Origin: Chitinophaga sp.
Lineage (GTDB): Bacteria > Bacteroidota > Bacteroidia > Chitinophagales > Chitinophagaceae
Direction: 5' to 3'
Length of the DNA: 64,000 bases
Assembly: GCF_019236475.1 (NCBI RefSeq)
Contig: NZ_JAFAIX010000004.1
Location: 310,001 to 374,000, forward strand
Made by a program: the position numbers and the translations under genes. Positions 1 through 64,000 of this stretch are shown in pieces. Numbering within the stretch: the stretch's first letter is position 1; each line of letters opens with the position of its first letter. Below the pieces are notes generated by a model. The model did no database searches. It saw nothing but the letters and a program-made list of their open reading frames with translations, and was not told the DNA's origin.

Positions 1-344
1 CGGATGGTAAAACGAATACCAAAGTGGTTTCTGCTGAGAATTATTATTACGATTCTTATTTCTCAAATGGCTTCTTCCCTGAAGATAGGATATATAAAAG
101 CGACTACGTAGCGCTGCGTAATATGGCTATCGATTATACTTTAAGCACAAGAATTGCTAAGAAGGTGCGCATGAACAGCCTGGTACTTTCTGTTTTTGCC
201 AACAATGTGGCCTACCTCTACAAAGCTGCACCGAATTCAGTTCCTGAATCAACTAACGGAACAGGATGGGGCGTGGGTTCTTATGGAACAACCGCATTAC
301 CATCACAGCGCTCAATTGGTGTTTCTATCAAAACTAAATTCTAA
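1..344 (+). CDS. SusC/RagA-type TonB-linked outer membrane protein, C-terminal end (partial)
   Basis: The reading frame is open from the window edge (frame beginning at base 3) and stops at 344, so only the last ~113 residues are present. They look like the end of a SusC-type barrel: a segment with YYYDSYFSNGFF, then RIYKSDYVALRNMAIDYTL (the conserved stretch where SusC proteins describe the last strands), then LVLSVFANNVAYLYK and a terminal aromatic-type beta strand ending in Phe (SIGVSIKTKF), as needed for BAM recognition. A SusD-type gene starts 11 bases downstream, the standard susC-susD order. The protein would form the outer-membrane channel for an oligomeric nutrient. Substrate cannot be told from this fragment. 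Confidence 0.85.
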   Translation, partial: DGKTNTKVVSAENYYYDSYFSNGFFPEDRIYKSDYVALRNMAIDYTLSTRIAKKVRMNSLVLSVFANNVAYLYKAAPNSVPESTNGTGWGVGSYGTTALPSQRSIGVSIKTKF

Positions 345-355
345 AAACAACTAAG

Positions 356-2341
356 ATGAAATATATTCAACTAAAATCCTTTTTCTTGCTTACGTTGTTA
401 ACAGCTTCTGTAGGCTGTAAGAAAAAACTGGACGACTTATATCAAAATCCTGACGGCTATTCAAAAGAAATGGCGGATAAATCTGGTGTAAGCGTTATTG
501 CCGGCTTCTTCACTTCTCAGTTGACCCAGGGTTTCTTCTTAAGTGGTGATTATGGTTCTGTTTACCACCAGGTAAGAAGTGGAGACAGGATTATGGCCAA
601 TGCCGTTCAGATTTATAACGTAACTACGGAAGGAAGTTCTTATACACTTGCAGATGTGGAGCATGACTGGGGTACCGGCGGTTTTAACGAATCTGTTTTT
701 AATTTTGTTAATACCCAATGGATCACACCTATACTTTGGGCCCAACGTGAATACAACAACACACCACAAGCGAAACGTACCAATTTGGATAGCTTGTATA
801 TAACGTTGATGCATGTATTAAAAGGCTATGCATACCAAAGAGCCACTGACATGTATGATAAAATTCCGTACATCGAAACAGGTTCTGCTGGCGGTCTGGA
901 TGGCGTTAAAGCAAAATACCTGGGTCAAGCAGACATCTATCCGAAAATAATCAATGATTTTAAAGCTGCCGAAGCAGTGATAACAAACTTGACCCTTTCT
1001 GCTACAGAACAGGCGTCATTTAACAAACAGGATATCCTTTTCGGTGGAAATATGCTGCAATGGCGTAAGTATATTAATTCATTAAGGTTACGTTGTGCCA
1101 TGAACGTGAGCGAAATGATGCCTGATCTTACACGCCAGGTGTTGACTGATTTGCAAGGCAAACCTTTAATGTCTAACTATAACGATGTGGCTGGAGTAGC
1201 CGATATCGCTGTTGTTGCGCTTAATCGTATTTGTAACGAATTAGGTATTACGCGTGCATACAGGGAAAGGGCAGATGATTGCCGTGCAGGAAAAAAATTC
1301 TTGCAAGACGTGATGTACTGTCAACCAACGCTGGGCAGTAAAGTGGTAAACGGACAAACGTTATACTATTTTAGTGGCGATAATTCCGCAACAGGCTTAT
1401 TGAATGGTACTGTTGATCCGCGCGTTTCTTATATGTTCGCTCCTGACTGGAGTGGCAGATACCTCGGTGTTGACACCAAGTGGGATGGCAATACAGATCC
1501 AAATAGTTATCTGAATAAAATTTTGCGTGGCCTCTACATCAATGATCCTATCCTGACTGATATTTCAAAAACAACCTTTTACTATGGTGTAAATAATAGC
1601 CAGTCAATTGTTTTGGATGATGCGTCAAAAGCAAATTTGTCTAAACGCGAGTCATTCTTGTTAAATACACTTCGCAACAGAGTGGCGAACTACGATGATA
1701 ATGGCTGGAACGTAGGTACTGAAAACAACCTGGTTGCAGAGTACAATATCCGTCCGCAATTCAACTTTGCACTAAAATATCCAACCCTTCATGCGGTTGA
1801 AACGGAGCTTTCTTTGGCGGAAGCAGCCGTAAGAGGTTTTGGTCAATTGAATGGTTCTGCCCGCGATCACTACAAGAATGCGATCATTTTATCCTGCAAA
1901 TATTGGTATGATCTGAATAGCTCAAATCCATATTCCAAGACAACTACCCCGGCGATGCCTACTACCATGGATGATTCTAGAATCAACGCCAGACCTCCAA
2001 TGGAATATGATGCAAGTGCTTACGCAGAGACGGCAGCTCAGAAATTTGATGCTATGTCAAGCACCCAACAAGTACAAGCAATATTTAATCAGTTGCAGTT
2101 GCACTATAATATGTTGAACTTTGAAGTACCATATACTGCAGCGCGCAGATTAATTAAATACCTGGGTACAAATCCTGCTTCTATGTATGAAAGATTCAAA
2201 TGGAAAGAAAGAATGACTTATCCAAGTAGCGTTCAGGCTTCCGATCCAGACGGATGGTCCATTATTAGTCCTACTAATAATCCAGACCTCCCTGTATGGT
2301 TTACAGGTCGTTCTGCCAAATGGAAAAATGCATTAGAATAA
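356..2341 (+). CDS. SusD/RagB-like nutrient-binding outer membrane lipoprotein
   Basis: 661 residues starting MKYIQLKSFF with a lipoprotein signal ending in ASVGC (acylated Cys21), followed by KKKLDDLYQNPDGY, a common SusD opening. The helical TPR-like part is visible (residues ~130-260, including YPKIINDFKAAEAVI and a helix with RKYINSLRLRCAMNV), and the C-terminal part has the YPTLHAVETELSLAEAAVRG helix typical of the SusD-like group. It follows the SusC gene by 11 bases, so both are one transcript; together they bind and import a glycan or peptide at the cell surface. The gene ends just before a strong hairpin terminator. The family call is firm; the ligand is unknown, since no hydrolase is visible nearby. 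Confidence 0.92.
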   Translation: MKYIQLKSFFLLTLLTASVGCKKKLDDLYQNPDGYSKEMADKSGVSVIAGFFTSQLTQGFFLSGDYGSVYHQVRSGDRIMANAVQIYNVTTEGSSYTLADVEHDWGTGGFNESVFNFVNTQWITPILWAQREYNNTPQAKRTNLDSLYITLMHVLKGYAYQRATDMYDKIPYIETGSAGGLDGVKAKYLGQADIYPKIINDFKAAEAVITNLTLSATEQASFNKQDILFGGNMLQWRKYINSLRLRCAMNVSEMMPDLTRQVLTDLQGKPLMSNYNDVAGVADIAVVALNRICNELGITRAYRERADDCRAGKKFLQDVMYCQPTLGSKVVNGQTLYYFSGDNSATGLLNGTVDPRVSYMFAPDWSGRYLGVDTKWDGNTDPNSYLNKILRGLYINDPILTDISKTTFYYGVNNSQSIVLDDASKANLSKRESFLLNTLRNRVANYDDNGWNVGTENNLVAEYNIRPQFNFALKYPTLHAVETELSLAEAAVRGFGQLNGSARDHYKNAIILSCKYWYDLNSSNPYSKTTTPAMPTTMDDSRINARPPMEYDASAYAETAAQKFDAMSSTQQVQAIFNQLQLHYNMLNFEVPYTAARRLIKYLGTNPASMYERFKWKERMTYPSSVQASDPDGWSIISPTNNPDLPVWFTGRSAKWKNALE

Positions 2342-2362
2342 GCATCCTAATGAAGTACAGAT

Positions 2363-2398
2363 AAAAAAGATCCGGTCCAAAATGGCCGGATCTTTTTT
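2363..2398. terminator. Bidirectional intrinsic terminator after susD
   Basis: Stem GATCCGG (2369-2375) pairs with CCGGATC (2386-2392) and is flanked by an A run (2363-2368) and a T run (2393-2398), which extend the stem. It lies between convergent genes, the SusD gene (+) and the NTF2-like gene (-), and can serve both. Confidence 0.85.
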
Positions 2399-2428
2399 AT
2401 GCAGGTTAAATATTAATTGCTATCAAAG

Positions 2429-2857
2429 TCAGGCCATTCTTTCCTGGATAGGTTTCAGTTGGTATGCCTTGTAGAAGAAACGATCTGCTTCATGCTGATC
2501 TGCTGCGAAGTTCACCACTTCTACAATTTTACCGTCCTTGATTTTCCACAGTAGGCACCATAACATATCTACATTGTTGCCGTCTTCTCGGTTGCTCCAG
2601 CCACGGTGGCAGTCAATTACGTAATCGTCATTAACGCCCAATACAATAGGATCTGCCTTGAATCCTGATTCGCTTAGCTTGGAGAAGTAGGCCAGTACTT
2701 CCGTAATACCTACTTTAGTACCGCTCATGGGGTGATGCCCTGGGATCGTCCATTTAACGTCTTCCGCTACCACTTCTTTCATGGCTTCGGTGTCAAACTG
2801 GCTATACGCCGCAAAAAATTTACCTATAATCTCAAGATTAGGGTGTTGTTCGCTCAT
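2429..2857 (-). CDS. SnoaL/NTF2-like fold protein (ketosteroid isomerase-related)
   Basis: 142 residues. The pattern NLEIIGKFFAAYSQFDTEAMKEVVAEDVKWTIPG near the N-terminus, then a GHHPMSG loop, and later GNNVDMLWCLLWKIKDGKIVEVVNF is the normal layout of the SnoaL-like branch of the NTF2 superfamily: helical start, curved sheet, and a closing strand with KDGKIVE. Length fits a single-domain member. Such proteins can be isomerases, cyclases or binding proteins; nothing here fixes a substrate. No signal peptide, so cytoplasmic. It is convergent with the SusD gene and about 100 bases downstream of the DUF2568-like gene on the same strand. Confidence 0.75.
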   Translation of the reverse strand: MSEQHPNLEIIGKFFAAYSQFDTEAMKEVVAEDVKWTIPGHHPMSGTKVGITEVLAYFSKLSESGFKADPIVLGVNDDYVIDCHRGWSNREDGNNVDMLWCLLWKIKDGKIVEVVNFAADQHEADRFFYKAYQLKPIQERMA

Positions 2858-2960
2858 GGATAATATGGTTTTTTAAAGGATTAGTAGTTAAAGTTCAGAT
2901 AAATAGCATTCGGCTGCACATAGTTGTTGATAAGATAACATAAAGGTGATATGGAATGGC

Positions 2961-3305
2961 TCAATTATACTCATGGAACAGTACCGCTCCGATTTCAGTT
3001 ATCACTACCAGCGCATATAGCATCCATGCATAATTCCGCATGCCCATCTTAAAAAGCAGGTAAGTAGGGAGGAGGTAGATGAGGAATTTAAAAATAACGA
3101 TGTATGGTAATTTTAACCTCCGGGTAGCTGTTGGTGCAGCCCAGGTACCCCACAATACGATGATGAGGAGCAACAAGCCGGCCGCCACTGCATATTTTAA
3201 CCAGGGAGCAGCAATGGTTTTAATAGGAACATACACGGCCACAATCAACATAATTATTTCTAGTGAAAATGCCAGCGTACGATTTAACCATTTAAGTAGC
3301 ATCAT
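2961..3305 (-). CDS. DUF2568/YrdB-like small integral membrane protein
   Basis: 114 residues with four hydrophobic segments (about 10-30, 35-52, 67-85, 90-108). The short motif WGTWAAPTATRRL between segments two and three matches the W-G-x-x-x-A-P conserved patch of the DUF2568 (YrdB) family as I know it. Function of the family is not established. A TAATTTTG element reading on the minus strand (CAAAATTA at 3343-3350) lies about 40 bases upstream of the ATG and is a candidate -7 box; no clear TTG -33 box was found. Confidence 0.65.
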   Translation of the reverse strand: MMLLKWLNRTLAFSLEIIMLIVAVYVPIKTIAAPWLKYAVAAGLLLLIIVLWGTWAAPTATRRLKLPYIVIFKFLIYLLPTYLLFKMGMRNYAWMLYALVVITEIGAVLFHEYN

Positions 3306-3342
3306 TTGATAAATAGGTTTGATGATGAATACCTTAGACCGG

Positions 3343-3350
3343 CAAAATTA
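3343..3350 (-). promoter_or_regulatory. Candidate Bacteroidota -7 element for the DUF2568-like gene
   Basis: The minus strand reads TAATTTTG, a full match to the Bacteroidota -7 consensus TAnnTTTG, upstream of the small membrane protein gene. No TTG is found at the expected -33 distance, so support is partial. Confidence 0.35.
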
Positions 3351-3466
3351 GTTGGAGTTTAGAATGGGTAATAATAAAATGGCTAAATTGTTTCGGATTT
3401 CTAGTGGGAAAAGGGAAAATTGATTTTCCGGGGAATAGTTAAAAAAAATGCTTGTCAATTTTCCGG

Positions 3467-3497
3467 TTGTCTGGCGGATATAGGGGGAATACTTTTG
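3467..3497 (+). promoter_or_regulatory. Bacteroidota-type promoter of the ada-like gene
   Basis: TTG at 3467-3469, 20 bases of spacer, then TACTTTTG at 3490-3497. This matches the TTG-N19-23-TAnnTTTG consensus used by the Bacteroidota primary sigma factor. It sits 24 bases before the ATG at 3522. Confidence 0.65.
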
Positions 3498-3521
3498 TGG
3501 AAGTAATTAAACAGATTGAAT

Positions 3522-4562
3522 ATGGAACTGAGTTTTGACCGAATGTATAAGGCTTCCATCGAAAAGGATGTTGCGTTTGAAGGCGTTTTTTTTACTGCGG
3601 TAAAAACAACGGGTATCTTCTGCCGTCCGTCCTGCCATGCCCGCAAACCCAAACCAGAAAATATTGAATTCTTCCAGACCTCCAAAGAGTGTATCCTTAA
3701 GGGTTATAGGCCCTGTAAAGTATGTCAGCCGCTGGAAAAGTTAAACCAGACACCGGAAGAAATCCGCCTCTTGCTACAGGAGCTTTCTGCCAGCCCCGGC
3801 ACCAAATACAAGGATGCAGACCTGATCACACGGGGAATAGAGCCACATCAAATACGACGTTGGTTCATGAAAAATCATGGTATGACATTTCATGCCTATC
3901 AGCGTATGTTCCGGATCAATGCTGCGTTTAAAAAAATCCAACAGGGGGAGTCCGTCACAGAGGCGGCTTTTGACGCCGGTTTTGAATCCCTGAGTGGTTT
4001 TGGAGATTCCTTTAAAAACATTTTCGGCGTTTCACCCAAAAAGAGCAAGACACAACGAGGGATTGATCTTAAGCGCTTGGAAACGCCCTTAGGCACTATG
4101 TACGCTTGTGCGGTGGAAGAAGGGATTTGCCTGTTGGAGTTTACAGATAGAAAAATGCTGGAGACGGAATTCCGATACCTGGCACGCACCCTCAATGCTA
4201 CGATTGTGCAAGGCGACAATCCTCATTTCCATACACTCGAAACACAGTTGATGGAGTATTTCGAAGGAAAACGTAAAACGTTTACGGTGCCTTTGTTTAC
4301 ACCAGGTTCTGCATTTCAACAATCTGTTTGGAAGGTTTTGCAGCAGGTTCCCTACGGTACTACGAAATCCTACAAAGATCAGGCTATTGCCTTGGGAAAT
4401 CCTGATGCCGTGAGGGCGGTGGCCAATGCCAACGGTATGAACAAAATATCCATTTTGATCCCTTGCCATCGTGTTATTGGCGCCGATGGTGCGCTTACTG
4501 GCTATGGTGGCGGTATCTGGCGCAAAAAATGGCTGCTGGACTTTGAAAAATCCCACTCTTAA
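3522..4562 (+). CDS. ada: Ada-type methylated-DNA--protein-cysteine methyltransferase and transcriptional activator
   Basis: 346 residues from the ATG at 3522 (a TTG two codons earlier is a weaker start). Three parts are visible. The Ada zinc-binding domain holds four cysteines (about C34, C38, C65, C68; FCRPSC and CKVC). An AraC-type helix-turn-helix follows (about residues 100-165: AAFDAGFESLSGFGDSF and FGVSP). The methyltransferase domain ends with the acceptor-cysteine motif IPCHRV (Cys ~315). By family knowledge it takes methyl groups from phosphotriesters and O6-methylguanine and, once methylated, activates repair genes. The MFS exporter starts 36 bases downstream and is probably co-transcribed. 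All key cysteines are present, so it should be active. Confidence 0.93.
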   Translation: MELSFDRMYKASIEKDVAFEGVFFTAVKTTGIFCRPSCHARKPKPENIEFFQTSKECILKGYRPCKVCQPLEKLNQTPEEIRLLLQELSASPGTKYKDADLITRGIEPHQIRRWFMKNHGMTFHAYQRMFRINAAFKKIQQGESVTEAAFDAGFESLSGFGDSFKNIFGVSPKKSKTQRGIDLKRLETPLGTMYACAVEEGICLLEFTDRKMLETEFRYLARTLNATIVQGDNPHFHTLETQLMEYFEGKRKTFTVPLFTPGSAFQQSVWKVLQQVPYGTTKSYKDQAIALGNPDAVRAVANANGMNKISILIPCHRVIGADGALTGYGGGIWRKKWLLDFEKSHS

Positions 4563-4598
4563 CATTTTCACCTCTTTCCTTCCTTACACAATTATTTT

Positions 4599-6008
4599 AT
4601 GGTAACCTCTACGACCACTATCAACAAGTGGTATGCGCTGTTGATTATCCTCACCGCGCCACTTTTATATGTGATAGACATTTTTATTGTCAACATAGCT
4701 ATCCCCACTATTAAAAACAGTCTACATGCTACCGACGGAGAAGTTCAACTGGTGGTAGCCGCTTATTTACTGGGTAGTGCCTGTTTCTTAATTATTGGAG
4801 GCAGAGCCGGCGATTATCTCGGCAAAAAGAAAGTATTCTTTTGGGGGATGTGTTGGTTTACACTCACGTCCTGTTTATGTGGCATATGTCAGACACCCAC
4901 ACAGTTGAATATTGCCCGCTTTTTCCAGGGGATTAGCTCTGCATTTATGGTAACACAATCTATATCGCTGATACAGGTATTGTTTCCTGTTGCCGATGAA
5001 AGAGCCAAAGCCATTGGATGGTATGGCATCTCCCTAAGCATTGCTGCTATTATTGGGCAAATGTTGGGTGGTTATTTGTCGGCAACCCATTTCGTCATAA
5101 CTGGCTGGAGATTGATATTTTTTATCAACTTGCCTGTAGGAGCGGCTGCGATGTGGGCCATCTGGCGTTACCTACCAGAAACGGAAAAGGCGACCCAGGT
5201 GCAATTTGATTATCCGGGTGCAGTCGTGCTGACGGGGGCATTGGGATGCTTGATCTATTCCATCACCGAGGGGCGCGAACAAGGATGGCCGTGGTGGAGT
5301 TTTCTGCTGATGATGGTATCATTTGTACTGTTGTATATTTTCGTGTATATCCAAAAGAAAAAACAAATATCTAACCAAGGCCCCTTAATTAATTTGCAAC
5401 TATTTAAACTGCCAGCTTTTAACATCGGGCTATTAGCGGTGCTCTTTCACTTTATGTTGCATACTGCCTACCTATTGATGATGGCGGTATTCCTGCAGAA
5501 TGGGATGGGTATCTCGGCATTGGCTTGTGGCGCTTGTTTTATTCCGCATGCTTTATTATTCATGTTATCATCTGTGGTGGCTTCCCGATTGCTGGTGACC
5601 TATGGGAAGCGTGTACTCCAAGTGGGCCTGCTGATCATTCTGGTGGCTTTTCTGCTACATATTTTTTATAGCAGTAGTGGGCAAAATCCATTATGGACGG
5701 TATTGTTTATCGCGTTATATGGGCTTGGAAATGGGTTGGTACTGCCTTTCTTGTTGAATATAGTGTTGGATAATGTATCAACGGGAGACGCGGGCGCGGC
5801 TTCTGGCATATTCTCCACTTTTCAGCAAACGGCGTCCGGACTGGGTATTAGTATTATTGGCGGGATATTTTTTGCGGTGTTGGAATCCAAACAACATCCG
5901 GAGATATATGTCGCCGCACTACGGTCTGGACTTATTGCAGGGATTATCTGCTTGATGATGGTGGCATGGATGCTGTACCGATTGCCTGCTATAGCGGCCA
6001 GAAGATAG
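4599..6008 (+). CDS. MFS transporter of the DHA2 (14-TM, EmrB/QacA-like) type
   Basis: 469 residues with about 14 hydrophobic segments. Near the N-terminus LYVIDIFIVNIAIPTI is the D1-type motif of drug:H+ antiporters, and GGRAGDYLGKKKVF is MFS motif A in the loop between TM2 and TM3. SLSIAAIIGQMLGGYL corresponds to motif C, which marks antiporters. It should export hydrophobic compounds through the inner membrane using the proton gradient. It lies 36 bases after the ada-like gene on the same strand with no terminator between, which suggests they are induced together by alkylating or toxic agents. Substrate unknown. Confidence 0.88.
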   Translation: MVTSTTTINKWYALLIILTAPLLYVIDIFIVNIAIPTIKNSLHATDGEVQLVVAAYLLGSACFLIIGGRAGDYLGKKKVFFWGMCWFTLTSCLCGICQTPTQLNIARFFQGISSAFMVTQSISLIQVLFPVADERAKAIGWYGISLSIAAIIGQMLGGYLSATHFVITGWRLIFFINLPVGAAAMWAIWRYLPETEKATQVQFDYPGAVVLTGALGCLIYSITEGREQGWPWWSFLLMMVSFVLLYIFVYIQKKKQISNQGPLINLQLFKLPAFNIGLLAVLFHFMLHTAYLLMMAVFLQNGMGISALACGACFIPHALLFMLSSVVASRLLVTYGKRVLQVGLLIILVAFLLHIFYSSSGQNPLWTVLFIALYGLGNGLVLPFLLNIVLDNVSTGDAGAASGIFSTFQQTASGLGISIIGGIFFAVLESKQHPEIYVAALRSGLIAGIICLMMVAWMLYRLPAIAARR

Positions 6009-6114
6009 CTATTGCAAGGACATATTTCAGTGTTTGAAAAAAGTTATCCAGTTGTGCAGGGAATAGAAGAGAATATACGAAATGTTATCTTCGCGGTAAA
6101 ACAACCGCCCCGTT

Positions 6115-6666
6115 ATGCGTGAAATGCTGATTAAAACCTGCTTATTCCTATTTTTATTGATCCCCTTTAGGAGCTTCGCAGGTGGACTTTCTGCTTGGGA
6201 AGAAATGACGCCTTACAACAATACGATTGCACATGATGGAACCAGTGGTGGCTGGATAACTTTGACAATGGATACGACTACCGTATCGTTTAAACATTTT
6301 TATTTCTACAGAGGGTACATTGTGGCCTCGGCAGACTCACTACAATACATCATCAACGAAAAAACGAAATCAATTCAACAGTTTACAGATGTAAATGCAT
6401 GGCAGCAGGCCATTGCACAACAACACCTGGATCCGCTCTGGAAAAGGGAATTTGATGATTGCTATGGTACCGATAAATTCGGAAGGATACTATTATTGCT
6501 CCTATTTCCAATACCATTGCTGGTACCCATCTTATGGTTGATTTGCCTGATCAGCTTATTATTTCCCACGCGAAAATTGATAAAAATACGTCGGCACTTT
6601 TCCTGGATATATCCTGCCATTGTAGTGTTGGTGATACTCTATGATACACTGCCACAGAGTATTTAG
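6115..6666 (+). CDS. Hypothetical exported membrane protein
   Basis: 183 residues; I do not recognise the family. Residues 1-22 form a cleavable-looking signal peptide (LFLFLLIPFRSFAG). A polar region of about 100 residues follows (AWEEMTPYNNTIAHDGTSG, strands with VSFKHFYFYRGYIVAS). Two hydrophobic segments (about 125-150 and 162-178) come next, separated by the basic loop RKLIKIRRHF. The layout suggests an extracytoplasmic domain anchored by a C-terminal helical hairpin. A TATCTTCG element (6086-6093) 21 bases before the ATG could be a -7 box. It stands alone between the MFS gene and the tRNA-like gene. An alternative start at the Met in residue 4 is possible. Confidence 0.6.
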   Translation: MREMLIKTCLFLFLLIPFRSFAGGLSAWEEMTPYNNTIAHDGTSGGWITLTMDTTTVSFKHFYFYRGYIVASADSLQYIINEKTKSIQQFTDVNAWQQAIAQQHLDPLWKREFDDCYGTDKFGRILLLLLFPIPLLVPILWLICLISLLFPTRKLIKIRRHFSWIYPAIVVLVILYDTLPQSI

Positions 6667-6722
6667 GCGGATGATTGCTTAAAGAGAAAGACGAAATATT
6701 TATTTAAGTACATCCCAATTGA

Positions 6723-6752
6723 TTGATTTTCAAAATCACTTCCTTATCTTCA
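6723..6752 (+). promoter_or_regulatory. Candidate promoter of the tRNA-Lys-like gene
   Basis: TTG (6723-6725), 19-base spacer, then TATCTTCA (6745-6752), close to the Bacteroidota TTG-N19-TAnnTTTG pattern, about 28 bases upstream of the first tRNA base. Confidence 0.4.
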
Positions 6753-6780
6753 CGCCCCACATTGATAAAAAATTATTGCT

Positions 6781-6854
6781 GATTCTGTAGCTCAGTTGGT
6801 AAAGCAATACACTTTTAATGTATGGGTCGCTGAAGGCGAGTCCCAGCGGGATCA
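6781..6854 (+). tRNA. tRNA-Lys(TTT)-like gene with degenerate D and T arms (possible pseudo-tRNA)
   Basis: The acceptor arm pairs GATTCTG (6781-6787) with CGGGATC (6847-6853, two G-T wobbles). The D arm reads GCTCAGTTGGTAAAGC, and the anticodon arm ATACA-CTTTTAA-TGTAT is a perfect 5-bp stem with anticodon TTT for Lys. The T arm is damaged: where a normal gene has CTGGG-TTCGAGT-CCCAG this one has CTGAA-GGCGAGT-CCCAG. Two stem pairs are lost, as are both T54 and T55. The D stem also has a C-A mismatch (13-22). No CCA is encoded; the bases after the discriminator read CA. It is probably a decaying extra copy rather than the only tRNA-Lys(TTT). It stands at the left border of the RHS island. Confidence 0.7.
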
Positions 6855-7004
6855 CAGATAACGTTACCTAAATAAGTAGCTTTCTCTGCTTGGAAACTAT
6901 GCAAATAAACTTGTTTGTTTCATGTCATCAGTTTTTGGTCAATAATAGTAGGGTTAACCTTAAAGTCGAACCTAAAAATATCCTGTACAAGTTCAATATT
7001 AAGT

Positions 7005-10000
7005 ATGAACAAGAATTTTATTACCCATTTATCCCTCCTGTTAGTATTCCTTGGATGCAATCTGAATGTTGTTGCCCAGCTTGAATTACGCAAGGTGATA
7101 CCTTTAAGTCCTACTGCTGCTGAAATGCAGAAGTACGTTGATGCGCCTGTAAACTATTTTACAGGTATTCCTGCTATCAGTATTCCAGTGTATACTATTC
7201 ATGCAGGTGATTTGTCGTTGCCATTAAGCCTTAGTTACCATGCGGGTGGAAATAAGGTAGAGGGGCTTTCCACCTGGATTGGTTTGTCCTGGAGTCTGGG
7301 AACCTTGCCAAGTATTTCAAGATCCGTAAATGGTATTCCGGATGAAACGCCCGGAGGTGCTTTCGAAAAATTCGGTAACAGATCCTTTAAGGAGTGGTAT
7401 GACCGACTCCTCGCTGGAGGAAGTGGAGTAGGAGAATACAAGAATTTTCTGGCGGATATGAAAGCGGGTCGGGCTGATAATGCCCCAGATATTTTTTCTT
7501 ACAATATTAATGGCGCCAGTGGGAGATTTTATTACAATCAGGAACTGAACAAGTTTGTTACTACCCCGCTGAGTAATGTAAAGATCAGCTACGGTAATAA
7601 TTCCTTTACGATTGTAGGGGAAGACGGCATCATCTATAATTTTAACGGTTTGGATGCTGAAACAACAGGAGGAAATGGCCTTGCCATCAGTAATCCTGTT
7701 ACCACTACCTGGATGATTTCATCCATTCAAAATAGTGCCAAAACAGAAACGATTAGTTTTGATTATGCAAATGAATCGCAGATCAACCAATCGATTGTCA
7801 ATGAGACAAAATTTCAGTTCCTCAGTGGCGAAATGTGCGATGGTGAAAACAGTCCCCCACCTTATGCTGGAGTTTCTATTGCAGTAGTTTCCACGCATAG
7901 TAAAAGACTTACCGGTATTAATTTCCGAGGAGGGACTGTGAAATTTGTAGCTGCCACTACAGATAGACAGGATCTGATCGGATCCTATGCGTTGGATAGT
8001 ATTATCATACTGAATAATCGGGGAGAGATTATTAAGCAATCCGTATTGGGTCATAAGTATTTAACATCCTCTGGCTGTAATGGCTCCGTAACCTATCGTA
8101 CTAATAAGTGGATGTTGCTTTCTGGCTATCAGGAAATAAGTAGCAATAAAAAGGTAAATTCCTACTCATTTGAGTATGAGGAATTTATTGTACCTCCTTG
8201 CAGAACCTCCATGGCACAAGACTTTTGGGGTTTTTATAATGGTAAGCTAAGCAATAATTCACTGATTCCTACTGTTACCATTACAGGGACGAATAATAAC
8301 GCTATCGTTATAGGAGGCGCGGATAGAAATGTAGATATTTACTCTAGTCAATTTGGGATCCTGAAGAAGATGGTTTTTCCTACGGGTGGTTACAGGGAGT
8401 TTGTGTATGAAAATAATGACGCGTATTCAGATAATTTGCCATTGCAATATAAAAAGGACTATGCTGTCTTGCAGTCAGACTATAATGATGTTCCTATAGG
8501 GGAAGAGAATAATCTACCAGCGTCTGCCAGGTATGAAGTAGAGTTTACTGTTAATAATCCACCTGATAAAATTCTTAATAATAACAATCCAAATGGAGGT
8601 GCTTTCCTGGATGGTGAGATCGGCGAGCTAGGTGTACCTCCTGGAACTGCCGGTGCTAATGTATATATACAGCGTAAAGAAGGACCTCCTTATTTCGGTT
8701 TTGCAATCACTTATCCATTTTCGGATCATTATATACCTAACGGAACATATGTATTGACGGCTGTTTTCAATCAAAATCCTCCTAATTATCAAAACTTTTA
8801 TGTCTTGCTTTCATGGAAGGTAATTGATAAGTCCAAAATCAATTCCTATGCTGGGGGATTAAGGATTAGGGAAATAAAAACATTTGAAAATGCCGGTAGT
8901 ATACCCTTAACAGAAAAATACAGATATACTGTAAGCCCTGAGTCAGATACCTCATCAGGGGATATCTTCTCAGACAGTAGATTAAATTATGCAGATAAAA
9001 TAGATGTCAGTAATGTAAAATGGGACCCTGTTTTATCAAAGGAGTATACCTGCGAATATACGGTCGCCAGACTGCAATCCTTCAGTACCCAGCAACAGGT
9101 GAACTTCGCTGGTTCCCTGGTTGGATATAAAAATGTGTATGTAACGACATCTGCCCCTGAGCAAACAGGTATGACTAATTATACCTATACCTATGCCAGG
9201 GATATTAATCAGTACGGATTACCATACCCGCCTCCTATTAGCGCCGAAGATTTCAGAGGACAATTGAAAAGTAAAAAAGATTATCAGTTTAAGAATAATA
9301 AATTCCAATTGGTCAAATCTGTAGATTATGATTATGATAATAGATCTGCAGATGATTTGATGACGTATGGGATCAAAACAGACCCTGAGGCGATGGTAGT
9401 TGAATGGGTTAATAAATATATTAAATACCCTGTGAGCGTCTCTTATACTATAACTCCTACCTGGTCTGCTGTTAGCTCAAAAACCGAACGGGTTTATGAT
9501 CTGGAGGATGCATCAAAGGTTATAGAGATCCCTACAACATATTTATATAACGATCACCAGCATGTAAAGGAAGTAGCTACACAAACTAGTAACGGGGAAT
9601 TGAATCGTTCTGTTTCTTTTTATCCATATGAACTTACACTAACAGGAAGTGATGAAATAGCCCGTCAGGCATTATTGTCAAATAATATCCTTGGGGTAGA
9701 GCTTAAAAAGGAGAATTATCTGAGTTCCAGATTGCTTTCTGCCATCAATAGTAATTTCCAGCTTACACCTTCCGGTACAAGGGCACGTAGCATTGAAATG
9801 ATCCGGAATAATGCCAACGATGGCATTGCGATGGACTATATTTCCTACGATGTGTTTGGAAATATTCTGCAACAACGCAAACGCAACGATGTGATGGAAG
9901 TATATGTCTGGGGTTATTCCAACCTTTATCCTGTAGCAAAAATTCTTGGGAGCGACTATAATACAGTCAGCAGTTTTATTAACCCAGCAATCCTAAACGA

Positions 10001-10241
10001 TCCAGCTACCACAGATGCTGCAATGAGAGCGGAACTGGATAAGATCAGGAAAGGACTGGCCAACACCAATGCACAAGTCTTCACTTATACCTATAAGCCT
10101 CTTTTCGGCATCACCAGTGAAACAGATGCCAGAGGAAATATCACGACTTATGAATATGATGAATTTGGGAGATTGTTATTAGTCCGAGACAAAGAAGGCA
10201 ATATTCTTAAAAAAATGGAGTATGTCCTGAAGCAACAGTAG
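7005..10241 (+). CDS. RHS/YD-repeat secreted protein (upstream partner of the RHS toxin)
   Basis: 1078 residues from the ATG at 7005. This start gives a clean signal peptide (NKNFITHLSLLLVF to VVAQ); the frame is open further upstream but without signal features. After the signal comes the conserved N-terminal part of Bacteroidota RHS partner proteins (VNYFTGIPAISIPVYTI, LSLPLSLSYHAGG, STWIGLSWSLG), and at the end true YD repeats (TDARGNITTYEYDEFGRLL). It stops without an RHS-associated core or toxin tail. The second RHS gene starts 23 bases downstream, so the two are a unit; such pairs may assemble a shell or a delivery complex, as inferred from RHS/Tc proteins. No T6SS or other secretion gene is in the window. 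Confidence 0.85.
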   Translation: MNKNFITHLSLLLVFLGCNLNVVAQLELRKVIPLSPTAAEMQKYVDAPVNYFTGIPAISIPVYTIHAGDLSLPLSLSYHAGGNKVEGLSTWIGLSWSLGTLPSISRSVNGIPDETPGGAFEKFGNRSFKEWYDRLLAGGSGVGEYKNFLADMKAGRADNAPDIFSYNINGASGRFYYNQELNKFVTTPLSNVKISYGNNSFTIVGEDGIIYNFNGLDAETTGGNGLAISNPVTTTWMISSIQNSAKTETISFDYANESQINQSIVNETKFQFLSGEMCDGENSPPPYAGVSIAVVSTHSKRLTGINFRGGTVKFVAATTDRQDLIGSYALDSIIILNNRGEIIKQSVLGHKYLTSSGCNGSVTYRTNKWMLLSGYQEISSNKKVNSYSFEYEEFIVPPCRTSMAQDFWGFYNGKLSNNSLIPTVTITGTNNNAIVIGGADRNVDIYSSQFGILKKMVFPTGGYREFVYENNDAYSDNLPLQYKKDYAVLQSDYNDVPIGEENNLPASARYEVEFTVNNPPDKILNNNNPNGGAFLDGEIGELGVPPGTAGANVYIQRKEGPPYFGFAITYPFSDHYIPNGTYVLTAVFNQNPPNYQNFYVLLSWKVIDKSKINSYAGGLRIREIKTFENAGSIPLTEKYRYTVSPESDTSSGDIFSDSRLNYADKIDVSNVKWDPVLSKEYTCEYTVARLQSFSTQQQVNFAGSLVGYKNVYVTTSAPEQTGMTNYTYTYARDINQYGLPYPPPISAEDFRGQLKSKKDYQFKNNKFQLVKSVDYDYDNRSADDLMTYGIKTDPEAMVVEWVNKYIKYPVSVSYTITPTWSAVSSKTERVYDLEDASKVIEIPTTYLYNDHQHVKEVATQTSNGELNRSVSFYPYELTLTGSDEIARQALLSNNILGVELKKENYLSSRLLSAINSNFQLTPSGTRARSIEMIRNNANDGIAMDYISYDVFGNILQQRKRNDVMEVYVWGYSNLYPVAKILGSDYNTVSSFINPAILNDPATTDAAMRAELDKIRKGLANTNAQVFTYTYKPLFGITSETDARGNITTYEYDEFGRLLLVRDKEGNILKKMEYVLKQQ

Positions 10242-10264
10242 CCATACCTACTTCGGTTAGAAAC

Positions 10265-13200
10265 ATGTCAACTATCCACTCAAAAGAAAGTAAAATCTTG
10301 AAAAAATATCTCTATACCCTGTCGCTGCTGATTTGTGCAATGAGTACAGTGGCACAGAATATCCCAAATGAAGCAGGTAGGACGCTGGCGGCGCCCGCTC
10401 CTGTTCCCGGTACTTACAATGGAATTAATCTCAATTTTATACGTACCTGGGAGCCTAATAAGCCTTTAACAGATGCGGCGGCTGTCAGTGAGACAGGTAA
10501 AACAATTAAGGAAGTAAAGCAATCTACCGTTTTCCTGGATGGTTTGGGCAGACCATTGCAGACTGTTGTCAAAGGGTTGAGTCCCACTGGTAAGGATTAT
10601 GTAACACCCGTATTGTATGATGCATATGGCCGGGAGATTTATAAATACCTTCCGTATGTCCAGACTTCTGCTAATACAAATGATGGGGAATTTAAAAATG
10701 ATCCATTTAATGCACAGAAGGCGTTTTATGAAAATCCTGATTTGAATAGGAATTTATCCGGTGAGAAAATCTTCTATTCCCAGAATGTCGTAGAGACTTC
10801 ACCGTTAGGCCGTTTGCTGTATACTTATTCCCCAGGAAATACCTGGGCGAGTACGGGGGGAAGTTATCCAGTACAACAGCAATACCAAACGAATACAATA
10901 GATGATTCTATTCGTATATGGGTAATGGGTGATAAACGTCCGGTTTCAACTGTCATTTATGGTGCCGGACAGCTCTTCAGGAATGTAACAATAGATGAAG
11001 CATCCAATCAGGTAATTTCGTTTGTAGATAAGGCTAATCGTGTTATTTGCAAAAGGGTAAAGTCAGCAGATAATCCAGGAAAGGCCCATATGGGGTGGCT
11101 GACTACCTATTATGTCTATGATGATCAGGGCGATCTTCGCTTTGTTTTACCGCCACTGGCAGTTCAGAAAATTACAGATAACTGGGATGTATCCAGGGTT
11201 GAAAATGGTTTGTGCTTTCAATATAGTTATGATGGCCGTAAGCGATTAATTGTAAAGAAAGTACCCGGTGCGGAAGCTGAAGAAACAGTATATGATGTGA
11301 GAGATCGGGTTGCATTTACACGGGATGGTAATTTAAAAGTCCAGGGGAAATGGCTGGTGACCTTCTACGATGCCATAAACAGACCTGTGGAAACAGCATT
11401 TTATAATAGTGCTGCTACAAGAGAGGACTTGCAGTCAAGAATGGACGCTACGACAAATGTAAACAGCACGCAATCGTATGTTTTTGCTGGTATAGAAAAC
11501 CTCATAACGGCGGTAAATGACAGAACAGACTACGAGGCAGGTAATAGTATTGAACTGTTACCGGGATTCAGTACGAATGAAGGGGCAGAACAGGATTTTA
11601 TTATTAATCCGCAGGGTAATGGAGGAAAAGTAAATATTGAAGTGAGTAGCCCATTGCCAGACATTCCTGCATCTGCCCTTACTCCTTTATCATTTACATT
11701 TTATGATAACTATAGTTTTCCTGGTGCTCATCCAGTTTTAACGGAAGATCTGAATAAACCAGAAGTTGGTCAGCATCCATATCCTGAATATAATACCACC
11801 GTAACGAATGATACTAAAGGCCTGGTTACAGGCATTCGTATCAGAGTGTTGGATACTGATCAATGGCTTACCACCACTAGTTATTATAATAATAAAGGTC
11901 GGGTTATCCAGTCAACAACTGACAATGCTTCCGGCGGCAGAAGTACTTTAACCAGCCTGTATAGTTTTAAAGGACAGTTGCTAAGTACATACCTTCGTCA
12001 TGCCAATAATAAAAGTACGCAGCAGCCCAAGACGACTCTGTTAACCATCAATGAATATGATGATGCAGGAAATCTAAAATCAGTGAAGAAACGTCTGAAT
12101 GATAATCCTGGTCTGGAAAGAACAATAGCATTGAATGCTTATGATGAACTAGGACGTCTTAACGGTAAAAAGTTGGGTATCAACGGCAGTAATCCAGCAT
12201 TGGAAGAAATGACGTTTGACTATAATATTCGGGGATGGTTAAGTGGAATCAGTAAAGAATATCTGAATGGTCAAAGCACCACGCAACATTTTGGTCAGGA
12301 GCTCAGTTATGATAATGGATACAGTATTCCTTCTGTGAATGGAAACATTGCGGGAGTGCGCTGGAAGGGCTGGAATGATAAAACGGTCCGGTCTTTTGGC
12401 TATGAGTATGATAGGGTTAATAGACTCTCAAATGGAACCTATACACAATTGGAATCTGGCCAGTGGAGTAATAAAAATGTGGATTATTCTGTAAAATGGA
12501 TCAACTATGATGCTAATGGAAATATCCTGCATATGGCACAGCAGGGCATGGAAGGAACTGCCATTCAATCGATAGACAGGTTGGCATATTCCTATCAACC
12601 CAATAGTAATAAACTCGCGGCAGTTTATGATAGTTCTACTGTCAGCGCCAAATTAGGTGATTTCAAAAATGGTCAGAACGCTGGAGATGATTACGCTTAT
12701 GATCTGATGGGAAACATGGTGTCAGATGGAAATAAAGCTATTACCAACATTACTTACAATCACTTGAATCTCCCTGTTCGTATTGATATAGCACAAAAAG
12801 GCACGATTACCTATTCTTATGATGCGACAGGTAACAAACTGAAAAAAATTGTAATAGATAGAACAGTAACACCAGAGAAAACGGTAGTAACAGATTATAT
12901 TTCCGGGTTTGTATATCAGAATGATTCCCTGCAAACAATCCCGCATGAGGAAGGCAGGATCAGGGTGGTAACTGCTTCAGGTCAGGAGCCTGCATACATT
13001 TATGATTATTTTGTAAAGGATCATCTGGGAAATACCAGACTGGTCTTAACAGAGAATAGCAATCGTAATATTTATGCGGCTACGATGGAAACGCCGGTAG
13101 CAGCAAAGGAGACAGCCTTATTTAGCAATATTGATATTACCCGTGCAGATAAACCTGTAGGATACCCATCAACGGAGGCACAGAATAAATCAGTCGCAAA

Positions 13201-14620
13201 ACTCACCGCAAAGGATGGAGGCAGAAAAATCGGTCCATCTATCGTATTGCGTGTAATGTCGGGAGACACGATTCAGGTTGGAGTGAAAGCCTTCTATAAA
13301 TCAACAGGACCTGGCGATAAGAAGGCCGGTACAGCACCTGCTGAGAATATGCTGGCAGATCTGGTGGAGGCATTTGGTGGCCAGAAATCACAACCAGGTA
13401 CCCATGGCGTTTCCCAAGATGCAAATGGTACACCATTCACCACCAATTTTTATAATAATGATTATCGGCAGCTAAAGGAAAGAAACCCTCAGCATCCAGA
13501 TATAGATCGACCTAAAGCCTATTTAAATTTTGTACTTTTTGATGATCAGTTTAAACTGGTAGAAGATAATAGTGGCGTCAAGCAGGTGAAAGCTACTCCT
13601 GATCAGCTACAAACCTTGTCCCAGGATAAAATTGTGATAGAGAAGAGTGGTTTTATGTATATTTATACCAGCAATGAAACCGCCCAGGATGTATACTTTG
13701 ATGATCTGGTAGTTGCACATTCTGAAGGGCCAGTATTGGAAGAAACACATTATTATCCTTTTGGGCTGACGATGGCGGGGATTAGTTCGAATGCGTTGAA
13801 GGGGACGAATTACCCGGAGAATAGAAGGAAATACAATGGAAATGAACTACAAACGAAAGAATTTGACGACGGAAGCTCGCTGGAGTTGTACGACTTTAAT
13901 GCCAGACAGTATGATGCACAAATAGGTAAGTTCATTCAGCAGGATAATTTATCCGAGAATCATTGGGATCTTTCTCCCTATCACTTTGGAATGAATAATC
14001 CGATTTTGTATGCTGATCCTACTGGATTGGACACTACAAGTGGTGGTCCGCCTCCTTCTAAGCCGGTGAATGGTGATGTATATGTTGTACCCAATTCAGA
14101 AACAGGAGGTAACTCATACTATACCTACAATAATCAAACAGGTTGGACGGGAACAGGAATGGATGGTGGAACTTTAAATACTGTGACAGTAACCAGTATA
14201 AAGCCTAAAAAATCTGATGGTCATACAGGAACAGCAAACATTGCTCTACCATTGACATTGGCTCCTTTAACACCAGCAATTCCAGAATGGACGATCGCGC
14301 CTCCAAATCCGATTGTATTGACATTAATGCTTTTGGTATGGCCAGCAAACTATGGAGAGAGGAGCTCAGATTATATCCCGCTAAAGAAATATATTCCAGC
14401 CCCGAGGGACCTGCCAGCATTCCCTTCTGCAAGGACTGCTCCACGTAAATCTCACAGGAAAAGATGGAAGATGCCAGATGGGAGAATTTTAGAATGGGAT
14501 TCTTTTCATGGTAAAGTTGAGATGTATGATAAATCAGGAAGAAACCATTTAGGCGAATATGATCCTAATACTGGTGAAAAAACAAAAGAACCAGATCCAA
14601 GCAGATCTGTGGAAAAATAA
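10265..14620 (+). CDS. RHS toxin (DUF6443/RHS core) with colicin E3-like 16S rRNase C-terminal domain
   Basis: 1451 residues. The order is signal peptide (to about residue 31, STVAQ), a DUF6443-like region (STVFLDGLGRPLQTVVKGLS, ~90-230), many YD repeats (~240-1100), and the RHS-associated core ending YDAQIGKFIQQD...NPILYADPTG (~1210-1255). A variable linker and a toxin domain follow. The last ~60 residues (KRWKMPDGRILEWDSFHGK onward) closely resemble the cytotoxic rRNase domain of colicin E3. The E3 catalytic set is matched by D1412, H1415, E1419 and R1447, and the HLGEYDPNTGE segment is also kept. It should cut the 16S rRNA decoding site in target cells. A small acidic-looking gene begins 7 bases later, as expected for immunity. 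Function is inferred from homology; no experiment is implied. Confidence 0.85.
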   Translation: MSTIHSKESKILKKYLYTLSLLICAMSTVAQNIPNEAGRTLAAPAPVPGTYNGINLNFIRTWEPNKPLTDAAAVSETGKTIKEVKQSTVFLDGLGRPLQTVVKGLSPTGKDYVTPVLYDAYGREIYKYLPYVQTSANTNDGEFKNDPFNAQKAFYENPDLNRNLSGEKIFYSQNVVETSPLGRLLYTYSPGNTWASTGGSYPVQQQYQTNTIDDSIRIWVMGDKRPVSTVIYGAGQLFRNVTIDEASNQVISFVDKANRVICKRVKSADNPGKAHMGWLTTYYVYDDQGDLRFVLPPLAVQKITDNWDVSRVENGLCFQYSYDGRKRLIVKKVPGAEAEETVYDVRDRVAFTRDGNLKVQGKWLVTFYDAINRPVETAFYNSAATREDLQSRMDATTNVNSTQSYVFAGIENLITAVNDRTDYEAGNSIELLPGFSTNEGAEQDFIINPQGNGGKVNIEVSSPLPDIPASALTPLSFTFYDNYSFPGAHPVLTEDLNKPEVGQHPYPEYNTTVTNDTKGLVTGIRIRVLDTDQWLTTTSYYNNKGRVIQSTTDNASGGRSTLTSLYSFKGQLLSTYLRHANNKSTQQPKTTLLTINEYDDAGNLKSVKKRLNDNPGLERTIALNAYDELGRLNGKKLGINGSNPALEEMTFDYNIRGWLSGISKEYLNGQSTTQHFGQELSYDNGYSIPSVNGNIAGVRWKGWNDKTVRSFGYEYDRVNRLSNGTYTQLESGQWSNKNVDYSVKWINYDANGNILHMAQQGMEGTAIQSIDRLAYSYQPNSNKLAAVYDSSTVSAKLGDFKNGQNAGDDYAYDLMGNMVSDGNKAITNITYNHLNLPVRIDIAQKGTITYSYDATGNKLKKIVIDRTVTPEKTVVTDYISGFVYQNDSLQTIPHEEGRIRVVTASGQEPAYIYDYFVKDHLGNTRLVLTENSNRNIYAATMETPVAAKETALFSNIDITRADKPVGYPSTEAQNKSVAKLTAKDGGRKIGPSIVLRVMSGDTIQVGVKAFYKSTGPGDKKAGTAPAENMLADLVEAFGGQKSQPGTHGVSQDANGTPFTTNFYNNDYRQLKERNPQHPDIDRPKAYLNFVLFDDQFKLVEDNSGVKQVKATPDQLQTLSQDKIVIEKSGFMYIYTSNETAQDVYFDDLVVAHSEGPVLEETHYYPFGLTMAGISSNALKGTNYPENRRKYNGNELQTKEFDDGSSLELYDFNARQYDAQIGKFIQQDNLSENHWDLSPYHFGMNNPILYADPTGLDTTSGGPPPSKPVNGDVYVVPNSETGGNSYYTYNNQTGWTGTGMDGGTLNTVTVTSIKPKKSDGHTGTANIALPLTLAPLTPAIPEWTIAPPNPIVLTLMLLVWPANYGERSSDYIPLKKYIPAPRDLPAFPSARTAPRKSHRKRWKMPDGRILEWDSFHGKVEMYDKSGRNHLGEYDPNTGEKTKEPDPSRSVEK

Positions 14621-14627
14621 TTAATAT

Positions 14628-14885
14628 ATGGAAGTTACAAGAGATATCATTTGCTTTTCGCTAGATACAGAGGAAGAAGTTTTTTTTCGGAATATTGACC
14701 CTATATCTTTAGCGAACCTTAAGGAAATTTTTCATCCTGATGCGGATGATCCATTAATGTATTATGTTTATGGTATCAACGCTAGAGAGGCCGAACAGTT
14801 AAACAAAATATTGAAAGATAAGATTGAGTTTGATTTTGAAAAATGTTCTTATGAGCTTCATTGTCATAGTGTACCAGGTACTTAA
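14628..14885 (+). CDS. Probable immunity protein for the E3-like rRNase
   Basis: 85 residues, rich in Asp and Glu, starting 7 bases after the RHS toxin stop. Its size equals that of the colicin E3 immunity proteins (about 85 residues). A Leu-rich middle with FHPDADDPLMYYVYGI and an end with FDFEKCSYELHCHSV are visible. It could belong to the cloacin-immunity group or to a small DUF7683-like group seen beside contact-dependent toxins; I cannot decide from sequence alone. Its place directly after the toxin and its acidic character, which fits a basic RNase domain, are the main reasons for the call. Confidence 0.7.
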   Translation: MEVTRDIICFSLDTEEEVFFRNIDPISLANLKEIFHPDADDPLMYYVYGINAREAEQLNKILKDKIEFDFEKCSYELHCHSVPGT

Positions 14886-14971
14886 CGGGTGCTAAACTTA
14901 TTTTACATCTGAGAAGGTAACTTGTTGACTCTTTGTATGTAGTCTAAAGATTCCTTAACTGAATACTATTA

Positions 14972-15014
14972 ATACATTAAAAGCTGCAGGTCAATCCCGC
15001 GGCTTTTAATGTAT
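14972..15014. terminator. Hairpin closing toxin-immunity cassette 1
   Basis: Arms 14972-14987 and 14999-15014 pair over 16 positions with one wobble (outer part ATACATTAAAAGC with GCTTTTAATGTAT), leaving an 11-base loop. The T run sits inside the descending arm. The core (AAAAGC..GC / GC..GCTTTT) resembles the hairpins that close the other three cassettes. Confidence 0.7.
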
Positions 15015-15026
15015 ATGCAGTGAAGT

Positions 15027-15176
15027 CGATGTCGAAGCCATTAGTTCAGATTACCTATCAACCAATTTCAGCAGCTCTGATATGCGCCATTTTATAGAAA
15101 AAGTAACAACCAGAATCTACCAGATAAGTCTCGGGCATATATTACTTTTGCTGCTTTTGATGATCAGTTTAAACTG
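15027..15176 (+). pseudogene. Frameshifted RHS-core fragment leading cassette 2
   Basis: This stretch encodes, before a frameshift, LSTNFSSSDMRHFIEK, and after it the YITFAAFDDQFKLV region of the RHS core. The same protein segment is intact at 18820-18960 in cassette 4 and matches the end of the full RHS gene near 13440-13570. Comparison with cassette 4 shows one extra base in the A-rich run around 15098-15105 (GAAAAAGTAAC against GAAAGATAAC). The fragment is therefore a duplicated 3' piece of an RHS gene with no start, signal peptide or repeats, now broken by a 1-base insertion. Confidence 0.65.
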
Positions 15177-16223
15177 GTGGATGATAACAGTGGTTCCCGC
15201 CAGGTGCAGGGAACTCCTGATGTATTGCAGACCCTTGGTGCGGATAATATCATCATGAAGAAAAGTGGATTTGTTTATATTTATACAACGAATGAGAGTA
15301 ATGAAGATGTATACTTTGATAACCTGGTAGTAACGCATGGAAGTGGGCCGTTAATGGAGGAGACGCATTATTATCCTTTTGGCCTGACGATGGCGGGGAT
15401 AAGTTCGAATGCGTTGAAGGGGACACAATATCCTAAGAATCGGAGAGAGTATAATGGTATAGAACATACTACCGATCTGGATTTAAATCAATATGATGCG
15501 CAGTTTAGAAATCTTGATCCACAGATAGGGAGATGGTGGCAGATAGATCCGAAGATTGAGAAAATGGAGATGTGGTCTCCTTATGTATCTAATTTTGATA
15601 ATCCAGTTAGGTTCTCTGATCCTAACGGTGATTTTCCTTGGATTCTAATACCGATAGTTATTGGCTTGGTTACTGTGTCTCAACCGGCTGTAGCTCCAAC
15701 AGGTAAAGCATCAGATGCTCCTGCAATTAAGGCAGCAAGAGACAATGCGGGAGTACATACCATTGCGAGTTTTGCGCCTGGGGGATTGAAGCCTTTAGCT
15801 CGTGCTTTTCAGAAGGATCCAGCGGTTGAAGGCGGTAGGATGGATGCATTGCCAAGGAAAGAGGGTTTTGATAGACACGAAATTCCATCTGCATCATCTT
15901 TGAAGAATACAGGTAAGGCAGAAAAAGGTGAGGCACCGGCAGTACAAACACCTACGCCATTGCATGCAGAAACAGGCAGTTTTGGAGGAGCTAGATCAGC
16001 GAGGGAGTATAGGGCGGTTGAGCAAGGATTACTGAATGAAGGGAAGTTTGAAGACGCATTTAAGATGGGAGTGGATAACTTACGAGTTGTAATGAAGGAG
16101 AATCCTCAAATGCTAAAAGATGCGAATATTACGACAAAAGATATGGAGAAGGGTATAAAGCAGATGGAGAATTATTTTAAAGATGTTTTACTGCCTAAAT
16201 TACAGAGAGGATTAAATAAATAG
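15177..16223 (+). CDS. Orphan RHS core plus nuclease-like toxin tail (cassette 2)
   Basis: 348 codons are open from a GTG at 15177. I doubt this is a real start: the RHS homology continues upstream in another frame. It begins inside the RHS-associated core (KKSGFVYIYTTNESNEDVYF, HYYPFGLTMAGISSNALKG, IGRWWQIDPKIEKM, NPVRFSDPNG). It then carries a tail unrelated to the E3-like one, with a hydrophobic stretch (FPWILIPIVIGLV) and a terminal domain containing GFDRHEIPSASSL, PLHAETGSFGGARSAREYRA and EGKFEDAFKMGVDNLR. That His-rich pattern resembles metal-dependent nuclease-type tails of polymorphic toxins, though I cannot name the family with certainty. It is a displaced RHS C-terminus that could replace the active tail by recombination. 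Confidence 0.65.
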   Translation: MDDNSGSRQVQGTPDVLQTLGADNIIMKKSGFVYIYTTNESNEDVYFDNLVVTHGSGPLMEETHYYPFGLTMAGISSNALKGTQYPKNRREYNGIEHTTDLDLNQYDAQFRNLDPQIGRWWQIDPKIEKMEMWSPYVSNFDNPVRFSDPNGDFPWILIPIVIGLVTVSQPAVAPTGKASDAPAIKAARDNAGVHTIASFAPGGLKPLARAFQKDPAVEGGRMDALPRKEGFDRHEIPSASSLKNTGKAEKGEAPAVQTPTPLHAETGSFGGARSAREYRAVEQGLLNEGKFEDAFKMGVDNLRVVMKENPQMLKDANITTKDMEKGIKQMENYFKDVLLPKLQRGLNK

Positions 16224-16228
16224 AAATT

Positions 16229-16663
16229 ATGACTATAAATATCACTCCTTTTGTTGGTGCAGGTGATATCATGTTGGGCACTGAAAGGGCAAAGCTTAGG
16301 GAACAATATCAGAATAAGTATTCGAGTAGAAAAAGCGGAGGAGATGAGATTGATTATTTCTTAAATAATCAGGTTACAGCTGATTACGACGATGATAAGG
16401 TTAGTTTTATTGGATTGAATGCTCCGTTGAAAGTTGAATACAATGGACTTGATTTGTTTAGTATGTCTTACGAACAAATTTATGATGCTTTATCGTTGGT
16501 ATCTAAAGATATATATGGTGATGCAAGTTCCTTAACCTTTATGGACTTGGGGATAACGTTCTATTTTGAAGGAGGCGGTGATATGCCTAACTTGCCTCTA
16601 CAAGTGGGGATTTTCACCCAGGAATACTATCGAAATAGTATGCATACCTTTAAACGTATATAA
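16229..16663 (+). CDS. Probable immunity protein of cassette 2
   Basis: 144 residues, 5 bases after the cassette-2 toxin stop. I do not recognise the family. The sequence is polar with no signal peptide (MTINITPFVGAGDIMLG, then a run of charged residues KLREQYQNKYSSRKSGGDEI), alternating strands in the middle (DKVSFIGLNAPLKVEYNGL) and Phe/Gly near the end. It is cytoplasmic by appearance. Position between the toxin tail and a strong terminator is the only evidence for immunity. Confidence 0.6.
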   Translation: MTINITPFVGAGDIMLGTERAKLREQYQNKYSSRKSGGDEIDYFLNNQVTADYDDDKVSFIGLNAPLKVEYNGLDLFSMSYEQIYDALSLVSKDIYGDASSLTFMDLGITFYFEGGGDMPNLPLQVGIFTQEYYRNSMHTFKRI

Positions 16664-16665
16664 TG

Positions 16666-16720
16666 AGCATATGCATAAAAAAACCGCAGCTATGAGCTGC
16701 GGTTTTTTTATGCATATGCT
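16666..16720. terminator. Perfect 26-bp inverted repeat closing cassette 2 (bidirectional terminator)
   Basis: Arm 16666-16691 is an exact reverse complement of arm 16695-16720, with a 3-base loop (ATG). The core is a run of seven A, ACCGCAGCT, loop, AGCTGCGGT and a run of seven T, so it ends transcription in both directions. The outer 10 bases (AGCATATGCA) extend the pairing beyond what a terminator needs. It separates the cassette-2 immunity gene (+) from a regulator remnant on the minus strand. Confidence 0.85.
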
Positions 16721-16845
16721 TTACGTGCTTTATAGTCGCGTAGATAGGTATCAATGATGTTAAATAATATAGCCCTGGTATCAGGATCTACTGCCTGAAT
16801 TTCTTCAATTCTTTTATGGGCTGCTAAAATCCCGTGCTGTACAGG
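16708..16845 (-). pseudogene. Remnant of an XRE-type regulator C-terminus
   Basis: Read on the minus strand this gives a clean helical C-terminus, ending at a TAA at 16710-16708: residues LAAHKRIEEIQAVDPDTRAI then LFNIIDTYLRDYKARKAYA. The pattern (IEEI..VDPDTR..LFN.ID.YL) is that of the tail of small Bacteroidota helix-turn-helix regulators. The N-terminal DNA-binding part is absent; upstream the sequence changes into primase-like code on the other strand at about 16840. It is too short to be a gene and is taken as a leftover of a lost mobile or addiction element. Confidence 0.5.
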
Positions 16846-17358
16846 GTTACACGGTCTGGGGCAGGGAATGCGTGATCTTCCCTTTACGGAATGCAGAAAA
16901 TAAGATCATGTCTTTATATGGTCGCAGTATTAGTAATAACGATAATGAGCGGCATTTTTATTTAAGTGGTCGGTCTGGCCTTTATCCCTGTTACCCAAGT
17001 AGTGGCGCCACAAGGCTGATACTGACCGAAAGCGTGATAGATGCTGCCAGCCTGTTACAGGCGCCAGCGCTGAGTATGGACTATGAAGTATTAGCCTTGT
17101 ATGGCACCAACGGGCTGACAGCAGAACATGAGCAGGCTATTGTAAACCTGCCTGCACTTAAAGAAATCATCTTTATGCTGGATGGCGATGAAAGCGGAAG
17201 GGCTGCTACTGTCAAGCATGCCAACCTGTTATTGTCACTGGTTCCACGGGTGAAGATCAGCCAGGTGGTGCTGCCTGATGGAGAAGATGTAAACAGTGTA
17301 CTGGTATCCCATGATGATAGTAATGTACTGTTAAAACTGCTGGAAGACAGGCAGGAGC
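16842..17358 (+). pseudogene. Fragment of a DnaG-like primase TOPRIM domain from a mobile element
   Basis: An open frame covering GYTVWGRECVIFPLRNAENK, MSLYGRSI, LILTESVIDAASLLQ, LALYGTNGLTAEHEQAI and IIFMLDGDESGRAA, ending near LLKLLEDRQEL. These are the TOPRIM motifs of the primase/CHC2-type proteins of Bacteroidota mobile elements: the E of the first motif (TES) and the DGDESG acidic motif. The zinc-binding N-terminus and everything after TOPRIM are missing. At about 17355 the frame runs without a break into out-of-frame RHS tail sequence. It is a truncated remnant trapped between cassettes 2 and 3, evidence that mobile DNA once inserted or recombined here. Confidence 0.75.
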
Positions 17359-17409
17359 TGTCTTGTTGCTGGTGCTGGTGGGGCTGCTTTAAATGTAGCA
17401 AAAGGAGCG

Positions 17410-18012
17410 GTGCATGCAGTGCGCCACCCCGTTGAAACCTTAAAAGGGTTAGGACATATGCTTTCCCAAACACCAATCCAAAATGGGATTGATTACGCAT
17501 TAAATCTGTCTGCGCAGTATGGGAGTTCTGGTAGTGAGGCCTTCACAAAGTATGCGGTAGGTGCACACGCATTAACCGATATTGCAATGGCACTTTCACC
17601 TTTAAAGGAAGGAATCTTTGCTAAGGAAGGAGCTCTTGCTAAAAATCCATTTAATGGTCTCACATCCATAAATGAGATTGGTGCGGAGGGCGAAAAACTT
17701 ACTAGAGGAATTTTAGAAACACAATTTAAAGAAGCCGATATATTGGAACAGGTAAATATAAAAATGGATGGAGCTTCAATGATTGCTGACTTTGTAGTAG
17801 TCAAAGAAGGTAAGGTAGTAGGGGTATTTGAATCAAAAGTCAATGATAGTCGGTTAAGAAACGCACAAAAGTTATTTTTTAATGATGGTGATGTTGGGGG
17901 CTTGTCCGGTAAAAATGCTGGTCCATATAAAGGACTGAAAGTTGACCCTTCAAAAGTTAAGACTGGTGTATATAGATGGGATTCAAAATCTGCATCTTTT
18001 ATAATGTTATAA
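17410..18012 (+). CDS. Orphan RHS-type toxin tail, PD-(D/E)XK nuclease-like (cassette 3)
   Basis: 200 residues from a GTG at 17410; the homologous frame is open back to about 17356 (LVAGAGGAALNVAKGAVHAV), where it meets the primase remnant. It has no RHS core. The first half is the Gly/Ala-rich pretoxin linker (VRHPVETLKGLGHMLSQ, then SEAFTKYAVGAHALTDIAMA). The second half (GAEGEKLTRGILETQFKEAD, MIADFVVVKEGKVVGVFESK) has the spacing of a restriction-endonuclease-like active site, D...ESK. It may be a DNase tail. With no signal, core or start it should be silent. The immunity candidate follows 10 bases later. Confidence 0.6.
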   Translation: MHAVRHPVETLKGLGHMLSQTPIQNGIDYALNLSAQYGSSGSEAFTKYAVGAHALTDIAMALSPLKEGIFAKEGALAKNPFNGLTSINEIGAEGEKLTRGILETQFKEADILEQVNIKMDGASMIADFVVVKEGKVVGVFESKVNDSRLRNAQKLFFNDGDVGGLSGKNAGPYKGLKVDPSKVKTGVYRWDSKSASFIML

Positions 18013-18022
18013 ATAAGAAGTA

Positions 18023-18712
18023 ATGACGCAAAAAGAAGTTTTACGAAAGCTAATAGATTTACTTACAACTGAGTTGAAGGCATTTGAATTTGAACCTTCA
18101 TATAAAGAACAAGGATTTATCAAAAGAACAAGCACTAATATTTTTTCATATCAGTTTCTTGTTTATAATAGAACTATAATCAAGACAGGAGAAAAAGGTT
18201 TTCTAATTGAGCCATATATATGGATTAATGTAAAAGCAATAGAAAAAATTTATAAAGAGATAACGTTAAATACAGAGCTTAAAACCGATACCAATTTTAT
18301 AACTATCGGGAATAGTATTGCAAATATCATTGCAAATCCCGATGGATTATATGAAAATAGGAATAGAAGCCTTGACCTGCGTATATATGAAGAAGAACAT
18401 ATTTCATTGGTGGCAGAACAATTAATAAGAAAATTTAAAGAAGTTGCTTTCCCTTATTGTCTGAATAATTCAACCGTGGCTATGGTTGATAAAATTATTA
18501 ATGCGAGGCCCAATGAATATAAAGTACATATGTCAAATGATAACTATCGTATTTTAAAAGGCATTATAGCGGCAAAGCTCAATAATAATCCTCAGTTGCA
18601 AGAACTCATAGGCATATATGAAAAGCAAATAATAGATCGGGATATGTATAATGTTACAGATGAAATGAGCCGGTTAAAAGATATTCTACCGAGGATAGAA
18701 GGTAATTCTTAG
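18023..18712 (+). CDS. Probable immunity protein of cassette 3
   Basis: 229 residues, 10 bases after the cassette-3 tail. The family is not recognised. No signal peptide or membrane span; mostly alpha/beta with Lys, Glu, Ile and Asn in excess. Visible stretches are LRKLIDLLTTELKAFEFEPS, FLIEPYIWINVKAIEKIYKE and NSIANIIANPDGLYENRNR. The coding sequence is clearly richer in A and T than the RHS genes around it, which suggests a separate origin. Immunity is inferred from position between the toxin tail and the cassette terminator at 18755. Confidence 0.6.
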   Translation: MTQKEVLRKLIDLLTTELKAFEFEPSYKEQGFIKRTSTNIFSYQFLVYNRTIIKTGEKGFLIEPYIWINVKAIEKIYKEITLNTELKTDTNFITIGNSIANIIANPDGLYENRNRSLDLRIYEEEHISLVAEQLIRKFKEVAFPYCLNNSTVAMVDKIINARPNEYKVHMSNDNYRILKGIIAAKLNNNPQLQELIGIYEKQIIDRDMYNVTDEMSRLKDILPRIEGNS

Positions 18713-18754
18713 TTCTTGGCATGAAGACCAAAGAATTAATTAAGTGAATCATTG

Positions 18755-18780
18755 AAAGCCGCGGCCCTGCGGCTTTTTTT
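18755..18780 (+). terminator. Terminator closing cassette 3
   Basis: Stem AAAGCCGC (18755-18762) with GCGGCTTT (18769-18776), loop GGCCCT, followed by T residues to 18780. RHS-core homology of cassette 4 begins directly after the T run. Confidence 0.8.
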
Positions 18781-18864
18781 GTAAATGTAAGATCTCCAGT
18801 AGGTACAAGTGGATATTCGGCCATAGGTTCCAATAACCTCTCTACTAATTTCAGTAGTTCAGAT

Positions 18865-20184
18865 ATGCGTCATCTGATAGAGAAAGATAACAGCCATAAT
18901 CTGCCAGACAAGCCTAGGGCATATATCACTTTCGCGACCTTCGATGATCAGTTCAAACTGGTAGATAATAATAGTGGTTCGCGCCAGGTACAGGGTGCTC
19001 CTGATGTAGTTCAGACCCTCGGTGCGGACAATATCATCCTAAAGAAAAGTGGATTTGTTTATATTTATACAACGATTGAGAGTAATGAAGATGTATACTT
19101 CGATAACCTGGTAATTACTCATGGCAGCGGGCCGTTGTTGGAAGAGTCGCATTATTATCCGTTTGGGTTGACGATGGCGGGGATATCTTCCAATGCGTTG
19201 AAGGGGAGTAACTATGCGGAGAACCGTATGAAATACAATGGGAAAGAACTACAAAGTAGGGAGTTCGGAGATGGCTCAGGACTGGAGTGGTATGACTATG
19301 GAGCCAGAATGTATGATGCGCAGATAGGGAGATGGCATGTTGTAGATCCGTCAACTGAAAAGAGCTTTGGTTTGTCACCTTATAGATATGGATTTAATAA
19401 TCCGGTTAGATATATTGATCCTAATGGAGCCTATGAAACAGATGGACATTTTTGGACAGTTTATCTAATGGCAACAATGATGGGTAGTAAGTATGCCTTT
19501 AATATCGCACATCATACCGAACGATGGGATAATAGAATGTATGCGAATGGAGATGCCTATGCAGAGAATCCTTCATGGATGGATCCTACATATCAAAGAG
19601 CCGTTCACGCCTTGACGGGAGGTTCTTCAACTTATGAGAGAATGAAATCAGCGGATATGGTGGAAGATGCTAAAACAACATTAACTCTTGGTTTGGCATT
19701 GCATAGATTAGGCGATAGTTATGCACACACGAGGCTAGACGATCCCAACACCATGTATAGTACTGGCCATGGACATGCCTTTGAAGGGGAAGGAGGGCAT
19801 GCTCCTGATAAAATTGCTAATAGACCAGGTTTGTATAAGACTTATGCAAGTCACTTATCCAGCGCCTTGGGAAAGAGTTTAAACTTTAAGGGCAAGATTG
19901 ATATGTTTACATTTAATTACGTTGCAGATTCAAGAGGCAGTACAGAGCAAAATAGTGCAATTTTTGAAACCGAGATACGAATTAGAGAAGAAGTAGGTTC
20001 ATTTAGTGTAGCAGGGAATCAAGTAGGGGCAATTAATGATTATATTAGTGAAAGCAATGGACATTTTGGAAGAAATGTTCAGGCTAATGCGGTCTATACT
20101 AACGTAGATGTTTATAACAAGAATGATGATGGAGAATGGGTTAAAACAAAATCTGAAAGACGAACATTTGTAACTGTTAAGTAA
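18865..20184 (+). CDS. Orphan RHS core with possible metal-dependent toxin tail (cassette 4)
   Basis: 439 residues from the ATG at 18865; the frame and RHS homology run back to 18781, right at the preceding terminator. The RHS core is intact (YITFATFDDQFKLV, HYYPFGLTMAGISSNALKG, YDYGARMYDAQIGRWHVVD, NNPVRYIDPNGAYE). The tail of about 240 residues is unlike the others and has spaced His/Asp motifs (YAFNIAHHTERWDN, LALHRLGDSYAHT, STGHGHAFEGEGGHAPDKI). These recall zinc-dependent phospholipase C or Het-C-like domains, a suggestion only. It has no signal peptide or YD shell, so it is a displaced C-terminus. The stop overlaps the start of the immunity candidate by one base. Confidence 0.68.
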   Translation: MRHLIEKDNSHNLPDKPRAYITFATFDDQFKLVDNNSGSRQVQGAPDVVQTLGADNIILKKSGFVYIYTTIESNEDVYFDNLVITHGSGPLLEESHYYPFGLTMAGISSNALKGSNYAENRMKYNGKELQSREFGDGSGLEWYDYGARMYDAQIGRWHVVDPSTEKSFGLSPYRYGFNNPVRYIDPNGAYETDGHFWTVYLMATMMGSKYAFNIAHHTERWDNRMYANGDAYAENPSWMDPTYQRAVHALTGGSSTYERMKSADMVEDAKTTLTLGLALHRLGDSYAHTRLDDPNTMYSTGHGHAFEGEGGHAPDKIANRPGLYKTYASHLSSALGKSLNFKGKIDMFTFNYVADSRGSTEQNSAIFETEIRIREEVGSFSVAGNQVGAINDYISESNGHFGRNVQANAVYTNVDVYNKNDDGEWVKTKSERRTFVTVK

Positions 20185-20522
20185 TGAAAGCTTCTGCAAA
20201 ATTTATATCAATATACTATGCATGCTGCCTGTTGGTAGTAATAGGTATTAAGTATTTTTTTAATTTTTTTTCAACTGAGATATTTTCTTATTTATTATGG
20301 TTTTACATTGAAGGATTATTATTGGGGCTAATATTATATCCACTGATAAGTATACTTGTCGAAAGATTATCAATCGGGCATGCTGCGAAGATTGTTATAG
20401 ATGGATTGATATGCATGATTTTACTTAACCTTGTTTCTTTGATATCTGATCATCGAATTTTGACAATAGATTTAATAAGAAATATAAAAAAAGGGATTAG
20501 CTGCATGATAATAATCTGCTGA
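20184..20522 (+). CDS. Membrane immunity candidate of cassette 4, probably frameshifted near its end
   Basis: 112 residues with about three membrane helices (FISIYYACCLLVVIGIKYFF, SYLLWFYIEGLLLGLILYPL, IVIDGLICMILLNLVSLISD). It starts by TAATG coupling with the cassette-4 toxin. The frame ends abruptly at 20522. In the +2 frame just after it a fourth hydrophobic helix and basic end are coded (IHFISLFGFVLIICLVNRNK, stop near 20600). A stop at 20498 in that frame places a frameshift between about 20501 and 20521. A membrane immunity protein would suit a toxin acting on membranes or in the periplasm. Family unknown. Confidence 0.55.
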   Translation: MKASAKFISIYYACCLLVVIGIKYFFNFFSTEIFSYLLWFYIEGLLLGLILYPLISILVERLSIGHAAKIVIDGLICMILLNLVSLISDHRILTIDLIRNIKKGISCMIIIC

Positions 20523-20608
20523 TACATTTTATCTCGCTATTTGGCTTTGTATTGATTATTTGTTTAGTTAACCGAAATAAGCTAAGACCAAAAGCATAAT
20601 AAAATAGA

Positions 20609-20635
20609 AAAGCCGCACTTATCTGCGGTTTTTTT
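20609..20635 (+). terminator. Terminator closing cassette 4
   Basis: AAAGCCGCA (20609-20617) pairs with TGCGGTTTT (20624-20632) with one G-T wobble, then more T residues. Same CCGC/GCGG core as the other cassette hairpins. Confidence 0.7.
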
Positions 20636-20802
20636 ATTGCAATACGTTTTTGATTTTTATGGAGTAGTTATAGGACAGTGCTAAGAGGGGTAGATGCTTT
20701 AAGGAGTTAAGTCGTTCAGGACTTTTTACTACCCTCTTTCTTGGAGGTACAATCAGTGCCATACTTTTGAACCGCGTCTCACCCTATTGCTATCTCTAAC
20801 AT

Positions 20803-21378
20803 TTAATCGGTCTTTATCCGCCAAAATTCATCTCCCCAGTTTTTATATAGTTGATCATAGCTGCTAATAAATGCCGGCGGATCGTTGGGGTCATATATCA
20901 TGGTAAGTCCTCGTACGAGCTCAAATATATTATCACAGATATCATCATATTCCTGCGGCCAGTCCCATCGTACGCGAAAAATTCGGTCATTATTTTCTTC
21001 CCTGGTACCAACGAACAGTCCTCCGCCCATACCAATCCCTCCAATCCTGAAAAAGCCAAATTTTTGCCATTCCACTTCTGTAGCAAAGCAATTTTTATGA
21101 GTTCTTAGGGCATATTCTATGTTATCTAAAAGCAGGTGCAATCTGTTTTCCTCGTCATCGTATAGTGGGAGGTAGGCGATGTCTCCAGTATACCGGTATT
21201 GGTCCAAATGGGGGACGTAATATTGATCGGTAAAAGGCGGATAATCATCGAGATGGAAGGTGGATGCAAATAGCTTGTATAATGGCGGTAGTTGGATGTT
21301 GTATTGTGCCTCTAATGCGGCAATATCAATACGGTCATCATGTCTGCGTGTTTTAAATAACTCGAATCCTGCTTTCAT
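20803..21378 (-). CDS. SMI1/KNR4 (SUKH) family protein
   Basis: 191 residues. The N-terminal part (IAALEAQYNIQLPPLYKLFA) is the standard SUKH opening, in which a helix is followed by a short L-P-x-x-Y/F motif. The middle has GGIGMGGGLFVGT and RVRWDWPQEYDDICDN, fitting the sheet with a trailing acidic end. In bacteria many SUKH proteins are immunity proteins of polymorphic toxins, and this one lies right beside the RHS island, so immunity against a lost or distant nuclease toxin is likely. It has no signal peptide. It shares a hairpin region with the lipoprotein gene that ends downstream on the same strand. Confidence 0.75.
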   Translation of the reverse strand: MKAGFELFKTRRHDDRIDIAALEAQYNIQLPPLYKLFASTFHLDDYPPFTDQYYVPHLDQYRYTGDIAYLPLYDDEENRLHLLLDNIEYALRTHKNCFATEVEWQKFGFFRIGGIGMGGGLFVGTREENNDRIFRVRWDWPQEYDDICDNIFELVRGLTMIYDPNDPPAFISSYDQLYKNWGDEFWRIKTD

Positions 21379-21401
21379 TCAATTCACTGGATAAAAAGAA
21401 A

Positions 21402-21428
21402 CTGCGCACCTTTAAACAAGGTGCGCAG
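21402..21428 (-). terminator. Intrinsic terminator after the YD-like lipoprotein gene
   Basis: Arms CTGCGCACCT (21402-21411) and AGGTGCGCAG (21419-21428) pair perfectly around a 7-base loop. On the minus strand it is followed by TTTCTTTTTAT. It lies 5 bases past the lipoprotein stop. Confidence 0.8.
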
Positions 21429-21432
21429 CCAA

Positions 21433-22317
21433 TTATTTTTTGTATTCAAAGATACGATCGGCACTACTGCCAGGGAATAACACCATACCAAATAGGGTGC
21501 TATTGCCAGCATCAGGATAGCAATTACCGTTGTATTTATAAGAAAAGCCAGTTGTATAGGGAGTAGTCATGCCAGAGGAAGAATAAGTTAACGTCGCATC
21601 TGTTACGTTATGTGCGCCCATCAGCTTGAGGATATTGAGTTCCCAGGTGTCTAAATCCATGAAATAGCAATGGATAGCCAGCGACGCAAATGGATTTTTC
21701 CGGTCATCATATTTGAAGGTGTAGGCAGTTACTTTAGCGTAAGGTCCTGTTTGGTTCCAAGGCGTTTCGTACAATACTACATCGGCAGTATTTTTACTAT
21801 CATCGTAGGTAGTTTGATAATAGTAACCATGCTCCATTCCATTAGCATCCTTATTGCCCCAACTACCAGATTTAATCACCCTGCCTGATGCATCATATTG
21901 AAAGATACCACGTCCTTTCTTCTGGGAGTAGATGGTATCAATCCGACCGGCCTGGTTGTAATGATAGGTTAAGGTATCTGGTATGTTATCGTAGCCGGAA
22001 AGAACAGTACTGCCTGTTATTTTATTGTTGGCATCATAGCGGAGAGATATTTTTTGCTCTTCGTGAAAGAACTGGCCCATATTGATATTGCTGACTTTCC
22101 CAGCGGCATCATAGCTGATGATCACCGTTTCATTGTCATTAGAAGGGTTATACATCTTGGTAACATTCATCTTCACATTGTTACAGGAATTGTTGCCACC
22201 GCCCGTAGGAGGAGTAGTTGGATTGGTAGGGTCATTGGGTTTTGACATTTCTTTGGAACAACTGAACATAAATGCGCCTAAGCATAATGCTACTCCAATG
22301 GGGATTAGTTTTTTCAT
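21433..22317 (-). CDS. Surface lipoprotein with YD-like repeats
   Basis: 294 residues. A lipoprotein signal ends in FMFSC (Cys20). A Pro/Thr/Gly linker follows (DPTNPTTPPTGGG), and then strands with repeated Y-D-x-x-G-K/R (VIISYDAAGKVSNI, LRYDANNKITGS, YHYNQAGRIDTI, FQYDASGRVIKSG). These resemble single YD repeats and the DUF4595-type lipoproteins of Bacteroidota. It probably sits on the outer membrane; a binding role is inferred. Its location close to the RHS island may be chance, since the class is common in this phylum. Confidence 0.7.
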   Translation of the reverse strand: MKKLIPIGVALCLGAFMFSCSKEMSKPNDPTNPTTPPTGGGNNSCNNVKMNVTKMYNPSNDNETVIISYDAAGKVSNINMGQFFHEEQKISLRYDANNKITGSTVLSGYDNIPDTLTYHYNQAGRIDTIYSQKKGRGIFQYDASGRVIKSGSWGNKDANGMEHGYYYQTTYDDSKNTADVVLYETPWNQTGPYAKVTAYTFKYDDRKNPFASLAIHCYFMDLDTWELNILKLMGAHNVTDATLTYSSSGMTTPYTTGFSYKYNGNCYPDAGNSTLFGMVLFPGSSADRIFEYKK

Positions 22318-22622
22318 GGATCAGGTATAGGTGTTTGAAATTATGCCCAAAGATAGGGACAGTAGGAGATATATGGAATTTTTCTTCCTATAAAAAGGCT
22401 ATTTAAACGAACATTTTAAGAGCTCGAAAAGTTGATTAGGTAGAAATGGGCTATTTAAGGTAATGCGTAAAATTTGGTACCTTCATGGGCTATTAAGGGC
22501 ATTTGTGTAAACGGACTGATCTAAGCATAGCGAATGCTTAATACCTGCTGTAATTTAACAACAGTGGTAGCAGCAAATTACTTTTATACTTCAGTTAATT
22601 CTCAACATATAAAACATACTTT
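22318..22622. other. Divergent intergenic region with three short direct repeats
   Basis: 305 bases between the lipoprotein gene (-) and the YCII gene (+). Three imperfect copies of GGCTATTTAAG are present (about 22397, 22449 and 22487), spaced 52 and 38 bases. A TACCTTCA sequence (about 22478) could be a -7 box for the YCII gene. No coding sequence was recognised. Confidence 0.4.
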
Positions 22623-23009
22623 ATGGCAAGTGAATTTATGTTGTATATACGGAATGCAGGCGATGCAAAAGCCAGCCTTACAGCCGATGAGCATCTGAAA
22701 TTTATTAAACAATGCGAGGTGTATATCGAGCATTTAAAGTCTAAGGGAAAACTAATAGCGGCACAACCACTCCTACGAGAAGGTTGCGTTATTTCGAGAA
22801 CAAATAATGACTGGCATACTGCTATTATTGACCCTGCAAAAGAAATACAAGTAGGCTATTATCATATCCAGGCGGATAGCGTTGACGAGGCAATTGAAAT
22901 TGCTATGCAAAATCCTGAATTTGCATTTGTACCCTCTGCAAGTATTGAGATAAGACCTATAAAAACAAAAGAAGCACAAACAAATTTTATTTATCCAAAA
23001 GGATCATGA
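22623..23009 (+). CDS. YCII-related domain protein
   Basis: 128 residues with the YCII fold pattern: FMLYIRNAGDAKASLTADEH, then EVYIEHLKSKGKLIAAQPL, and VGYYHIQADSVDEAIEIAMQ and a C-terminal strand with IEIRPI. These small ferredoxin-like proteins are often found with ECF sigma factors in Bacteroidota and Actinobacteria; an enzyme role (dehydrochlorinase-like) is proposed for some but not shown here. The stop overlaps the ATG of the acetyltransferase remnant (ATGA), so the two were once a coupled pair. Confidence 0.8.
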   Translation: MASEFMLYIRNAGDAKASLTADEHLKFIKQCEVYIEHLKSKGKLIAAQPLLREGCVISRTNNDWHTAIIDPAKEIQVGYYHIQADSVDEAIEIAMQNPEFAFVPSASIEIRPIKTKEAQTNFIYPKGS

Positions 23010-23351
23010 GCAATAGTCAACATAACATAAGCAATACACCAGAAATTCAGACCACATGTTTGATTTTGCGTAGAGTTTCTGAAAACGATGTGGACGCACT
23101 TTTTAATATCATTAATGACGAAGATGTAAATACATTTCTCCCTTTATTTCCCTTTGAAACAAAAGCGGAAGCAACGCATTATTTTACAAGAAAAATATTT
23201 AAAGACTTATAAAACACCTGTTGGTTTCCGATATGCCATTTGCTTGAAAACGGATAATTTACCGATAGGATATGTGAATGTTAGTGAAGACGGAGGACGA
23301 TGTGTAGATGAATGGTGGCGCCTTGTATTGACATTGAACGCAATTAAGTAA
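23006..23351 (+). pseudogene. GNAT acetyltransferase remnant (frameshift and C-terminal truncation)
   Basis: The first frame codes 68 residues (EIQTTCLILRRVSENDVDAL, FLPLFPFETKAEATHYF) and stops at 23212. The neighbouring frame goes on with KTYKTPVGFRYAICLKTDNL then IGYVNVS, which completes the first half of a GNAT domain. Removing one base of GACTTATAAAA near 23204-23210 would join them. After IGYVNVSEDGG the homology ends; the acetyl-CoA binding loop and the rest are missing. It is therefore broken twice. It was translationally coupled to the YCII gene. Confidence 0.75.
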
Positions 23352-23370
23352 CTTTTAACAAGTGTTTTCC

Positions 23371-23378
23371 TACCTTTG
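23371..23378 (+). promoter_or_regulatory. Candidate -7 element of the ECF sigma operon
   Basis: TACCTTTG fits TAnnTTTG and ends 21 bases before the ATG of the sigma factor. No TTG is seen at the expected -33 distance. Confidence 0.4.
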
Positions 23379-23399
23379 CCGCTGAAGCTATTCCCTTAC

Positions 23400-23966
23400 A
23401 TGTCTACACCTATTCTTCAACAAACGCCGGATATTGAGTTGTGGCAGCTTGTCCGGAAGGGCGATCTACAAGCTTACGGAGAAATATACGAACGATACTG
23501 GGAAACCCTGTATGAAAGCGCTTATTGGCGTTTGTACGACAAATCCGCCGCCAAAGATATTGTACAAGAGGTATTTATTTTCTGTTGGCAGAAAAGAGAA
23601 CAGATACAAATCACGGAATCTGTAGCAGCTTATCTTCGTATAGCTGTTAAGTTTAGAGTATTGAACCACTTGAAATCGGAACAAGCCAGGGAGAAGTACC
23701 GTCTGCTGGCAGGCCGAGAACTGCCGGAAATCACCCATTCAACGGAGGAGTCTATCGCTAGCGCTGATTTACAGGCCAGTTACCAAAGGGAACTGCAACG
23801 GCTACCCGAAAAAATGCGACAGTTGTTCATCGATAGCCGAGACCATGGCCTTTCTGTCCGTGAAATTGCCGAAAAACACGCTCTTTCAGAGCAAACCGTT
23901 AAAAACCAGCTTTCCACCGCACTTAAAAAATTGCGGGCAGGACTGGGAAATTTCCTTTTTGATTAA
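23400..23966 (+). CDS. ECF-type RNA polymerase sigma factor
   Basis: 188 residues from the ATG at 23400; an earlier GTG-type start in the same frame lies across the likely promoter and is unlikely. Region 2 includes FREQ-type spacing with AYGEIYERYWETLYESAYWR and DIVQEVFIFCWQKRE. Region 4 has LPEKMRQLFIDSRDHGLSVR and the helix-turn-helix IAEKHALSEQTVKNQLSTAL. This is the Bacteroidota RpoE-like/sigma-70 group paired with FecR. The FecR-type gene follows after 59 bases, and then an STN-bearing TonB receptor, so the sigma factor should be freed when the receptor binds its ligand and should then transcribe this operon. Confidence 0.92.
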   Translation: MSTPILQQTPDIELWQLVRKGDLQAYGEIYERYWETLYESAYWRLYDKSAAKDIVQEVFIFCWQKREQIQITESVAAYLRIAVKFRVLNHLKSEQAREKYRLLAGRELPEITHSTEESIASADLQASYQRELQRLPEKMRQLFIDSRDHGLSVREIAEKHALSEQTVKNQLSTALKKLRAGLGNFLFD

Positions 23967-24025
23967 TTTTTTTTCTTCCACATAGTACTACCGGTATTTG
24001 AGGATTGTCTATTAAACAACAGCAT

Positions 24026-25039
24026 ATGAGTCATCCTGATCAACACACCATCGATCTGCTGCTTGAAAAGCACGCGCTCGGCACGCTGACGAGCGAAGAA
24101 AACGCTGTCCTAGAAAGATGGTATGCGGCATTTCCTGCGGATGATCATGTGTTTGACGATGCCACTGAGCGGAAGGAGATAGGGGCATCCATGAAAGTAG
24201 GGATTTTCGCTGCTATTCAGGCAGAAATGGAACCTGTACCTCCTAGTGAACCTGTACTATCCGAACCGATGCCGGAGAAAAGGCCTATCCGGCGTATGTA
24301 TGGACGCGTAGCTGCGGCTATCCTAGTGCTGATCGCAACAGGTGGTTTGATGTACCTTTTCAAAGGAGATACCGAACCGCAGTCTTATACAGAAGTAACC
24401 GCTCCTGCAGGCAGGAATATGTATTACATGAAACTACCAGATGGCTCTGCTATTTGGATGGAACCAGGGTCTAGGTTACGTTATGCTAATCACTTCGGGA
24501 AGAAAAGCCGAGATGTACAAATCGTCGACGGTCTCGCTCACTTCTCCGTGGCGCCAGGCGCATCACATCCTTTTATCGTCAGTACGGATGCGGGTGTACA
24601 GGCAAAAGTATTGGGAACAGAATTCAGTGTGAAAGCCTACCATGGTTTAGCGTTTATACAAGTAAATGTGGAATCCGGTATGGTCCAGGTGTCCGATAGC
24701 AACCAGGTACTAGGGGTACTGAAAGCTGGCCAAGAGGTCATATACCAGTTGGCAACGCAGACGGCTACACGTAATGAAGGTATTCAGCAGGACGATACCT
24801 GGCGTCAAGGAGGTCTCACGTTGCAAAACGTGTCCTTTGCCGAAGTGGTGCGAATGCTGCAAAACCGTTACCAAGTGGAGGTAGTGTATGATAGAGAGAT
24901 GATGTCTCCCTACCGTTTCAACCTCCAGATAGACAAAAATACGCCGCTGGAGGAAGTAATGGAAATGCTGAAAGACTTAAGTGGCATGACTTATACGCTT
25001 AGTAATGGCCGGGTAACTATCTCCGGCATACAACAATAA
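24026..25039 (+). CDS. FecR-type anti-sigma factor
   Basis: 337 residues from the ATG at 24026. An N-terminal cytoplasmic helical region (HTIDLLLEKHALGTLTSEEN) binds the sigma factor in this family. One membrane span follows at about 91-110 (GRVAAAILVLIATGGLMYLF). The FecR domain is seen in YTEVTAPAGRNMYYMKLPDG, FSVAPGASHPFIVSTDAGV, VLGTEFSVKAY and VESGMVQVSD. The C-terminal DUF4974-type domain (SFAEVVRMLQNRYQVEVVYD) contacts the STN domain of the receptor. It transmits the surface signal from the TonB receptor to the sigma factor encoded just upstream. Confidence 0.92.
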   Translation: MSHPDQHTIDLLLEKHALGTLTSEENAVLERWYAAFPADDHVFDDATERKEIGASMKVGIFAAIQAEMEPVPPSEPVLSEPMPEKRPIRRMYGRVAAAILVLIATGGLMYLFKGDTEPQSYTEVTAPAGRNMYYMKLPDGSAIWMEPGSRLRYANHFGKKSRDVQIVDGLAHFSVAPGASHPFIVSTDAGVQAKVLGTEFSVKAYHGLAFIQVNVESGMVQVSDSNQVLGVLKAGQEVIYQLATQTATRNEGIQQDDTWRQGGLTLQNVSFAEVVRMLQNRYQVEVVYDREMMSPYRFNLQIDKNTPLEEVMEMLKDLSGMTYTLSNGRVTISGIQQ

Positions 25040-25121
25040 TCACTTACCATAGGATCAAACCCTATCAACGGCTGCAATTGCGGCAGGGGATAACTATGCC
25101 TTTAAAAAATGAAATCGCGCA

Positions 25122-27734
25122 ATGCAACGAATATTCACCATTCTGTTCTTAGCATATAGCCTGGTTGCGGTAGGCCAGCAAAATGAAAGAAAGCTTAGTA
25201 TCAATATTCCCGCTACTTCGCTGGAGAAAGCCCTTAAGCTCTTGGAACAAGAAAGCAAAGTCCATTTCTCCTACGAGTATACGAGAATACAATCCGTTAC
25301 CGTTAAAGCACATACCTACAAGGATACGCCGCTGGAAACCATCTGCAGAGACCTGCTGAAAGGGACTCCGCTGATGTTCAAAGTAAAAGGAGATCATATC
25401 ATTATCGGTCCGGCTCCTAACCATGACCATACACTCAGCGGGTACGTGGAGGATGCTGCTTCCGGTGAAAGATTGATCGGTGTTTCGCTGGCTGCACCGC
25501 AATTCCAGGCGGGTACTGTCACCAATGCCTACGGGTTTTATAGCATCACTTTACCAACGGATTCCCTCCGGGTATTGTTGTCCTATATGGGGTATCAGCG
25601 CCTGGATACCATCGTGGCGATCACTAAAGAAAGCATGACCTTCCGAATGAAAGCGCTCAACCGCCAATTGGAGGAAATCACGATACGGGGCAAACAGACG
25701 GAGGATATAGCCACATCTGCCCAGATGAGCCGCATGAACGTGTCGGCCGCCATGGTGCAGTCTACACCCCGCCTATTCGGAGAGGCAGACCTGTTCAAGA
25801 CGCTGCAACTCTTGCCAGGCGTCAAACAAGGAACGGAAGCTACGAGCGCACTATTAGTACGTGGTGGAACACCCGATCAGAACCTCATCCTGCTAGATGG
25901 CGCCCCACTTTATAATCCGATGCACCTGATGGGGATATTTTCGACATTCAATACGAATGTTGTGAAAGATGTAACCCTGTATAAAGGCGCGTTTCCAGCA
26001 CGGTATGGCGGACGATTGTCCTCCGTGGTGGATATCGCTACCAAAGACGGTGATATGAATAAAATGCATGGCGACTTTTCCATAGGTCTGCTTTCTGCAC
26101 AAGCTACGCTGGAAGGGCCTATCCAAAAAGGTAAAACAACTTTCTTGATCTCTGCACGCAGATCTTATCCCGATCTCGCCGCAAAGGCATACTTCAATAG
26201 CCAAAATAATCCTCCGGAAAAACTGAGGTTGAATTTTTATGATATCAATGCGAAACTACATCATAAGTTCTCCGATAAAGATAAACTGTACTTCAGCTTT
26301 TATTCCGGCCGGGACAAAATGCAAACACGATACAGGTATAACAGTCTAAATGGTAGCAAAGATTATGTTTCAGACGCTGGTATTCTGTGGGGTAATTACA
26401 CGGGTACGGTACGATGGAACCACGTATATTCTCCGAAACTCTTCTCCAACGTGATGCTCATCGGCAGCGATTATCATTTCAACTCTGATTTTTCACAAGT
26501 AGGAACAACTAAGGGTGAAGGCTTCTCCGATTTGCAGCAATTGCATTCCGGCATCAAGGACTATGGCGCAAAAGCAGATTTTGAGTATCATCCCAAACCC
26601 GCACATGCGATTAAAACCGGCGCCTCTTATATGTTCCGCATTTTCACCCCTGGCGCCTTGCGGTCTAAACAAACAGAGAAAGAGCAGGTAACAGTGGACT
26701 CTGTCAACAACAACCGAAATATTCACGCCGCTGAAATGGACATGTATGCAGAAGATGACTGGGAGGTATCCCGCCGTTTGAAACTCAATATCGGGTTACA
26801 TCTTAGCGCATTTAATGTAGAGCATCGTTTTTATCATTCCCTACAACCACGCTTGAATGTTCGATATCTTCTGCCGGGCGACTGGGCGCTGAAAGCCTCC
26901 TATTCGCGCATGACGCAATATGTTCATCTACTGGCCAATAATTCCATCTCCTTACCTACCGATTTGTGGGTACCCGTTACCGATAAGGTGAAACCGCAGG
27001 AGTCGGACCAGTTTGCATTAGGGATAGCAAAAAATGTCTTTCATGATAAATTTGAATTTTCTGCAGAAACCTATTACAAAAGGATGCACCATGTGATTGA
27101 ATATAAAGAAGGTGCTGATTACCTGACCAGCAGTAGGGGAGATGCCTGGCAAGACCTCGTAGCAGCCGGTGAAGGAGAAGCATATGGAATGGAACTGCTG
27201 CTGCAAAAGAAAATCGGCAGATTGACAGGTTGGGTGGGATACACGCTCTCTTGGGCCAACCGCCGCAATCCACAGGTAAACTATGGATTGGAGTTCCCTT
27301 ATAAGTACGACCGTCGCCACGACTTCCACATCGTGGGGGTATATAAGCTACGGAAAGGTATCGAGCTCTCTGGTTCCTGGACTTTCCAGAGCGCTGCTCC
27401 TTTCACCGTTCCTGTGGCATCCTATGAGGGCGTGAACGGTCCCGTTTCTGAGAATGGCGCCCATGATTGGGCCCCTGGGGTATCCCGCATTAATGAACGT
27501 AATAATGCCCGTATCAATGCTTATCACCGGTTGGATGTGGGGGTAAATTTTATTAAGTACAAAAAGAACGGATTAGTACGTACCTGGAATATCAGTCTAC
27601 TCAATGTGTATAATCGCTTTAATCCTTTCTTCTATTACCTCGACAAATATGAGGAGGGGCGTCCGAAGGCAAGGCTCACAGCAGTTAACCTGATTCCTTT
27701 TATGCCTAGTATTTCTTATAGCCTGAAATTTTAA
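25122..27734 (+). CDS. TonB-dependent receptor with STN signalling domain
   Basis: 870 residues. Signal peptide to about residue 19 (LVAVGQQ). STN (secretin/TonB short N-terminal) domain about 25-75 (ATSLEKALKLLEQESKVHFS). Carboxypeptidase-regulatory-like domain about 103-190 (TLSGYVEDAASGERLIGVSL). Plug about 205-310 (LLVRGGTPDQNLILLDGAPL, KGAFPARYGGRLSSVVDIAT). The barrel ends in FMPSISYSLKF. Unlike SusC proteins it has no SusD partner; the next gene is a DUF4249 lipoprotein, and sigma and FecR genes precede it. It is thus a FecA-like transducer and transporter. The ligand is unknown; siderophores, peptides or glycans are possible. Confidence 0.92.
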   Translation: MQRIFTILFLAYSLVAVGQQNERKLSINIPATSLEKALKLLEQESKVHFSYEYTRIQSVTVKAHTYKDTPLETICRDLLKGTPLMFKVKGDHIIIGPAPNHDHTLSGYVEDAASGERLIGVSLAAPQFQAGTVTNAYGFYSITLPTDSLRVLLSYMGYQRLDTIVAITKESMTFRMKALNRQLEEITIRGKQTEDIATSAQMSRMNVSAAMVQSTPRLFGEADLFKTLQLLPGVKQGTEATSALLVRGGTPDQNLILLDGAPLYNPMHLMGIFSTFNTNVVKDVTLYKGAFPARYGGRLSSVVDIATKDGDMNKMHGDFSIGLLSAQATLEGPIQKGKTTFLISARRSYPDLAAKAYFNSQNNPPEKLRLNFYDINAKLHHKFSDKDKLYFSFYSGRDKMQTRYRYNSLNGSKDYVSDAGILWGNYTGTVRWNHVYSPKLFSNVMLIGSDYHFNSDFSQVGTTKGEGFSDLQQLHSGIKDYGAKADFEYHPKPAHAIKTGASYMFRIFTPGALRSKQTEKEQVTVDSVNNNRNIHAAEMDMYAEDDWEVSRRLKLNIGLHLSAFNVEHRFYHSLQPRLNVRYLLPGDWALKASYSRMTQYVHLLANNSISLPTDLWVPVTDKVKPQESDQFALGIAKNVFHDKFEFSAETYYKRMHHVIEYKEGADYLTSSRGDAWQDLVAAGEGEAYGMELLLQKKIGRLTGWVGYTLSWANRRNPQVNYGLEFPYKYDRRHDFHIVGVYKLRKGIELSGSWTFQSAAPFTVPVASYEGVNGPVSENGAHDWAPGVSRINERNNARINAYHRLDVGVNFIKYKKNGLVRTWNISLLNVYNRFNPFFYYLDKYEEGRPKARLTAVNLIPFMPSISYSLKF

Positions 27735-28619
27735 ATGATGAAAACAAAATTATTGCTACTACCATTGTTACTGATAATCGTTGTCTGTGGCTGTAAAAAA
27801 TCAGTGATAATAGATTTGCCTGAAGAGGCCAATAAGCCGGTGCTCAATTTACTAATGAGTAAAGATAGTCTGATCGTTGCGCACGTCACACTTTCCAGTC
27901 GCAGTTCCGCCTTTGGGGGATTTCCAGAGCCAGCAGCAGCATCGTTGAAACTATATGAGGATGGCATCTTCAAGGAATACTTGAGTCCGTTCAACTTCGA
28001 TGCTAGAACTTACTATAAAGGGACCGTTAAGGCGCAGGTGGGATCAAAATACCGCGTGGTAGCTACTGTGCCGGGTTATGAAGACGTGGAAGGGAGTGAT
28101 GTTATACCGGAGCAAGCAGGTGTTGGTGAAATGAGTATCAAGTTGGTGGCCAACACGGAAGGTTGGGGCTCCAAAGGGAATATATCGGTAGTGCTGAAAG
28201 ATAAACCTGGAGAAAAGAATTACTACCGGATAAGGTTTTACGAATTAGCTACGTTCACGGATAGTAATGGCGGTAACCCACAAACCTTTAAAGTGTCAGT
28301 GGATTTCAAAACGGGGGAGTTGCAAGATGGCATCTTCAACAAGGATAACCACTCGGAATTCTATACAGATGATGCCCTTTTCGATGGCCGCAGCTCTCGT
28401 TTTAATTTCATCACTGGCCGAGGGGGCGAGTTTAAGAAATTAATAGTGGAAGTCACTTCCCTCACCTACAGCAGCTACAGTTATTTGTATAGCAGCTTTA
28501 TGGCACGACTAAAAAATGAGGACCCCTTGTCAGAAAAAGTAATCGTTTATAGTAATATTCAAAATGGCTTGGGGATTGTTGGCGGGATGGCCATACAGGA
28601 ATATGTAATTACCCCATAG
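27735..28619 (+). CDS. DUF4249 outer membrane lipoprotein
   Basis: 294 residues, with the ATG right after the stop of the receptor gene, so translation is coupled. A lipoprotein signal ends in VVCGC (Cys20). The body is strand-rich (VLNLLMSKDSLIVAHVTLSS, SLKLYEDGIFKEYL, YKGTVKAQVGSKYRVVA), the DUF4249 layout, and ends AIQEYVITP. DUF4249 proteins regularly follow STN-type TonB receptors in Bacteroidota and are thought to be their surface partner, as SusD is for SusC. Its role is inferred from this. A terminator follows. Confidence 0.85.
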   Translation: MMKTKLLLLPLLLIIVVCGCKKSVIIDLPEEANKPVLNLLMSKDSLIVAHVTLSSRSSAFGGFPEPAAASLKLYEDGIFKEYLSPFNFDARTYYKGTVKAQVGSKYRVVATVPGYEDVEGSDVIPEQAGVGEMSIKLVANTEGWGSKGNISVVLKDKPGEKNYYRIRFYELATFTDSNGGNPQTFKVSVDFKTGELQDGIFNKDNHSEFYTDDALFDGRSSRFNFITGRGGEFKKLIVEVTSLTYSSYSYLYSSFMARLKNEDPLSEKVIVYSNIQNGLGIVGGMAIQEYVITP

Positions 28620-28648
28620 ATATTTTTTTATTTTGGTTTTTAACTTAG

Positions 28649-28672
28649 AACCTGCGCTGGTCGCAGGTTTTT
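28649..28672 (+). terminator. Terminator of the ECF sigma/FecR/TonB operon
   Basis: AACCTGCG (28649-28656) pairs with CGCAGGTT (28662-28669) around a 5-base loop, then TTT. Confidence 0.8.
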
Positions 28673-28750
28673 CGTTTTTGAGTGAGATGGTTATTAATTT
28701 TTAAGAGATGGCCACTATATCCTGATCTAATTCCCTATTTTTAGCTCCCA

Positions 28751-28758
28751 TAACTTTG
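28751..28758 (+). promoter_or_regulatory. TAnnTTTG element directly before the SDR gene start
   Basis: TAACTTTG matches the -7 consensus but ends only three bases before the ATG at 28762. If used, the mRNA would be leaderless or nearly so. No TTG -33 box was found. Confidence 0.35.
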
Positions 28759-28761
28759 TAT

Positions 28762-29484
28762 ATGCCCAAAACTGTTCTGGTACTCGGCGCCAATTCCGAT
28801 GTAGCAAAAGAAGCCATTTTATTGTATCTCGAAAAAGGATATCAGGTGATAGCTGCGTCTCGTAGCACTGCGGAGATAGCCTCGTTTATGGAAGCGAGGA
28901 ATGCCCCCGTAAATCGGCTGACTATCTGTTACTTTGATGCCACTGCTTTTGAAGAACACGGTAAATTCTATGCTGGGTTGCCTTCCAAGCCACATATTGT
29001 AGTATATGCGGCTGGTTTTCAGGTAACGAATGAGCAGGCATTGGTAGACTGGGAGGGCAGTTATCGGATGATGCAGGTACACTATGCCGGTGCAGTGTCT
29101 ATTATCAACCTAATTATAAAAGATAGTGATAATGACCATTTGGAAAGGATTATCGGACTATCCTCCCTTTCCGGAGTACGGGGGCGTAAAAGTAACTTCG
29201 TTTATGGCAGTACGAAAGCAGCATTTACGCAGTATTTGGCGGGACTAAGGCAATATTTATTCCCCAGAAAGGTAATTGTGAATGTGATTGTCGCAGGATA
29301 TATCCGTAGTAAGATGACTGCCGGACTTGAGCTCCCAGCGTCCTTGTTAATGCAACCTTCGTTTATAGCCCGCGCCATTGTAAATGCCGGTAGTCGATTC
29401 ACGATTGTACCAGGCATCAAGTGGAAGTTTATTCACCAGGTATTAAAGTATATGCCTGAAAAACTCGCGGCCAGATTGCCATAG
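28762..29484 (+). CDS. Short-chain dehydrogenase/reductase (SDR)
   Basis: 240 residues from the ATG at 28762. The Rossmann start is VLVLGANSDVAKEAILLYLE (a variant of the Gly-rich TGxxxGIG motif). The catalytic Ser is in GLSSLSGVRG, and the Tyr-Lys pair in VYGSTKAAF, with PGxV-like region VIVAGYIRSKMTAG. This is a complete classical SDR using NAD(P)H. The C-terminus (YMPEKLAARLP) resembles those of the sugar- and decaprenylphosphoryl-type SDRs, but substrate cannot be set. It follows the terminator of the receptor operon and stands alone. Confidence 0.85.
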   Translation: MPKTVLVLGANSDVAKEAILLYLEKGYQVIAASRSTAEIASFMEARNAPVNRLTICYFDATAFEEHGKFYAGLPSKPHIVVYAAGFQVTNEQALVDWEGSYRMMQVHYAGAVSIINLIIKDSDNDHLERIIGLSSLSGVRGRKSNFVYGSTKAAFTQYLAGLRQYLFPRKVIVNVIVAGYIRSKMTAGLELPASLLMQPSFIARAIVNAGSRFTIVPGIKWKFIHQVLKYMPEKLAARLP

Positions 29485-29640
29485 GGTGATAGTGCCCTAA
29501 TATCCATTGTCCAAATCTGAACATCCAATTGTACTACTAATGAACATATAAGCTTAAATTTAATTTCTAATCAATGGATTTAAATTAACTTACACAAGGG
29601 CATTTTCTTTGGCAAGGATATTCCATTAAAGTCCGTAACA

Positions 29641-32025
29641 ATGCTAAGAAATTACTTTAAAATAGCGTGGCGCAACCTATGGAAACATCGGTTGTTCTCA
29701 CTGATCAATGTTATTGGTTTGGGCCTCGCCATGGCTATCTGCCTCTTGATCCTTATCCAGTTGCAAAGTAGTTTTGAGAAAGATGGATTTCACCCTTATC
29801 CGGATCGTACTTATCGTATTATATCAGACGTTACTAATGCGGATGGCAAAACGTATGCTTTTGCTAGCTCCCCGATGCCGCTAGCAAATAAATTATTGCA
29901 GGAGCAGAGCAGTGTGGAAGAGGTAGCGCAGGTTATTCGTGGTTTTGGAGGGAATTTCAGTACCCGAGTGAAATCATTGTCGGCATGGGGGCATTATGTA
30001 AGCCCCGGTTATTATAAAATCTTCAACTTCCCCCTGGAAAAAGGCCAACCGGCCATAGCGCCCTATACAGTAGTGCTGTCCCATGAAACTGCGGAGCGAT
30101 TCTTTGGTAATGATGACCCGATTGGGAAAACACTAGTGCAAAAAGATGGTGGTACCTTCACCGTTACGGGCGTGTTCGCACCATTGGGGCCAAAACAGTC
30201 TCACCTGGATGCAGACATCGTAGTCTCTATGGCTACTTATCCTTTGCTGAATACTGAACAAGCACAGCAGGATTGGTTAAACTATAACGCATATACGTAT
30301 GTGTTGTTGCACAAAGGAACTCCTCCAGCACAATTAGACCATATGCTGGCGCAAGTAAGGGCCGATAACAGAAAACAAGTGGATTATACTGGTGTGAAGG
30401 ATCTCCACTTTCAAGGCCAGTTGCTGAGTGATATTTCCCCCGACTACAAGGGACTGCAGAATAATCCTGGTGTAGAACCTTGGTTCAAGATACTGGTGAA
30501 TATGATCATGGTGTTGGTGATTATCTCTCTAGCAATATTTAATTATATCAATCTTACACTGACAAGATCTTTGAGTAGAACGCGAGAAGTGGGTGTGCGC
30601 AAGGTGGCTGGCGCCGCACGCTGGCAATTGGTGATGCAGTTCCTGATAGAAAGTGTCCTCATTGCCTTTTGCGCACTGATAATAGGGGTGTTGGGATTGT
30701 ATTCCATGAAATCGTTTATCCATGCCCGGTGGTTAGTCTGGGAGGTGCAACATCCTTATCTTTTATGGCTGTCCTTTATAAGTTTTACGCTATTTACAGG
30801 ACTGATAGCAGGTGCAGCTCCTGCTCGTATCATGTCTGCTGCAAAACCGGTTGCTATTCTTAAGGGAGCCTTGGGACCTGTTGGATTTGGCAAGATTGGC
30901 TTCCGCAAAGGGCTGATTGTTATTCAATTTGTAGTGTCCCTGGTGTTTATGGTGGGAACGGGTATTATGAATAGCCAGTTCCGTTACATGGCTACGGATA
31001 ATAAAAACTTTAACCGGAAAAATGTGTTGAATATCCCGTTGCCGGATGCAGGTAACTATCCCTTGTTGCATAATGAGATAGCTAAGTTGTCTACCGTTAA
31101 CAGTATAGGCGCTACTTCTGCCCCTTTGAACGAATCTGCTGGACGTGTTAATATTACCCGGGATGCTCGTGCTAAAGCAGGAATGGACCAACTGCAAGCA
31201 TTCACCTATTCGGTAGATGCGGCCTTTATCCGTAACATGAAGCTTACTTTTGTTGCAGGCAATAATCTGCCGGAAAACAATGTGGATACCTCCAAAGGGC
31301 ACTTTGTAGTGCTCAATGAAAAAGCGGTGCAGTCGCTCGGAATTACGGAACCGAAAGCTAGTATTGGCCAGACAATGATGTTGGATAGTAATGAAGTCAT
31401 TATTGCTGGTGTAGTAAAGAATTTCAATTTCATGCGCTATGAGATGCCGGTTACACCACTCGTATTGCAGTATGATCCTGCTGCATTTAAAACGGTGTCG
31501 TTACTTGTACAAGAGGGCGCACAGCAGGACGCGGTAATCGCGTCTCTACAAAAAATCTGGAAGCGAGTATACCCTTTCGAACCATTTCTATACAACTGGT
31601 ATGAGCGTCAGCTCTATGAAAGATATATGGAAAATGAAGACATGAAGCTGAATGCAGTGATCATCTTCATAGTATTTGTAATTGCTTCTTTAGGAATGCT
31701 GGGGGTAGTAACCCATAGCACAGAAAAAAGAGCGAAAGAAGTGGTGATTCGGAAAATAATGGGAGCAGGGATCGGGCAACTGATGCGGCTTTTATCTTGG
31801 GGCTTTGTGAAACTGATGCTGATTGCGGTGGTGATTGGACTTCCTTTGGGCATGTTCCTCGGCTCATTGTTTCTGCGGATTTTTACCTATCATGCTACGC
31901 CTGGTATCGGCGTCTATATGGGATGTCTGGGTAGTCTGGCCTTGGTTGGGATAATGACAATAGGCGTCCAAGTATATCGTACCGCCCATATAAACCCGGC
32001 GAATACGCTCAGGCAGGAATCTTGA
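29641..32025 (+). CDS. MacB-like ABC transporter permease (FtsX-type, two domains)
   Basis: 794 residues. It starts MLRNYFKIAWRNLWKHRLFS, the hallmark of the large Bacteroidota permeases. It has TM1 (LINVIGLGLAMAICLLILIQ), a large periplasmic MacB_PCD domain, and a first FtsX block at about 290-420 (SLSRTREVGVRKVAGAARWQ). A second periplasmic domain comes next, and a last FtsX block at about 680-790 (STEKRAKEVVIRKIMGAGIG). No ATPase is encoded next to it; in this phylum the ATPase is often elsewhere. Such permeases drive export or mechanotransmission rather than import. Target unknown. Confidence 0.88.
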   Translation: MLRNYFKIAWRNLWKHRLFSLINVIGLGLAMAICLLILIQLQSSFEKDGFHPYPDRTYRIISDVTNADGKTYAFASSPMPLANKLLQEQSSVEEVAQVIRGFGGNFSTRVKSLSAWGHYVSPGYYKIFNFPLEKGQPAIAPYTVVLSHETAERFFGNDDPIGKTLVQKDGGTFTVTGVFAPLGPKQSHLDADIVVSMATYPLLNTEQAQQDWLNYNAYTYVLLHKGTPPAQLDHMLAQVRADNRKQVDYTGVKDLHFQGQLLSDISPDYKGLQNNPGVEPWFKILVNMIMVLVIISLAIFNYINLTLTRSLSRTREVGVRKVAGAARWQLVMQFLIESVLIAFCALIIGVLGLYSMKSFIHARWLVWEVQHPYLLWLSFISFTLFTGLIAGAAPARIMSAAKPVAILKGALGPVGFGKIGFRKGLIVIQFVVSLVFMVGTGIMNSQFRYMATDNKNFNRKNVLNIPLPDAGNYPLLHNEIAKLSTVNSIGATSAPLNESAGRVNITRDARAKAGMDQLQAFTYSVDAAFIRNMKLTFVAGNNLPENNVDTSKGHFVVLNEKAVQSLGITEPKASIGQTMMLDSNEVIIAGVVKNFNFMRYEMPVTPLVLQYDPAAFKTVSLLVQEGAQQDAVIASLQKIWKRVYPFEPFLYNWYERQLYERYMENEDMKLNAVIIFIVFVIASLGMLGVVTHSTEKRAKEVVIRKIMGAGIGQLMRLLSWGFVKLMLIAVVIGLPLGMFLGSLFLRIFTYHATPGIGVYMGCLGSLALVGIMTIGVQVYRTAHINPANTLRQES

Positions 32026-32062
32026 TGAACGAAAGTCTAGTCAAGGTAAACCTCTTCTACCT

Positions 32063-32091
32063 GTCGTCCCTGCCCGGCGGGCAGGGACGAC
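32063..32091. repeat. 13-bp GC-rich palindrome (REP-like)
   Basis: Arms 32063-32075 and 32079-32091 are exact reverse complements around a 3-base loop; the core is GTCGTCCCTGCC. It has no T run of its own and sits 9 bases before a separate terminator, so it is more like an extragenic palindromic repeat than part of the terminator. Confidence 0.6.
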
Positions 32092-32100
32092 TAAAAAAAT

Positions 32101-32141
32101 AAAAAACAGCATTGAAGTCGCAGACTTCAATGCTGTTTTTT
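32101..32141. terminator. Bidirectional terminator, 19-bp perfect stem
   Basis: Arms 32101-32119 and 32123-32141 pair perfectly with a GCA loop; A6 on one side and T6 on the other allow use in both directions. It lies between the convergent permease gene (+) and the cytochrome-LRR gene (-). Confidence 0.9.
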
Positions 32142-32159
32142 TGATACAGCTCTTTTTTA

Positions 32160-34316
32160 TTAGTTGAAAAGCAATTCATCCACAAACACCCAGGCATGCT
32201 TGCCTTTGCCGGGATGCCAGGAAGGGATAATGGTCGGTGTGATCATTATCTTCATACAAGATACCTGTGTGGAGGCAAAAGTGCAATCGATATCCATCGC
32301 CATAACTGGGTCGTCTTTTTGAGCAGCAGGAGGCGTAATCTTCTTCAGTAATTTCAAGTGCTGGGGATCGCTGCCACCCCATATTTCCACCTGATGTGGT
32401 AGGAAGATATATGACCCTACATTCCGCAATGTACCTATCGTCACTGATTGCAATGGTATAGGTTGATGGAATCTTATAATAGCTTCAAATCCATTTTTCG
32501 TATAGCCGAGCCACTTACCATTACCGTAATCTGTTCCACCTTTTTGCCCATCGATCAATGTATTACTGCCATTGGCGATGTAAGCACCTTCTGGCTGGTT
32601 GACCAGTTGGACGCTGTCTGGTGTGAAAGTAGTTTTGGACAACGAGAACTGAATAGGATCGCTGGCATACCATCCTGGCTTGCAAGCAATAGCGCGGATG
32701 GTGGTGTTACTCGTAATCAGCAAACTATCCTTAAATATGGGAGATTGCAAGCTGTCGGGGGCACTGCCATCTGTAGTGTAACGAATAGCTACTCCTTTCA
32801 CCGGATGCTGCAGTTTTAGTTGCATACTATTCCGGAAAACAGCAACAGGATTGAGTAGCGTAGGCTGATTTAGTTTTAATTGTTCCCCCTTTTCATTGGT
32901 GAAGCCTTTCACCAGCGTGGCCTGCGGGAAATTCTTTTGTAACTGCTGGATATCCGCAGGGGAAAGGCCCGTATTCCATACATATAACTCTTTTAATGCC
33001 GGTGCGGATTTGAGATACATGAGCTGTTGTGCAGTAACTGGTGTGCCTGATACAGAAAGACTGCGCAGATGAGGCAATTTGGCCAGTTGTGCCAATGTCT
33101 GTCCTGTAATATTTGTAAAGCTCAAATTAAGTACGCGTAACGCTTTAAATTGCGATATTACTTCCAAATCTGCGTCCTTTACCGGCATCTTCTGTAAATG
33201 CATCTCTATGAGCTGCTCTTTAACTTTCAATAGATCCACAACAGATTGGATGTTGAACTTATCTTTGTTATACCAGTTTGCAACCAACGGTGCTGCATGT
33301 AACGCTATCGGATATACGACACGGTAGTTGTTACTCAACTGCTGTACTAGTTTTTCATCTGCAGGGGAGAAATCATACACTGGCTCCTCAGAACCTGCGG
33401 ACTGCAAACGTGCAGTGGCGAGTAATCGCAGACTATCATGCGCTGGCAGCGATACCACCATTTTTTTGAAGTCTGCGCCTCCTTTAATCCAGTAATAAAT
33501 CAGGGCTGCTTCTTCATTGGTGAGCTGCGGCTTACCAGCGGGAGGCATATGCTTTTTATCTTCAGCAGGAAGATGTAATCGCTCTATTAGGAGACTAATA
33601 TCTGGATTACCAGGAATGAACAGCTTCCCACTTTTGCCACCGGCTAGCAATTGCTGTGGTAATTCCATGGATAATCCGCCCTTTGCTTTCCCTGCATTGT
33701 GGCAGTTCATACACTTCTCTTGTAGGATGGGCTTCACGAGATGCTCGTAGGCCAATGCCTTTTCCAGAGGTACCATAGGCGTGGGAGGCGTCACTGGCGC
33801 CAGTACGAAATTATTGCCATGTGTGATATCAGCACCGAAATGACCAGTTACGATTACCAGGATAACTGTTACTACCGCGCTTATTTTCGGCAGCCACGAC
33901 TTTGAGGTATTGCGTAGCCAGTATAAGGCAGACGCGGCCCATAATACCGCCATTCCTCCCCATTTATGCCATTGTATATGGCCATCATCTGTATAACCAC
34001 CTTCCCTCGCAAGTAGTAATCCCATGATCACGGTAACGGCTGTACTGAGTGCTGCCGCGAGCAAGAGCCAGGAAGTAAACTGTATCTTCCAGCGATTGGC
34101 CTCCGGCTCCCGTAATGGTATAAACAGTAGCAGACTACCCAGTATTAGCAATACGATAGGAAAATGCAGTACCAGAGGATGCATGCGCCCCAACACTTGT
34201 AACCATGCTGGCGCTACGATGCTACTGCCGGCAACAAATAAAACCAGTGCAAATATATTTGTGGCGAATAGGAGTTGGCTGCAAACCTCCTGCCAGCGGA
34301 TACGATTCCATTTCAT
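32160..34316 (-). CDS. Planctomycete-type cytochrome c membrane protein with LRR and FN3-associated regions
   Basis: 718 residues. Four or five membrane helices come first (about 15-155), of the DUF2231 type, including GRMHPLVLHFPIVLLILGSL. A PSCyt1-type cytochrome domain follows (about 190-280), with the haem site CMNCH and the distal Met region HMPPAGKPQL. Then come short leucine-rich repeats (about 375-460: LRVLNLSFTNITGQTLAQLA), an FN3/CHB-type segment (YTTDGSAPDS), and a C-terminal discoidin-like beta domain (SVTIGTLRNVGSYI). It is probably an inner-membrane electron carrier with a periplasmic sensing or binding part. The start overlaps the stop of the upstream gene (TAATG). Confidence 0.85.
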   Translation of the reverse strand: MKWNRIRWQEVCSQLLFATNIFALVLFVAGSSIVAPAWLQVLGRMHPLVLHFPIVLLILGSLLLFIPLREPEANRWKIQFTSWLLLAAALSTAVTVIMGLLLAREGGYTDDGHIQWHKWGGMAVLWAASALYWLRNTSKSWLPKISAVVTVILVIVTGHFGADITHGNNFVLAPVTPPTPMVPLEKALAYEHLVKPILQEKCMNCHNAGKAKGGLSMELPQQLLAGGKSGKLFIPGNPDISLLIERLHLPAEDKKHMPPAGKPQLTNEEAALIYYWIKGGADFKKMVVSLPAHDSLRLLATARLQSAGSEEPVYDFSPADEKLVQQLSNNYRVVYPIALHAAPLVANWYNKDKFNIQSVVDLLKVKEQLIEMHLQKMPVKDADLEVISQFKALRVLNLSFTNITGQTLAQLAKLPHLRSLSVSGTPVTAQQLMYLKSAPALKELYVWNTGLSPADIQQLQKNFPQATLVKGFTNEKGEQLKLNQPTLLNPVAVFRNSMQLKLQHPVKGVAIRYTTDGSAPDSLQSPIFKDSLLITSNTTIRAIACKPGWYASDPIQFSLSKTTFTPDSVQLVNQPEGAYIANGSNTLIDGQKGGTDYGNGKWLGYTKNGFEAIIRFHQPIPLQSVTIGTLRNVGSYIFLPHQVEIWGGSDPQHLKLLKKITPPAAQKDDPVMAMDIDCTFASTQVSCMKIMITPTIIPSWHPGKGKHAWVFVDELLFN

Positions 34317-35341
34317 TATACCCTCCTGAGTTTATATGGATACACTTTCCCAGCAGCCCATTGCGCCACGTATAGGTTCTCATCGTTATCTACACAAACA
34401 TCATGTGGATGCACGAAGATTTTCTCCGCTTGCTGCATCGGTTGTAACTGCTGGTTTTTATACACAGGTGCAGTACCGCCAATATTGGATATTACCTTGT
34501 TGTTTTTATCGAGAATGGTAACAAAGCCACTGCCATTGACACCCATATCTGGAGAGCGTAATACGGCCGCATAGAGATGATCGCCCTTAATCACCGGACG
34601 ACATACACAAGCACCTGGTAGCGATATCACTTCCTGTAACTGGCCACTCATGCTGAAACGCTTAAAACAATTGCGGGTACGGTCTGTTACCAGCAGCGTG
34701 GGATCTCCCTGACGGCGGTCGATACAGATACCATGCGCATTATCTAGATGTGCATCTCCTTCTCCACGACCGCCAAAAGTATGCAGCAGTTTACCATTGC
34801 GATCATAATGCAGGATATACTGTGCACCATAACCATCTGCAATGTAGATATCTCCATTCTCTGCGATGGTAGTTTCAGTAGGGACAAATTCCTCTTTCTT
34901 TTTGTACAGCCCAGTTTCCGCGGGATAGTCTATCGTCATGAGGATTTTGCCATCCATGGTGGTTTTATATACCTGGTGCTTTTCTGTATCCGTGATGAAG
35001 AGGTATTCCGTACCATTTTCATTGGAGAGTGTAAGACCGTGTGCACCTGGAAACTCATGGCCCCAGTAGTCTAACAGCTTACCGGATTTATTGTAAATAA
35101 GGACATTGTTTGTTGTTTCATTGGTGAGCAGGATGATACGTCCTTTCTGGTCTTGTACCATTTCATGACAGTCTTTCACCGGATGCCGACTACTATCCAG
35201 GTTACCCCAGCGGGTATCCAGCGTATAACGCATGCCCTGGTGGCCATATACAGGGCCTTTCGGACGAGCAAAGAGATCACGGGAAATATAAAATGAGGCG
35301 GCAACTAACGTGGATGCCTGTATGAATTTTCTTCTCTCCAT
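34316..35341 (-). CDS. NHL-repeat beta-propeller protein, Tat-type signal
   Basis: 341 residues beginning MERRKFIQASTLVAASFYIS, a twin-arginine signal. The body is a six-blade propeller of the NHL type, with repeats such as HGLTLSNENGTEYLFITDTE, IAENGDIYIADGYGAQYI, GRGEGDAHLDNAHGICID and VHPHDVCVDNDENLYVAQWA. It should fold in the cytoplasm and be exported to the periplasm. Such propellers serve as binding or lyase scaffolds; no catalytic set is clear. It is third in the four-gene set, 13 bases after the DUF1501 gene and overlapping the next gene by one base. Confidence 0.82.
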   Translation of the reverse strand: MERRKFIQASTLVAASFYISRDLFARPKGPVYGHQGMRYTLDTRWGNLDSSRHPVKDCHEMVQDQKGRIILLTNETTNNVLIYNKSGKLLDYWGHEFPGAHGLTLSNENGTEYLFITDTEKHQVYKTTMDGKILMTIDYPAETGLYKKKEEFVPTETTIAENGDIYIADGYGAQYILHYDRNGKLLHTFGGRGEGDAHLDNAHGICIDRRQGDPTLLVTDRTRNCFKRFSMSGQLQEVISLPGACVCRPVIKGDHLYAAVLRSPDMGVNGSGFVTILDKNNKVISNIGGTAPVYKNQQLQPMQQAEKIFVHPHDVCVDNDENLYVAQWAAGKVYPYKLRRV

Positions 35342-35354
35342 TAATACTTTAATT

Positions 35355-36809
35355 TTAGGCCATTAGCCCTGGTAAAACTTTTCCGGCAACGTCCGTGAGG
35401 CGGTAACGTCGGCCTTGGTGTTTGAATGTAAGTTTTTCATGGTCTAGTCCCATGAGGTGTAATACAGTGGCGTGGAAATCGTGTACGTGAACAGGATCTT
35501 TCACAATATTGTAGCCGAACTCGTCGGTTTCACCGTAAACGATGCCTGGTTTTACGCCACCGCCGGCCATCCAGATGGAAAAGCAGCGTGGGTGATGATC
35601 GCGGCCGTAGTTTTCGGCGGTCATTTTACCCTGGCAATAGTTCGTTCTGCCAAATTCACCACCCCATATGACGAGTGTTTCATCGAGGAGTCCGCGTTGT
35701 TTGAGATCGGTGATGAGTGCCGCGGAGGCGCGGTCTACATCCTTTGCTTGGCCTGCCATTTCATTCGGGAGGTTGCCATGTTGATCCCATCCTTGGTGAT
35801 AGAGTTGTACGAAACGTACCCCACTTTCGGAGAGCTTTCTTGCCAGCAGGCAATTGGCCGCAAAAGTTCCAGGAACAAGGCATTCCGGCCCATACATCTT
35901 GATGATATCATCCGATTCTTTGGAGAGATCAGTAAGCTCTGGTACCGCTGTTTGCATACGATACGCCATCTCATATTGCTGGATCTTGGTATTGATTTCG
36001 GGATCACCAAAATCTTTGTACGACTGATCATTCAGTGCAGCCAACTGGTCGAGCATCTGACGGCGGTTAGCCATATTGATACCTTCAGGATTGTTGAGAT
36101 ACAATACCGGGTTATCGCCGCTGCTGAATTGCACGCCTTGGTGGATACTATCTAGGAAGCCGTTGGACCAGAGTTTGGAATATACGCCTTGTCCATTGCC
36201 TTTACCACGTGATAACAATACACAGAAAGCAGGGAGATTTTTATTTTCACTACCGAGGCCATAACTCATCCAGGAACCAAAGCTGGCGCGGTTTCCCTGT
36301 TGTGCGCCTGTTTGGAAGAAGGTAAGGGCCGGATCGTGGTTAATTGCTTCGGTAAACATGGACCGAACGATGCAGATATCATCTACGATTTGCGCCGTGT
36401 GTGGAAAGAGATCGCTGACCCATGCCCTGGCTTCTCCGTATTGCTTGAAATCATAGTAAGAGCCTACCAGCGGAAAGGAGGTCTGTCCTGCGGTCATGCC
36501 TGTCAATCGTTGTCCCATGCGAATGGATGCCGGTAGGTCCTGGCCCATCATCTCTCGCAGCTTAGGTTTGTAGTCGAAGCTCTCTAACTGAGAGGGCGCG
36601 CCATTCTGGAACAAGTAAATGATTCTTTTAGCTTTGGGAGCAAAGTGTGGTATACCGGGGATGAAGGGCGCTTCATTGGCATTGCTTTTCCCGAAAAGGT
36701 CGGGGATGAGCAATGACCCAAGTGCCACGCTACCGATACCTAAACTGAGCCGCGACAAGAATTTCCGGCGGTTCATATTCAGGTGATGCTCCATGAATTC
36801 GTTTTTCAT
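35355..36809 (-). CDS. DUF1501 protein (Tat-exported, sulfatase/phosphatase-like fold)
   Basis: 484 residues. Twin-arginine signal NRRKFLSRLSLGIGSVALGS after a short leader (start ATG at 36809; the Met nearer the RR motif is an alternative). Conserved DUF1501 segments are visible: KRIIYLFQNGAPSQLESFDY, FPLVGSYYDF, INHDPALTFFQTGAQQGNRA, ASFGSWMSYGLGSENKNLPA, WDQHGNLPN, ETLVIWGGEFGRTNYCQG, DHHPRCFSIWMAGGGVKPG. The family belongs to the alkaline-phosphatase-like superfamily but has no assigned reaction. It always travels with DUF1549/DUF1553 cytochrome proteins, as here (next gene upstream, 53 bases). Confidence 0.92.
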   Translation of the reverse strand: MKNEFMEHHLNMNRRKFLSRLSLGIGSVALGSLLIPDLFGKSNANEAPFIPGIPHFAPKAKRIIYLFQNGAPSQLESFDYKPKLREMMGQDLPASIRMGQRLTGMTAGQTSFPLVGSYYDFKQYGEARAWVSDLFPHTAQIVDDICIVRSMFTEAINHDPALTFFQTGAQQGNRASFGSWMSYGLGSENKNLPAFCVLLSRGKGNGQGVYSKLWSNGFLDSIHQGVQFSSGDNPVLYLNNPEGINMANRRQMLDQLAALNDQSYKDFGDPEINTKIQQYEMAYRMQTAVPELTDLSKESDDIIKMYGPECLVPGTFAANCLLARKLSESGVRFVQLYHQGWDQHGNLPNEMAGQAKDVDRASAALITDLKQRGLLDETLVIWGGEFGRTNYCQGKMTAENYGRDHHPRCFSIWMAGGGVKPGIVYGETDEFGYNIVKDPVHVHDFHATVLHLMGLDHEKLTFKHQGRRYRLTDVAGKVLPGLMA

Positions 36810-36862
36810 CGTGTCATTTTTTAAGAGAGAATGATGGTGAAGCGGATATTATCATCGCCCGT

Positions 36863-39181
36863 CTATGTTTTGGATAGTGTTTCTTCCATGTTATAAATGG
36901 TGGTGATCACTTGCATCATAGCTGCCCAGGAGGCTTGATCCAGGTTGGTTGCCATCGGGTATTCTCCATGGTTCAACAGTTTGGCAGCATTAGCCGGTTC
37001 CTTTTTATAATATGCTTGTTGTTGTTCAAAGTATTTGAGCAAGAGCGCGGTTTCTTGCGTTTGTGGAGTGCGGCAAACGATCTGGTGAAAGGCCTGTTGT
37101 ATATGTTGCTCTGTGCTACCACCTTGTTGTATTAGTCGGGAGGCCAATACTCTCGATGCTTCCAATACCGTTGGATCATTGAGCATCATGAGCGCCTGTA
37201 GTGGCGTATTGGTGGTGGAGCGTTTTACTTCGCATTGATCACGATTGCTGGCATCGAATATCATCATCGATGGTGGTGGTACCGTTCTTTTGATGAAGGT
37301 ATAGAGCCCGCGACGGTAAAGACTTTGGCCATGATCCTGGCGGTAGGTACTCAACTGTCCGCGGCCAGAAGTGGCTTGTTCCCATAAGCCTTTAGGCTGA
37401 TAAGGTTTTACACTGGGACCTCCCACCTCATGTACCAGTAGGCCACTGCTTTGTAACACAAGATCGCGCACTGTTTCTGCTGGTAGGCGGAAACGTGGTC
37501 CTCTGGACAGGTATATATTCTCTGGATCTGCCTTTAGCTTCTCCTTCGTGACCACCGCCGATTGACGATAGGTAGCAGACATCACCAATTGTTTTACTAA
37601 TCTTTTGATGTTCCAGCCATGTTGCTCGAAATCCACTGCCAGCCAATCGAGTAGCGCAGGGTTGGTAGGCAAATCTCCCTGCATGCCAAAATCTCCTGTG
37701 CTCTTTACGATCCCTCTACCAAAAAATTCCTGCCATACTTGGTTTACCATTACACGAGCAGTAAGTGGGTTCTTAGCGTCGAATAGCCACTTGGCGAGCC
37801 CCAACCTGTTGGCCGGATAGCTAGCTGTGCTAAAAGGTAAAATGGCATGCGGTGTACCAGGTGTCACTTCAATAGTGGGATTATCGTAGTTGCCACGGCC
37901 TAAAACAAATGTCTTTCTCGCTGTATCTCTTTCGCCCATGATGGATACGATTAATCTGGCCGTATCCTGTTTGTTGAGAAAGTGGAGTATCCCTTGAAGA
38001 TCCTCTTTAGTGATCTCCATAAAAGGCTTTTTAGCGTATGTTTCCGGCCCTCCTACAGTAGATTCCAGTCCTACTTCTTTCACATTGTTAAAGAAGGCAA
38101 ACAGTTGGTAATATTCTTTCTGTGAGAAGGGATCATACTTATGGTCGTGGCAGTGCGCGCATTCAATAGTGACACCTAATAAACTTTTCCCGAAGGTATT
38201 GGTGCGGTCGGTTACATATTCGATGCGGTATTCTTCATCAATAACGCCGCCTTCTTCCGTGATTTTGTGGTTGCGATTGAACCCAGAGGCCAACAGTTGT
38301 TCGCGGGTGGCATTGGGGATCATATCTCCGGCTATTTGCCAGGTCACAAAATCTTTATAGGAAAGGTTAGTGTTAAAAGCATGAATTACCCAGTCGCGCC
38401 AAGGCCACATGCTCCGGTAGTTATCGTCTTGGTAGCCGTGGGAATCTGCATAGCGGGCTACGTCCATCCAGTGAACAGCCATTTTCTCGCCATAGGCGCT
38501 GTCTTGTAGCAGTTCGTCTACCATTCGTTCATACCCTTTGTCGCTGGTATCTTTCGCAAAGCGCTCCATGCGTTCAAGGGTGGGAGGTAGGCCGGTGAGA
38601 TCAAGACTAAGACGTTTCAACAAGCGTTCATGATCCGCAACAGGATTGGGAGCAAGACCTTTCTCCGACATCTTTGCTAGCGTGAAAAAGTCGATCGCGT
38701 TGCGGGCCCATTTGCGGTCTGTTACCGTAGGTAGCGCAGGCGATACCGGTAAAACAAACGCCCAGTGCGGTTTGTATTTAGCGCCTTGTTTGATCCATTT
38801 TTCAATGAGTTTCACTTCAAAACTGCTGAGTGTCAAATTGCTTGCTGGTGGTGGCATGCGCATGGAAGTGTCCGTAGAGCTGATGCGTTGGTATACTGCT
38901 GAAGCCATGGGATTGCCAGGCACCAGGGCATGCATATTGGGCGCATCTTTCAATGCTTTGTAGGCGCTGTCTCCAATATCCAGGCGTAATCCCGCTTCGC
39001 GTTTGTTGGCATCGGGGCCATGACAGGCGAAGCATTTGTCGGACAGTATCGGCCGTATGTGGAAGTTATAATCCACTATTTCAGGCATCTTTTCAGACGA
39101 CTGCTCCTGTGCATCGGGATGGTTGCAGGCCGTAAAGAGGGTAATGATGCACGCGGCAGCATTTACATAACGTTGGAACAT
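36863..39181 (-). CDS. Planctomycete-type cytochrome c / DUF1549 / DUF1553 lipoprotein
   Basis: 772 residues from the ATG at 39181 (a TTG seven codons earlier is less likely). A lipoprotein signal ends in LFTAC (Cys19). The PSCyt1 domain has the haem motif CFACH at about residue 50-55 with GPDANKREAGLRLD. DUF1549 spans about 140-350 (FFTLAKMSEKGLAPNP, RLSLDLTGLPPT, YGEKMAVHWMDVARYADSHG, ECAHCHDHKYDPFSQKEYY - a second CxxCH). DUF1553 spans about 440-700 (NRLGLAKWLFDAKNPLTARV, VNQVWQEFFGRGIVKSTGDF). It is the first gene of the set and probably oxidises an exported substrate in concert with the DUF1501 protein; the substrate is not known. Confidence 0.92.
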   Translation of the reverse strand: MFQRYVNAAACIITLFTACNHPDAQEQSSEKMPEIVDYNFHIRPILSDKCFACHGPDANKREAGLRLDIGDSAYKALKDAPNMHALVPGNPMASAVYQRISSTDTSMRMPPPASNLTLSSFEVKLIEKWIKQGAKYKPHWAFVLPVSPALPTVTDRKWARNAIDFFTLAKMSEKGLAPNPVADHERLLKRLSLDLTGLPPTLERMERFAKDTSDKGYERMVDELLQDSAYGEKMAVHWMDVARYADSHGYQDDNYRSMWPWRDWVIHAFNTNLSYKDFVTWQIAGDMIPNATREQLLASGFNRNHKITEEGGVIDEEYRIEYVTDRTNTFGKSLLGVTIECAHCHDHKYDPFSQKEYYQLFAFFNNVKEVGLESTVGGPETYAKKPFMEITKEDLQGILHFLNKQDTARLIVSIMGERDTARKTFVLGRGNYDNPTIEVTPGTPHAILPFSTASYPANRLGLAKWLFDAKNPLTARVMVNQVWQEFFGRGIVKSTGDFGMQGDLPTNPALLDWLAVDFEQHGWNIKRLVKQLVMSATYRQSAVVTKEKLKADPENIYLSRGPRFRLPAETVRDLVLQSSGLLVHEVGGPSVKPYQPKGLWEQATSGRGQLSTYRQDHGQSLYRRGLYTFIKRTVPPPSMMIFDASNRDQCEVKRSTTNTPLQALMMLNDPTVLEASRVLASRLIQQGGSTEQHIQQAFHQIVCRTPQTQETALLLKYFEQQQAYYKKEPANAAKLLNHGEYPMATNLDQASWAAMMQVITTIYNMEETLSKT

Positions 39182-39607
39182 AATATTATTTCGGATATAC
39201 AATTGTTCACTTAAATCCGGATGGCACTCGTCTCCCTATACTATACAATACTATTCTATACTCTACACCAAATGCTTGGAGAGTTATGCTATTTTGATTT
39301 TGATCGATGCTTTCTTTGCTGTTTTAGCTAACCAACTATATATTCATATGTATGAACATATTCAAATATAGTGTTTCTAATTGCAAATCCATGGGTGGTG
39401 GTAATTTTTTTGAAGAACGGTAAAAACTGATATCTAGTTTCACCAGGGAATGATGTGGCTTTATGGGGGGATGGGGTAATATTAAGCGTTAATCGCGCAG
39501 GAAAAAGATAAGGAAGCAAAGAAGGTGAAGGCGGCGTTTGAAGAAGCGTGGAAATATGCAGATGTGGAAATAGTATCTTCTTCCAGTATGCCTCTGGGTA
39601 ATTGATC
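39182..39607. other. Intergenic region upstream of the cytochrome operon
   Basis: 426 bases. It holds AT-rich direct repeats of CTATACTA/CTATACTC (about 39236-39265), which may be the promoter region of the minus-strand cytochrome operon. A palindrome TTCATA-TG-TATGAA lies at 39343-39356. A short reading frame that looks like a gene tail lies at 39486-39605. No full gene was found. Confidence 0.5.
39486..39605 (+). pseudogene. Possible gene tail (remnant)
   Basis: A 39-codon frame after an in-frame stop, without start, reads AQEKDKEAKKVKAAFEEAWK then YADVEIVSSSSMPLGN. The amphipathic helix with AFEEAWKYADVEI resembles the end of the TPR-type proteins common in Bacteroidota. It may be the last piece of a deleted gene; chance cannot be excluded. 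Confidence 0.35.
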
Positions 39608-40399
39608 TCATATTGCACCCAGGAAATGCTTGACAATAGCCGTAAACCGCGCTGCTTGGTCTATATGCAAACTATGTCCCGCTTCCGCGATTTGTGCTAT
39701 TTGCATCCCAGGGTTCAACTGCTGTAATTCTTCTGCAACAACAGATGTAACCACGCCCTTATCGCCCAATACCAATAAACTTGGGATATTGATTTTACGC
39801 ACTAACTGCTTAAAATCAGGATTAGGTGGCGTGAGCACCTCAAACGCTTTCATACTGGTTTGCAATCGTGCTTTTGAGTACAGCTCAATGAGCTCCGCTG
39901 AGCGATGAGGATGCCTTGCGCGTGCGGCAGCCATTACTTCTTCCAGGGGCTTTTCTAGCATCTGTTGATGTTGATCTGCAATATCACTTTCGTGTACTGT
40001 CTGCTGCATTTGTGGACTCAGAAATGTAGGATCAGCTAATATTACACCGCGGAGTAGATTTGGTTTGTGGGCGGCCACTACAGCGGCCGTCATGCCACCC
40101 ATAGAGTGCCCGATCAGCATGGGAGCTTGAAGTCTCAATACATTTATCAAACCAATAACATCATTGGCCAGATCTGCATATTGGTATCCAACGTCGGGGA
40201 CACTGGATTGGCCATGCCCTCTAGCATCCGGCATGATCACATCATAGTCTTTTTCCAGTTCACGTGCTAGTGGCGTCCAGCATAAACCATCCGTCATTAA
40301 GCCATGGAGTAGGATGACAGGTGGTTTGTTACCTCCGGTGCTGGTGTAGTGTATATGTATGTTGTTTGCTTCGCAGACACGGGTTTGCCAGTTGGCCAT
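39608..40399 (-). CDS. Alpha/beta hydrolase
   Basis: 263 residues with the full alpha/beta-hydrolase pattern. VILLHGLMTDGLCW gives the oxyanion HG motif. The nucleophile elbow is LIGHSMGGM (Ser about 98), the acid is near LLVLGDKGVV (Asp ~218), and the catalytic His is in EAGHSLHID (about 245). A short lid of about 60 residues lies between. No signal peptide, so cytoplasmic. The group includes esterases, haloalkane dehalogenase-like enzymes and hydrolases of aromatic degradation; substrate unclear. The next gene on the same strand upstream ends 84 bases away behind a terminator, so it is an independent unit. Confidence 0.88.
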   Translation of the reverse strand: MANWQTRVCEANNIHIHYTSTGGNKPPVILLHGLMTDGLCWTPLARELEKDYDVIMPDARGHGQSSVPDVGYQYADLANDVIGLINVLRLQAPMLIGHSMGGMTAAVVAAHKPNLLRGVILADPTFLSPQMQQTVHESDIADQHQQMLEKPLEEVMAAARARHPHRSAELIELYSKARLQTSMKAFEVLTPPNPDFKQLVRKINIPSLLVLGDKGVVTSVVAEELQQLNPGMQIAQIAEAGHSLHIDQAARFTAIVKHFLGAI

Positions 40400-40450
40400 T
40401 CGCTATTTTTTTATGGCTTTAAGTTGCAAGATATAGTTAAACATACAATA

Positions 40451-40481
40451 AAAAATCATAGTCCTGGACGCTGTGATTTTT
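40451..40481 (-). terminator. Terminator of the lanthipeptide operon
   Basis: Arms 40451-40461 and 40471-40481 pair over 11 positions with one G-T wobble; on the minus strand the stem ends in a T run continuing as TTATTG. It follows the GT51 gene stop by 2 bases. Confidence 0.75.
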
Positions 40482-40483
40482 AT

Positions 40484-42196
40484 CTACTCAATTTCAACGG
40501 TGAAATTTTCCCATCTTTTTGAGAATACCACCTGCTTCGGTAAGGTGTTATAAGCCTTTGCGGTGAGGATACCATTTTGTTGTAGAAAATTGGAAATATT
40601 CCTGCAATAGGTCGATAGATTCACCTGTAATTGCTGGGATCGGATTAACAAAGCATCATTGAAATAAACAGGACGTGGTAAAATATAGGTGAGCACAATA
40701 CAATCCACTGCATGCAGTTCATCCAACTGCTTCCCAAAATAGTAATTGGCGGCCTCTTTTATGCCGTAAATATTCGGACCGAACTCCACTATTTGCAAAT
40801 AAATATCCAGGATACGTGATTTCGTTACTCCTGCATGATTTTCCAGTAATAAGCTGATTAACACTTCTTCAAATTTTCTGACCAGGGATTTATCTGCTGC
40901 GAGGAATAGATTCCTGATTAATTGCATCGTGATGGTACTGCCGCCCCGGGAGAATTTTTTTTCCTTCAAATTGGTAACAATAGACCGGCCAATAAAATAG
41001 GGATCTACGCCTTTGTGGTGAAGAAATGACGGATCTTCGCAGAATATAATAATCTTTCTTAACAGTTGATACGTGTCTGCCTGCTCATACTTATTAAAAT
41101 AACCATTTTTTACCCGCAGCTTTCTGACGGCCAATCCATCCTTGAATACCAACTGCGAGAAGGGATAATTTAACCGATCCAGCTTTAAAGCCGCTAAATC
41201 TCCCGCTTTAAAATCATAGTCCTGTATGAATACATCAAATTTATGGCCGAGTATATTATCTAAATTCAGTCCCAGATTAGCGATAAGGGTAATGCCTCCT
41301 TCATATTGTATATTTTTAATGTCAGTGCTGAGATAGGGCAATATCCAGGCTAACGTTGATTTGTCCAGTCGGGTGGCAAAAACGGCATTCAATACTTTTG
41401 ATGCAGCATAGGTAAGCGTATTGGATATCTTAACAGGCATATCACCTATCACGATATTCATATCATTTTCAATAGTAGTTTGATCAATTTTTACCTGATC
41501 TTCCAGGTGAAAACCAGCGATAGATATCGGGGTGGGAGATAGTTTGCGGGTATGACAGGTAAGCCCCCGGCCGTCCAGCGTATATTTCAGTAACAGTTGC
41601 TCACTGCTATGCTGTAGTATACTTGTTATATCCATGTTTTCTGCATGGATATAGTCACCGTCGATATGTGCGTTTCCTTTTATGGTAATGGCATTGTTCG
41701 AAGGTATCATGTCTCCTTTGAAATATAGTTTTTCATTCCGAAACAGGAAATTAAATTGGAACACATGATTCCTTACGCTCAATTGCTGCAGGATGAAGGA
41801 TTTCCAGGTTAATTTATTCAGTTCAATACAGGTGGATGGCTGGAAGTATCGATTTAAGCAGAAATGGATAAGCGCGATAAAATTTTTTTTAGGGAGACGC
41901 GAAGTCCGCTGGTCCATTGCTGTTGCTTGTTGCGCAGGTTGTTGCATGATTTCCACGTTACCGCATTTTACGCCTGTAATACGGAATCGTTTCCTTGCAA
42001 GCAGCATCAGTATGGGATTGTTGACTGTTATCTCTACGATATCGATGTTGGTCTGCCACGTATTGAAGGCAATACAGGCCTCCCGTAATATTACTTTGCC
42101 TGGGAAGCGATACCTGATCCTATTGTAACGCACCTGTATGCGGGACGGGATCAATTTATGAATAAGCTTTTGGAATATTGGCTGCAGTACTTTCAT
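40484..42196 (-). CDS. GT51 peptidoglycan transglycosylase with AsmA-like N-terminal region
   Basis: 570 residues. The C-terminal 200 are a GT51 domain. Motif I is FCEDPSFLHHKGVDP with the catalytic Glu ~387. The next motif is RGGSTITMQLIRNLFL (about 417-432), and then RILDIYLQIVEFGPNIYGI (461-479) and YYFGKQ. It lacks a transpeptidase domain, so it polymerises lipid II only. The first ~340 residues are strand-rich and resemble AsmA-like chains (ILREACIAFNTWQTNIDIVE, KGNAHIDGDYIHAENMDI); no clear N-terminal membrane anchor is seen. It is the last gene of the lanthipeptide operon and overlaps the preceding gene by one base (TGATG). Placement beside LanBC suggests a role in self-protection or growth under lantibiotic attack on lipid II; this is inference. 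Confidence 0.85.
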   Translation of the reverse strand: MKVLQPIFQKLIHKLIPSRIQVRYNRIRYRFPGKVILREACIAFNTWQTNIDIVEITVNNPILMLLARKRFRITGVKCGNVEIMQQPAQQATAMDQRTSRLPKKNFIALIHFCLNRYFQPSTCIELNKLTWKSFILQQLSVRNHVFQFNFLFRNEKLYFKGDMIPSNNAITIKGNAHIDGDYIHAENMDITSILQHSSEQLLLKYTLDGRGLTCHTRKLSPTPISIAGFHLEDQVKIDQTTIENDMNIVIGDMPVKISNTLTYAASKVLNAVFATRLDKSTLAWILPYLSTDIKNIQYEGGITLIANLGLNLDNILGHKFDVFIQDYDFKAGDLAALKLDRLNYPFSQLVFKDGLAVRKLRVKNGYFNKYEQADTYQLLRKIIIFCEDPSFLHHKGVDPYFIGRSIVTNLKEKKFSRGGSTITMQLIRNLFLAADKSLVRKFEEVLISLLLENHAGVTKSRILDIYLQIVEFGPNIYGIKEAANYYFGKQLDELHAVDCIVLTYILPRPVYFNDALLIRSQQLQVNLSTYCRNISNFLQQNGILTAKAYNTLPKQVVFSKRWENFTVEIE

Positions 42197-43446
42197 CAGA
42201 TGGATAATTTTTCCTTATGTACTGCTAATTGATCGAATGCCCGTCGAATAACATGGATTCTGTTCGCTCCCTTCCTGTCTTCTTTGCCCGGAGAATTACT
42301 AAGCACCGTGGTTACAGGCATCAACAGCATTTTGTAGATAGTCTGTTTTGATAGCAAATAGTCCAGGTTGTCTGGGGTGATTCTATCTTCCATCTGCAAC
42401 AGCGATTCATAAAAAGATGGAAATATTACCAGCAATGATGCGCTGGAAAAGGAGCTTATCCAAAACCGGTGGCTGGTAATGGGAAATGACTGTCCAAAGT
42501 CTGCACAGCCTATACATAAACAATCGGCTCCTTCCTCTGCGGCTTCTCTGATATTGGATAACAAATACCCTAATTCGGCATCGGTAAGGAAATTAAATGG
42601 CGCTCTGGCTATGATAAAGCATTCCAACCCTTGCTGAATTATCTGGGTAATGCGTTGATGCAGATTGGTAGCAGGAATGGCATTCAGATCTGTAATATAT
42701 GCAGGACATCCCTTATTGGATGCCGGTTCTATGGTCAGTACCGGGAGTTTAAATGGCTCTTCTATATTCGTGATAGGTGCCTTTTCGTGACGACTCCCTA
42801 GCTGCTGATAGTACGTACTGAGTGTGGAAAGGCTAGCAATCTCTGCTGAAATTCGCTGAAAATGCCTCGTTACCGCGCCTGGTTCATTATTTCTTTCAGT
42901 AGTATCTGAATAGCCAAATTCTTTTTGTTTTGAAATAAATGGATGCAGGAGAAATATTTTTTCTGATATTTCCCAAAATTTCAAATCAGCAGCATCGCTC
43001 GCCGTGAAGCTGGCATCCAGTATCTGATCGTAAAATTTTTTGAATACCACACAAAATTGCAAACCTGTAAATCTTTCTATCCAGCATAGTTTTTCTGTTA
43101 CAGGAACAAAGCCCTGGAACCAACTAACACCTCCTAGCAGGGCATCTGCCTGTAATAACTGGCATTTCCAGATGGTATCCTGTAGTAGTGTGTGGGAGTA
43201 ATTGGTGGTAAAGTAATGATCGTCTTCACAGATTATTCCATAATCCATGTCCATGGCTTTCATATGGCTAACCACCTGGTGTATCGTCTTCCATAATCCC
43301 ATTCTTCCATTCTCTTCTTCGATGGCCGCTACCACTTCCAGTTGAAATTCATCCCTGCCGACAAATTCAGCGGTGATATGTTCTTTTCGTTCCGGTCGTT
43401 TTTTCAGGTTGATGGCAAATACCGGGATTTGATGCATAGGTTCCAT
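42196..43446 (-). CDS. GT25-like glycosyltransferase
   Basis: 416 residues. The start PVFAINLKKRPERKEHITAE is the GT25 signature, and DYGIICEDDHYF has the metal-binding acidic motif. Beyond about residue 210 a second, longer region (PVLTIEPASNKGCPAYITDL, FIIARAPFNFLTDAELGYLL) is not typical of GT25 enzymes, making this roughly twice the usual length. It probably adds a sugar to a cell-surface glycan or to the peptide. It lies between the M15 peptidase (18 bases) and the GT51 gene (one-base overlap), so it belongs to the operon. Acceptor unknown. Confidence 0.7.
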   Translation of the reverse strand: MEPMHQIPVFAINLKKRPERKEHITAEFVGRDEFQLEVVAAIEEENGRMGLWKTIHQVVSHMKAMDMDYGIICEDDHYFTTNYSHTLLQDTIWKCQLLQADALLGGVSWFQGFVPVTEKLCWIERFTGLQFCVVFKKFYDQILDASFTASDAADLKFWEISEKIFLLHPFISKQKEFGYSDTTERNNEPGAVTRHFQRISAEIASLSTLSTYYQQLGSRHEKAPITNIEEPFKLPVLTIEPASNKGCPAYITDLNAIPATNLHQRITQIIQQGLECFIIARAPFNFLTDAELGYLLSNIREAAEEGADCLCIGCADFGQSFPITSHRFWISSFSSASLLVIFPSFYESLLQMEDRITPDNLDYLLSKQTIYKMLLMPVTTVLSNSPGKEDRKGANRIHVIRRAFDQLAVHKEKLSI

Positions 43447-43464
43447 GATGCGGCGATTTACAGG

Positions 43465-43998
43465 TTAAGAAAAATAGGCTTCCATGAGGTCATTAATTGT
43501 TTTTAAGGAATAGCTGGCCAGCGGCGAAGATTCCTTTCTCAACTGAATATGTACGCCATCGGGAAAGCTTTTCCAGAAATAACCCGCTTCCAGTCCGAGT
43601 TTTTGTGCTTCTTCTGCATACACTTTATAACCATTTCTGCCATCGGCATCCAGGTAGTTGATATCCCATATTTTTTGGCCGTTGTACAGCCAATAGCAGT
43701 CCATGGCTTCTCCCCATTGGTGCCAGGAGTTTCCCGGTAGGGCATTGGTCAGTTGTTTATCGCGCTGGAGGGGTTTCCCGTTATCTATGCAGGCCAACAG
43801 AAACTGACAGTTTTCCTGTAATAGTCGTTTACGGGTTTCCTGGATGTCCGTTTCCTGCCTTCCTGTTTTCCAGTAGTTCGCCTGAATAGCAGGTGTGCGC
43901 AGCTTTTCATAGGGGATCATGATGATTCCCTGTTGCCGGCAATTTTCCAACACTTTTTCGGCGATAGCACCAAATTCATCTGTAAGCAGATCCAGCAT
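43465..43998 (-). CDS. M15-family D-Ala/L-Ala-D-Glu-type peptidase
   Basis: 177 residues with the VanY/M15 zinc motifs: SWHQWGEAMD (His93, Asp100) and DGVHIQL (His150), with Trp143 and Asp147 just before as usual. Length fits a lone catalytic domain. I see no signal peptide, so a periplasmic place is not evident; the enzyme may act on cytoplasmic peptidoglycan fragments or leave by another route. Between the HlyD-like gene (18 bases) and the glycosyltransferase gene, it is part of the lanthipeptide operon. By family it trims peptide stems or crosslinks, which fits a resistance or cell-wall remodelling role. Confidence 0.8.
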   Translation of the reverse strand: MLDLLTDEFGAIAEKVLENCRQQGIIMIPYEKLRTPAIQANYWKTGRQETDIQETRKRLLQENCQFLLACIDNGKPLQRDKQLTNALPGNSWHQWGEAMDCYWLYNGQKIWDINYLDADGRNGYKVYAEEAQKLGLEAGYFWKSFPDGVHIQLRKESSPLASYSLKTINDLMEAYFS

Positions 43999-44016
43999 TA
44001 TATTTCAGGTAAAGTG

Positions 44017-44535
44017 TTAAAGATGCAGATTTTTTCCAATGAGGGTTTTGAGTAAACTTTTCTCATACACGATGATTTCTCCATGCCCCTGCAATTGATA
44101 GGACGTGTCAATTTTTAGACCTTTGTCTGTTACCAAACCATTTGTCAATGCTATTCTGACCAAATAGAGATTGTTCTTTCCGCCACCAAGTCTGGCAGCT
44201 ACACGGCCCTCTATACATCCATATTCTTCCGCAGGATAATGGTCTAAGTTTATTTGGATCTTTTGACCCACTTTTATTTTCTTCAGGTCATGCGGAGATA
44301 CCCAGGAATCAGCCACGAAGCTTCCATTTTCCGACACTATCCTGTTGATTATACTATTGATTTTATAAGGTGATTTTATGAAAATACTGGCGATAAAGCA
44401 ACAAAGGAATATGGCGCCAATCACGAGATTGGCCCAGAGCAATATTTTTCTGGGAGGTCTGCCAATGATATCTTCGTTTACATCATCATAATAATCGGGA
44501 TAATGCGAAGTGGTATGATCGTTATTGTGTTCCAT
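44017..44535 (-). CDS. Truncated HlyD-like membrane fusion protein
   Basis: 172 residues from the ATG at 44535. An upstream TTG in the same frame would overlap the ABC gene stop. Asp-rich cytoplasmic start (HYPDYYDDVNEDIIGRPP), one membrane helix (LLWANLVIGAIFLCCFIASI, about 35-54), then the beta-barrel half of HlyD proteins (LKKIKVGQKIQINLDHYPAE, GRVAARL). The long coiled-coil hairpin and lipoyl domain that normally separate these parts are missing, so it is less than half the usual ~400 residues. It begins one base after the exporter gene stop. It may be a minimal adaptor between exporter and outer membrane, or a decayed gene; the frame itself is intact. Confidence 0.7.
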   Translation of the reverse strand: MEHNNDHTTSHYPDYYDDVNEDIIGRPPRKILLWANLVIGAIFLCCFIASIFIKSPYKINSIINRIVSENGSFVADSWVSPHDLKKIKVGQKIQINLDHYPAEEYGCIEGRVAARLGGGKNNLYLVRIALTNGLVTDKGLKIDTSYQLQGHGEIIVYEKSLLKTLIGKNLHL

Positions 44536-44536
44536 A

Positions 44537-46744
44537 TTATTGACCAAGTTCCAGTTGATTCTTTACAAGTTCATAATATCTGCCCTTTTTCGCTGACAGG
44601 GCATCATGATTGCCTACTTCGGCAATTTTTCCGTCTTCCAGTACGATGATCTGATCTGCGCTTTTTACGGTACTGAGTCGGTGCGCAATAATGATAACGG
44701 TTCTGTTTTTGAAAAACTGATTTAAATTTTTCATGATCGTTTTTTCATTATTGGCATCCAGCGTATTGGTGGCTTCATCCAGGAAAATGAATTTTGGATT
44801 TTTATAGACAGCTCTGGCAATGAGTAGGCGCTGCCTTTGTCCTGAACTGATGCCATTCCCCGCGTTCCCCAGTTTGGTATGCACGCCCAGCGGCAGGTTG
44901 TCTACAAAAGGCTTGATATTCGCGATTTCTATGGACCGCTGCAGTCGCTCCTGGTTGACGTCTCCTTCTACTGCTATATTTCGTTCTACTGTGTTGGAAA
45001 AGATATACCCGTCCGTTAGTACTACGCCACATTGATTGCGCCACCATTTGGTGGATATTTTTTCTGCATCGGTACCATCTATCAGAATTGTTCCTTCGGT
45101 AGGATTGTAAAACTTCAGCAGCAATTTCATGAGGGTGGTTTTTCCACTACCACTAGATCCTACGATGGCGGTAATTTTCCCGTAAGGAATGGTCAGGGAG
45201 AGATCTTTTATGACCCATGGAGAGGAAGGACCGGAATACCGGAAGCTGACGTTTTTAATTTCAATGGCCGGAGAATCGGCCTTGTTACTGTCTAATTCAG
45301 GAAAAACCGACTCGTCGTTGCCGTGCTCTTCATTAGGGATCGTATGGATTTCACTTAACCGTTCCAGGCTAATTTTAGCATCCTGGTAGTTTTTTAAAAA
45401 CTGAAATAACTGGTTAATAGGGCCATTCATCTGACCAATCACAAAAGTGATGCTCAACATCATCCCAAGGGAAATCTGGCCATCTATTACCTCTTTGGCT
45501 GCCAGAAAGGTGATAAAGATATTTTTCAGTTGCACAAAAAAATTGGAACCAACGTTCTGGATCTGACTGAGGTTCAGACTTTGCACACTTACTTTAAACA
45601 ACCGGGCCTGAATACGTTCCCATTCCCAGCGATTGCTGGATTCGCCGTTATTCAGTTTGATGTCGCGCATGCCGGAAATGATCTCAATGAGCTTACTCTG
45701 ATTATTGGCGAGGTGCTTAAACCGTTCGTAATCCAACGCCTTGTTTTTCTTCATGAAAACAAGTATCCATATAACAGACAAAGCGGTTGCAAACAGGAAC
45801 ACGAGCAGAATAGGAATGCTGTAAATCCCCAGTACTACCGCGAATACAATGAAATTAATCATAGAAAACAGTGTATTCAGGGAGCTACCCGTCAGGAATT
45901 GTTCTATTCTGGTATGATCGTTTATGCGTTGGGAGATATCGCCAATCAGTTTTGCATCGAAGAATTTAATGGGGAGCTTCATCAGTTTAATGAGGAAGTC
46001 GGATATAATGGAAACGTTAATCCGGGCACTCATATGTAGTAACAGCCAGCTACGGATGATCTCGATGGCGGTTGTACCCAGGAATAGTGCCAGTTGACCA
46101 AATAGGATCAAGTAAACGAAGTTTAAATTTCTTCCGTTTATGCCCAGGTCTACTAGGTTTTGTGTCAGAAAGGGGAAAACGAGTGATAGCAGGCTTCCCA
46201 GCAGCATACCCAGAAATATCTGCACCAAGTATTTTTTGAAAGGCCGCGTATAACTTAACAGAAATTTCAGACCTGCCTTTTCTGAAATATCATCTTCGGC
46301 TTCAAATAGATGGTTGGTGGTTTCGAAGATTAATGCAATACCCATTTCTCTGCCACCTGTCCAGGATTTCTTAAACTGCTCCTGCGTTAGCTGAATGAGG
46401 CCGCTGGCGGGATCTGCAATCAGAATTTTCTTTTTTCTGGATACATATTTGGGTTGTGGCGGCAGGACCACAAAATGTTCCTGGTTCCAGTGTAATATGC
46501 AAGGAGGTTTGACTTCCGTTAGCAGGTGGTCGGTTGTTAATTTGGCGCCGTAGGTTCTGAACCCTATTTTTTCTGCCGCCTCACTGATCCCTTTTAAATT
46601 GACACCTTCGCGGGTGATAAAACAATATTCCCTTATTTTCTGCAATGAATACTCCCTGCCATAATATTTGGCAATCATTTTCAGACAGGTAGGACCACAG
46701 TCCATCGTATCTAGTTGTCTATATGTTTTAAAAGCGCCTATCAT
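44537..46744 (-). CDS. C39 peptidase-containing ABC transporter (lanthipeptide exporter)
   Basis: 735 residues. N-terminal C39 peptidase: Gln10, Cys16 in TMDCGPTCL, His90 in QEHFVVL and Asp111 in DPASG, so the active site is complete. Six membrane helices lie at about 165-440. The ATPase has Walker A GSSGSGKTTL, signature GISSGQRQRL, Walker B FIFLDEATNTLD and H-loop IIAHRLST. It should cut the precursor after Gly-Gly and export the core across the inner membrane. It sits 5 bases after LanB and 1 base before the short HlyD-like gene. Its substrate is almost certainly the peptide encoded at 52403-52600. Confidence 0.95.
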   Translation of the reverse strand: MIGAFKTYRQLDTMDCGPTCLKMIAKYYGREYSLQKIREYCFITREGVNLKGISEAAEKIGFRTYGAKLTTDHLLTEVKPPCILHWNQEHFVVLPPQPKYVSRKKKILIADPASGLIQLTQEQFKKSWTGGREMGIALIFETTNHLFEAEDDISEKAGLKFLLSYTRPFKKYLVQIFLGMLLGSLLSLVFPFLTQNLVDLGINGRNLNFVYLILFGQLALFLGTTAIEIIRSWLLLHMSARINVSIISDFLIKLMKLPIKFFDAKLIGDISQRINDHTRIEQFLTGSSLNTLFSMINFIVFAVVLGIYSIPILLVFLFATALSVIWILVFMKKNKALDYERFKHLANNQSKLIEIISGMRDIKLNNGESSNRWEWERIQARLFKVSVQSLNLSQIQNVGSNFFVQLKNIFITFLAAKEVIDGQISLGMMLSITFVIGQMNGPINQLFQFLKNYQDAKISLERLSEIHTIPNEEHGNDESVFPELDSNKADSPAIEIKNVSFRYSGPSSPWVIKDLSLTIPYGKITAIVGSSGSGKTTLMKLLLKFYNPTEGTILIDGTDAEKISTKWWRNQCGVVLTDGYIFSNTVERNIAVEGDVNQERLQRSIEIANIKPFVDNLPLGVHTKLGNAGNGISSGQRQRLLIARAVYKNPKFIFLDEATNTLDANNEKTIMKNLNQFFKNRTVIIIAHRLSTVKSADQIIVLEDGKIAEVGNHDALSAKKGRYYELVKNQLELGQ

Positions 46745-46749
46745 GGATG

Positions 46750-49700
46750 TCAGTTAGCGAAATTGATTGCAGTGGTTTGTGGGTTGTTTTTGTACAGGCA
46801 TTTTTTGTAATAATTATAGAGGAGGCTATACACGAGGAGTTCATTCTCTCTTGGCTTGAAGGGGAATAGCCGGATAAAGTGCATATGAATAAAACTGTTT
46901 ACGAGGGTATGTAAGTCGCCGCTGGACCTCGTTTTCGCCTTGAATTGCTGATGGAAGCGGCGGATAGCCGATTGGTACTCTGTAAGAAGGTCGTAATAAT
47001 AAGGTGTTGTATCTCCCAGTAATCCGGGATTTCCCTGGATAATGTTTTCCACAGTAAGCCTGTTTTGTTGCTCAATGAGATCCAGATTTTTTCTTAACGC
47101 TGGTATTTCCATTACCTTGAATTCCGATTCGTAGGCATTGCGTATCCATTTGAGCAGATGAAATTTCTCCTCGAGGGAGTACGATAGTCCATCCAACATT
47201 ACATCTATGTTCTTTAAAGCAATAAATGGTAATTCATACCGATGGTCTGTTTTCAATAGCCTGAATAGGTGAAGTACAAACAGACTGTCGATCCCGAAGA
47301 ATACTTCCGCATCCCGCACCATTTTCGCACCATAACGGAGACTTTCCCTAGCATAGGTATCGATCTGTATCTTCCAGAGCGAATCGTCAGTTTCGAAGGA
47401 GGAGAAGAGTGCTTTTATCCGCTTTAAAATGACCATCTGATCTGCATTGCGGCGACATTTTAATCTTAGCCTTACATGATATTCCGGATCTTTATACCAC
47501 AAAAAGAAGAAGCGTACGATCTGTTTCTCTTCCAGTAGCTGCTGTATCAGGTGTAGCAGGGATCTCCCTAACAATTTCTCTGTAATCGGTATGTTGTGGT
47601 AGAGTTTAATGTACAACCAGTCGTCAGCGGGCTTGAAACGCGTTTGCTGGGTGTCGATAACAGCCGTTGCAGCTACCAGCGGTGCTATATTGACAACCGC
47701 TTCCTTGCGGGTGGTATTTTTATAGAGCGCTATACATTCGGCATTAAAAGCATTTCCGTTTTTATCGTTCATCCAGCCTTGATCCGGATTAAACACCATT
47801 TCGGTGAGGAGAACGGGATGAGTGGGATGTTGTTGAATCGTTTGGAGGAAATCGGTCACGGATAAGGGATCTGCCCAGTGTAGCAGCCCTTTCTCCTCAT
47901 CAATGGTATATTCCACTCTTTCAGGAAACTGCCATTGTTGTAGGAAGGAGGAAATAATTTCTTTAGAGAGACACGTGTCTGCCAAAACTGCAAAATCACT
48001 TGCAGCCATATTCCAGTATGCTTTCTGTAGGATTACATTTTCCAGTTGTATCCTCGGAACAAATTTTGCATAGGGAAATTCAAGGCTCAACTGTTGGCGG
48101 GGAGTAATATGCTGGAATTGCAGATCTCCCAGGAACTGAAAAAGCGCAATGGTATTTTTATTGTAATTGAGTGCGTTGGTAATAAAAGGGATGATCCTTT
48201 TTTTATGTTTTTTTGAAAACAGGATAAACTGATCCTGTATCATGGTTACCCAAATATCCTGCAAACGGATAACCTGGTCCTGATCAGTGCCTGCGGGGGT
48301 GTACACGGGAACTTCATATTGCCTGAATACCGGACGGAAGGAGATATTCGCCATTCTGGTATCGGGGAGATGAATGACCTCTGCCACGATACAGTCCTTA
48401 TAGGCCTGCATCTCGTAGGAGTTTATCGTTTCCAGCGATGGTGTAATATCATCGCATCCCTGGAAGAACCTTGAAATCAGGTTACCACCGGAACTATTAC
48501 CCACTGTATTCAGGGAAATTAATCCTTTTTGATAATCTTCCACCGTGAAAATAATTTGCCCGGTAACAGCCAGTCGATGTTCGTGGTTTTTGAATTTTGC
48601 GAATTCACTCATCGCTAAATCAACCGTATATTGCTTTTCAGACCAGGCTTGCCATACTTTCTTCCGGATAACATCTTTTGCTTCATCCACCGTACTGTTG
48701 CCTCCCCCGGTTTTTTTGTGCAACATCACCAGTACATCTTTGGATAGCAGAACGTTTTCAATCTGTTGGGCCGTTTCATCCGGCTGGATACCACATTCCG
48801 GATCAAACATCGTTAGTAGTGGTACCACCTGGCTCTCGAATTTTTCCATAAATTTTCTCTTCGAATTTTCCAGAGAAGGAATATAGAAATTGGGATTCAA
48901 GGTACCCAACAACTGGATGGCATTCAATAGGGATGCCCCCATAGATACAGGTAGATCAAAGGATTCAGCAGCAAAAGCCTCTGCCTGTAGGAATACTTTT
49001 CTAACAGGGATCGCATGTTGTTGAAGCAGCTCTTTGATGTAGGAAAAACAAGCATTGAAATCGGCGGGCAGGCAGCTTTCCAACGCTTGCAGCCCGGATT
49101 TCAGGTTATGCAACAAAGCAAGACTATCCGTCAAAGGATGATCCTCCGTATGGATGCTTTCAATAATGGAAATAATCCTGTCGATATTAGGAGGCCCTGA
49201 GAGCGTCAGATTTAAATTAGATACCAGTAATTGTTCCTGAATCAGGCTTTCAATGAATTCGACCGCATCTGCCAATGGATATTGTTGCAGGATCGTATTC
49301 GCGATAATATGGTCTATAGAAGCCCCATTTTCCGCTACCTGCAGTATATCGGCCAGCAACTGGGAATCATCAACAGACGAGAGCTTATAAATGCTCTGGC
49401 TGCCCTGTTGGGATCGTTCATAATATCTGTATTTTCCATTGATTTGATACCCGGTATTATTCGAAAAATAGGTCAGTTGTCTGCTGATACTTTTGTTCTC
49501 TGATAACTTTATAGTGATGGCCAGCAGGATTTCCGCATCCAGATTGGCGATTATATTTTTTTTCGATGGATCGTAGCATTTCTTCACCGCTTCCTCCCGC
49601 CATCTGCCCGAGGCGATAGTCGTGAAAAGTCCATATGGAGTAGATTTGGTAGCAGTTCGGAGGATATAGTTTTTTAATGACTTTTTGAGTTTTTGCACTT

Positions 49701-49884
49701 TCTTAGGGTCCTTTAATGTACCATTCTTATAGGCCGTCATGGTATCATACAAAGGCGGGTTTGCTACCTGTAAGCTGTTGATGAATTCATCCTGATGAAT
49801 GAAATCATCCACTTGTATAGCTTCCGCAGTTGTTGGGAAACCGTTTTGAGGGATTCGGATAAAAAAGTTGTCTAATAGTTCCAT
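46750..49884 (-). CDS. Lantibiotic dehydratase LanB (full length)
   Basis: 1044 residues, the usual size of full-length LanB. The N-terminal Lant_dehydr_N part (about 40-650) includes RTATKSTPYGLFTTIASG and VIHLPDTRMANISFRP. The C-terminal SpaB-type elimination domain (about 740-1035) includes WLYIKLYHNIPITEKLLGRS, IVRFFFLWYKDPEYHVRLRL and LRYGAKMVRDAEVFFGIDS. By family it uses glutamyl-tRNA to activate Ser and Thr of the precursor and eliminates glutamate to give dehydro-residues. In the pinensin clusters of Chitinophaga the enzyme is, to my knowledge, split; here it is one protein. It is 9 bases after LanC and 5 bases before the exporter. Confidence 0.94.
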   Translation of the reverse strand: MELLDNFFIRIPQNGFPTTAEAIQVDDFIHQDEFINSLQVANPPLYDTMTAYKNGTLKDPKKVQKLKKSLKNYILRTATKSTPYGLFTTIASGRWREEAVKKCYDPSKKNIIANLDAEILLAITIKLSENKSISRQLTYFSNNTGYQINGKYRYYERSQQGSQSIYKLSSVDDSQLLADILQVAENGASIDHIIANTILQQYPLADAVEFIESLIQEQLLVSNLNLTLSGPPNIDRIISIIESIHTEDHPLTDSLALLHNLKSGLQALESCLPADFNACFSYIKELLQQHAIPVRKVFLQAEAFAAESFDLPVSMGASLLNAIQLLGTLNPNFYIPSLENSKRKFMEKFESQVVPLLTMFDPECGIQPDETAQQIENVLLSKDVLVMLHKKTGGGNSTVDEAKDVIRKKVWQAWSEKQYTVDLAMSEFAKFKNHEHRLAVTGQIIFTVEDYQKGLISLNTVGNSSGGNLISRFFQGCDDITPSLETINSYEMQAYKDCIVAEVIHLPDTRMANISFRPVFRQYEVPVYTPAGTDQDQVIRLQDIWVTMIQDQFILFSKKHKKRIIPFITNALNYNKNTIALFQFLGDLQFQHITPRQQLSLEFPYAKFVPRIQLENVILQKAYWNMAASDFAVLADTCLSKEIISSFLQQWQFPERVEYTIDEEKGLLHWADPLSVTDFLQTIQQHPTHPVLLTEMVFNPDQGWMNDKNGNAFNAECIALYKNTTRKEAVVNIAPLVAATAVIDTQQTRFKPADDWLYIKLYHNIPITEKLLGRSLLHLIQQLLEEKQIVRFFFLWYKDPEYHVRLRLKCRRNADQMVILKRIKALFSSFETDDSLWKIQIDTYARESLRYGAKMVRDAEVFFGIDSLFVLHLFRLLKTDHRYELPFIALKNIDVMLDGLSYSLEEKFHLLKWIRNAYESEFKVMEIPALRKNLDLIEQQNRLTVENIIQGNPGLLGDTTPYYYDLLTEYQSAIRRFHQQFKAKTRSSGDLHTLVNSFIHMHFIRLFPFKPRENELLVYSLLYNYYKKCLYKNNPQTTAINFAN

Positions 49885-49893
49885 AGTAAGATG

Positions 49894-51081
49894 CTAATTC
49901 AACAATATCAATTCACTCCAATTTTTGGCTTTATTGTCATATGCGGTGAGTAAGGAAAGGATAATCCCCGGAACGCCAGACAGCAAAGCATGCACATGAT
50001 GTTTTAATTCATATTCCCGACTGGTCCAGTAGTCGTCTGTAATGTTGTTCAGTTGATCTAGCGTGTGCTGCGTCCACAGTTGATGGGCATCCAGGAAAGC
50101 AGGATGTCCGGTTAATTGGTGCAGGTAGGCATAGTATTGACAGATACCAGCAGCACCATGACAGAGAAAAGGTTCATCCGCGCGGGTGGATTGGATCGTA
50201 TTTTTACCTACAATATTTTCGAGTTTTCTATAACCAAAGGTTTGATATGCTGGTACCTGAAGTACCTGTGCGGCTTTTAACAATACATGGAATGTGTTTA
50301 ACTCGCTAAAACACCAGCCAATTCTGCCCTGATAGAGTATTTCATTGGAACGATGATTGATAGAGCCAATAAAAGCGTGATGGTCATCATGGCAGTGTTG
50401 CTCATTATATTGAATAATCTGATCAATGGTAGGTTGTAGGGAAATGGAGAATCCCATTTTAATCAGGTCGAGGAAAACAAGCAGCATAGAGGATATGCCA
50501 TGCGCAATCCCAAAATGTACCTGTCCTTCTTCCTGCTCGCCTGCTTTGATATAAAACTGATTGACCAGGAGATAACTTCCATTATTGTCGGCACTCTTCA
50601 ATTGCAACTTATGGAGGAGTGCTTCCAGGTAAGACTGAATAGTGGGATCGGGGAGGCGCTGACTAAAGTAGGCAATGGCTCCCATAGCCCCATACAGAAA
50701 ATCAATATTATCGCCATCAATTTGTGAATCGGCCCATTGATAAATACTGGCATCAATATCAGACAAACTGCTCATGTCAAACGCTACAAAGCTGTATTTG
50801 GTAAGGTGATTGACTACTGCCGTCAACCCGGTCATACCAGAGAGGAATGACTGTGTGGTAAAATTATTTTGCTTTCCTGTTTGAATATTGGTAAATATTT
50901 CTTCCAGCAGTTGATGACCTGTAGCCGTTAATTTTTCATCCTCCAGGTAGCGGCCAGAATAGAAGGCGCTCAAGGCCAGACATAACCGGCCCTGGGAAAG
51001 CGCATCCCTGGTAACAGGTACCTGGTTGGCAATAGCATGGAGATGATAAATTTTTTGCCTGATAATATCGCGGGTATTCAT
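49894..51081 (-). CDS. Lanthionine synthetase LanC (cyclase, complete zinc site)
   Basis: 395 residues with the seven-helix toroid signature repeats (SGMTGLTAVV, YGAMGAIAYF, GIAHGISSML, GRIGWCFSE, FLCHGAAGI, SGVPGIILSL). The zinc ligands are present: Cys257, Cys307 and His308, with His194 as the catalytic acid/base candidate. It should catalyse addition of Cys thiols to dehydro-residues made by LanB. It lies directly upstream of LanB and 68 bases downstream of a second LanC-like gene. This is the functional cyclase of the pair. Confidence 0.93.
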   Translation of the reverse strand: MNTRDIIRQKIYHLHAIANQVPVTRDALSQGRLCLALSAFYSGRYLEDEKLTATGHQLLEEIFTNIQTGKQNNFTTQSFLSGMTGLTAVVNHLTKYSFVAFDMSSLSDIDASIYQWADSQIDGDNIDFLYGAMGAIAYFSQRLPDPTIQSYLEALLHKLQLKSADNNGSYLLVNQFYIKAGEQEEGQVHFGIAHGISSMLLVFLDLIKMGFSISLQPTIDQIIQYNEQHCHDDHHAFIGSINHRSNEILYQGRIGWCFSELNTFHVLLKAAQVLQVPAYQTFGYRKLENIVGKNTIQSTRADEPFLCHGAAGICQYYAYLHQLTGHPAFLDAHQLWTQHTLDQLNNITDDYWTSREYELKHHVHALLSGVPGIILSLLTAYDNKAKNWSELILLN

Positions 51082-51149
51082 TGATTCCTTGTTTAAATAT
51101 TATCTCCTGTTATATGAAAAAGCCCTGATGCCGGCTTTAAAGAACAAAT

Positions 51150-52331
51150 CTACAGTTGAAAGTATTGCTCGGAATGAGGTGCATATGCATGATTGTTGAC
51201 AGACATCAGGAACAGCGCAATCCCTATCAATCCTTCTGAATAGCTGATGTTTGTTTCCCGTTTATGCTGATTCCATACACCCGGATAGCCAAAGTACTTC
51301 TCATTGGCATCGAATTTATCGATGATATGTGTTACTAATTGTTGGTATGCATGCATACATTTTTCATCCTGTAGTAGTTGCCCTGATTTTCTGTACAGCA
51401 TTGCAAGTCCGCTCCAGCCGTATAGCAGGCTAAAACCTTCTGTAAACAGGGAGTCGTCAAAGATGCGGTCGCAGAGGGCATGCAATATGGTGACCAGGTG
51501 TGTGGTATGCTGTACAGCAGGCGTTGCCTGTTCTGCTTTAATGAGACTATAAAGTGTTCCCAGGTCGCCATAACAATAATAGTTAGGAAACCTTGTTCTG
51601 GGTTTGGTTTCTTCCATCATGATCGGGAAGAAGAGTGGCTTGTTTTTCTGTTCATTAGAGAGGATAAATTGCCCTGCGGCGGTAATCAGTTGACTGCATA
51701 GGTCTGTGGCAATTCCGGCTTCCCTGACTTTCAGGAGAAACTGTATCACTGCGGCATTTCCATGCGATATGCCAAGGTATACAGTTGGCTCGTTTTTTAA
51801 ATTTGAAACCCAGTATATACCGCCAGCGTGGCCGGGATTGGCCGTTGCTTTTATCTGTTCAATGATGCGCATAATCAGGGAATCAGCCAGTGTACAGACA
51901 TTGCGGCGAAGCAAATAATAATACCCATATTTTATGGCGCCATTGGAAGGATCAATATTGTTGTTATGGAGTGCTTCTGAAAGTGGCTTTTCCAGCACGG
52001 CATCTATATCTTCCAGCGTAGATTCCAGGTCTGCATTTATCCATTTATGGTCTATGCACATTAATAAGAAGGTGCCAAATTCAGCTAGTTCTTCAAAGAT
52101 GGTATTTGAAGTATAACCGGCGTTCATCTTCTCGAAAATCTGTTCTATGGCCGATATGGCGCGGGTAGTGTGGTCTGAAGAGTCCAGGTAACTGGCAGCA
52201 GCGAAGTTATATAGGGATAATCCGGATAAACCAGTCTTAATACCAATATCGTTAAAACTCCCTGCCTCCTCTTTCAGCACACCATCCATGGCATGAATGA
52301 TATGTTGAATTTTGGAGTGCTCGATGATCAT
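51150..52331 (-). CDS. LanC-like protein lacking two zinc ligands (degenerate cyclase paralogue)
   Basis: 393 residues, same fold repeats (TGLSGLSLYN, LGISHGNAAV, YYCYGDLGTL, LLYGWSGLA, SYSEGLIGIAL). His190 and Cys253 are kept, but the Cys-His of the CHG motif is replaced by Leu303-Tyr304 in SLLYGWSGL. A zinc site cannot form in the usual way, so it is probably not a cyclase. It may bind the peptide or pair with LanC as a scaffold or immunity factor. It is the first gene after the precursor and its hairpin, so it is highly placed for expression. The frame is intact, which argues for use rather than decay. Confidence 0.85.
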   Translation of the reverse strand: MIIEHSKIQHIIHAMDGVLKEEAGSFNDIGIKTGLSGLSLYNFAAASYLDSSDHTTRAISAIEQIFEKMNAGYTSNTIFEELAEFGTFLLMCIDHKWINADLESTLEDIDAVLEKPLSEALHNNNIDPSNGAIKYGYYYLLRRNVCTLADSLIMRIIEQIKATANPGHAGGIYWVSNLKNEPTVYLGISHGNAAVIQFLLKVREAGIATDLCSQLITAAGQFILSNEQKNKPLFFPIMMEETKPRTRFPNYYCYGDLGTLYSLIKAEQATPAVQHTTHLVTILHALCDRIFDDSLFTEGFSLLYGWSGLAMLYRKSGQLLQDEKCMHAYQQLVTHIIDKFDANEKYFGYPGVWNQHKRETNISYSEGLIGIALFLMSVNNHAYAPHSEQYFQL

Positions 52332-52354
52332 AGGTGCTGATAGTGTGATACAGA

Positions 52355-52387
52355 AAAGCTGTTTAAGAATAGATCTTAAACAGCTTT
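52355..52387 (-). terminator. 14-bp hairpin between precursor and the biosynthetic genes (attenuator)
   Basis: Arms 52355-52368 and 52374-52387 are exact reverse complements (loop of 5). On the minus strand the stem ends in TTTT followed by CTG, a weak T tract, so it should end most but not all transcripts 16 bases after the precursor stop. This gives more precursor than enzyme. Confidence 0.75.
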
Positions 52388-52402
52388 CCGAAGATTACAA
52401 TC

Positions 52403-52600
52403 TTAGCAGTTGCAAGAGTTTCTATCGCAAGAAGAAGCTCCTTGTTGTGATTGGCAGGAACCTTCACTGCATGAAGTGTCGGCATCAACTAATCCACCGA
52501 TTACATTCTTCATTTGCTCGTCGTTCAATCTTGAAATTGTTTCTTTGTTCAGGGATAATTTAGGTAATGCTTTACCTTCTTGGTTGTTTTGAGAATTCAT
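52403..52600 (-). CDS. Lanthipeptide precursor, double-glycine leader and Cys/Ser-rich core
   Basis: 65 residues from the ATG at 52600. A leader with LPKLSLNKETISRLNDEQMK then NVIGG (Gly35-Gly36) is the Bacteroidota GG-type lanthipeptide leader. The 29-residue core after it has five Cys (44, 49, 58, 63, 65) and eight Ser/Thr (T42, S43, S45, S48, S51, S56, S57, S62), many in Ser-Cys pairs (TSCSEGSC, SSCDRNSCNC). LanB would dehydrate the hydroxy residues and LanC would close rings such as S45-C49 or S62-C65; ring pattern is a guess. The C39 exporter cuts at GG. The peptide is acidic to neutral and hydrophilic, unlike nisin. First gene of the operon. Confidence 0.92.
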   Translation of the reverse strand: MNSQNNQEGKALPKLSLNKETISRLNDEQMKNVIGGLVDADTSCSEGSCQSQQGASSCDRNSCNC

Positions 52601-52846
52601 AAATGAGGGTTTACAAAAAAAATAAATAATAAGTATCCTTAACAATATACATAATAATTATATAAATTGAGTTGGATAGATTTTTTTTTGTGCTGTAATT
52701 TTTGTGCTAGATAATTTAAGTAATTCACTATTAATGTATACGAAACTCAAAATAATTCGTAAAAAATTTTGACCTGTACAATATTTATCTTAATCTAGCT
52801 TTGTCATATAATATGGATCATCCTCCATAACCCTTAGTATACGTTT
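52601..52846. other. AT-rich divergent promoter region of the lanthipeptide locus
   Basis: 246 bases, strongly AT-rich, between the precursor (-) and the beta-barrel gene (+). On the plus strand TTTG (52768-52771) and TAGCTTTG (52796-52803) may form a promoter with a 24-base spacer. On the minus strand CAA at 52779-52781 and CAAAATAA at 52748-52755 (TTATTTTG) may be a weak promoter for the precursor. The two would overlap. Confidence 0.4.
52768..52803 (+). promoter_or_regulatory. Candidate promoter of the beta-barrel gene
   Basis: TTTG at 52768-52771 and a consensus -7 box TAGCTTTG at 52796-52803; spacer 24 bases, one or two longer than usual. The -7 box is 43 bases before the ATG. Confidence 0.5.
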
Positions 52847-55249
52847 ATGAAATCCTTATTCCCAATTTTATGTTTACTTATTTGTGCCCGTTATACGTTA
52901 GCCCAGGAAAGCCCACACCCGATAAAAGTAGTGGTGGTAAGCCCTGACAGTGTGGGCATTGAAGGTGTGACCGTGAAAATCAATCAGAACGGAAAAGAAT
53001 TGGTATCCCTGACTAACGGTAAGGGAGAAACGAATATGCTGCTGCAACAAAAGGCTGCATTTACCGTATCCTTGTCTCATATCGGTTTTAATGCACTCAT
53101 CGCAAAGAGGGAAGGGGTTAATAATCAATCACTGTTGACATTCGTACTGACCCCAAACAGTAAGGATCTGAAAGGCGTAGAGATAGTTGCAGAGAAGCCG
53201 TTAATAACCATGGATCAGAATAAAATAATTTTATCTATTGATAAGAATAAAGTAGCCGGGCAATCTGTTGTAGATATATTGAAGAAAGCCCCCGGTATCT
53301 CCATTCAGAATAATATGATTCTCTTTGAAGGAAAGCCTATCACGGCTCAGATGAAAGGGAAAACAATCCAGTTATCTGCTGCTGTGCTGACGGATTTTCT
53401 CGGTGCAACGGCTGCAGCAGGAATAAATGAAATAGAAATCATTACGGTACCTCTTGCCAATATGGATGCCTCCATCACAAGTGCTGTTGTTAATCTGAAA
53501 CCTGCCCGGCTACCGGGCAATGGCTATAATACCAATATGAGCCTGAAAATAGGGACCAGGGAAATTTTTGGAAACGGAGGAATAGGCGCTTCGGTAAATT
53601 TCAAACATAATAAATTCTCTGGCCTGGTAAACCTTAACTATGCCTGGGATTATCAGTTGAACAAAGGAGAAGTGACCCGCCATCTGATTCCTACCATGAA
53701 TAGTAAAACTACGGGTATCACAGAAAATAATTATAGCAAGAGTACCCCTGAAAATATGCCGTTGTCGATTAGCCTGGAGTACGCCATTAACCGTAAAAGC
53801 CAGCTAGGTACGGTTATTAATGGCATGCTGTCCAATACGCCTACTGATCGTTATAGTGCGTCATCTGTTTTTGTGCATAATCAACCTCCTTTGCCGGCGG
53901 ATTCTCTGGTAACAATGAATGCGGGTCAGCATAAGAAAAATCAGTTTGGTGCTATTGATGTTTATTATAAACTGAAACTGGATTCCCTGGGCCAGGAACT
54001 GAGTATGAATGCGGCCTATTCCAAAGTACACGGCACCTCAGATAACCGCCAGCAATATGATTATTTCCTGCAGGATGGCAGCACTTATCAGCAGTCCTCT
54101 TTTTTGAACCAGGATGCGCTGCTGGACTTAACCACCAAAAGCATTCAGGCCGACTATATCCGGTTGCTCGGGAAAGTGAAATTTGAGTCTGGCCTGAAGT
54201 ACGGCTGGACAACCGTAGATCAGCAGCTTAATCAAACGATCATCAATAAGAATGGTACCACTCACCTGATCGATGATCCGGTTTATAAAGAAAATATCTT
54301 CGCAGGATATGCCAGTATCTCCGGAGCGCTGGCTGGAATTAGCTATTCACTAGGGATAAGAGGGGAGAATACTGCTATAAAATCCTTGCCCCTGGAAATA
54401 TACGGCAGTAATAATACCAGTTACTTTAAACTTTTTCCTGCCCTGATGTTGTCAAAAAAGTATAGGAAACATAGTTTAGTTTTGACTTATAAGAAAAGTA
54501 TAGAGAGACCAAAATTCTACAGACTGACAAATTTCAAAAATTATACGAGTCCTTTCTATTATTATACCGGCAACCCTGCATTACAACCGTATTTCCAAAA
54601 TGCAACACGCCTCGCCTGGACAATCGCCAATAAGTTCCAGGTAACGGCCAGTTATACCTGGTACAAGAATAATATGCTGGAGTATGAAGACCTGGATACC
54701 ATCAATAATGTTACCAGAGGCTTAATTGCCAATAATGGAACGTTTAAGAATATCAGCCTGAGTCCGGGATATTTTGGGAATATTACTCGCTGGTGGTATA
54801 CTAATTCCGGCTTTAGAATCACACAAAAGTATATTCGTTTTGTAACCAACGGTGAAACGGTAAGTATTGATAATACCAGCTATGGGATTAATATCTCCAA
54901 TACATTTACCATTTCCAAAAGCATGAAATGTGAAATGTATGCCTATTACAGTTCTCCCACTTATTTCAGTGCATCCCGAACAGACCCGTTTTACTTTCTG
55001 GATATAAGCTTGTATAAAAATATCCTGAAAGGAGCGGGTCAGGTTTCCCTTTCTGTAAGTGATATCTTTTATACAAACATCAATAAAACACATGCCCAGT
55101 ATGCCCTCATCAGCTTTGATTCCAGGACCAGATGGGATAGCCGGAATATTGTTGCAGGGTTTAATTACCGGTTCGGTAGCAAGAACTATAAAAGCAGTCA
55201 GTTGAGAAAAGGATCCGCTGCAGATGATATTAAAAGCAGGTCTTACTAA
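52847..55249 (+). CDS. Outer membrane beta-barrel protein (carboxypeptidase-regulatory-like, plug, barrel)
   Basis: 800 residues. Signal peptide to ~19 (CARYTLAQ). A CarboxypepD-regulatory-like domain (~25-105: IEGVTVKINQNGKELVSLTN, SLSHIGFNALIAKREG). A plug-like region (~110-220: VEIVAEKPLITMDQNKIILS, VVDILKKAPGISIQNNMILF) and a barrel rich in aromatic strands (GYASISGALAGISYSLGIRG, LVLTYKKSIERPKFYRLTNF, FNYRF near the end). This is the OMP_b-brl_3/TonB-like family found beside peptide-natural-product loci in Bacteroidota. Its divergent position suggests it exports or re-imports the lanthipeptide or gives immunity. No TonB box was confidently seen. Confidence 0.87.
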   Translation: MKSLFPILCLLICARYTLAQESPHPIKVVVVSPDSVGIEGVTVKINQNGKELVSLTNGKGETNMLLQQKAAFTVSLSHIGFNALIAKREGVNNQSLLTFVLTPNSKDLKGVEIVAEKPLITMDQNKIILSIDKNKVAGQSVVDILKKAPGISIQNNMILFEGKPITAQMKGKTIQLSAAVLTDFLGATAAAGINEIEIITVPLANMDASITSAVVNLKPARLPGNGYNTNMSLKIGTREIFGNGGIGASVNFKHNKFSGLVNLNYAWDYQLNKGEVTRHLIPTMNSKTTGITENNYSKSTPENMPLSISLEYAINRKSQLGTVINGMLSNTPTDRYSASSVFVHNQPPLPADSLVTMNAGQHKKNQFGAIDVYYKLKLDSLGQELSMNAAYSKVHGTSDNRQQYDYFLQDGSTYQQSSFLNQDALLDLTTKSIQADYIRLLGKVKFESGLKYGWTTVDQQLNQTIINKNGTTHLIDDPVYKENIFAGYASISGALAGISYSLGIRGENTAIKSLPLEIYGSNNTSYFKLFPALMLSKKYRKHSLVLTYKKSIERPKFYRLTNFKNYTSPFYYYTGNPALQPYFQNATRLAWTIANKFQVTASYTWYKNNMLEYEDLDTINNVTRGLIANNGTFKNISLSPGYFGNITRWWYTNSGFRITQKYIRFVTNGETVSIDNTSYGINISNTFTISKSMKCEMYAYYSSPTYFSASRTDPFYFLDISLYKNILKGAGQVSLSVSDIFYTNINKTHAQYALISFDSRTRWDSRNIVAGFNYRFGSKNYKSSQLRKGSAADDIKSRSY

Positions 55250-55291
55250 ATTCCACAACACTATTTGTCATCCATAAAATTTCAACATGGT

Positions 55292-55843
55292 ATGGAAACG
55301 CTACAGCAACTAGCAAATGAATATTTGAAAAACTTTGATGCAGGACAAAAAGCGATGGCTGCAAGCCCGAAGTCCCTGGAGTATTGTGTGGGACTGCTGG
55401 AGAAATTCAGACCGGCTACCGTCCTTGATGCGGGTAGCGGCCTGAGTTCCCTGGTATTTCATGCGGTTCATGAAAAGGTGACTACCATAGATGATAATGG
55501 GCATTGGTCCGAAAAAACAGTGGGAATTATACAATCTCGACTGAATAAAACCATCGGGATAACTCCACTGAATGATGATATTTTTGCGCAAAGATTCGAT
55601 TTTACTTTCTATGACTACGGAGATATTGAAACCCGGATATATTGCTTCAAAACGATACTGGCATTAACGAATGATTTGATTTATCTGGATGATTTTCATG
55701 TAGGATTTTACAGAGACTACATTTATTCAAGAGCGAAAAGGTTCACCATTATAGATCTGGAGGAAGCAACAAAAGATGAATTCGGACGTTATGGTGCGGT
55801 GCTCATTAAGAACCCTGCATTAAAGGCCGCATTTGGACTGTAA
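55292..55843 (+). CDS. Class I SAM-dependent methyltransferase-like protein
   Basis: 183 residues from the ATG at 55292, 42 bases after the barrel gene. VLDAGSGLSSLVFHAVHEK is motif I for SAM binding, VTTIDDNGHWSEKT fits the acidic motif II, and DLIYLDDFHVGFYRDYIYSR may be the post-motif with Asp. The fold is small, like O-methyltransferases acting on sugars or peptides. Same direction as the barrel gene with no terminator between, so part of the lanthipeptide locus is possible; a tailoring step on the peptide is inference. The frame is also open from a TTG at 55265. Confidence 0.7.
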   Translation: METLQQLANEYLKNFDAGQKAMAASPKSLEYCVGLLEKFRPATVLDAGSGLSSLVFHAVHEKVTTIDDNGHWSEKTVGIIQSRLNKTIGITPLNDDIFAQRFDFTFYDYGDIETRIYCFKTILALTNDLIYLDDFHVGFYRDYIYSRAKRFTIIDLEEATKDEFGRYGAVLIKNPALKAAFGL

Positions 55844-55855
55844 CAGCTTGAAATA

Positions 55856-55898
55856 GGGACTAGCATCTGAAATCGATTTATTTCCAGGTGCTAGTTCC
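55856..55898. other. Imperfect hairpin between convergent genes
   Basis: GGGACTAGCATCTGAAAT pairs with ATTTCCAGGTGCTAGTTCC allowing wobbles and one bulge. No T run follows, so a terminator role is uncertain. Confidence 0.35.
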
Positions 55899-55952
55899 GG
55901 TACTGCATCTTTCCCACTAATTACAGGCGGATGTTAATCAATGGCCACGATA

Positions 55953-56510
55953 TTATCTTCTCCGGCCTCGTCCTTTCAATATCTCCCGTTCCCGATACCA
56001 ATCCCTGATTAACTCCAGCGCCTGACGCCCATCTGAGTCCACCATACCGTAATTATAAGTCCGAAAAGTGCTAGGGCGTAAATTAATCAGCAGGTCTATC
56101 ATAGCAGAAAGTAGAAAAATAGCCATCATTAATTTTATCGAGCCATGCATATCAAATGCAAATACAATCACTGCCGCCACTATTGCAATAACAAAAGAAG
56201 ACAAAGGCCCGGCCAATACCTGGATTAATCGCTGTTTGAGTGTCATGTCGTCTTCAGAAGCAATGCACAAGCCCTTTACCCATGTCAGTGGATTCTTTTT
56301 GATGTTTATTTCCAATAAGCCTTTATTGATTTGAATGCAGCCACTCGCGTCCTCATAGGAGCCAATATAGACGATGGCGTATTGCTTCGTAAACTTAATG
56401 GCGGTAAGGGCATGCCCCAATTCATGAATCATGATGGTGAAAAATCGGGCGATAAAGAATAACAGAAAGAAACAGGCGAACATTAAATAAGTGAATAAGT
56501 CCAGGCTCAT
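55953..56510 (-). CDS. M50-type (site-2 protease-like) membrane metalloprotease
   Basis: 185 residues with four hydrophobic segments. TIMIHELGHALTAIKF gives the HExxH zinc motif (His29, Glu30, His33) inside the first helix, and DLLINLRPSTFRTYNYGMVD then SDG is the C-terminal N/DP..DG motif that supplies the third ligand. It is shorter than SREBP-type site-2 proteases and lacks a PDZ domain. It could cut a membrane-bound substrate such as an anti-sigma factor. It is convergent with the methyltransferase gene and just before the TetR gene; a tie to the lanthipeptide locus is not shown. Confidence 0.83.
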   Translation of the reverse strand: MSLDLFTYLMFACFFLLFFIARFFTIMIHELGHALTAIKFTKQYAIVYIGSYEDASGCIQINKGLLEINIKKNPLTWVKGLCIASEDDMTLKQRLIQVLAGPLSSFVIAIVAAVIVFAFDMHGSIKLMMAIFLLSAMIDLLINLRPSTFRTYNYGMVDSDGRQALELIRDWYREREILKGRGRRR

Positions 56511-56574
56511 GGCAGATTAGGTATAGGTTTTATATAGGTGTAAATATATAATATTTGTTGCATGTTAACTATGG

Positions 56575-56609
56575 TTTGAACAATATTTCAAATTTTGAAC
56601 AGTGTTCAA
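56575..56609. promoter_or_regulatory. Palindromic operator of the TetR-type regulator
   Basis: Two inverted repeats lie in tandem: TTTGAA-N6-TTCAAA (56575-56592) and TTGAAC-AGT-GTTCAA (56595-56609). The second touches the -7 box of tetR at 56610, so bound repressor would block the promoter. The TGAACA-type palindrome is a usual TetR target. Confidence 0.65.
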
Positions 56610-56617
56610 TATCTTTG
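56610..56617 (+). promoter_or_regulatory. -7 element of the tetR/GIY-YIG operon
   Basis: TATCTTTG fits TAnnTTTG; ATG follows 4 bases later at 56622, so the mRNA is nearly leaderless. Overlap with the palindrome points to autoregulation. Confidence 0.5.
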
Positions 56618-56621
56618 CAGC

Positions 56622-57221
56622 ATGACCAGTAAAAAAGAGATCCAAGAACAACGGGTACGAGGATACTTTATCGCCGCCACCAAGGAGATACTTAAAAGTG
56701 AAGGGTTGAAAAGTGTCAGTGTGCGCAATATTGCAGACCGTGCGGGCTATTCCTTTGCCTCGCTGTACAACTATTTCAAGGATGCTAAAGAACTGGTTTT
56801 CCTTTGTGTAAAGGATTTCAGAGAAGAATGCATTGCCTATGCACAGGAAAAAGCGGCTAGTAAACCCGCAGGGGCCAAGCATTTGAAGGCGGTTACCCTG
56901 GCATACTTGGAGTATTTCATACAATACCCCGGTATCCACGACTTGTTTTTCAATGAGAAATTAAGTGATATCGGTCATACAGGAGATACTACCAGTCTAG
57001 TAGTTTCCCTCTTGGAAACGTTGTCTGAGTCCGACTGGCAACACATCGCCAAACACGAGAAACTATCTGGGAAAGAAGTAGGGCATCGGCAATCGGCGTT
57101 ACTATTAGGTACCACCGGTATACTCTCCTTATACTTGAATAGGCGCTATCCTGCTACCTATGAGGCCTTTCTAAAACAAGCAGGAAACTTTATCGATCAA
57201 CAAATTAATCAAGCAAAATGA
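56622..57221 (+). CDS. TetR/AcrR-family transcriptional regulator
   Basis: 199 residues from the ATG at 56622. The N-terminal helix-turn-helix is SVRNIADRAGYSFASLYNYF (about 31-50), and the rest is the helical ligand-binding core, with no signal. A palindrome overlaps its promoter, so it probably represses itself. It is coupled (ATGA overlap) to a GIY-YIG gene. It lies divergent from the M50 gene, which it might also control. Ligand unknown. Confidence 0.9.
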   Translation: MTSKKEIQEQRVRGYFIAATKEILKSEGLKSVSVRNIADRAGYSFASLYNYFKDAKELVFLCVKDFREECIAYAQEKAASKPAGAKHLKAVTLAYLEYFIQYPGIHDLFFNEKLSDIGHTGDTTSLVVSLLETLSESDWQHIAKHEKLSGKEVGHRQSALLLGTTGILSLYLNRRYPATYEAFLKQAGNFIDQQINQAK

Positions 57222-57571
57222 GTTCTAAGAAGGATTTGAAGCAAATGTACAAGGAGATGGAATTCCGGAAAGGAGTGTACCAACTCCGAAATACACGTAA
57301 CAATAAAATATTCATCGGTAGAAGTATGGACCTGGACCGCGCCTGGAACGGGTTAAGGGTGCAACTCATGAGTGGCAATTTCCCCAATGAAGCATTACAG
57401 CAGGATTGGAATAACCAACAAGGCGAGGATATTGTCTATGAAATAGTGGAAGTACTTAAACCCTCAAGCGACCCGCTAATAGATGAAAAAGGCGCAGTGA
57501 AAACACTGGAAACGCTTGTCATGATGGAGCTACAGCCGTATGGAGAGAAAGGTTACCACACTGCAAAATAG
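57218..57571 (+). CDS. GIY-YIG-type nuclease-like protein
   Basis: 117 residues. GVYQLRNTRNNKIFIGRS matches the GIY-x10-YIG core (here GVY...FIG), followed by Asn/Arg-type residues (DLDRAWNGLRVQL) and a Glu in ETLVMMELQPYG that fits the metal-binding Glu. Small GIY-YIG proteins of this type are often annotated as excinuclease-like. The ATG overlaps the stop of tetR by 4 bases, so both are made together; the reason is not evident. Substrate unknown. Confidence 0.72.
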   Translation: MSSKKDLKQMYKEMEFRKGVYQLRNTRNNKIFIGRSMDLDRAWNGLRVQLMSGNFPNEALQQDWNNQQGEDIVYEIVEVLKPSSDPLIDEKGAVKTLETLVMMELQPYGEKGYHTAK

Positions 57572-57609
57572 TAGTGTGAATGCCTCTCTTTGACCCGTGT
57601 CTCCCGAAA

Positions 57610-58992
57610 TTACAAACTTTCAGCAGGAATAAATTCAGCCCTGTAAGGGATATTGATGCAAAACAGTTGCCAACATATCCTGCCTTTTCTATCCGTCAGG
57701 TAAACTTTATTCAGCTTCGATACGCAGCTAAGAACAGTGGCGCCATCCGCTATTTCATAGGCGCTACCCATACGGTCGGTATAAACGCCAGGAAGGAAAA
57801 GCGTTTTCCAATTTAGGCTGGCGGTACGCTGCTTTTCATCGAGATGAAAAGAGAGTACTTGTGATTGCCTGTTGCGATTGCCATTATCAAAAAGCAACAG
57901 ATCACCGTTATGGTTTTTATGAACGGCATGCCCTCTTTCAAATGTAGCGCCGGCAGGTATGTTGAAATCGCCGCCCCTGCCGAATTTCCAGATAAGCTTA
58001 CCTGAGTGGGCATCCACTTTCCATATCTGTCCGTTATTATAAAAAGAAATGAGGTAATTACCATCGGTATCTATATCGAGACTATTGGCGTGCATCCAGT
58101 CTTTTTTCTCTTCCAGGAGCTGCTTGTCCAGCAAGGGGTTTAGGCATTGTAATACATTCCACTCCCAAACTTTGTGGCCTTTCCTATCTAGTACCGTGAT
58201 GCCATCGATATTGAGTGTGTCTTTATGGCTGCCCCCAATCGTAGAAAGATCCATGACGGTGTCTTTTACGCTCAAAGTGATGATATGATTTTTATGAAGG
58301 AGTATTTCATGATGGATGGTGTGTTGGAAATCTTTTTCTCCTTTTTTGAGATGCAATAGGGTATCGCCGTTCAGCGAGAGTTCCAGAATTTCATTGCCAT
58401 AACTGGTGGGATAGCTCATAGGCGCAAGGATAGATAGGATCGTATGCTGATCGGTGAAATGCGCTACTTTAACGCCCGTATGTTGAAACTGGGTTATCCA
58501 GCGGATATTGCCGGTATATTCCACCAGGCTGATATTGCCCGGCGAATCCCTTTTGTATAAAAGGAGGTATCCTGCTTTGAAACTTCGGGGCAGCGCGGTG
58601 GAATCCGTGATGCTGGCGGTACACATCTCTGCTAGGTGCTCCGGCAATCCTTTCGTGGTGAAAGAATAAGTATCGCTGATCGTGCTATCTTTTCCTTTTG
58701 TAAGAATGATCCTGCATCCATATTGCTTTTCCGCACCAAGGGTCAGCAGTTGGAAATGATGTTCTTTTTGTGAGGCAGCAAGAGCGGTGGTGTATACTTG
58801 ATTTTTCTTCGCCAGCGCCCAGTACTCCATACGCGCAGCAGCAGGAACAGAGAGCTTCAGTTGAACCGTTACCAGCAAGGGATTGGTGGTATGGCTATTA
58901 TCAATATGAATATCTTCAATATCCGCGCTTGTAGCACAACCAGCGAATATGCAGATGAGTAGCAATAGATATAAAAAGAGCGGACGTTTCAC
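57610..58992 (-). CDS. Arylsulfotransferase (ASST)-like lipoprotein
   Basis: 460 residues from the GTG at 58992. The frame is open further, but that part crosses the terminator of the preceding SusD gene, so GTG is preferred. A lipoprotein signal ends in IFAGC (Cys19). A fibronectin-like N-terminal domain is followed by a propeller with HHEILLHKNHIITLSVKD, DWMHANSLDIDTDGNYLISF and WKFGRGGDFNIPAGATFERG, the ASST pattern in which a propeller His holds the sulfate intermediate. It would transfer sulfate between phenolic compounds at the surface, or act as a binding propeller only. Its position after a SusCD pair suggests use of a sulfated or aromatic ligand. Confidence 0.8.
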   Translation of the reverse strand: MKRPLFLYLLLLICIFAGCATSADIEDIHIDNSHTTNPLLVTVQLKLSVPAAARMEYWALAKKNQVYTTALAASQKEHHFQLLTLGAEKQYGCRIILTKGKDSTISDTYSFTTKGLPEHLAEMCTASITDSTALPRSFKAGYLLLYKRDSPGNISLVEYTGNIRWITQFQHTGVKVAHFTDQHTILSILAPMSYPTSYGNEILELSLNGDTLLHLKKGEKDFQHTIHHEILLHKNHIITLSVKDTVMDLSTIGGSHKDTLNIDGITVLDRKGHKVWEWNVLQCLNPLLDKQLLEEKKDWMHANSLDIDTDGNYLISFYNNGQIWKVDAHSGKLIWKFGRGGDFNIPAGATFERGHAVHKNHNGDLLLFDNGNRNRQSQVLSFHLDEKQRTASLNWKTLFLPGVYTDRMGSAYEIADGATVLSCVSKLNKVYLTDRKGRICWQLFCINIPYRAEFIPAESL

Positions 58993-59008
58993 AAATGGTA
59001 AATTAAAA

Positions 59009-59037
59009 CAGGGTGCCTCCCATAGGAAGGCACCCTG
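59009..59037 (-). terminator. Terminator after the SusD gene
   Basis: Arms CAGGGTGCCT (59009-59018) and AGGCACCCTG (59028-59037) pair perfectly; the minus strand continues TTTTAATT. It lies 7 bases past the SusD stop and ahead of the ASST-like gene, so that gene is read by readthrough or from its own promoter. Confidence 0.8.
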
Positions 59038-59044
59038 CATCGGT

Positions 59045-60685
59045 TTATTGCCAGAGTGGGTTTTGTTTTGCATTAGGATTGGCCTGTAGTTCGGCTGCCG
59101 GTAACGGAAACTGGTAGTGCTTGGCTTCCAGTCTGCTGCCTTCCTGTTTATTGACGGAGATCAACCAGGCTTTCAGATCTGCCGGCGTTTTCCATCGTTT
59201 CAGGTCATTCCACCTATTTTGCTCCATGAACATCTCCAGTAATTTCTGGTGACTGAGTTCCGCCATGATACCTACTTTGTCTGTCAGGTCTGCAGCGGTC
59301 TTATCAGGGAGCCCTGCACGACGGCGGATAGCATTGATATCGCTGATAGCTTTAGGCAAGTTACCATTCTGACAGGCGGCTTCTGCACGGTTCAATATCA
59401 CTTCTGCAAAACGCATGATTACATAGTTGGCCGTAGACGGCGTAGCGCCCCAGTAGTTGTCGGCATTGCCTACATTACGATACGCGCTGGTGAACTTCTT
59501 GATAAGGAATTTTCCTCTCGTAATAGTATCCACTGGATAAGTAGGATAGAAGCGGGTTATCTTGTTCCTGCCTGAACTCCAAAGGTCATCAAAGCTTTTG
59601 CCATCATACCAGGTAGTGTCTGTTTCTCCTTGTGTGGAATATTTCCAGGTGAGACTGGCGTACATTCTTTTATCGAATTTGGTATCAGATCCAGCAGGGC
59701 GTAATTCTTTGAAGAACTCATTCACCAGGAAATTGGAGGGAACATATTTGAACCATCCACCACCGGCTGGAGGGCCTATCAACTGTGGGATATAGTTATA
59801 TTTACCTGATTTGCTATTCTCATCTCCCCATGGATTATAGGGATCTCCAAAGGGACCAAACACCCATTGGAAAACGGCTTCGTTGTTGAATTTATTTTTA
59901 TCGGTGAAATTGTCTTCAAAATTATTCACCAACCCATATTGGTAAGGTGCTTGGAACAGAGCGTCCAGTGTGGTTTCCGCGTGCGTGTAATCTTTTGTGT
60001 AGAGATATGCTTTCCCTAGGAAGGCAATGGCGGCGCCACTAGTAGCCCTGCCCAAGTCTGGGGAAACACGTGTTGCTGGCAGACCATCTTTTGCATCTGA
60101 GAAATCACTAATCACCTGTTTCCATACATCCGCTTCTGCCGCAGTAGCTGGGTAGTTATCGCTTGCAGACTGTGCTACTTTGAGCTTCAGTGGAACAGCA
60201 CCCCAATTGGAGGCTAAAACGAAATAGGAGAGTCCACGCAAGAATTTCACCTCTGCGATGTATGATTTCTTTTTCGCTGGATCGATCGGCACTTTATCTA
60301 TATTTTCCAATACCTCATTGGCACGATAGATGGATTTGTAACATTTATCGAAGATGGATTGCAGGTCGCCGTTCTTTGAATCGTAGCTGAAGGTGGCCAC
60401 TTGCCAGGTGGCAGGTTCTTCACCAGGGATGGTATACACATCATCGCCCATAGCATTCATATCCTGGAAGCCGGTGAAAGCGCCCCAGTAGCTGTAAAGC
60501 GGTACCCTGAGCGGACTATATACAGCAGCCACTGCGGCCATTACATCATTTTCTGTTTTCCAGAACTGCGTTTCTGTAATCCTGTTGGGATCAGTAACGC
60601 TGAGGAAATTTTTCTTGCAGCTCGTCGCAAAGCGTATGATGACCAGTACACTGATAACTGCGACTATTTTTATAATCAATTTCAT
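59045..60685 (-). CDS. RagB/SusD-family outer membrane lipoprotein
   Basis: 546 residues. A lipoprotein signal ends in FATSC (Cys23), then KKNFLSVTDPNRITETQFWK, the usual SusD opening. TPR-like helices are present (YKSIYRANEVLENIDKVPID, YIAEVKFLRGLSYFVLASNW, AAIAFLGKAYLYTKDYTHAE). The C-terminal RagB part has YVIMRFAEVILNRAEAACQN and INAIRRRAGLPDKTAADLTD, ending MEQNRWNDLKRWKTPADL. It is 20 bases after the SusC gene. Together they import a nutrient across the outer membrane. No glycoside hydrolase is in view, so the ligand is unknown. Confidence 0.94.
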   Translation of the reverse strand: MKLIIKIVAVISVLVIIRFATSCKKNFLSVTDPNRITETQFWKTENDVMAAVAAVYSPLRVPLYSYWGAFTGFQDMNAMGDDVYTIPGEEPATWQVATFSYDSKNGDLQSIFDKCYKSIYRANEVLENIDKVPIDPAKKKSYIAEVKFLRGLSYFVLASNWGAVPLKLKVAQSASDNYPATAAEADVWKQVISDFSDAKDGLPATRVSPDLGRATSGAAIAFLGKAYLYTKDYTHAETTLDALFQAPYQYGLVNNFEDNFTDKNKFNNEAVFQWVFGPFGDPYNPWGDENSKSGKYNYIPQLIGPPAGGGWFKYVPSNFLVNEFFKELRPAGSDTKFDKRMYASLTWKYSTQGETDTTWYDGKSFDDLWSSGRNKITRFYPTYPVDTITRGKFLIKKFTSAYRNVGNADNYWGATPSTANYVIMRFAEVILNRAEAACQNGNLPKAISDINAIRRRAGLPDKTAADLTDKVGIMAELSHQKLLEMFMEQNRWNDLKRWKTPADLKAWLISVNKQEGSRLEAKHYQFPLPAAELQANPNAKQNPLWQ

Positions 60686-60705
60686 ATAGTAATGTTTTCA
60701 GGAGA

Positions 60706-63700
60706 TTAGAAAGATACGGTTGCACCCACACTGATGATGCGCTGTAAAGGATAAGCGCCTCCGTCTTTTCCGCGGTCAAGGGGATTACCGCCATTACCCA
60801 AGTCTGGATTGTAGCCTTTGTATTTGGTAAAGGTGAAGAGATTCTCTGCCGAGAGGTAAGCACGCAGGGAATTGATCTTTAGGTTCGACTTGAAAATGGC
60901 TGTGGGTATAGTGTATCCCAGTTCCAATCTTTTTATTCTTACATAGGAACCTGATTCCAACCAACGATCGCTGTTAGTCCTTGCATTTTGGTTGGGATCT
61001 GATAGAATGAAGCGAGGGAAAGAAGAAGCGGTGTTGGTAGGACTCCATGCATTGAGTACATCAGTAGAGTAGTTGATATATTCTGTCATCTTTTCCGTCC
61101 ATATCCTGCTGCCATTGTAGATTTTGTTGCCGAAGGTTCCCTGGATCAAGACATTGAAATCGAAATGTTTCCAGCTAATATTGCCGGTGAGGCCAGCTTC
61201 CAAAGAAGGGAATGGACTGCCACAGTATTGTTGGTCGTTGTTATCGATCACCCCATTGTTGTCATAATCTACAAATTTGAGATCGCCTGGTGCTGCGTTG
61301 GGTTGTATCTTCTTACCATCTTTTCCTACATATGCATCTATCTCTTGCTGTGTTTTAAAAATGCCTGCTGTCTTGATGAGGAAGAAGCTTCCCAGCGGAT
61401 ATCCCACTTTAGCCCTGCTGATATCGCCAAATTCCTGGCTGCCACTGCCGATGGTGATCTGGGTCATCCTGTTCTTGATGGCGGTGATATTACCACCGAT
61501 GCGGTACCTTACGGTGCCTACATGATCGGAATAATCCAGGTTCAATTCAATCCCCTTATTGGTGACGGTACCGGCATTTACAAATGGGTTACTGCCAATG
61601 CCGGTGGACAATGGAACAGGCACCTGCAACAGGATATCTTTGGAAGTGCGGTTAAACCAATCGAATACCAGGTTTAATTTGTTGCCCAGGAAAGACGCGT
61701 CTACACCGATGTTAGTACTCTGTGTTTTTTCCCAGGTAAGGTCCCTAGGAGACGCGGTACCACTGGGGATGGAGCCAATAACGGTACCGTTGTTAGTAAC
61801 TAGACTAAGGTTTGTTTGTATGGAATTGATCGTGGCGTAATCACTAATCTGGTCGTTGCCGAGGAGACCATAGCTACCGCGAATCTTCAAAGCACTCATA
61901 ATCGCTGGCAGCGTTGAACGTTGGAAGAAGGCTTCATTACTGATATTCCAGCCGGCAGAAACAGATGGGAATATTCCCCAACGGTATCCATCTGCGAATT
62001 TTGAGGAACCATCCCGGCGGATGGAGGCACTGAACAAGTATCTTGAATCATAGGCATAGTTAACACGCCCGATCAGGGATTGCCTTTTGGTGGTATACGC
62101 GCTACCATCTACTTTTTGATTGGCAGTAGCTACTGATAATACAGACAAACCAAGTGGCAGGCCAGTACCAGAGGCGGAGAAAGCGGAAGAAGAGTCCCTT
62201 TGCGCAGTCATACCTGCGAGCAGGCTCAGGTCATGTTTGCCTATTTTCTTATCATAACTTAAAGTGTGTTCAATGATCCAGGAATTGAAATAGTTGAGTG
62301 ATTGTCCCAGTTGTGGTTGATATACCTGCAGGTTACCATCATCTACCACATCAGTATAATTAGTGCCGGTACCCCAGGTCTGATTGTAACCTGTGTTCAG
62401 CTTATATTTCAACTGGTCAAAAATGCGGAATTCCAGGAAGGCGTTGCCCACCATGGAGGAGCTATTGGTAGCATTGTTAATAGCATTGAGGTCGGCAATT
62501 GGGTTGGAGAGGTTCTTCAGATAGGATGGTCTGCGTCCCCATCCGCCATAAGGATTGGCGGTATCTCTCACCGGGATGGTACGTGGTAATATCCAGGAGC
62601 TGATAATTACGCTGTGTGCCTGATCCTGTCCGGCTGGGAGCGTTCTGCCCCTGCCAGTACCATAAATGAATGTTTCCCCTATCTTGATGCGGCCTTGCTC
62701 AAATTGGGTTTTTACCCTGAAGTTCGCGTTATTGTTTTGTGTGTTGATGACAGTCCCTTGTTGTGCAGCATAACTGCCGGAAAGGCTATACGTAAAGTGT
62801 TCCATTCCTCCAGACATTTCCATGTTCGCGCGGGTCATGGGCGCTGTGCGAAATATCTCATCCTGCCAGTTGGTATTAATACCATTATAAGCGGGTAGGG
62901 TACCGCCATTGGCATTGAATACTTTGGTCCATTGATCACCGCTCAACATTTTCATCCGCTTAGGAACGGATTGTATACTATGGTTGATGTTGAGGTTAAT
63001 GGTAGGTGCAGTGTTCTTTTTGCCCCCTTTTGTAGTAACGATGATAACGCCATTTGCACCGCGAGATCCATAGATGGCAGCAGATGCGGCATCTTTCAAT
63101 ACGTTGATACTTTCAATATCATTCGGATTTACCCCATCGAGTCCGGCATAGGGAACACCGTCTACGATTACAAGAGGAGAGTTGGTACCCAGGGTGCTAG
63201 AGCCACGTATGGTCACGCTCAGTCCTGCGCCAGGTGCGCCACTATTAGATTCTATGGTTACGCCTGCCACTCGCCCTTGTAAGGCGGAAGTCACATTGGA
63301 AGATGCGTTAGCACTCAGTTCTTTCATATTCACCGTACCTACGGCGCCTGTCAGGTCGATCTTTTTTTGCCTGCCATATCCCACTACCACTACGTCTTCC
63401 ATCTTTGTTTGGGCAGGTTGTAATGTTATCTTCATGGAGCCTGTATTGGCAGCGGGCAGTTCAACAGTTTCATAGCCAATATAGGAAATGACGAGTCTAC
63501 TCGCAGTATTAGGTACCTCGATGTTAAAGTTACCATTGGCATCGGTGGCGGTACCTTTGCTGGTGCCTTTTATTTTAATAGTGGCGCCTTGCAGTGCTTT
63601 GCCATTTTCATCGGTGACAGTACCTTTTATTGGCACTTGCTGTGTTGCCTGTTCTCTTTTTGTTTCATCGGAACTAATAACAATGGAATGATCTGAAATG

Positions 63701-64000
63701 GTATAGTGGACTGGAAGATCACGGAGACAGATCTTCAGTACCTCTTCCAGGGGAAGGTCTTTTGCTTGAATGTTTATACGCCCAGCCTTGTCCAGGAGCT
63801 CATCTTGGAAAAGGAATTCGTAGCCCGTTTGGCGGTTGATCTCCCGGAAGATTTTCTTCAGCGGAAGGTTCTTCCCCGAAAGCGTCAGGTGCTGACTGTA
63901 TCCCGCGGCACTCACCTGTAGGCATGCCACGGTAATGATAATGGCTGATAATTTCATAGTCAGGAGCGTTTTGACAATTACCCTCCGTTTCCGACGAAGG
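60706..64000 (-). CDS. SusC/RagA TonB-linked outer membrane protein with STN domain (start probably beyond the window)
   Basis: 1083 residues from the ATG at 63957, but the frame is open to the window edge and codes LRRKRRVIVKTLLT before MKLSAIIITVACLQVSAAGY. That looks like the basic start of a longer signal peptide, so the true start is probably outside. After the signal come an STN domain (~25-75, KNLPLKKIFREINRQTGYEF), a CarboxypepD-regulatory domain (~108-185, IKGTVTDENGKALQGATIKI), a plug (~200-310, VPYAGLDGVNPNDIESINVL, YGSRGANGVIIVTTKGG) and a barrel ending in ISVGATVSF. An STN domain implies that a FecR/ECF pair lies upstream, outside the window. Confidence 0.95.
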   Translation of the reverse strand, partial: LRRKRRVIVKTLLTMKLSAIIITVACLQVSAAGYSQHLTLSGKNLPLKKIFREINRQTGYEFLFQDELLDKAGRINIQAKDLPLEEVLKICLRDLPVHYTISDHSIVISSDETKREQATQQVPIKGTVTDENGKALQGATIKIKGTSKGTATDANGNFNIEVPNTASRLVISYIGYETVELPAANTGSMKITLQPAQTKMEDVVVVGYGRQKKIDLTGAVGTVNMKELSANASSNVTSALQGRVAGVTIESNSGAPGAGLSVTIRGSSTLGTNSPLVIVDGVPYAGLDGVNPNDIESINVLKDAASAAIYGSRGANGVIIVTTKGGKKNTAPTINLNINHSIQSVPKRMKMLSGDQWTKVFNANGGTLPAYNGINTNWQDEIFRTAPMTRANMEMSGGMEHFTYSLSGSYAAQQGTVINTQNNNANFRVKTQFEQGRIKIGETFIYGTGRGRTLPAGQDQAHSVIISSWILPRTIPVRDTANPYGGWGRRPSYLKNLSNPIADLNAINNATNSSSMVGNAFLEFRIFDQLKYKLNTGYNQTWGTGTNYTDVVDDGNLQVYQPQLGQSLNYFNSWIIEHTLSYDKKIGKHDLSLLAGMTAQRDSSSAFSASGTGLPLGLSVLSVATANQKVDGSAYTTKRQSLIGRVNYAYDSRYLFSASIRRDGSSKFADGYRWGIFPSVSAGWNISNEAFFQRSTLPAIMSALKIRGSYGLLGNDQISDYATINSIQTNLSLVTNNGTVIGSIPSGTASPRDLTWEKTQSTNIGVDASFLGNKLNLVFDWFNRTSKDILLQVPVPLSTGIGSNPFVNAGTVTNKGIELNLDYSDHVGTVRYRIGGNITAIKNRMTQITIGSGSQEFGDISRAKVGYPLGSFFLIKTAGIFKTQQEIDAYVGKDGKKIQPNAAPGDLKFVDYDNNGVIDNNDQQYCGSPFPSLEAGLTGNISWKHFDFNVLIQGTFGNKIYNGSRIWTEKMTEYINYSTDVLNAWSPTNTASSFPRFILSDPNQNARTNSDRWLESGSYVRIKRLELGYTIPTAIFKSNLKINSLRAYLSAENLFTFTKYKGYNPDLGNGGNPLDRGKDGGAYPLQRIISVGATVSF

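Follow-up and report, generated by a model that had tools for sequence, protein, structure and literature searches.

A probable class I lanthipeptide operon in Chitinophaga with one zinc-type and one zinc-poor LanC protein

Zinc is held to be necessary in the lanthionine cyclases of classes I, II and IV, and only class III is held to work without it (PMC10604976). What role can a class I LanC protein have if most of its zinc site is gone and an intact LanC is encoded beside it? The question is raised by an operon in the window, which is the whole 64,000-nucleotide stretch of Chitinophaga sp. DNA analysed here. An earlier note had described a class I lanthipeptide cluster at this place. The class has held up, as LanB, a LanC with a zinc triad and a class I precursor are all present, but the zinc-less LanC1, the GT25, GT51 and M15 genes and a shortened adaptor had been overlooked.

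Organisation of the operon

The nine genes that had been proposed to form a minus-strand operon are nine intact open reading frames in series, from 52600 to 40484. The features of the locus are:

52847..55249, plus: 800-residue outer-membrane beta-barrel protein (OMP_b-brl_3), divergent gene (profile)
52403..52600, minus: lanA, 65-residue precursor with leader LSLNKETISRL, GG and a 29-residue core (open reading frame and profile)
52353..52389, minus: hairpin of 16 bp with a U-run, between lanA and lanC1 (folding)
51150..52331, minus: lanC1, LanC-family protein with its zinc ligands reduced to one (profile, alignment, fold)
49894..51081, minus: lanC2, LanC-family cyclase with full zinc triad (profile, alignment)
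46750..49884, minus: lanB, full-length lantibiotic dehydratase, 1044 residues (Pfam, alignment)
44537..46744, minus: ABC exporter with C39 leader peptidase, PCAT type (profiles)
44017..44535, minus: HlyD-type adaptor, 172 residues from ATG (profile, alignment)
43465..43998, minus: M15-family peptidase, VanY / L-Ala-D-Glu peptidase-like (Pfam)
42196..43446, minus: GT25-family glycosyltransferase of two domains, EDD motif kept in the N-domain (Pfam, alignment, structure)
40484..42196, minus: GT51 peptidoglycan transglycosylase domain after an N-terminal part of about 370 residues (Pfam)

From lanA onward, the gaps between genes are 71, 68, 9, 5, 1, 18, 18 and -1 bases. All nine genes occur in the same order in Chitinophaga dinghuensis. 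Because this order is kept at 66-94% identity and at dN/dS ratios of 0.035-0.135 (rough values, since synonymous sites are near saturation), the operon is more than a chance arrangement, and all nine genes look to be under purifying selection. The protein families, intact frames, loss of zinc ligands, conservation and gene neighbourhoods are established from sequence, the frames of related loci having been called mechanically.

A terminator had also been proposed near 40451. The AT-rich stem found there folds no better than shuffled sequences (z 0.57, 86 bases folded), which rules out a strong terminator at the end of the operon. A strong hairpin (-23 kcal/mol, z -6.4 against shuffles) sits within the operon, in the gap between lanA and lanC1, and is possibly a partial terminator. 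In C. dinghuensis a similar hairpin between these two genes can be read from the sequence, by eye rather than by folding.

Proposed pathway

The operon probably serves the biosynthesis and export of a class I lanthipeptide of a type with two LanC proteins. We infer every chemical step of the pathway, as well as the roles of LanC1, GT25, GT51 and M15. LanB would dehydrate serine and threonine residues of the core. LanC2, a zinc enzyme, would form thioether rings, LanC1 would be its partner on the same peptide, and GT25 would transfer a sugar onto the peptide. The C39 exporter would cleave after GG and secrete the product with the short adaptor and the outer-membrane barrel. GT51 and M15 would act on peptidoglycan, most likely for self-protection.

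A bolder model, which is speculative as a whole, posits a hitherto undescribed two-cyclase branch of class I, to which the window's operon would belong. Here the rings of a Cys-x3-Ser-Cys core would be divided between a metal-free LanC (with Tyr for a His ligand) and a zinc LanC, while a COLGALT1-like GT25 would glycosylate the product. This GT25 would represent a large Bacteroidota family that is annotated as LPS enzymes and in reality modifies exported Cys-rich peptides.

Precursor and dehydratase

The precursor carries GG at residues 35-36, in agreement with the GG leader first proposed. Its 29-residue core holds five Cys and eight Ser/Thr, as first described. The five Cys had been placed in Ser-Cys pairs; Ser precedes only four of them, in two SC-x3-SC units, with NC at the end. 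LanA matches NCBIfam NF038153, "class I lanthipeptide", at 46.2 bits (cut-off 22). It thus combines a recognised leader with a Cys/Ser/Thr core. It also barely clears TIGR04149 (26.8, cut-off 25), a model of leaders whose name refers to peptides modified by radical SAM enzymes, and no such enzyme was found among ten proteins scanned by profile.

The suggestion that the product is likely a new compound is supported: when 5.8 billion proteins were searched with a word-based method, the only relative of LanA came from C. dinghuensis (E 1e-5). Cores of similar pattern were obtained only through the reading of clusters, in which precursors were chosen by patterns and are putative. The core motif was fixed post hoc, after inspection of cores, and the G036 cores are without it (0/6).

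LanB aligns with NisB over residues 21-1023 and contains both the glutamylation and the elimination domain (PF04738, 318.6 bits; PF14028, 172.1 bits). It is indeed unsplit, but this does not distinguish it: 18 of 18 LanB frames in the loci listed are full length, at 1039-1070 residues. Both features highlighted in the earlier note, the unsplit LanB and the GG leader, are present and ordinary for Bacteroidota. In the RxTPFG motif the window LanB has Lys at the position of NisB Arg87. Among 15 LanBs compared, picked by length and TP[FY]G and leaving out L099, L100, L157 and L158, only the C. dinghuensis ortholog shares this Lys, a departure that weighs against the proposed pathway.

Two LanC proteins

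The operon has two LanC genes, which corrects the earlier description. LanC2 has the C-C-H zinc triad (Cys257, Cys307, His308) and also His194. LanC1, a protein of 393 residues with a LanC domain only, lacks two of the three ligands of a zinc-dependent LanC: Cys253 is left, and Leu303-Tyr304 stand in place of Cys-His (CHG to LYG). The acid-base residues His190, Asp127 and Tyr254 are retained. Profile match and fold place LanC1 in the LanC family, the structure comparisons for both LanC1 and GT25 being a re-examination of Foldseek's own matches. A class III cyclase is ruled out, as fold and residues are nearer NisC/MadC, and LanC1 has neither the lyase nor the kinase domain to which the LanKC cyclase is joined.

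In quick trees LanC1 falls within one clade of zinc-poor proteins; of the 22 members aligned, 21 have the replacement Tyr. A survey of LanC proteins had 96 rows (94 non-redundant proteins, which already include the two from the window, plus these two again). C-C-H was found in 71, a non-Cys residue plus Tyr replacing C-H in 22, and other combinations in 3; the zinc-less share is inflated because the loci were those that LanC1 or its profile hit best. The first Cys is kept in 20 of the 22. The LanC2 partners group together in one tree (SH-aLRT 85, on quick trees), with the G036 and G537 partners outside. In a second tree, from which nine rows were left out (two duplicates, five long-branch, L136 and L137), they form no clade of fewer than 15 rows.

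Relatives with two LanC genes were gathered by searches at genus, family and order level. C. dinghuensis was the single LanC1 match among named genomes. In the family sample 16 of 394 genomes matched, and identity exceeded 29% only for the window's own. A zinc-poor LanC adjoins a zinc-type LanC in eight clusters read, two of them from another family of the order. Independent cases are fewer than eight, since window/C. dinghuensis and G455/G442 are pairs of close relatives. In seven further clusters the zinc-poor protein is the sole LanC within the stretch read, up to 20 kb.

LanC1 more likely presents the peptide than acts as a catalyst. Binding or presenting the peptide is the leading candidate role, followed by ring closure without metal, with other roles making up the rest. 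As a metal-independent cyclase, which is a real if less favoured possibility, LanC1 would use Tyr304 with Cys253, His190, Asp127 and Tyr254 to activate the thiol and protonate the enolate, and LanC1 and LanC2 would close different rings. These five residues are kept in 6/6 sole zinc-less LanCs (alignment A3) and in P0001, and Cys repeats are found in all 19 putative precursors of the seven sole-LanC clusters. Class III ThurKC is a zinc-free cyclase in which Phe770 and Asp771, at the two corresponding positions, are required (PMC10604976). Bacterial LanCs usually have a Tyr beside the first Cys (PMC9934072). However, Cys330 and His331 are reported to be necessary in NisC (PMC3091789), the first Cys is also gone in three of the eight paired LanC1s, and that of G412 has lost Asp127, His190 and Tyr304 as well. 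Moreover, a CHG LanC lies elsewhere in each of the seven genomes whose cluster has only a zinc-less LanC (10 of 11 regions read; L187 is without the motif). A zinc LanC may thus be supplied in trans, and the sole-LanC clusters are ruled out as proof of metal-free cyclisation.

Glycosyltransferase and cell-wall genes

The GT25 protein matches PF01755 (27.5 bits, cut-off 24) and has the E-D-D motif of its family; C-E-D-D is invariant in 10/10 aligned rows. Its best structural match is the human collagen galactosyltransferase COLGALT1, at 17% identity. Of 27 other GT25 loci, 21 also have genes for peptide exporters, while four have neither a strong exporter nor a VKOR protein; the nine control loci of this comparison are non-random. 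No relative was found in a plasmid collection. A glycosylated lanthipeptide is plausible because of this recurrence beside exporters and the match to COLGALT1. In the M15 peptidase no signal peptide was seen by eye, and the N-terminal part of the GT51 protein has no Pfam match.

The three genes could instead serve the cell envelope and have no part in the pathway, sharing only the transcription unit. Pfam and several source names label GT25 relatives as LPS biosynthesis proteins, and GT51 and M15 are cell-wall families. This is nonetheless unlikely, given the GT25 association with exporters. All three genes are also found near a LanC of 30% identity in G438 (L089; M15 on the opposite strand), and in G410 M15 and GT51 adjoin NRPS-type genes.

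Export

Pfam finds the C39 peptidase domain in the exporter, which bears out the protease claimed for it. The adaptor lacks the middle part, about 131 residues, of its 307-residue C. dinghuensis ortholog. Since so large a part is missing, export may be impaired or may depend on another adaptor. A silent or export-dead cluster is improbable, however: the remaining adaptor is under selection (dN/dS 0.135), and short adaptors of similar make-up occur in L086, L103 and L161. Barrels related to the divergent OMP_b-brl_3 protein occur in other such clusters, and it is possibly a transport or receptor partner.

It is very improbable that LanC1 is merely a decaying duplicate: it has kept only one of three zinc ligands and three relatives show further losses, but its dN/dS against C. 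dinghuensis (0.119) is close to that of LanC2 (0.083), its clade is single and shares the replacement Tyr, and it is retained next to LanC2 in eight clusters that span two families.

Relation to known systems

A 2020 paper described class I precursors of Bacteroidetes that have a GG leader with the motif LxLxKx5L and go with C39 proteases (PMC7268733). The window shares with these (NF038153) the leader motif, the GG site, the C39 exporter and the LanB and LanC genes, and adds the zinc-less second LanC, GT25, GT51 and M15. Pinensins, from Chitinophaga pinensis, share the genus and the class I machinery. They are two-component, with two methyllanthionine rings and a split LanB (PMC7268733, PMC13060382), whereas the window has one precursor, five Cys, one LanB with both domains and two LanCs.

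ThurKC, the class III metal-independent synthetase, has a cyclase fold without zinc triad and a hydrophobic residue at the Cys330 position, as LanC1 does (PMC10604976). "B-Unk" synthetases combine LanB and a cyclase whose triad is undefined (14 peptides in Table 1 of PMC11251773). In general terms this is the same combination, and a lone LanC1 with LanB would fall there; the parts available do not name the LanC1 clade, the replacement by Tyr or the pairing of such a protein with a zinc LanC. No characterisation of a "B-Unk" pair of LanB and triad-less cyclase was found in the literature excerpts.

Glycocins combine a GG-leader Cys-rich peptide, a glycosyltransferase, a thiol-disulfide protein and a C39 exporter, as do many related GT25 loci. 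In contrast, the partner machinery in the window makes lanthionine, not disulfide. To our knowledge, characterised glycocin transferases belong to another family than GT25. Glycosylated lanthipeptides named in the literature include NAI-112 and cacaoidin (PMC10373908).

Significance

An expression system for Bacteroidota lanthipeptides exists (PMC9993889). A conserved class I clade without zinc site, found at times beside a zinc cyclase and at times as the sole LanC, makes the need for zinc testable with natural proteins. If the GT25 association is confirmed, a large family would be reassigned and a new route to glycosylated peptides would be gained.

Organization of the operon

The genome of the window falls in Chitinophaga, the genus to which C. 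dinghuensis belongs. The lanthipeptide operon consists of nine intact genes on the minus strand, separated in operon order by 71, 68, 9, 5, 1, 18, 18 and -1 bases. An outer-membrane beta-barrel gene is divergent from lanA.

52600-40484, minus strand: lanA, lanC1 (zinc-less LanC), lanC2 (zinc-type LanC), lanB, C39-ABC exporter, HlyD-type adaptor, M15 peptidase, GT25 glycosyltransferase, GT51 transglycosylase
52847-55249, divergent from lanA: outer-membrane beta-barrel gene (PF14905, 234.5 bits)

The barrel is kept in C. dinghuensis (83% identity), and related barrels of 793-836 residues occur in other clusters of this kind (L157, L158, L159 and L161). Between lanA and lanC1 the strand can fold into a hairpin of 16 bp that has a U-run (-23 kcal/mol, z -6.4), and a similar one can be read in C. 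dinghuensis. This hairpin may be a partial terminator.

None of these genes looks to be under relaxed selection. Comparison with the C. dinghuensis orthologs gives dN/dS values of 0.082 for lanA, 0.119 for lanC1, 0.083 for lanC2, 0.093 for lanB, 0.035 for the exporter, 0.135 for the adaptor, 0.085 for M15, 0.064 for GT25, 0.117 for GT51 and 0.062 for the barrel, all rough owing to near-saturated synonymous sites.

The adaptor (44017-44535) has 172 residues from its ATG, compared with 303-307 in C. dinghuensis; what it lacks is a block that follows the membrane helix and precedes the last part of the barrel. Short HlyD-type adaptors of this kind, with membrane helix and barrel but no middle part, also adjoin lanthipeptide exporters at L086, L103 and L161. 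LanB (46750-49884) has Lys where NisB has Arg87, a feature common only to C. dinghuensis among the 15 compared. Elsewhere in the window, the translations of 6915-20184 suggest, by eye, a number of large genes and gene fragments resembling RHS repeats.

Accessory enzymes

GT51 matches were found in 8 of 79 genomes (E 1e-20) and M15 matches in 4 of 79 (E 1e-10). Both lie within a lanthipeptide cluster in the window, in C. dinghuensis and in G438, where M15 is encoded on the opposite strand. G410 has the two at separate loci, both near NRPS-type genes: M15 adjoins thioesterase, condensation and carbamoyltransferase genes (L104), and GT51 adjoins an NRPS (L108). By eye, no such natural-product genes were seen at the other four GT51 loci (L105, L106, L107, L109). 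GT51 can be aligned with PBP1A across the active-site region. Because both enzymes recur near different natural-product genes, we infer a role in cell-wall self-protection.

GT25 genes in Chitinophaga (L088 from C. dinghuensis, L090-L096, L162-L178) mostly adjoin C39 exporters, C39-like/VKOR/thioredoxin fusions and Cys-rich peptides with GG leaders. These loci possibly represent a glycocin-like family with GT25 enzymes.

The zinc-less LanC clade

Among 96 LanC rows, which are search matches chosen by similarity to LanC1, the zinc triad is present in 71, and 22 have Tyr for His preceded by a non-Cys residue. The zinc-less type forms one clade (SH-aLRT 98), which is recovered with SH-aLRT 100 when the motif columns and nine rows are removed. 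A separate LanC pair at L136 and L137 (G114, G185), in which Asn replaces the first zinc Cys and the C-H pair is missing, falls outside it.

Members of the clade occur in two settings. In the paired setting, the zinc-less gene lies immediately 5' of a zinc lanC (the window, C. dinghuensis, G455, G442, G036, G412, G649 and G537). A luciferase-like oxidoreductase gene accompanies six of these eight clusters, 5' of lanB in five and 3' in G649; there is none in the window or C. dinghuensis cluster. In the sole setting, the zinc-less LanC is the only one seen beside LanB (G438, G418, G427, G421, G462, G434 and G440). A protein of about 350 residues follows the lone LanC at these loci:

L089: 9378-10445
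L103: 7543-8607
L161: 10568-11632
L097, L098, L101, L102: same position

The L089 protein has no Pfam or NCBIfam match; its L161 counterpart is 40% identical.

Precursors and their cores

LanA has 65 residues: a leader with LSLNKETISRL (LxLxKx5L), then GG, then the core LVDADTSCSEGSCQSQQGASSCDRNSCNC. It scores above the cut-off of NF038153 ("class I lanthipeptide") and barely above that of TIGR04149, a leader model whose name refers to radical-SAM peptides. A search of a large protein set at E 1e-5 found one relative of LanA, the peptide of C. dinghuensis (92%), whose 29-residue core carries two substitutions, Ser9 to Gly and Arg24 to Lys. Since position 9 is Gly there, a conserved ring does not depend on Ser9.

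Core type tracks the LanC setting. [ST]C-x3-[ST]C occurs in 15 of 23 paired-setting precursors; with x3 or x4 spacing, the count is 17 of 23 in seven of eight clusters (G036, 0 of 6). Sole-setting precursors have it in 0 of 19 and [ST][ST]GC...C repeats in 19 of 19. It is also absent from all nine precursors of two zinc-LanC clusters in the window's own genome. G649 belongs to another family of the order, and two of its three cores contain SCGKKSCNC, which resembles SCDRNSCNC in the window. The window's genome has three further LanB loci (L084, L085, L086), one with eight putative precursors.

Relation to described systems

The general kind of this cluster is already known. Bacteroidetes class I lanthipeptides have been described (PMC7268733), two from Bacteroidota have been produced in E. 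coli (PMC9993889), 14 "B-Unk" peptides have been tallied (PMC11251773, Table 1), and a two-LanC cluster is on record from Frankia (PMC3091789). In the open-access main texts searched, no account was found of a class I LanC clade of the zinc-less type, of such proteins being paired with a zinc LanC, or of lanthipeptides associated with GT25.

The role of LanC1

Ring closure without zinc is possible in class III enzymes, where Phe770 and Asp771 occupy the two positions at which the zinc-less LanCs have lost the C-H pair (PMC10604976). All seven sole-setting LanCs (P0001 representing G440) keep the first Cys along with the acid-base residues. All seven genomes also encode a CHG LanC elsewhere, so a cyclase may be supplied in trans.

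In the paired setting, three of eight zinc-less LanCs have lost the last Cys, and that of G412 additionally lacks Asp, His and Tyr. Judged from these losses, at least one paired lineage seems not to need the zinc-less partner as a catalyst; this favours a presenting or complex-forming role there. Given the residues kept in the window's lineage, LanC1 may there catalyse without metal.
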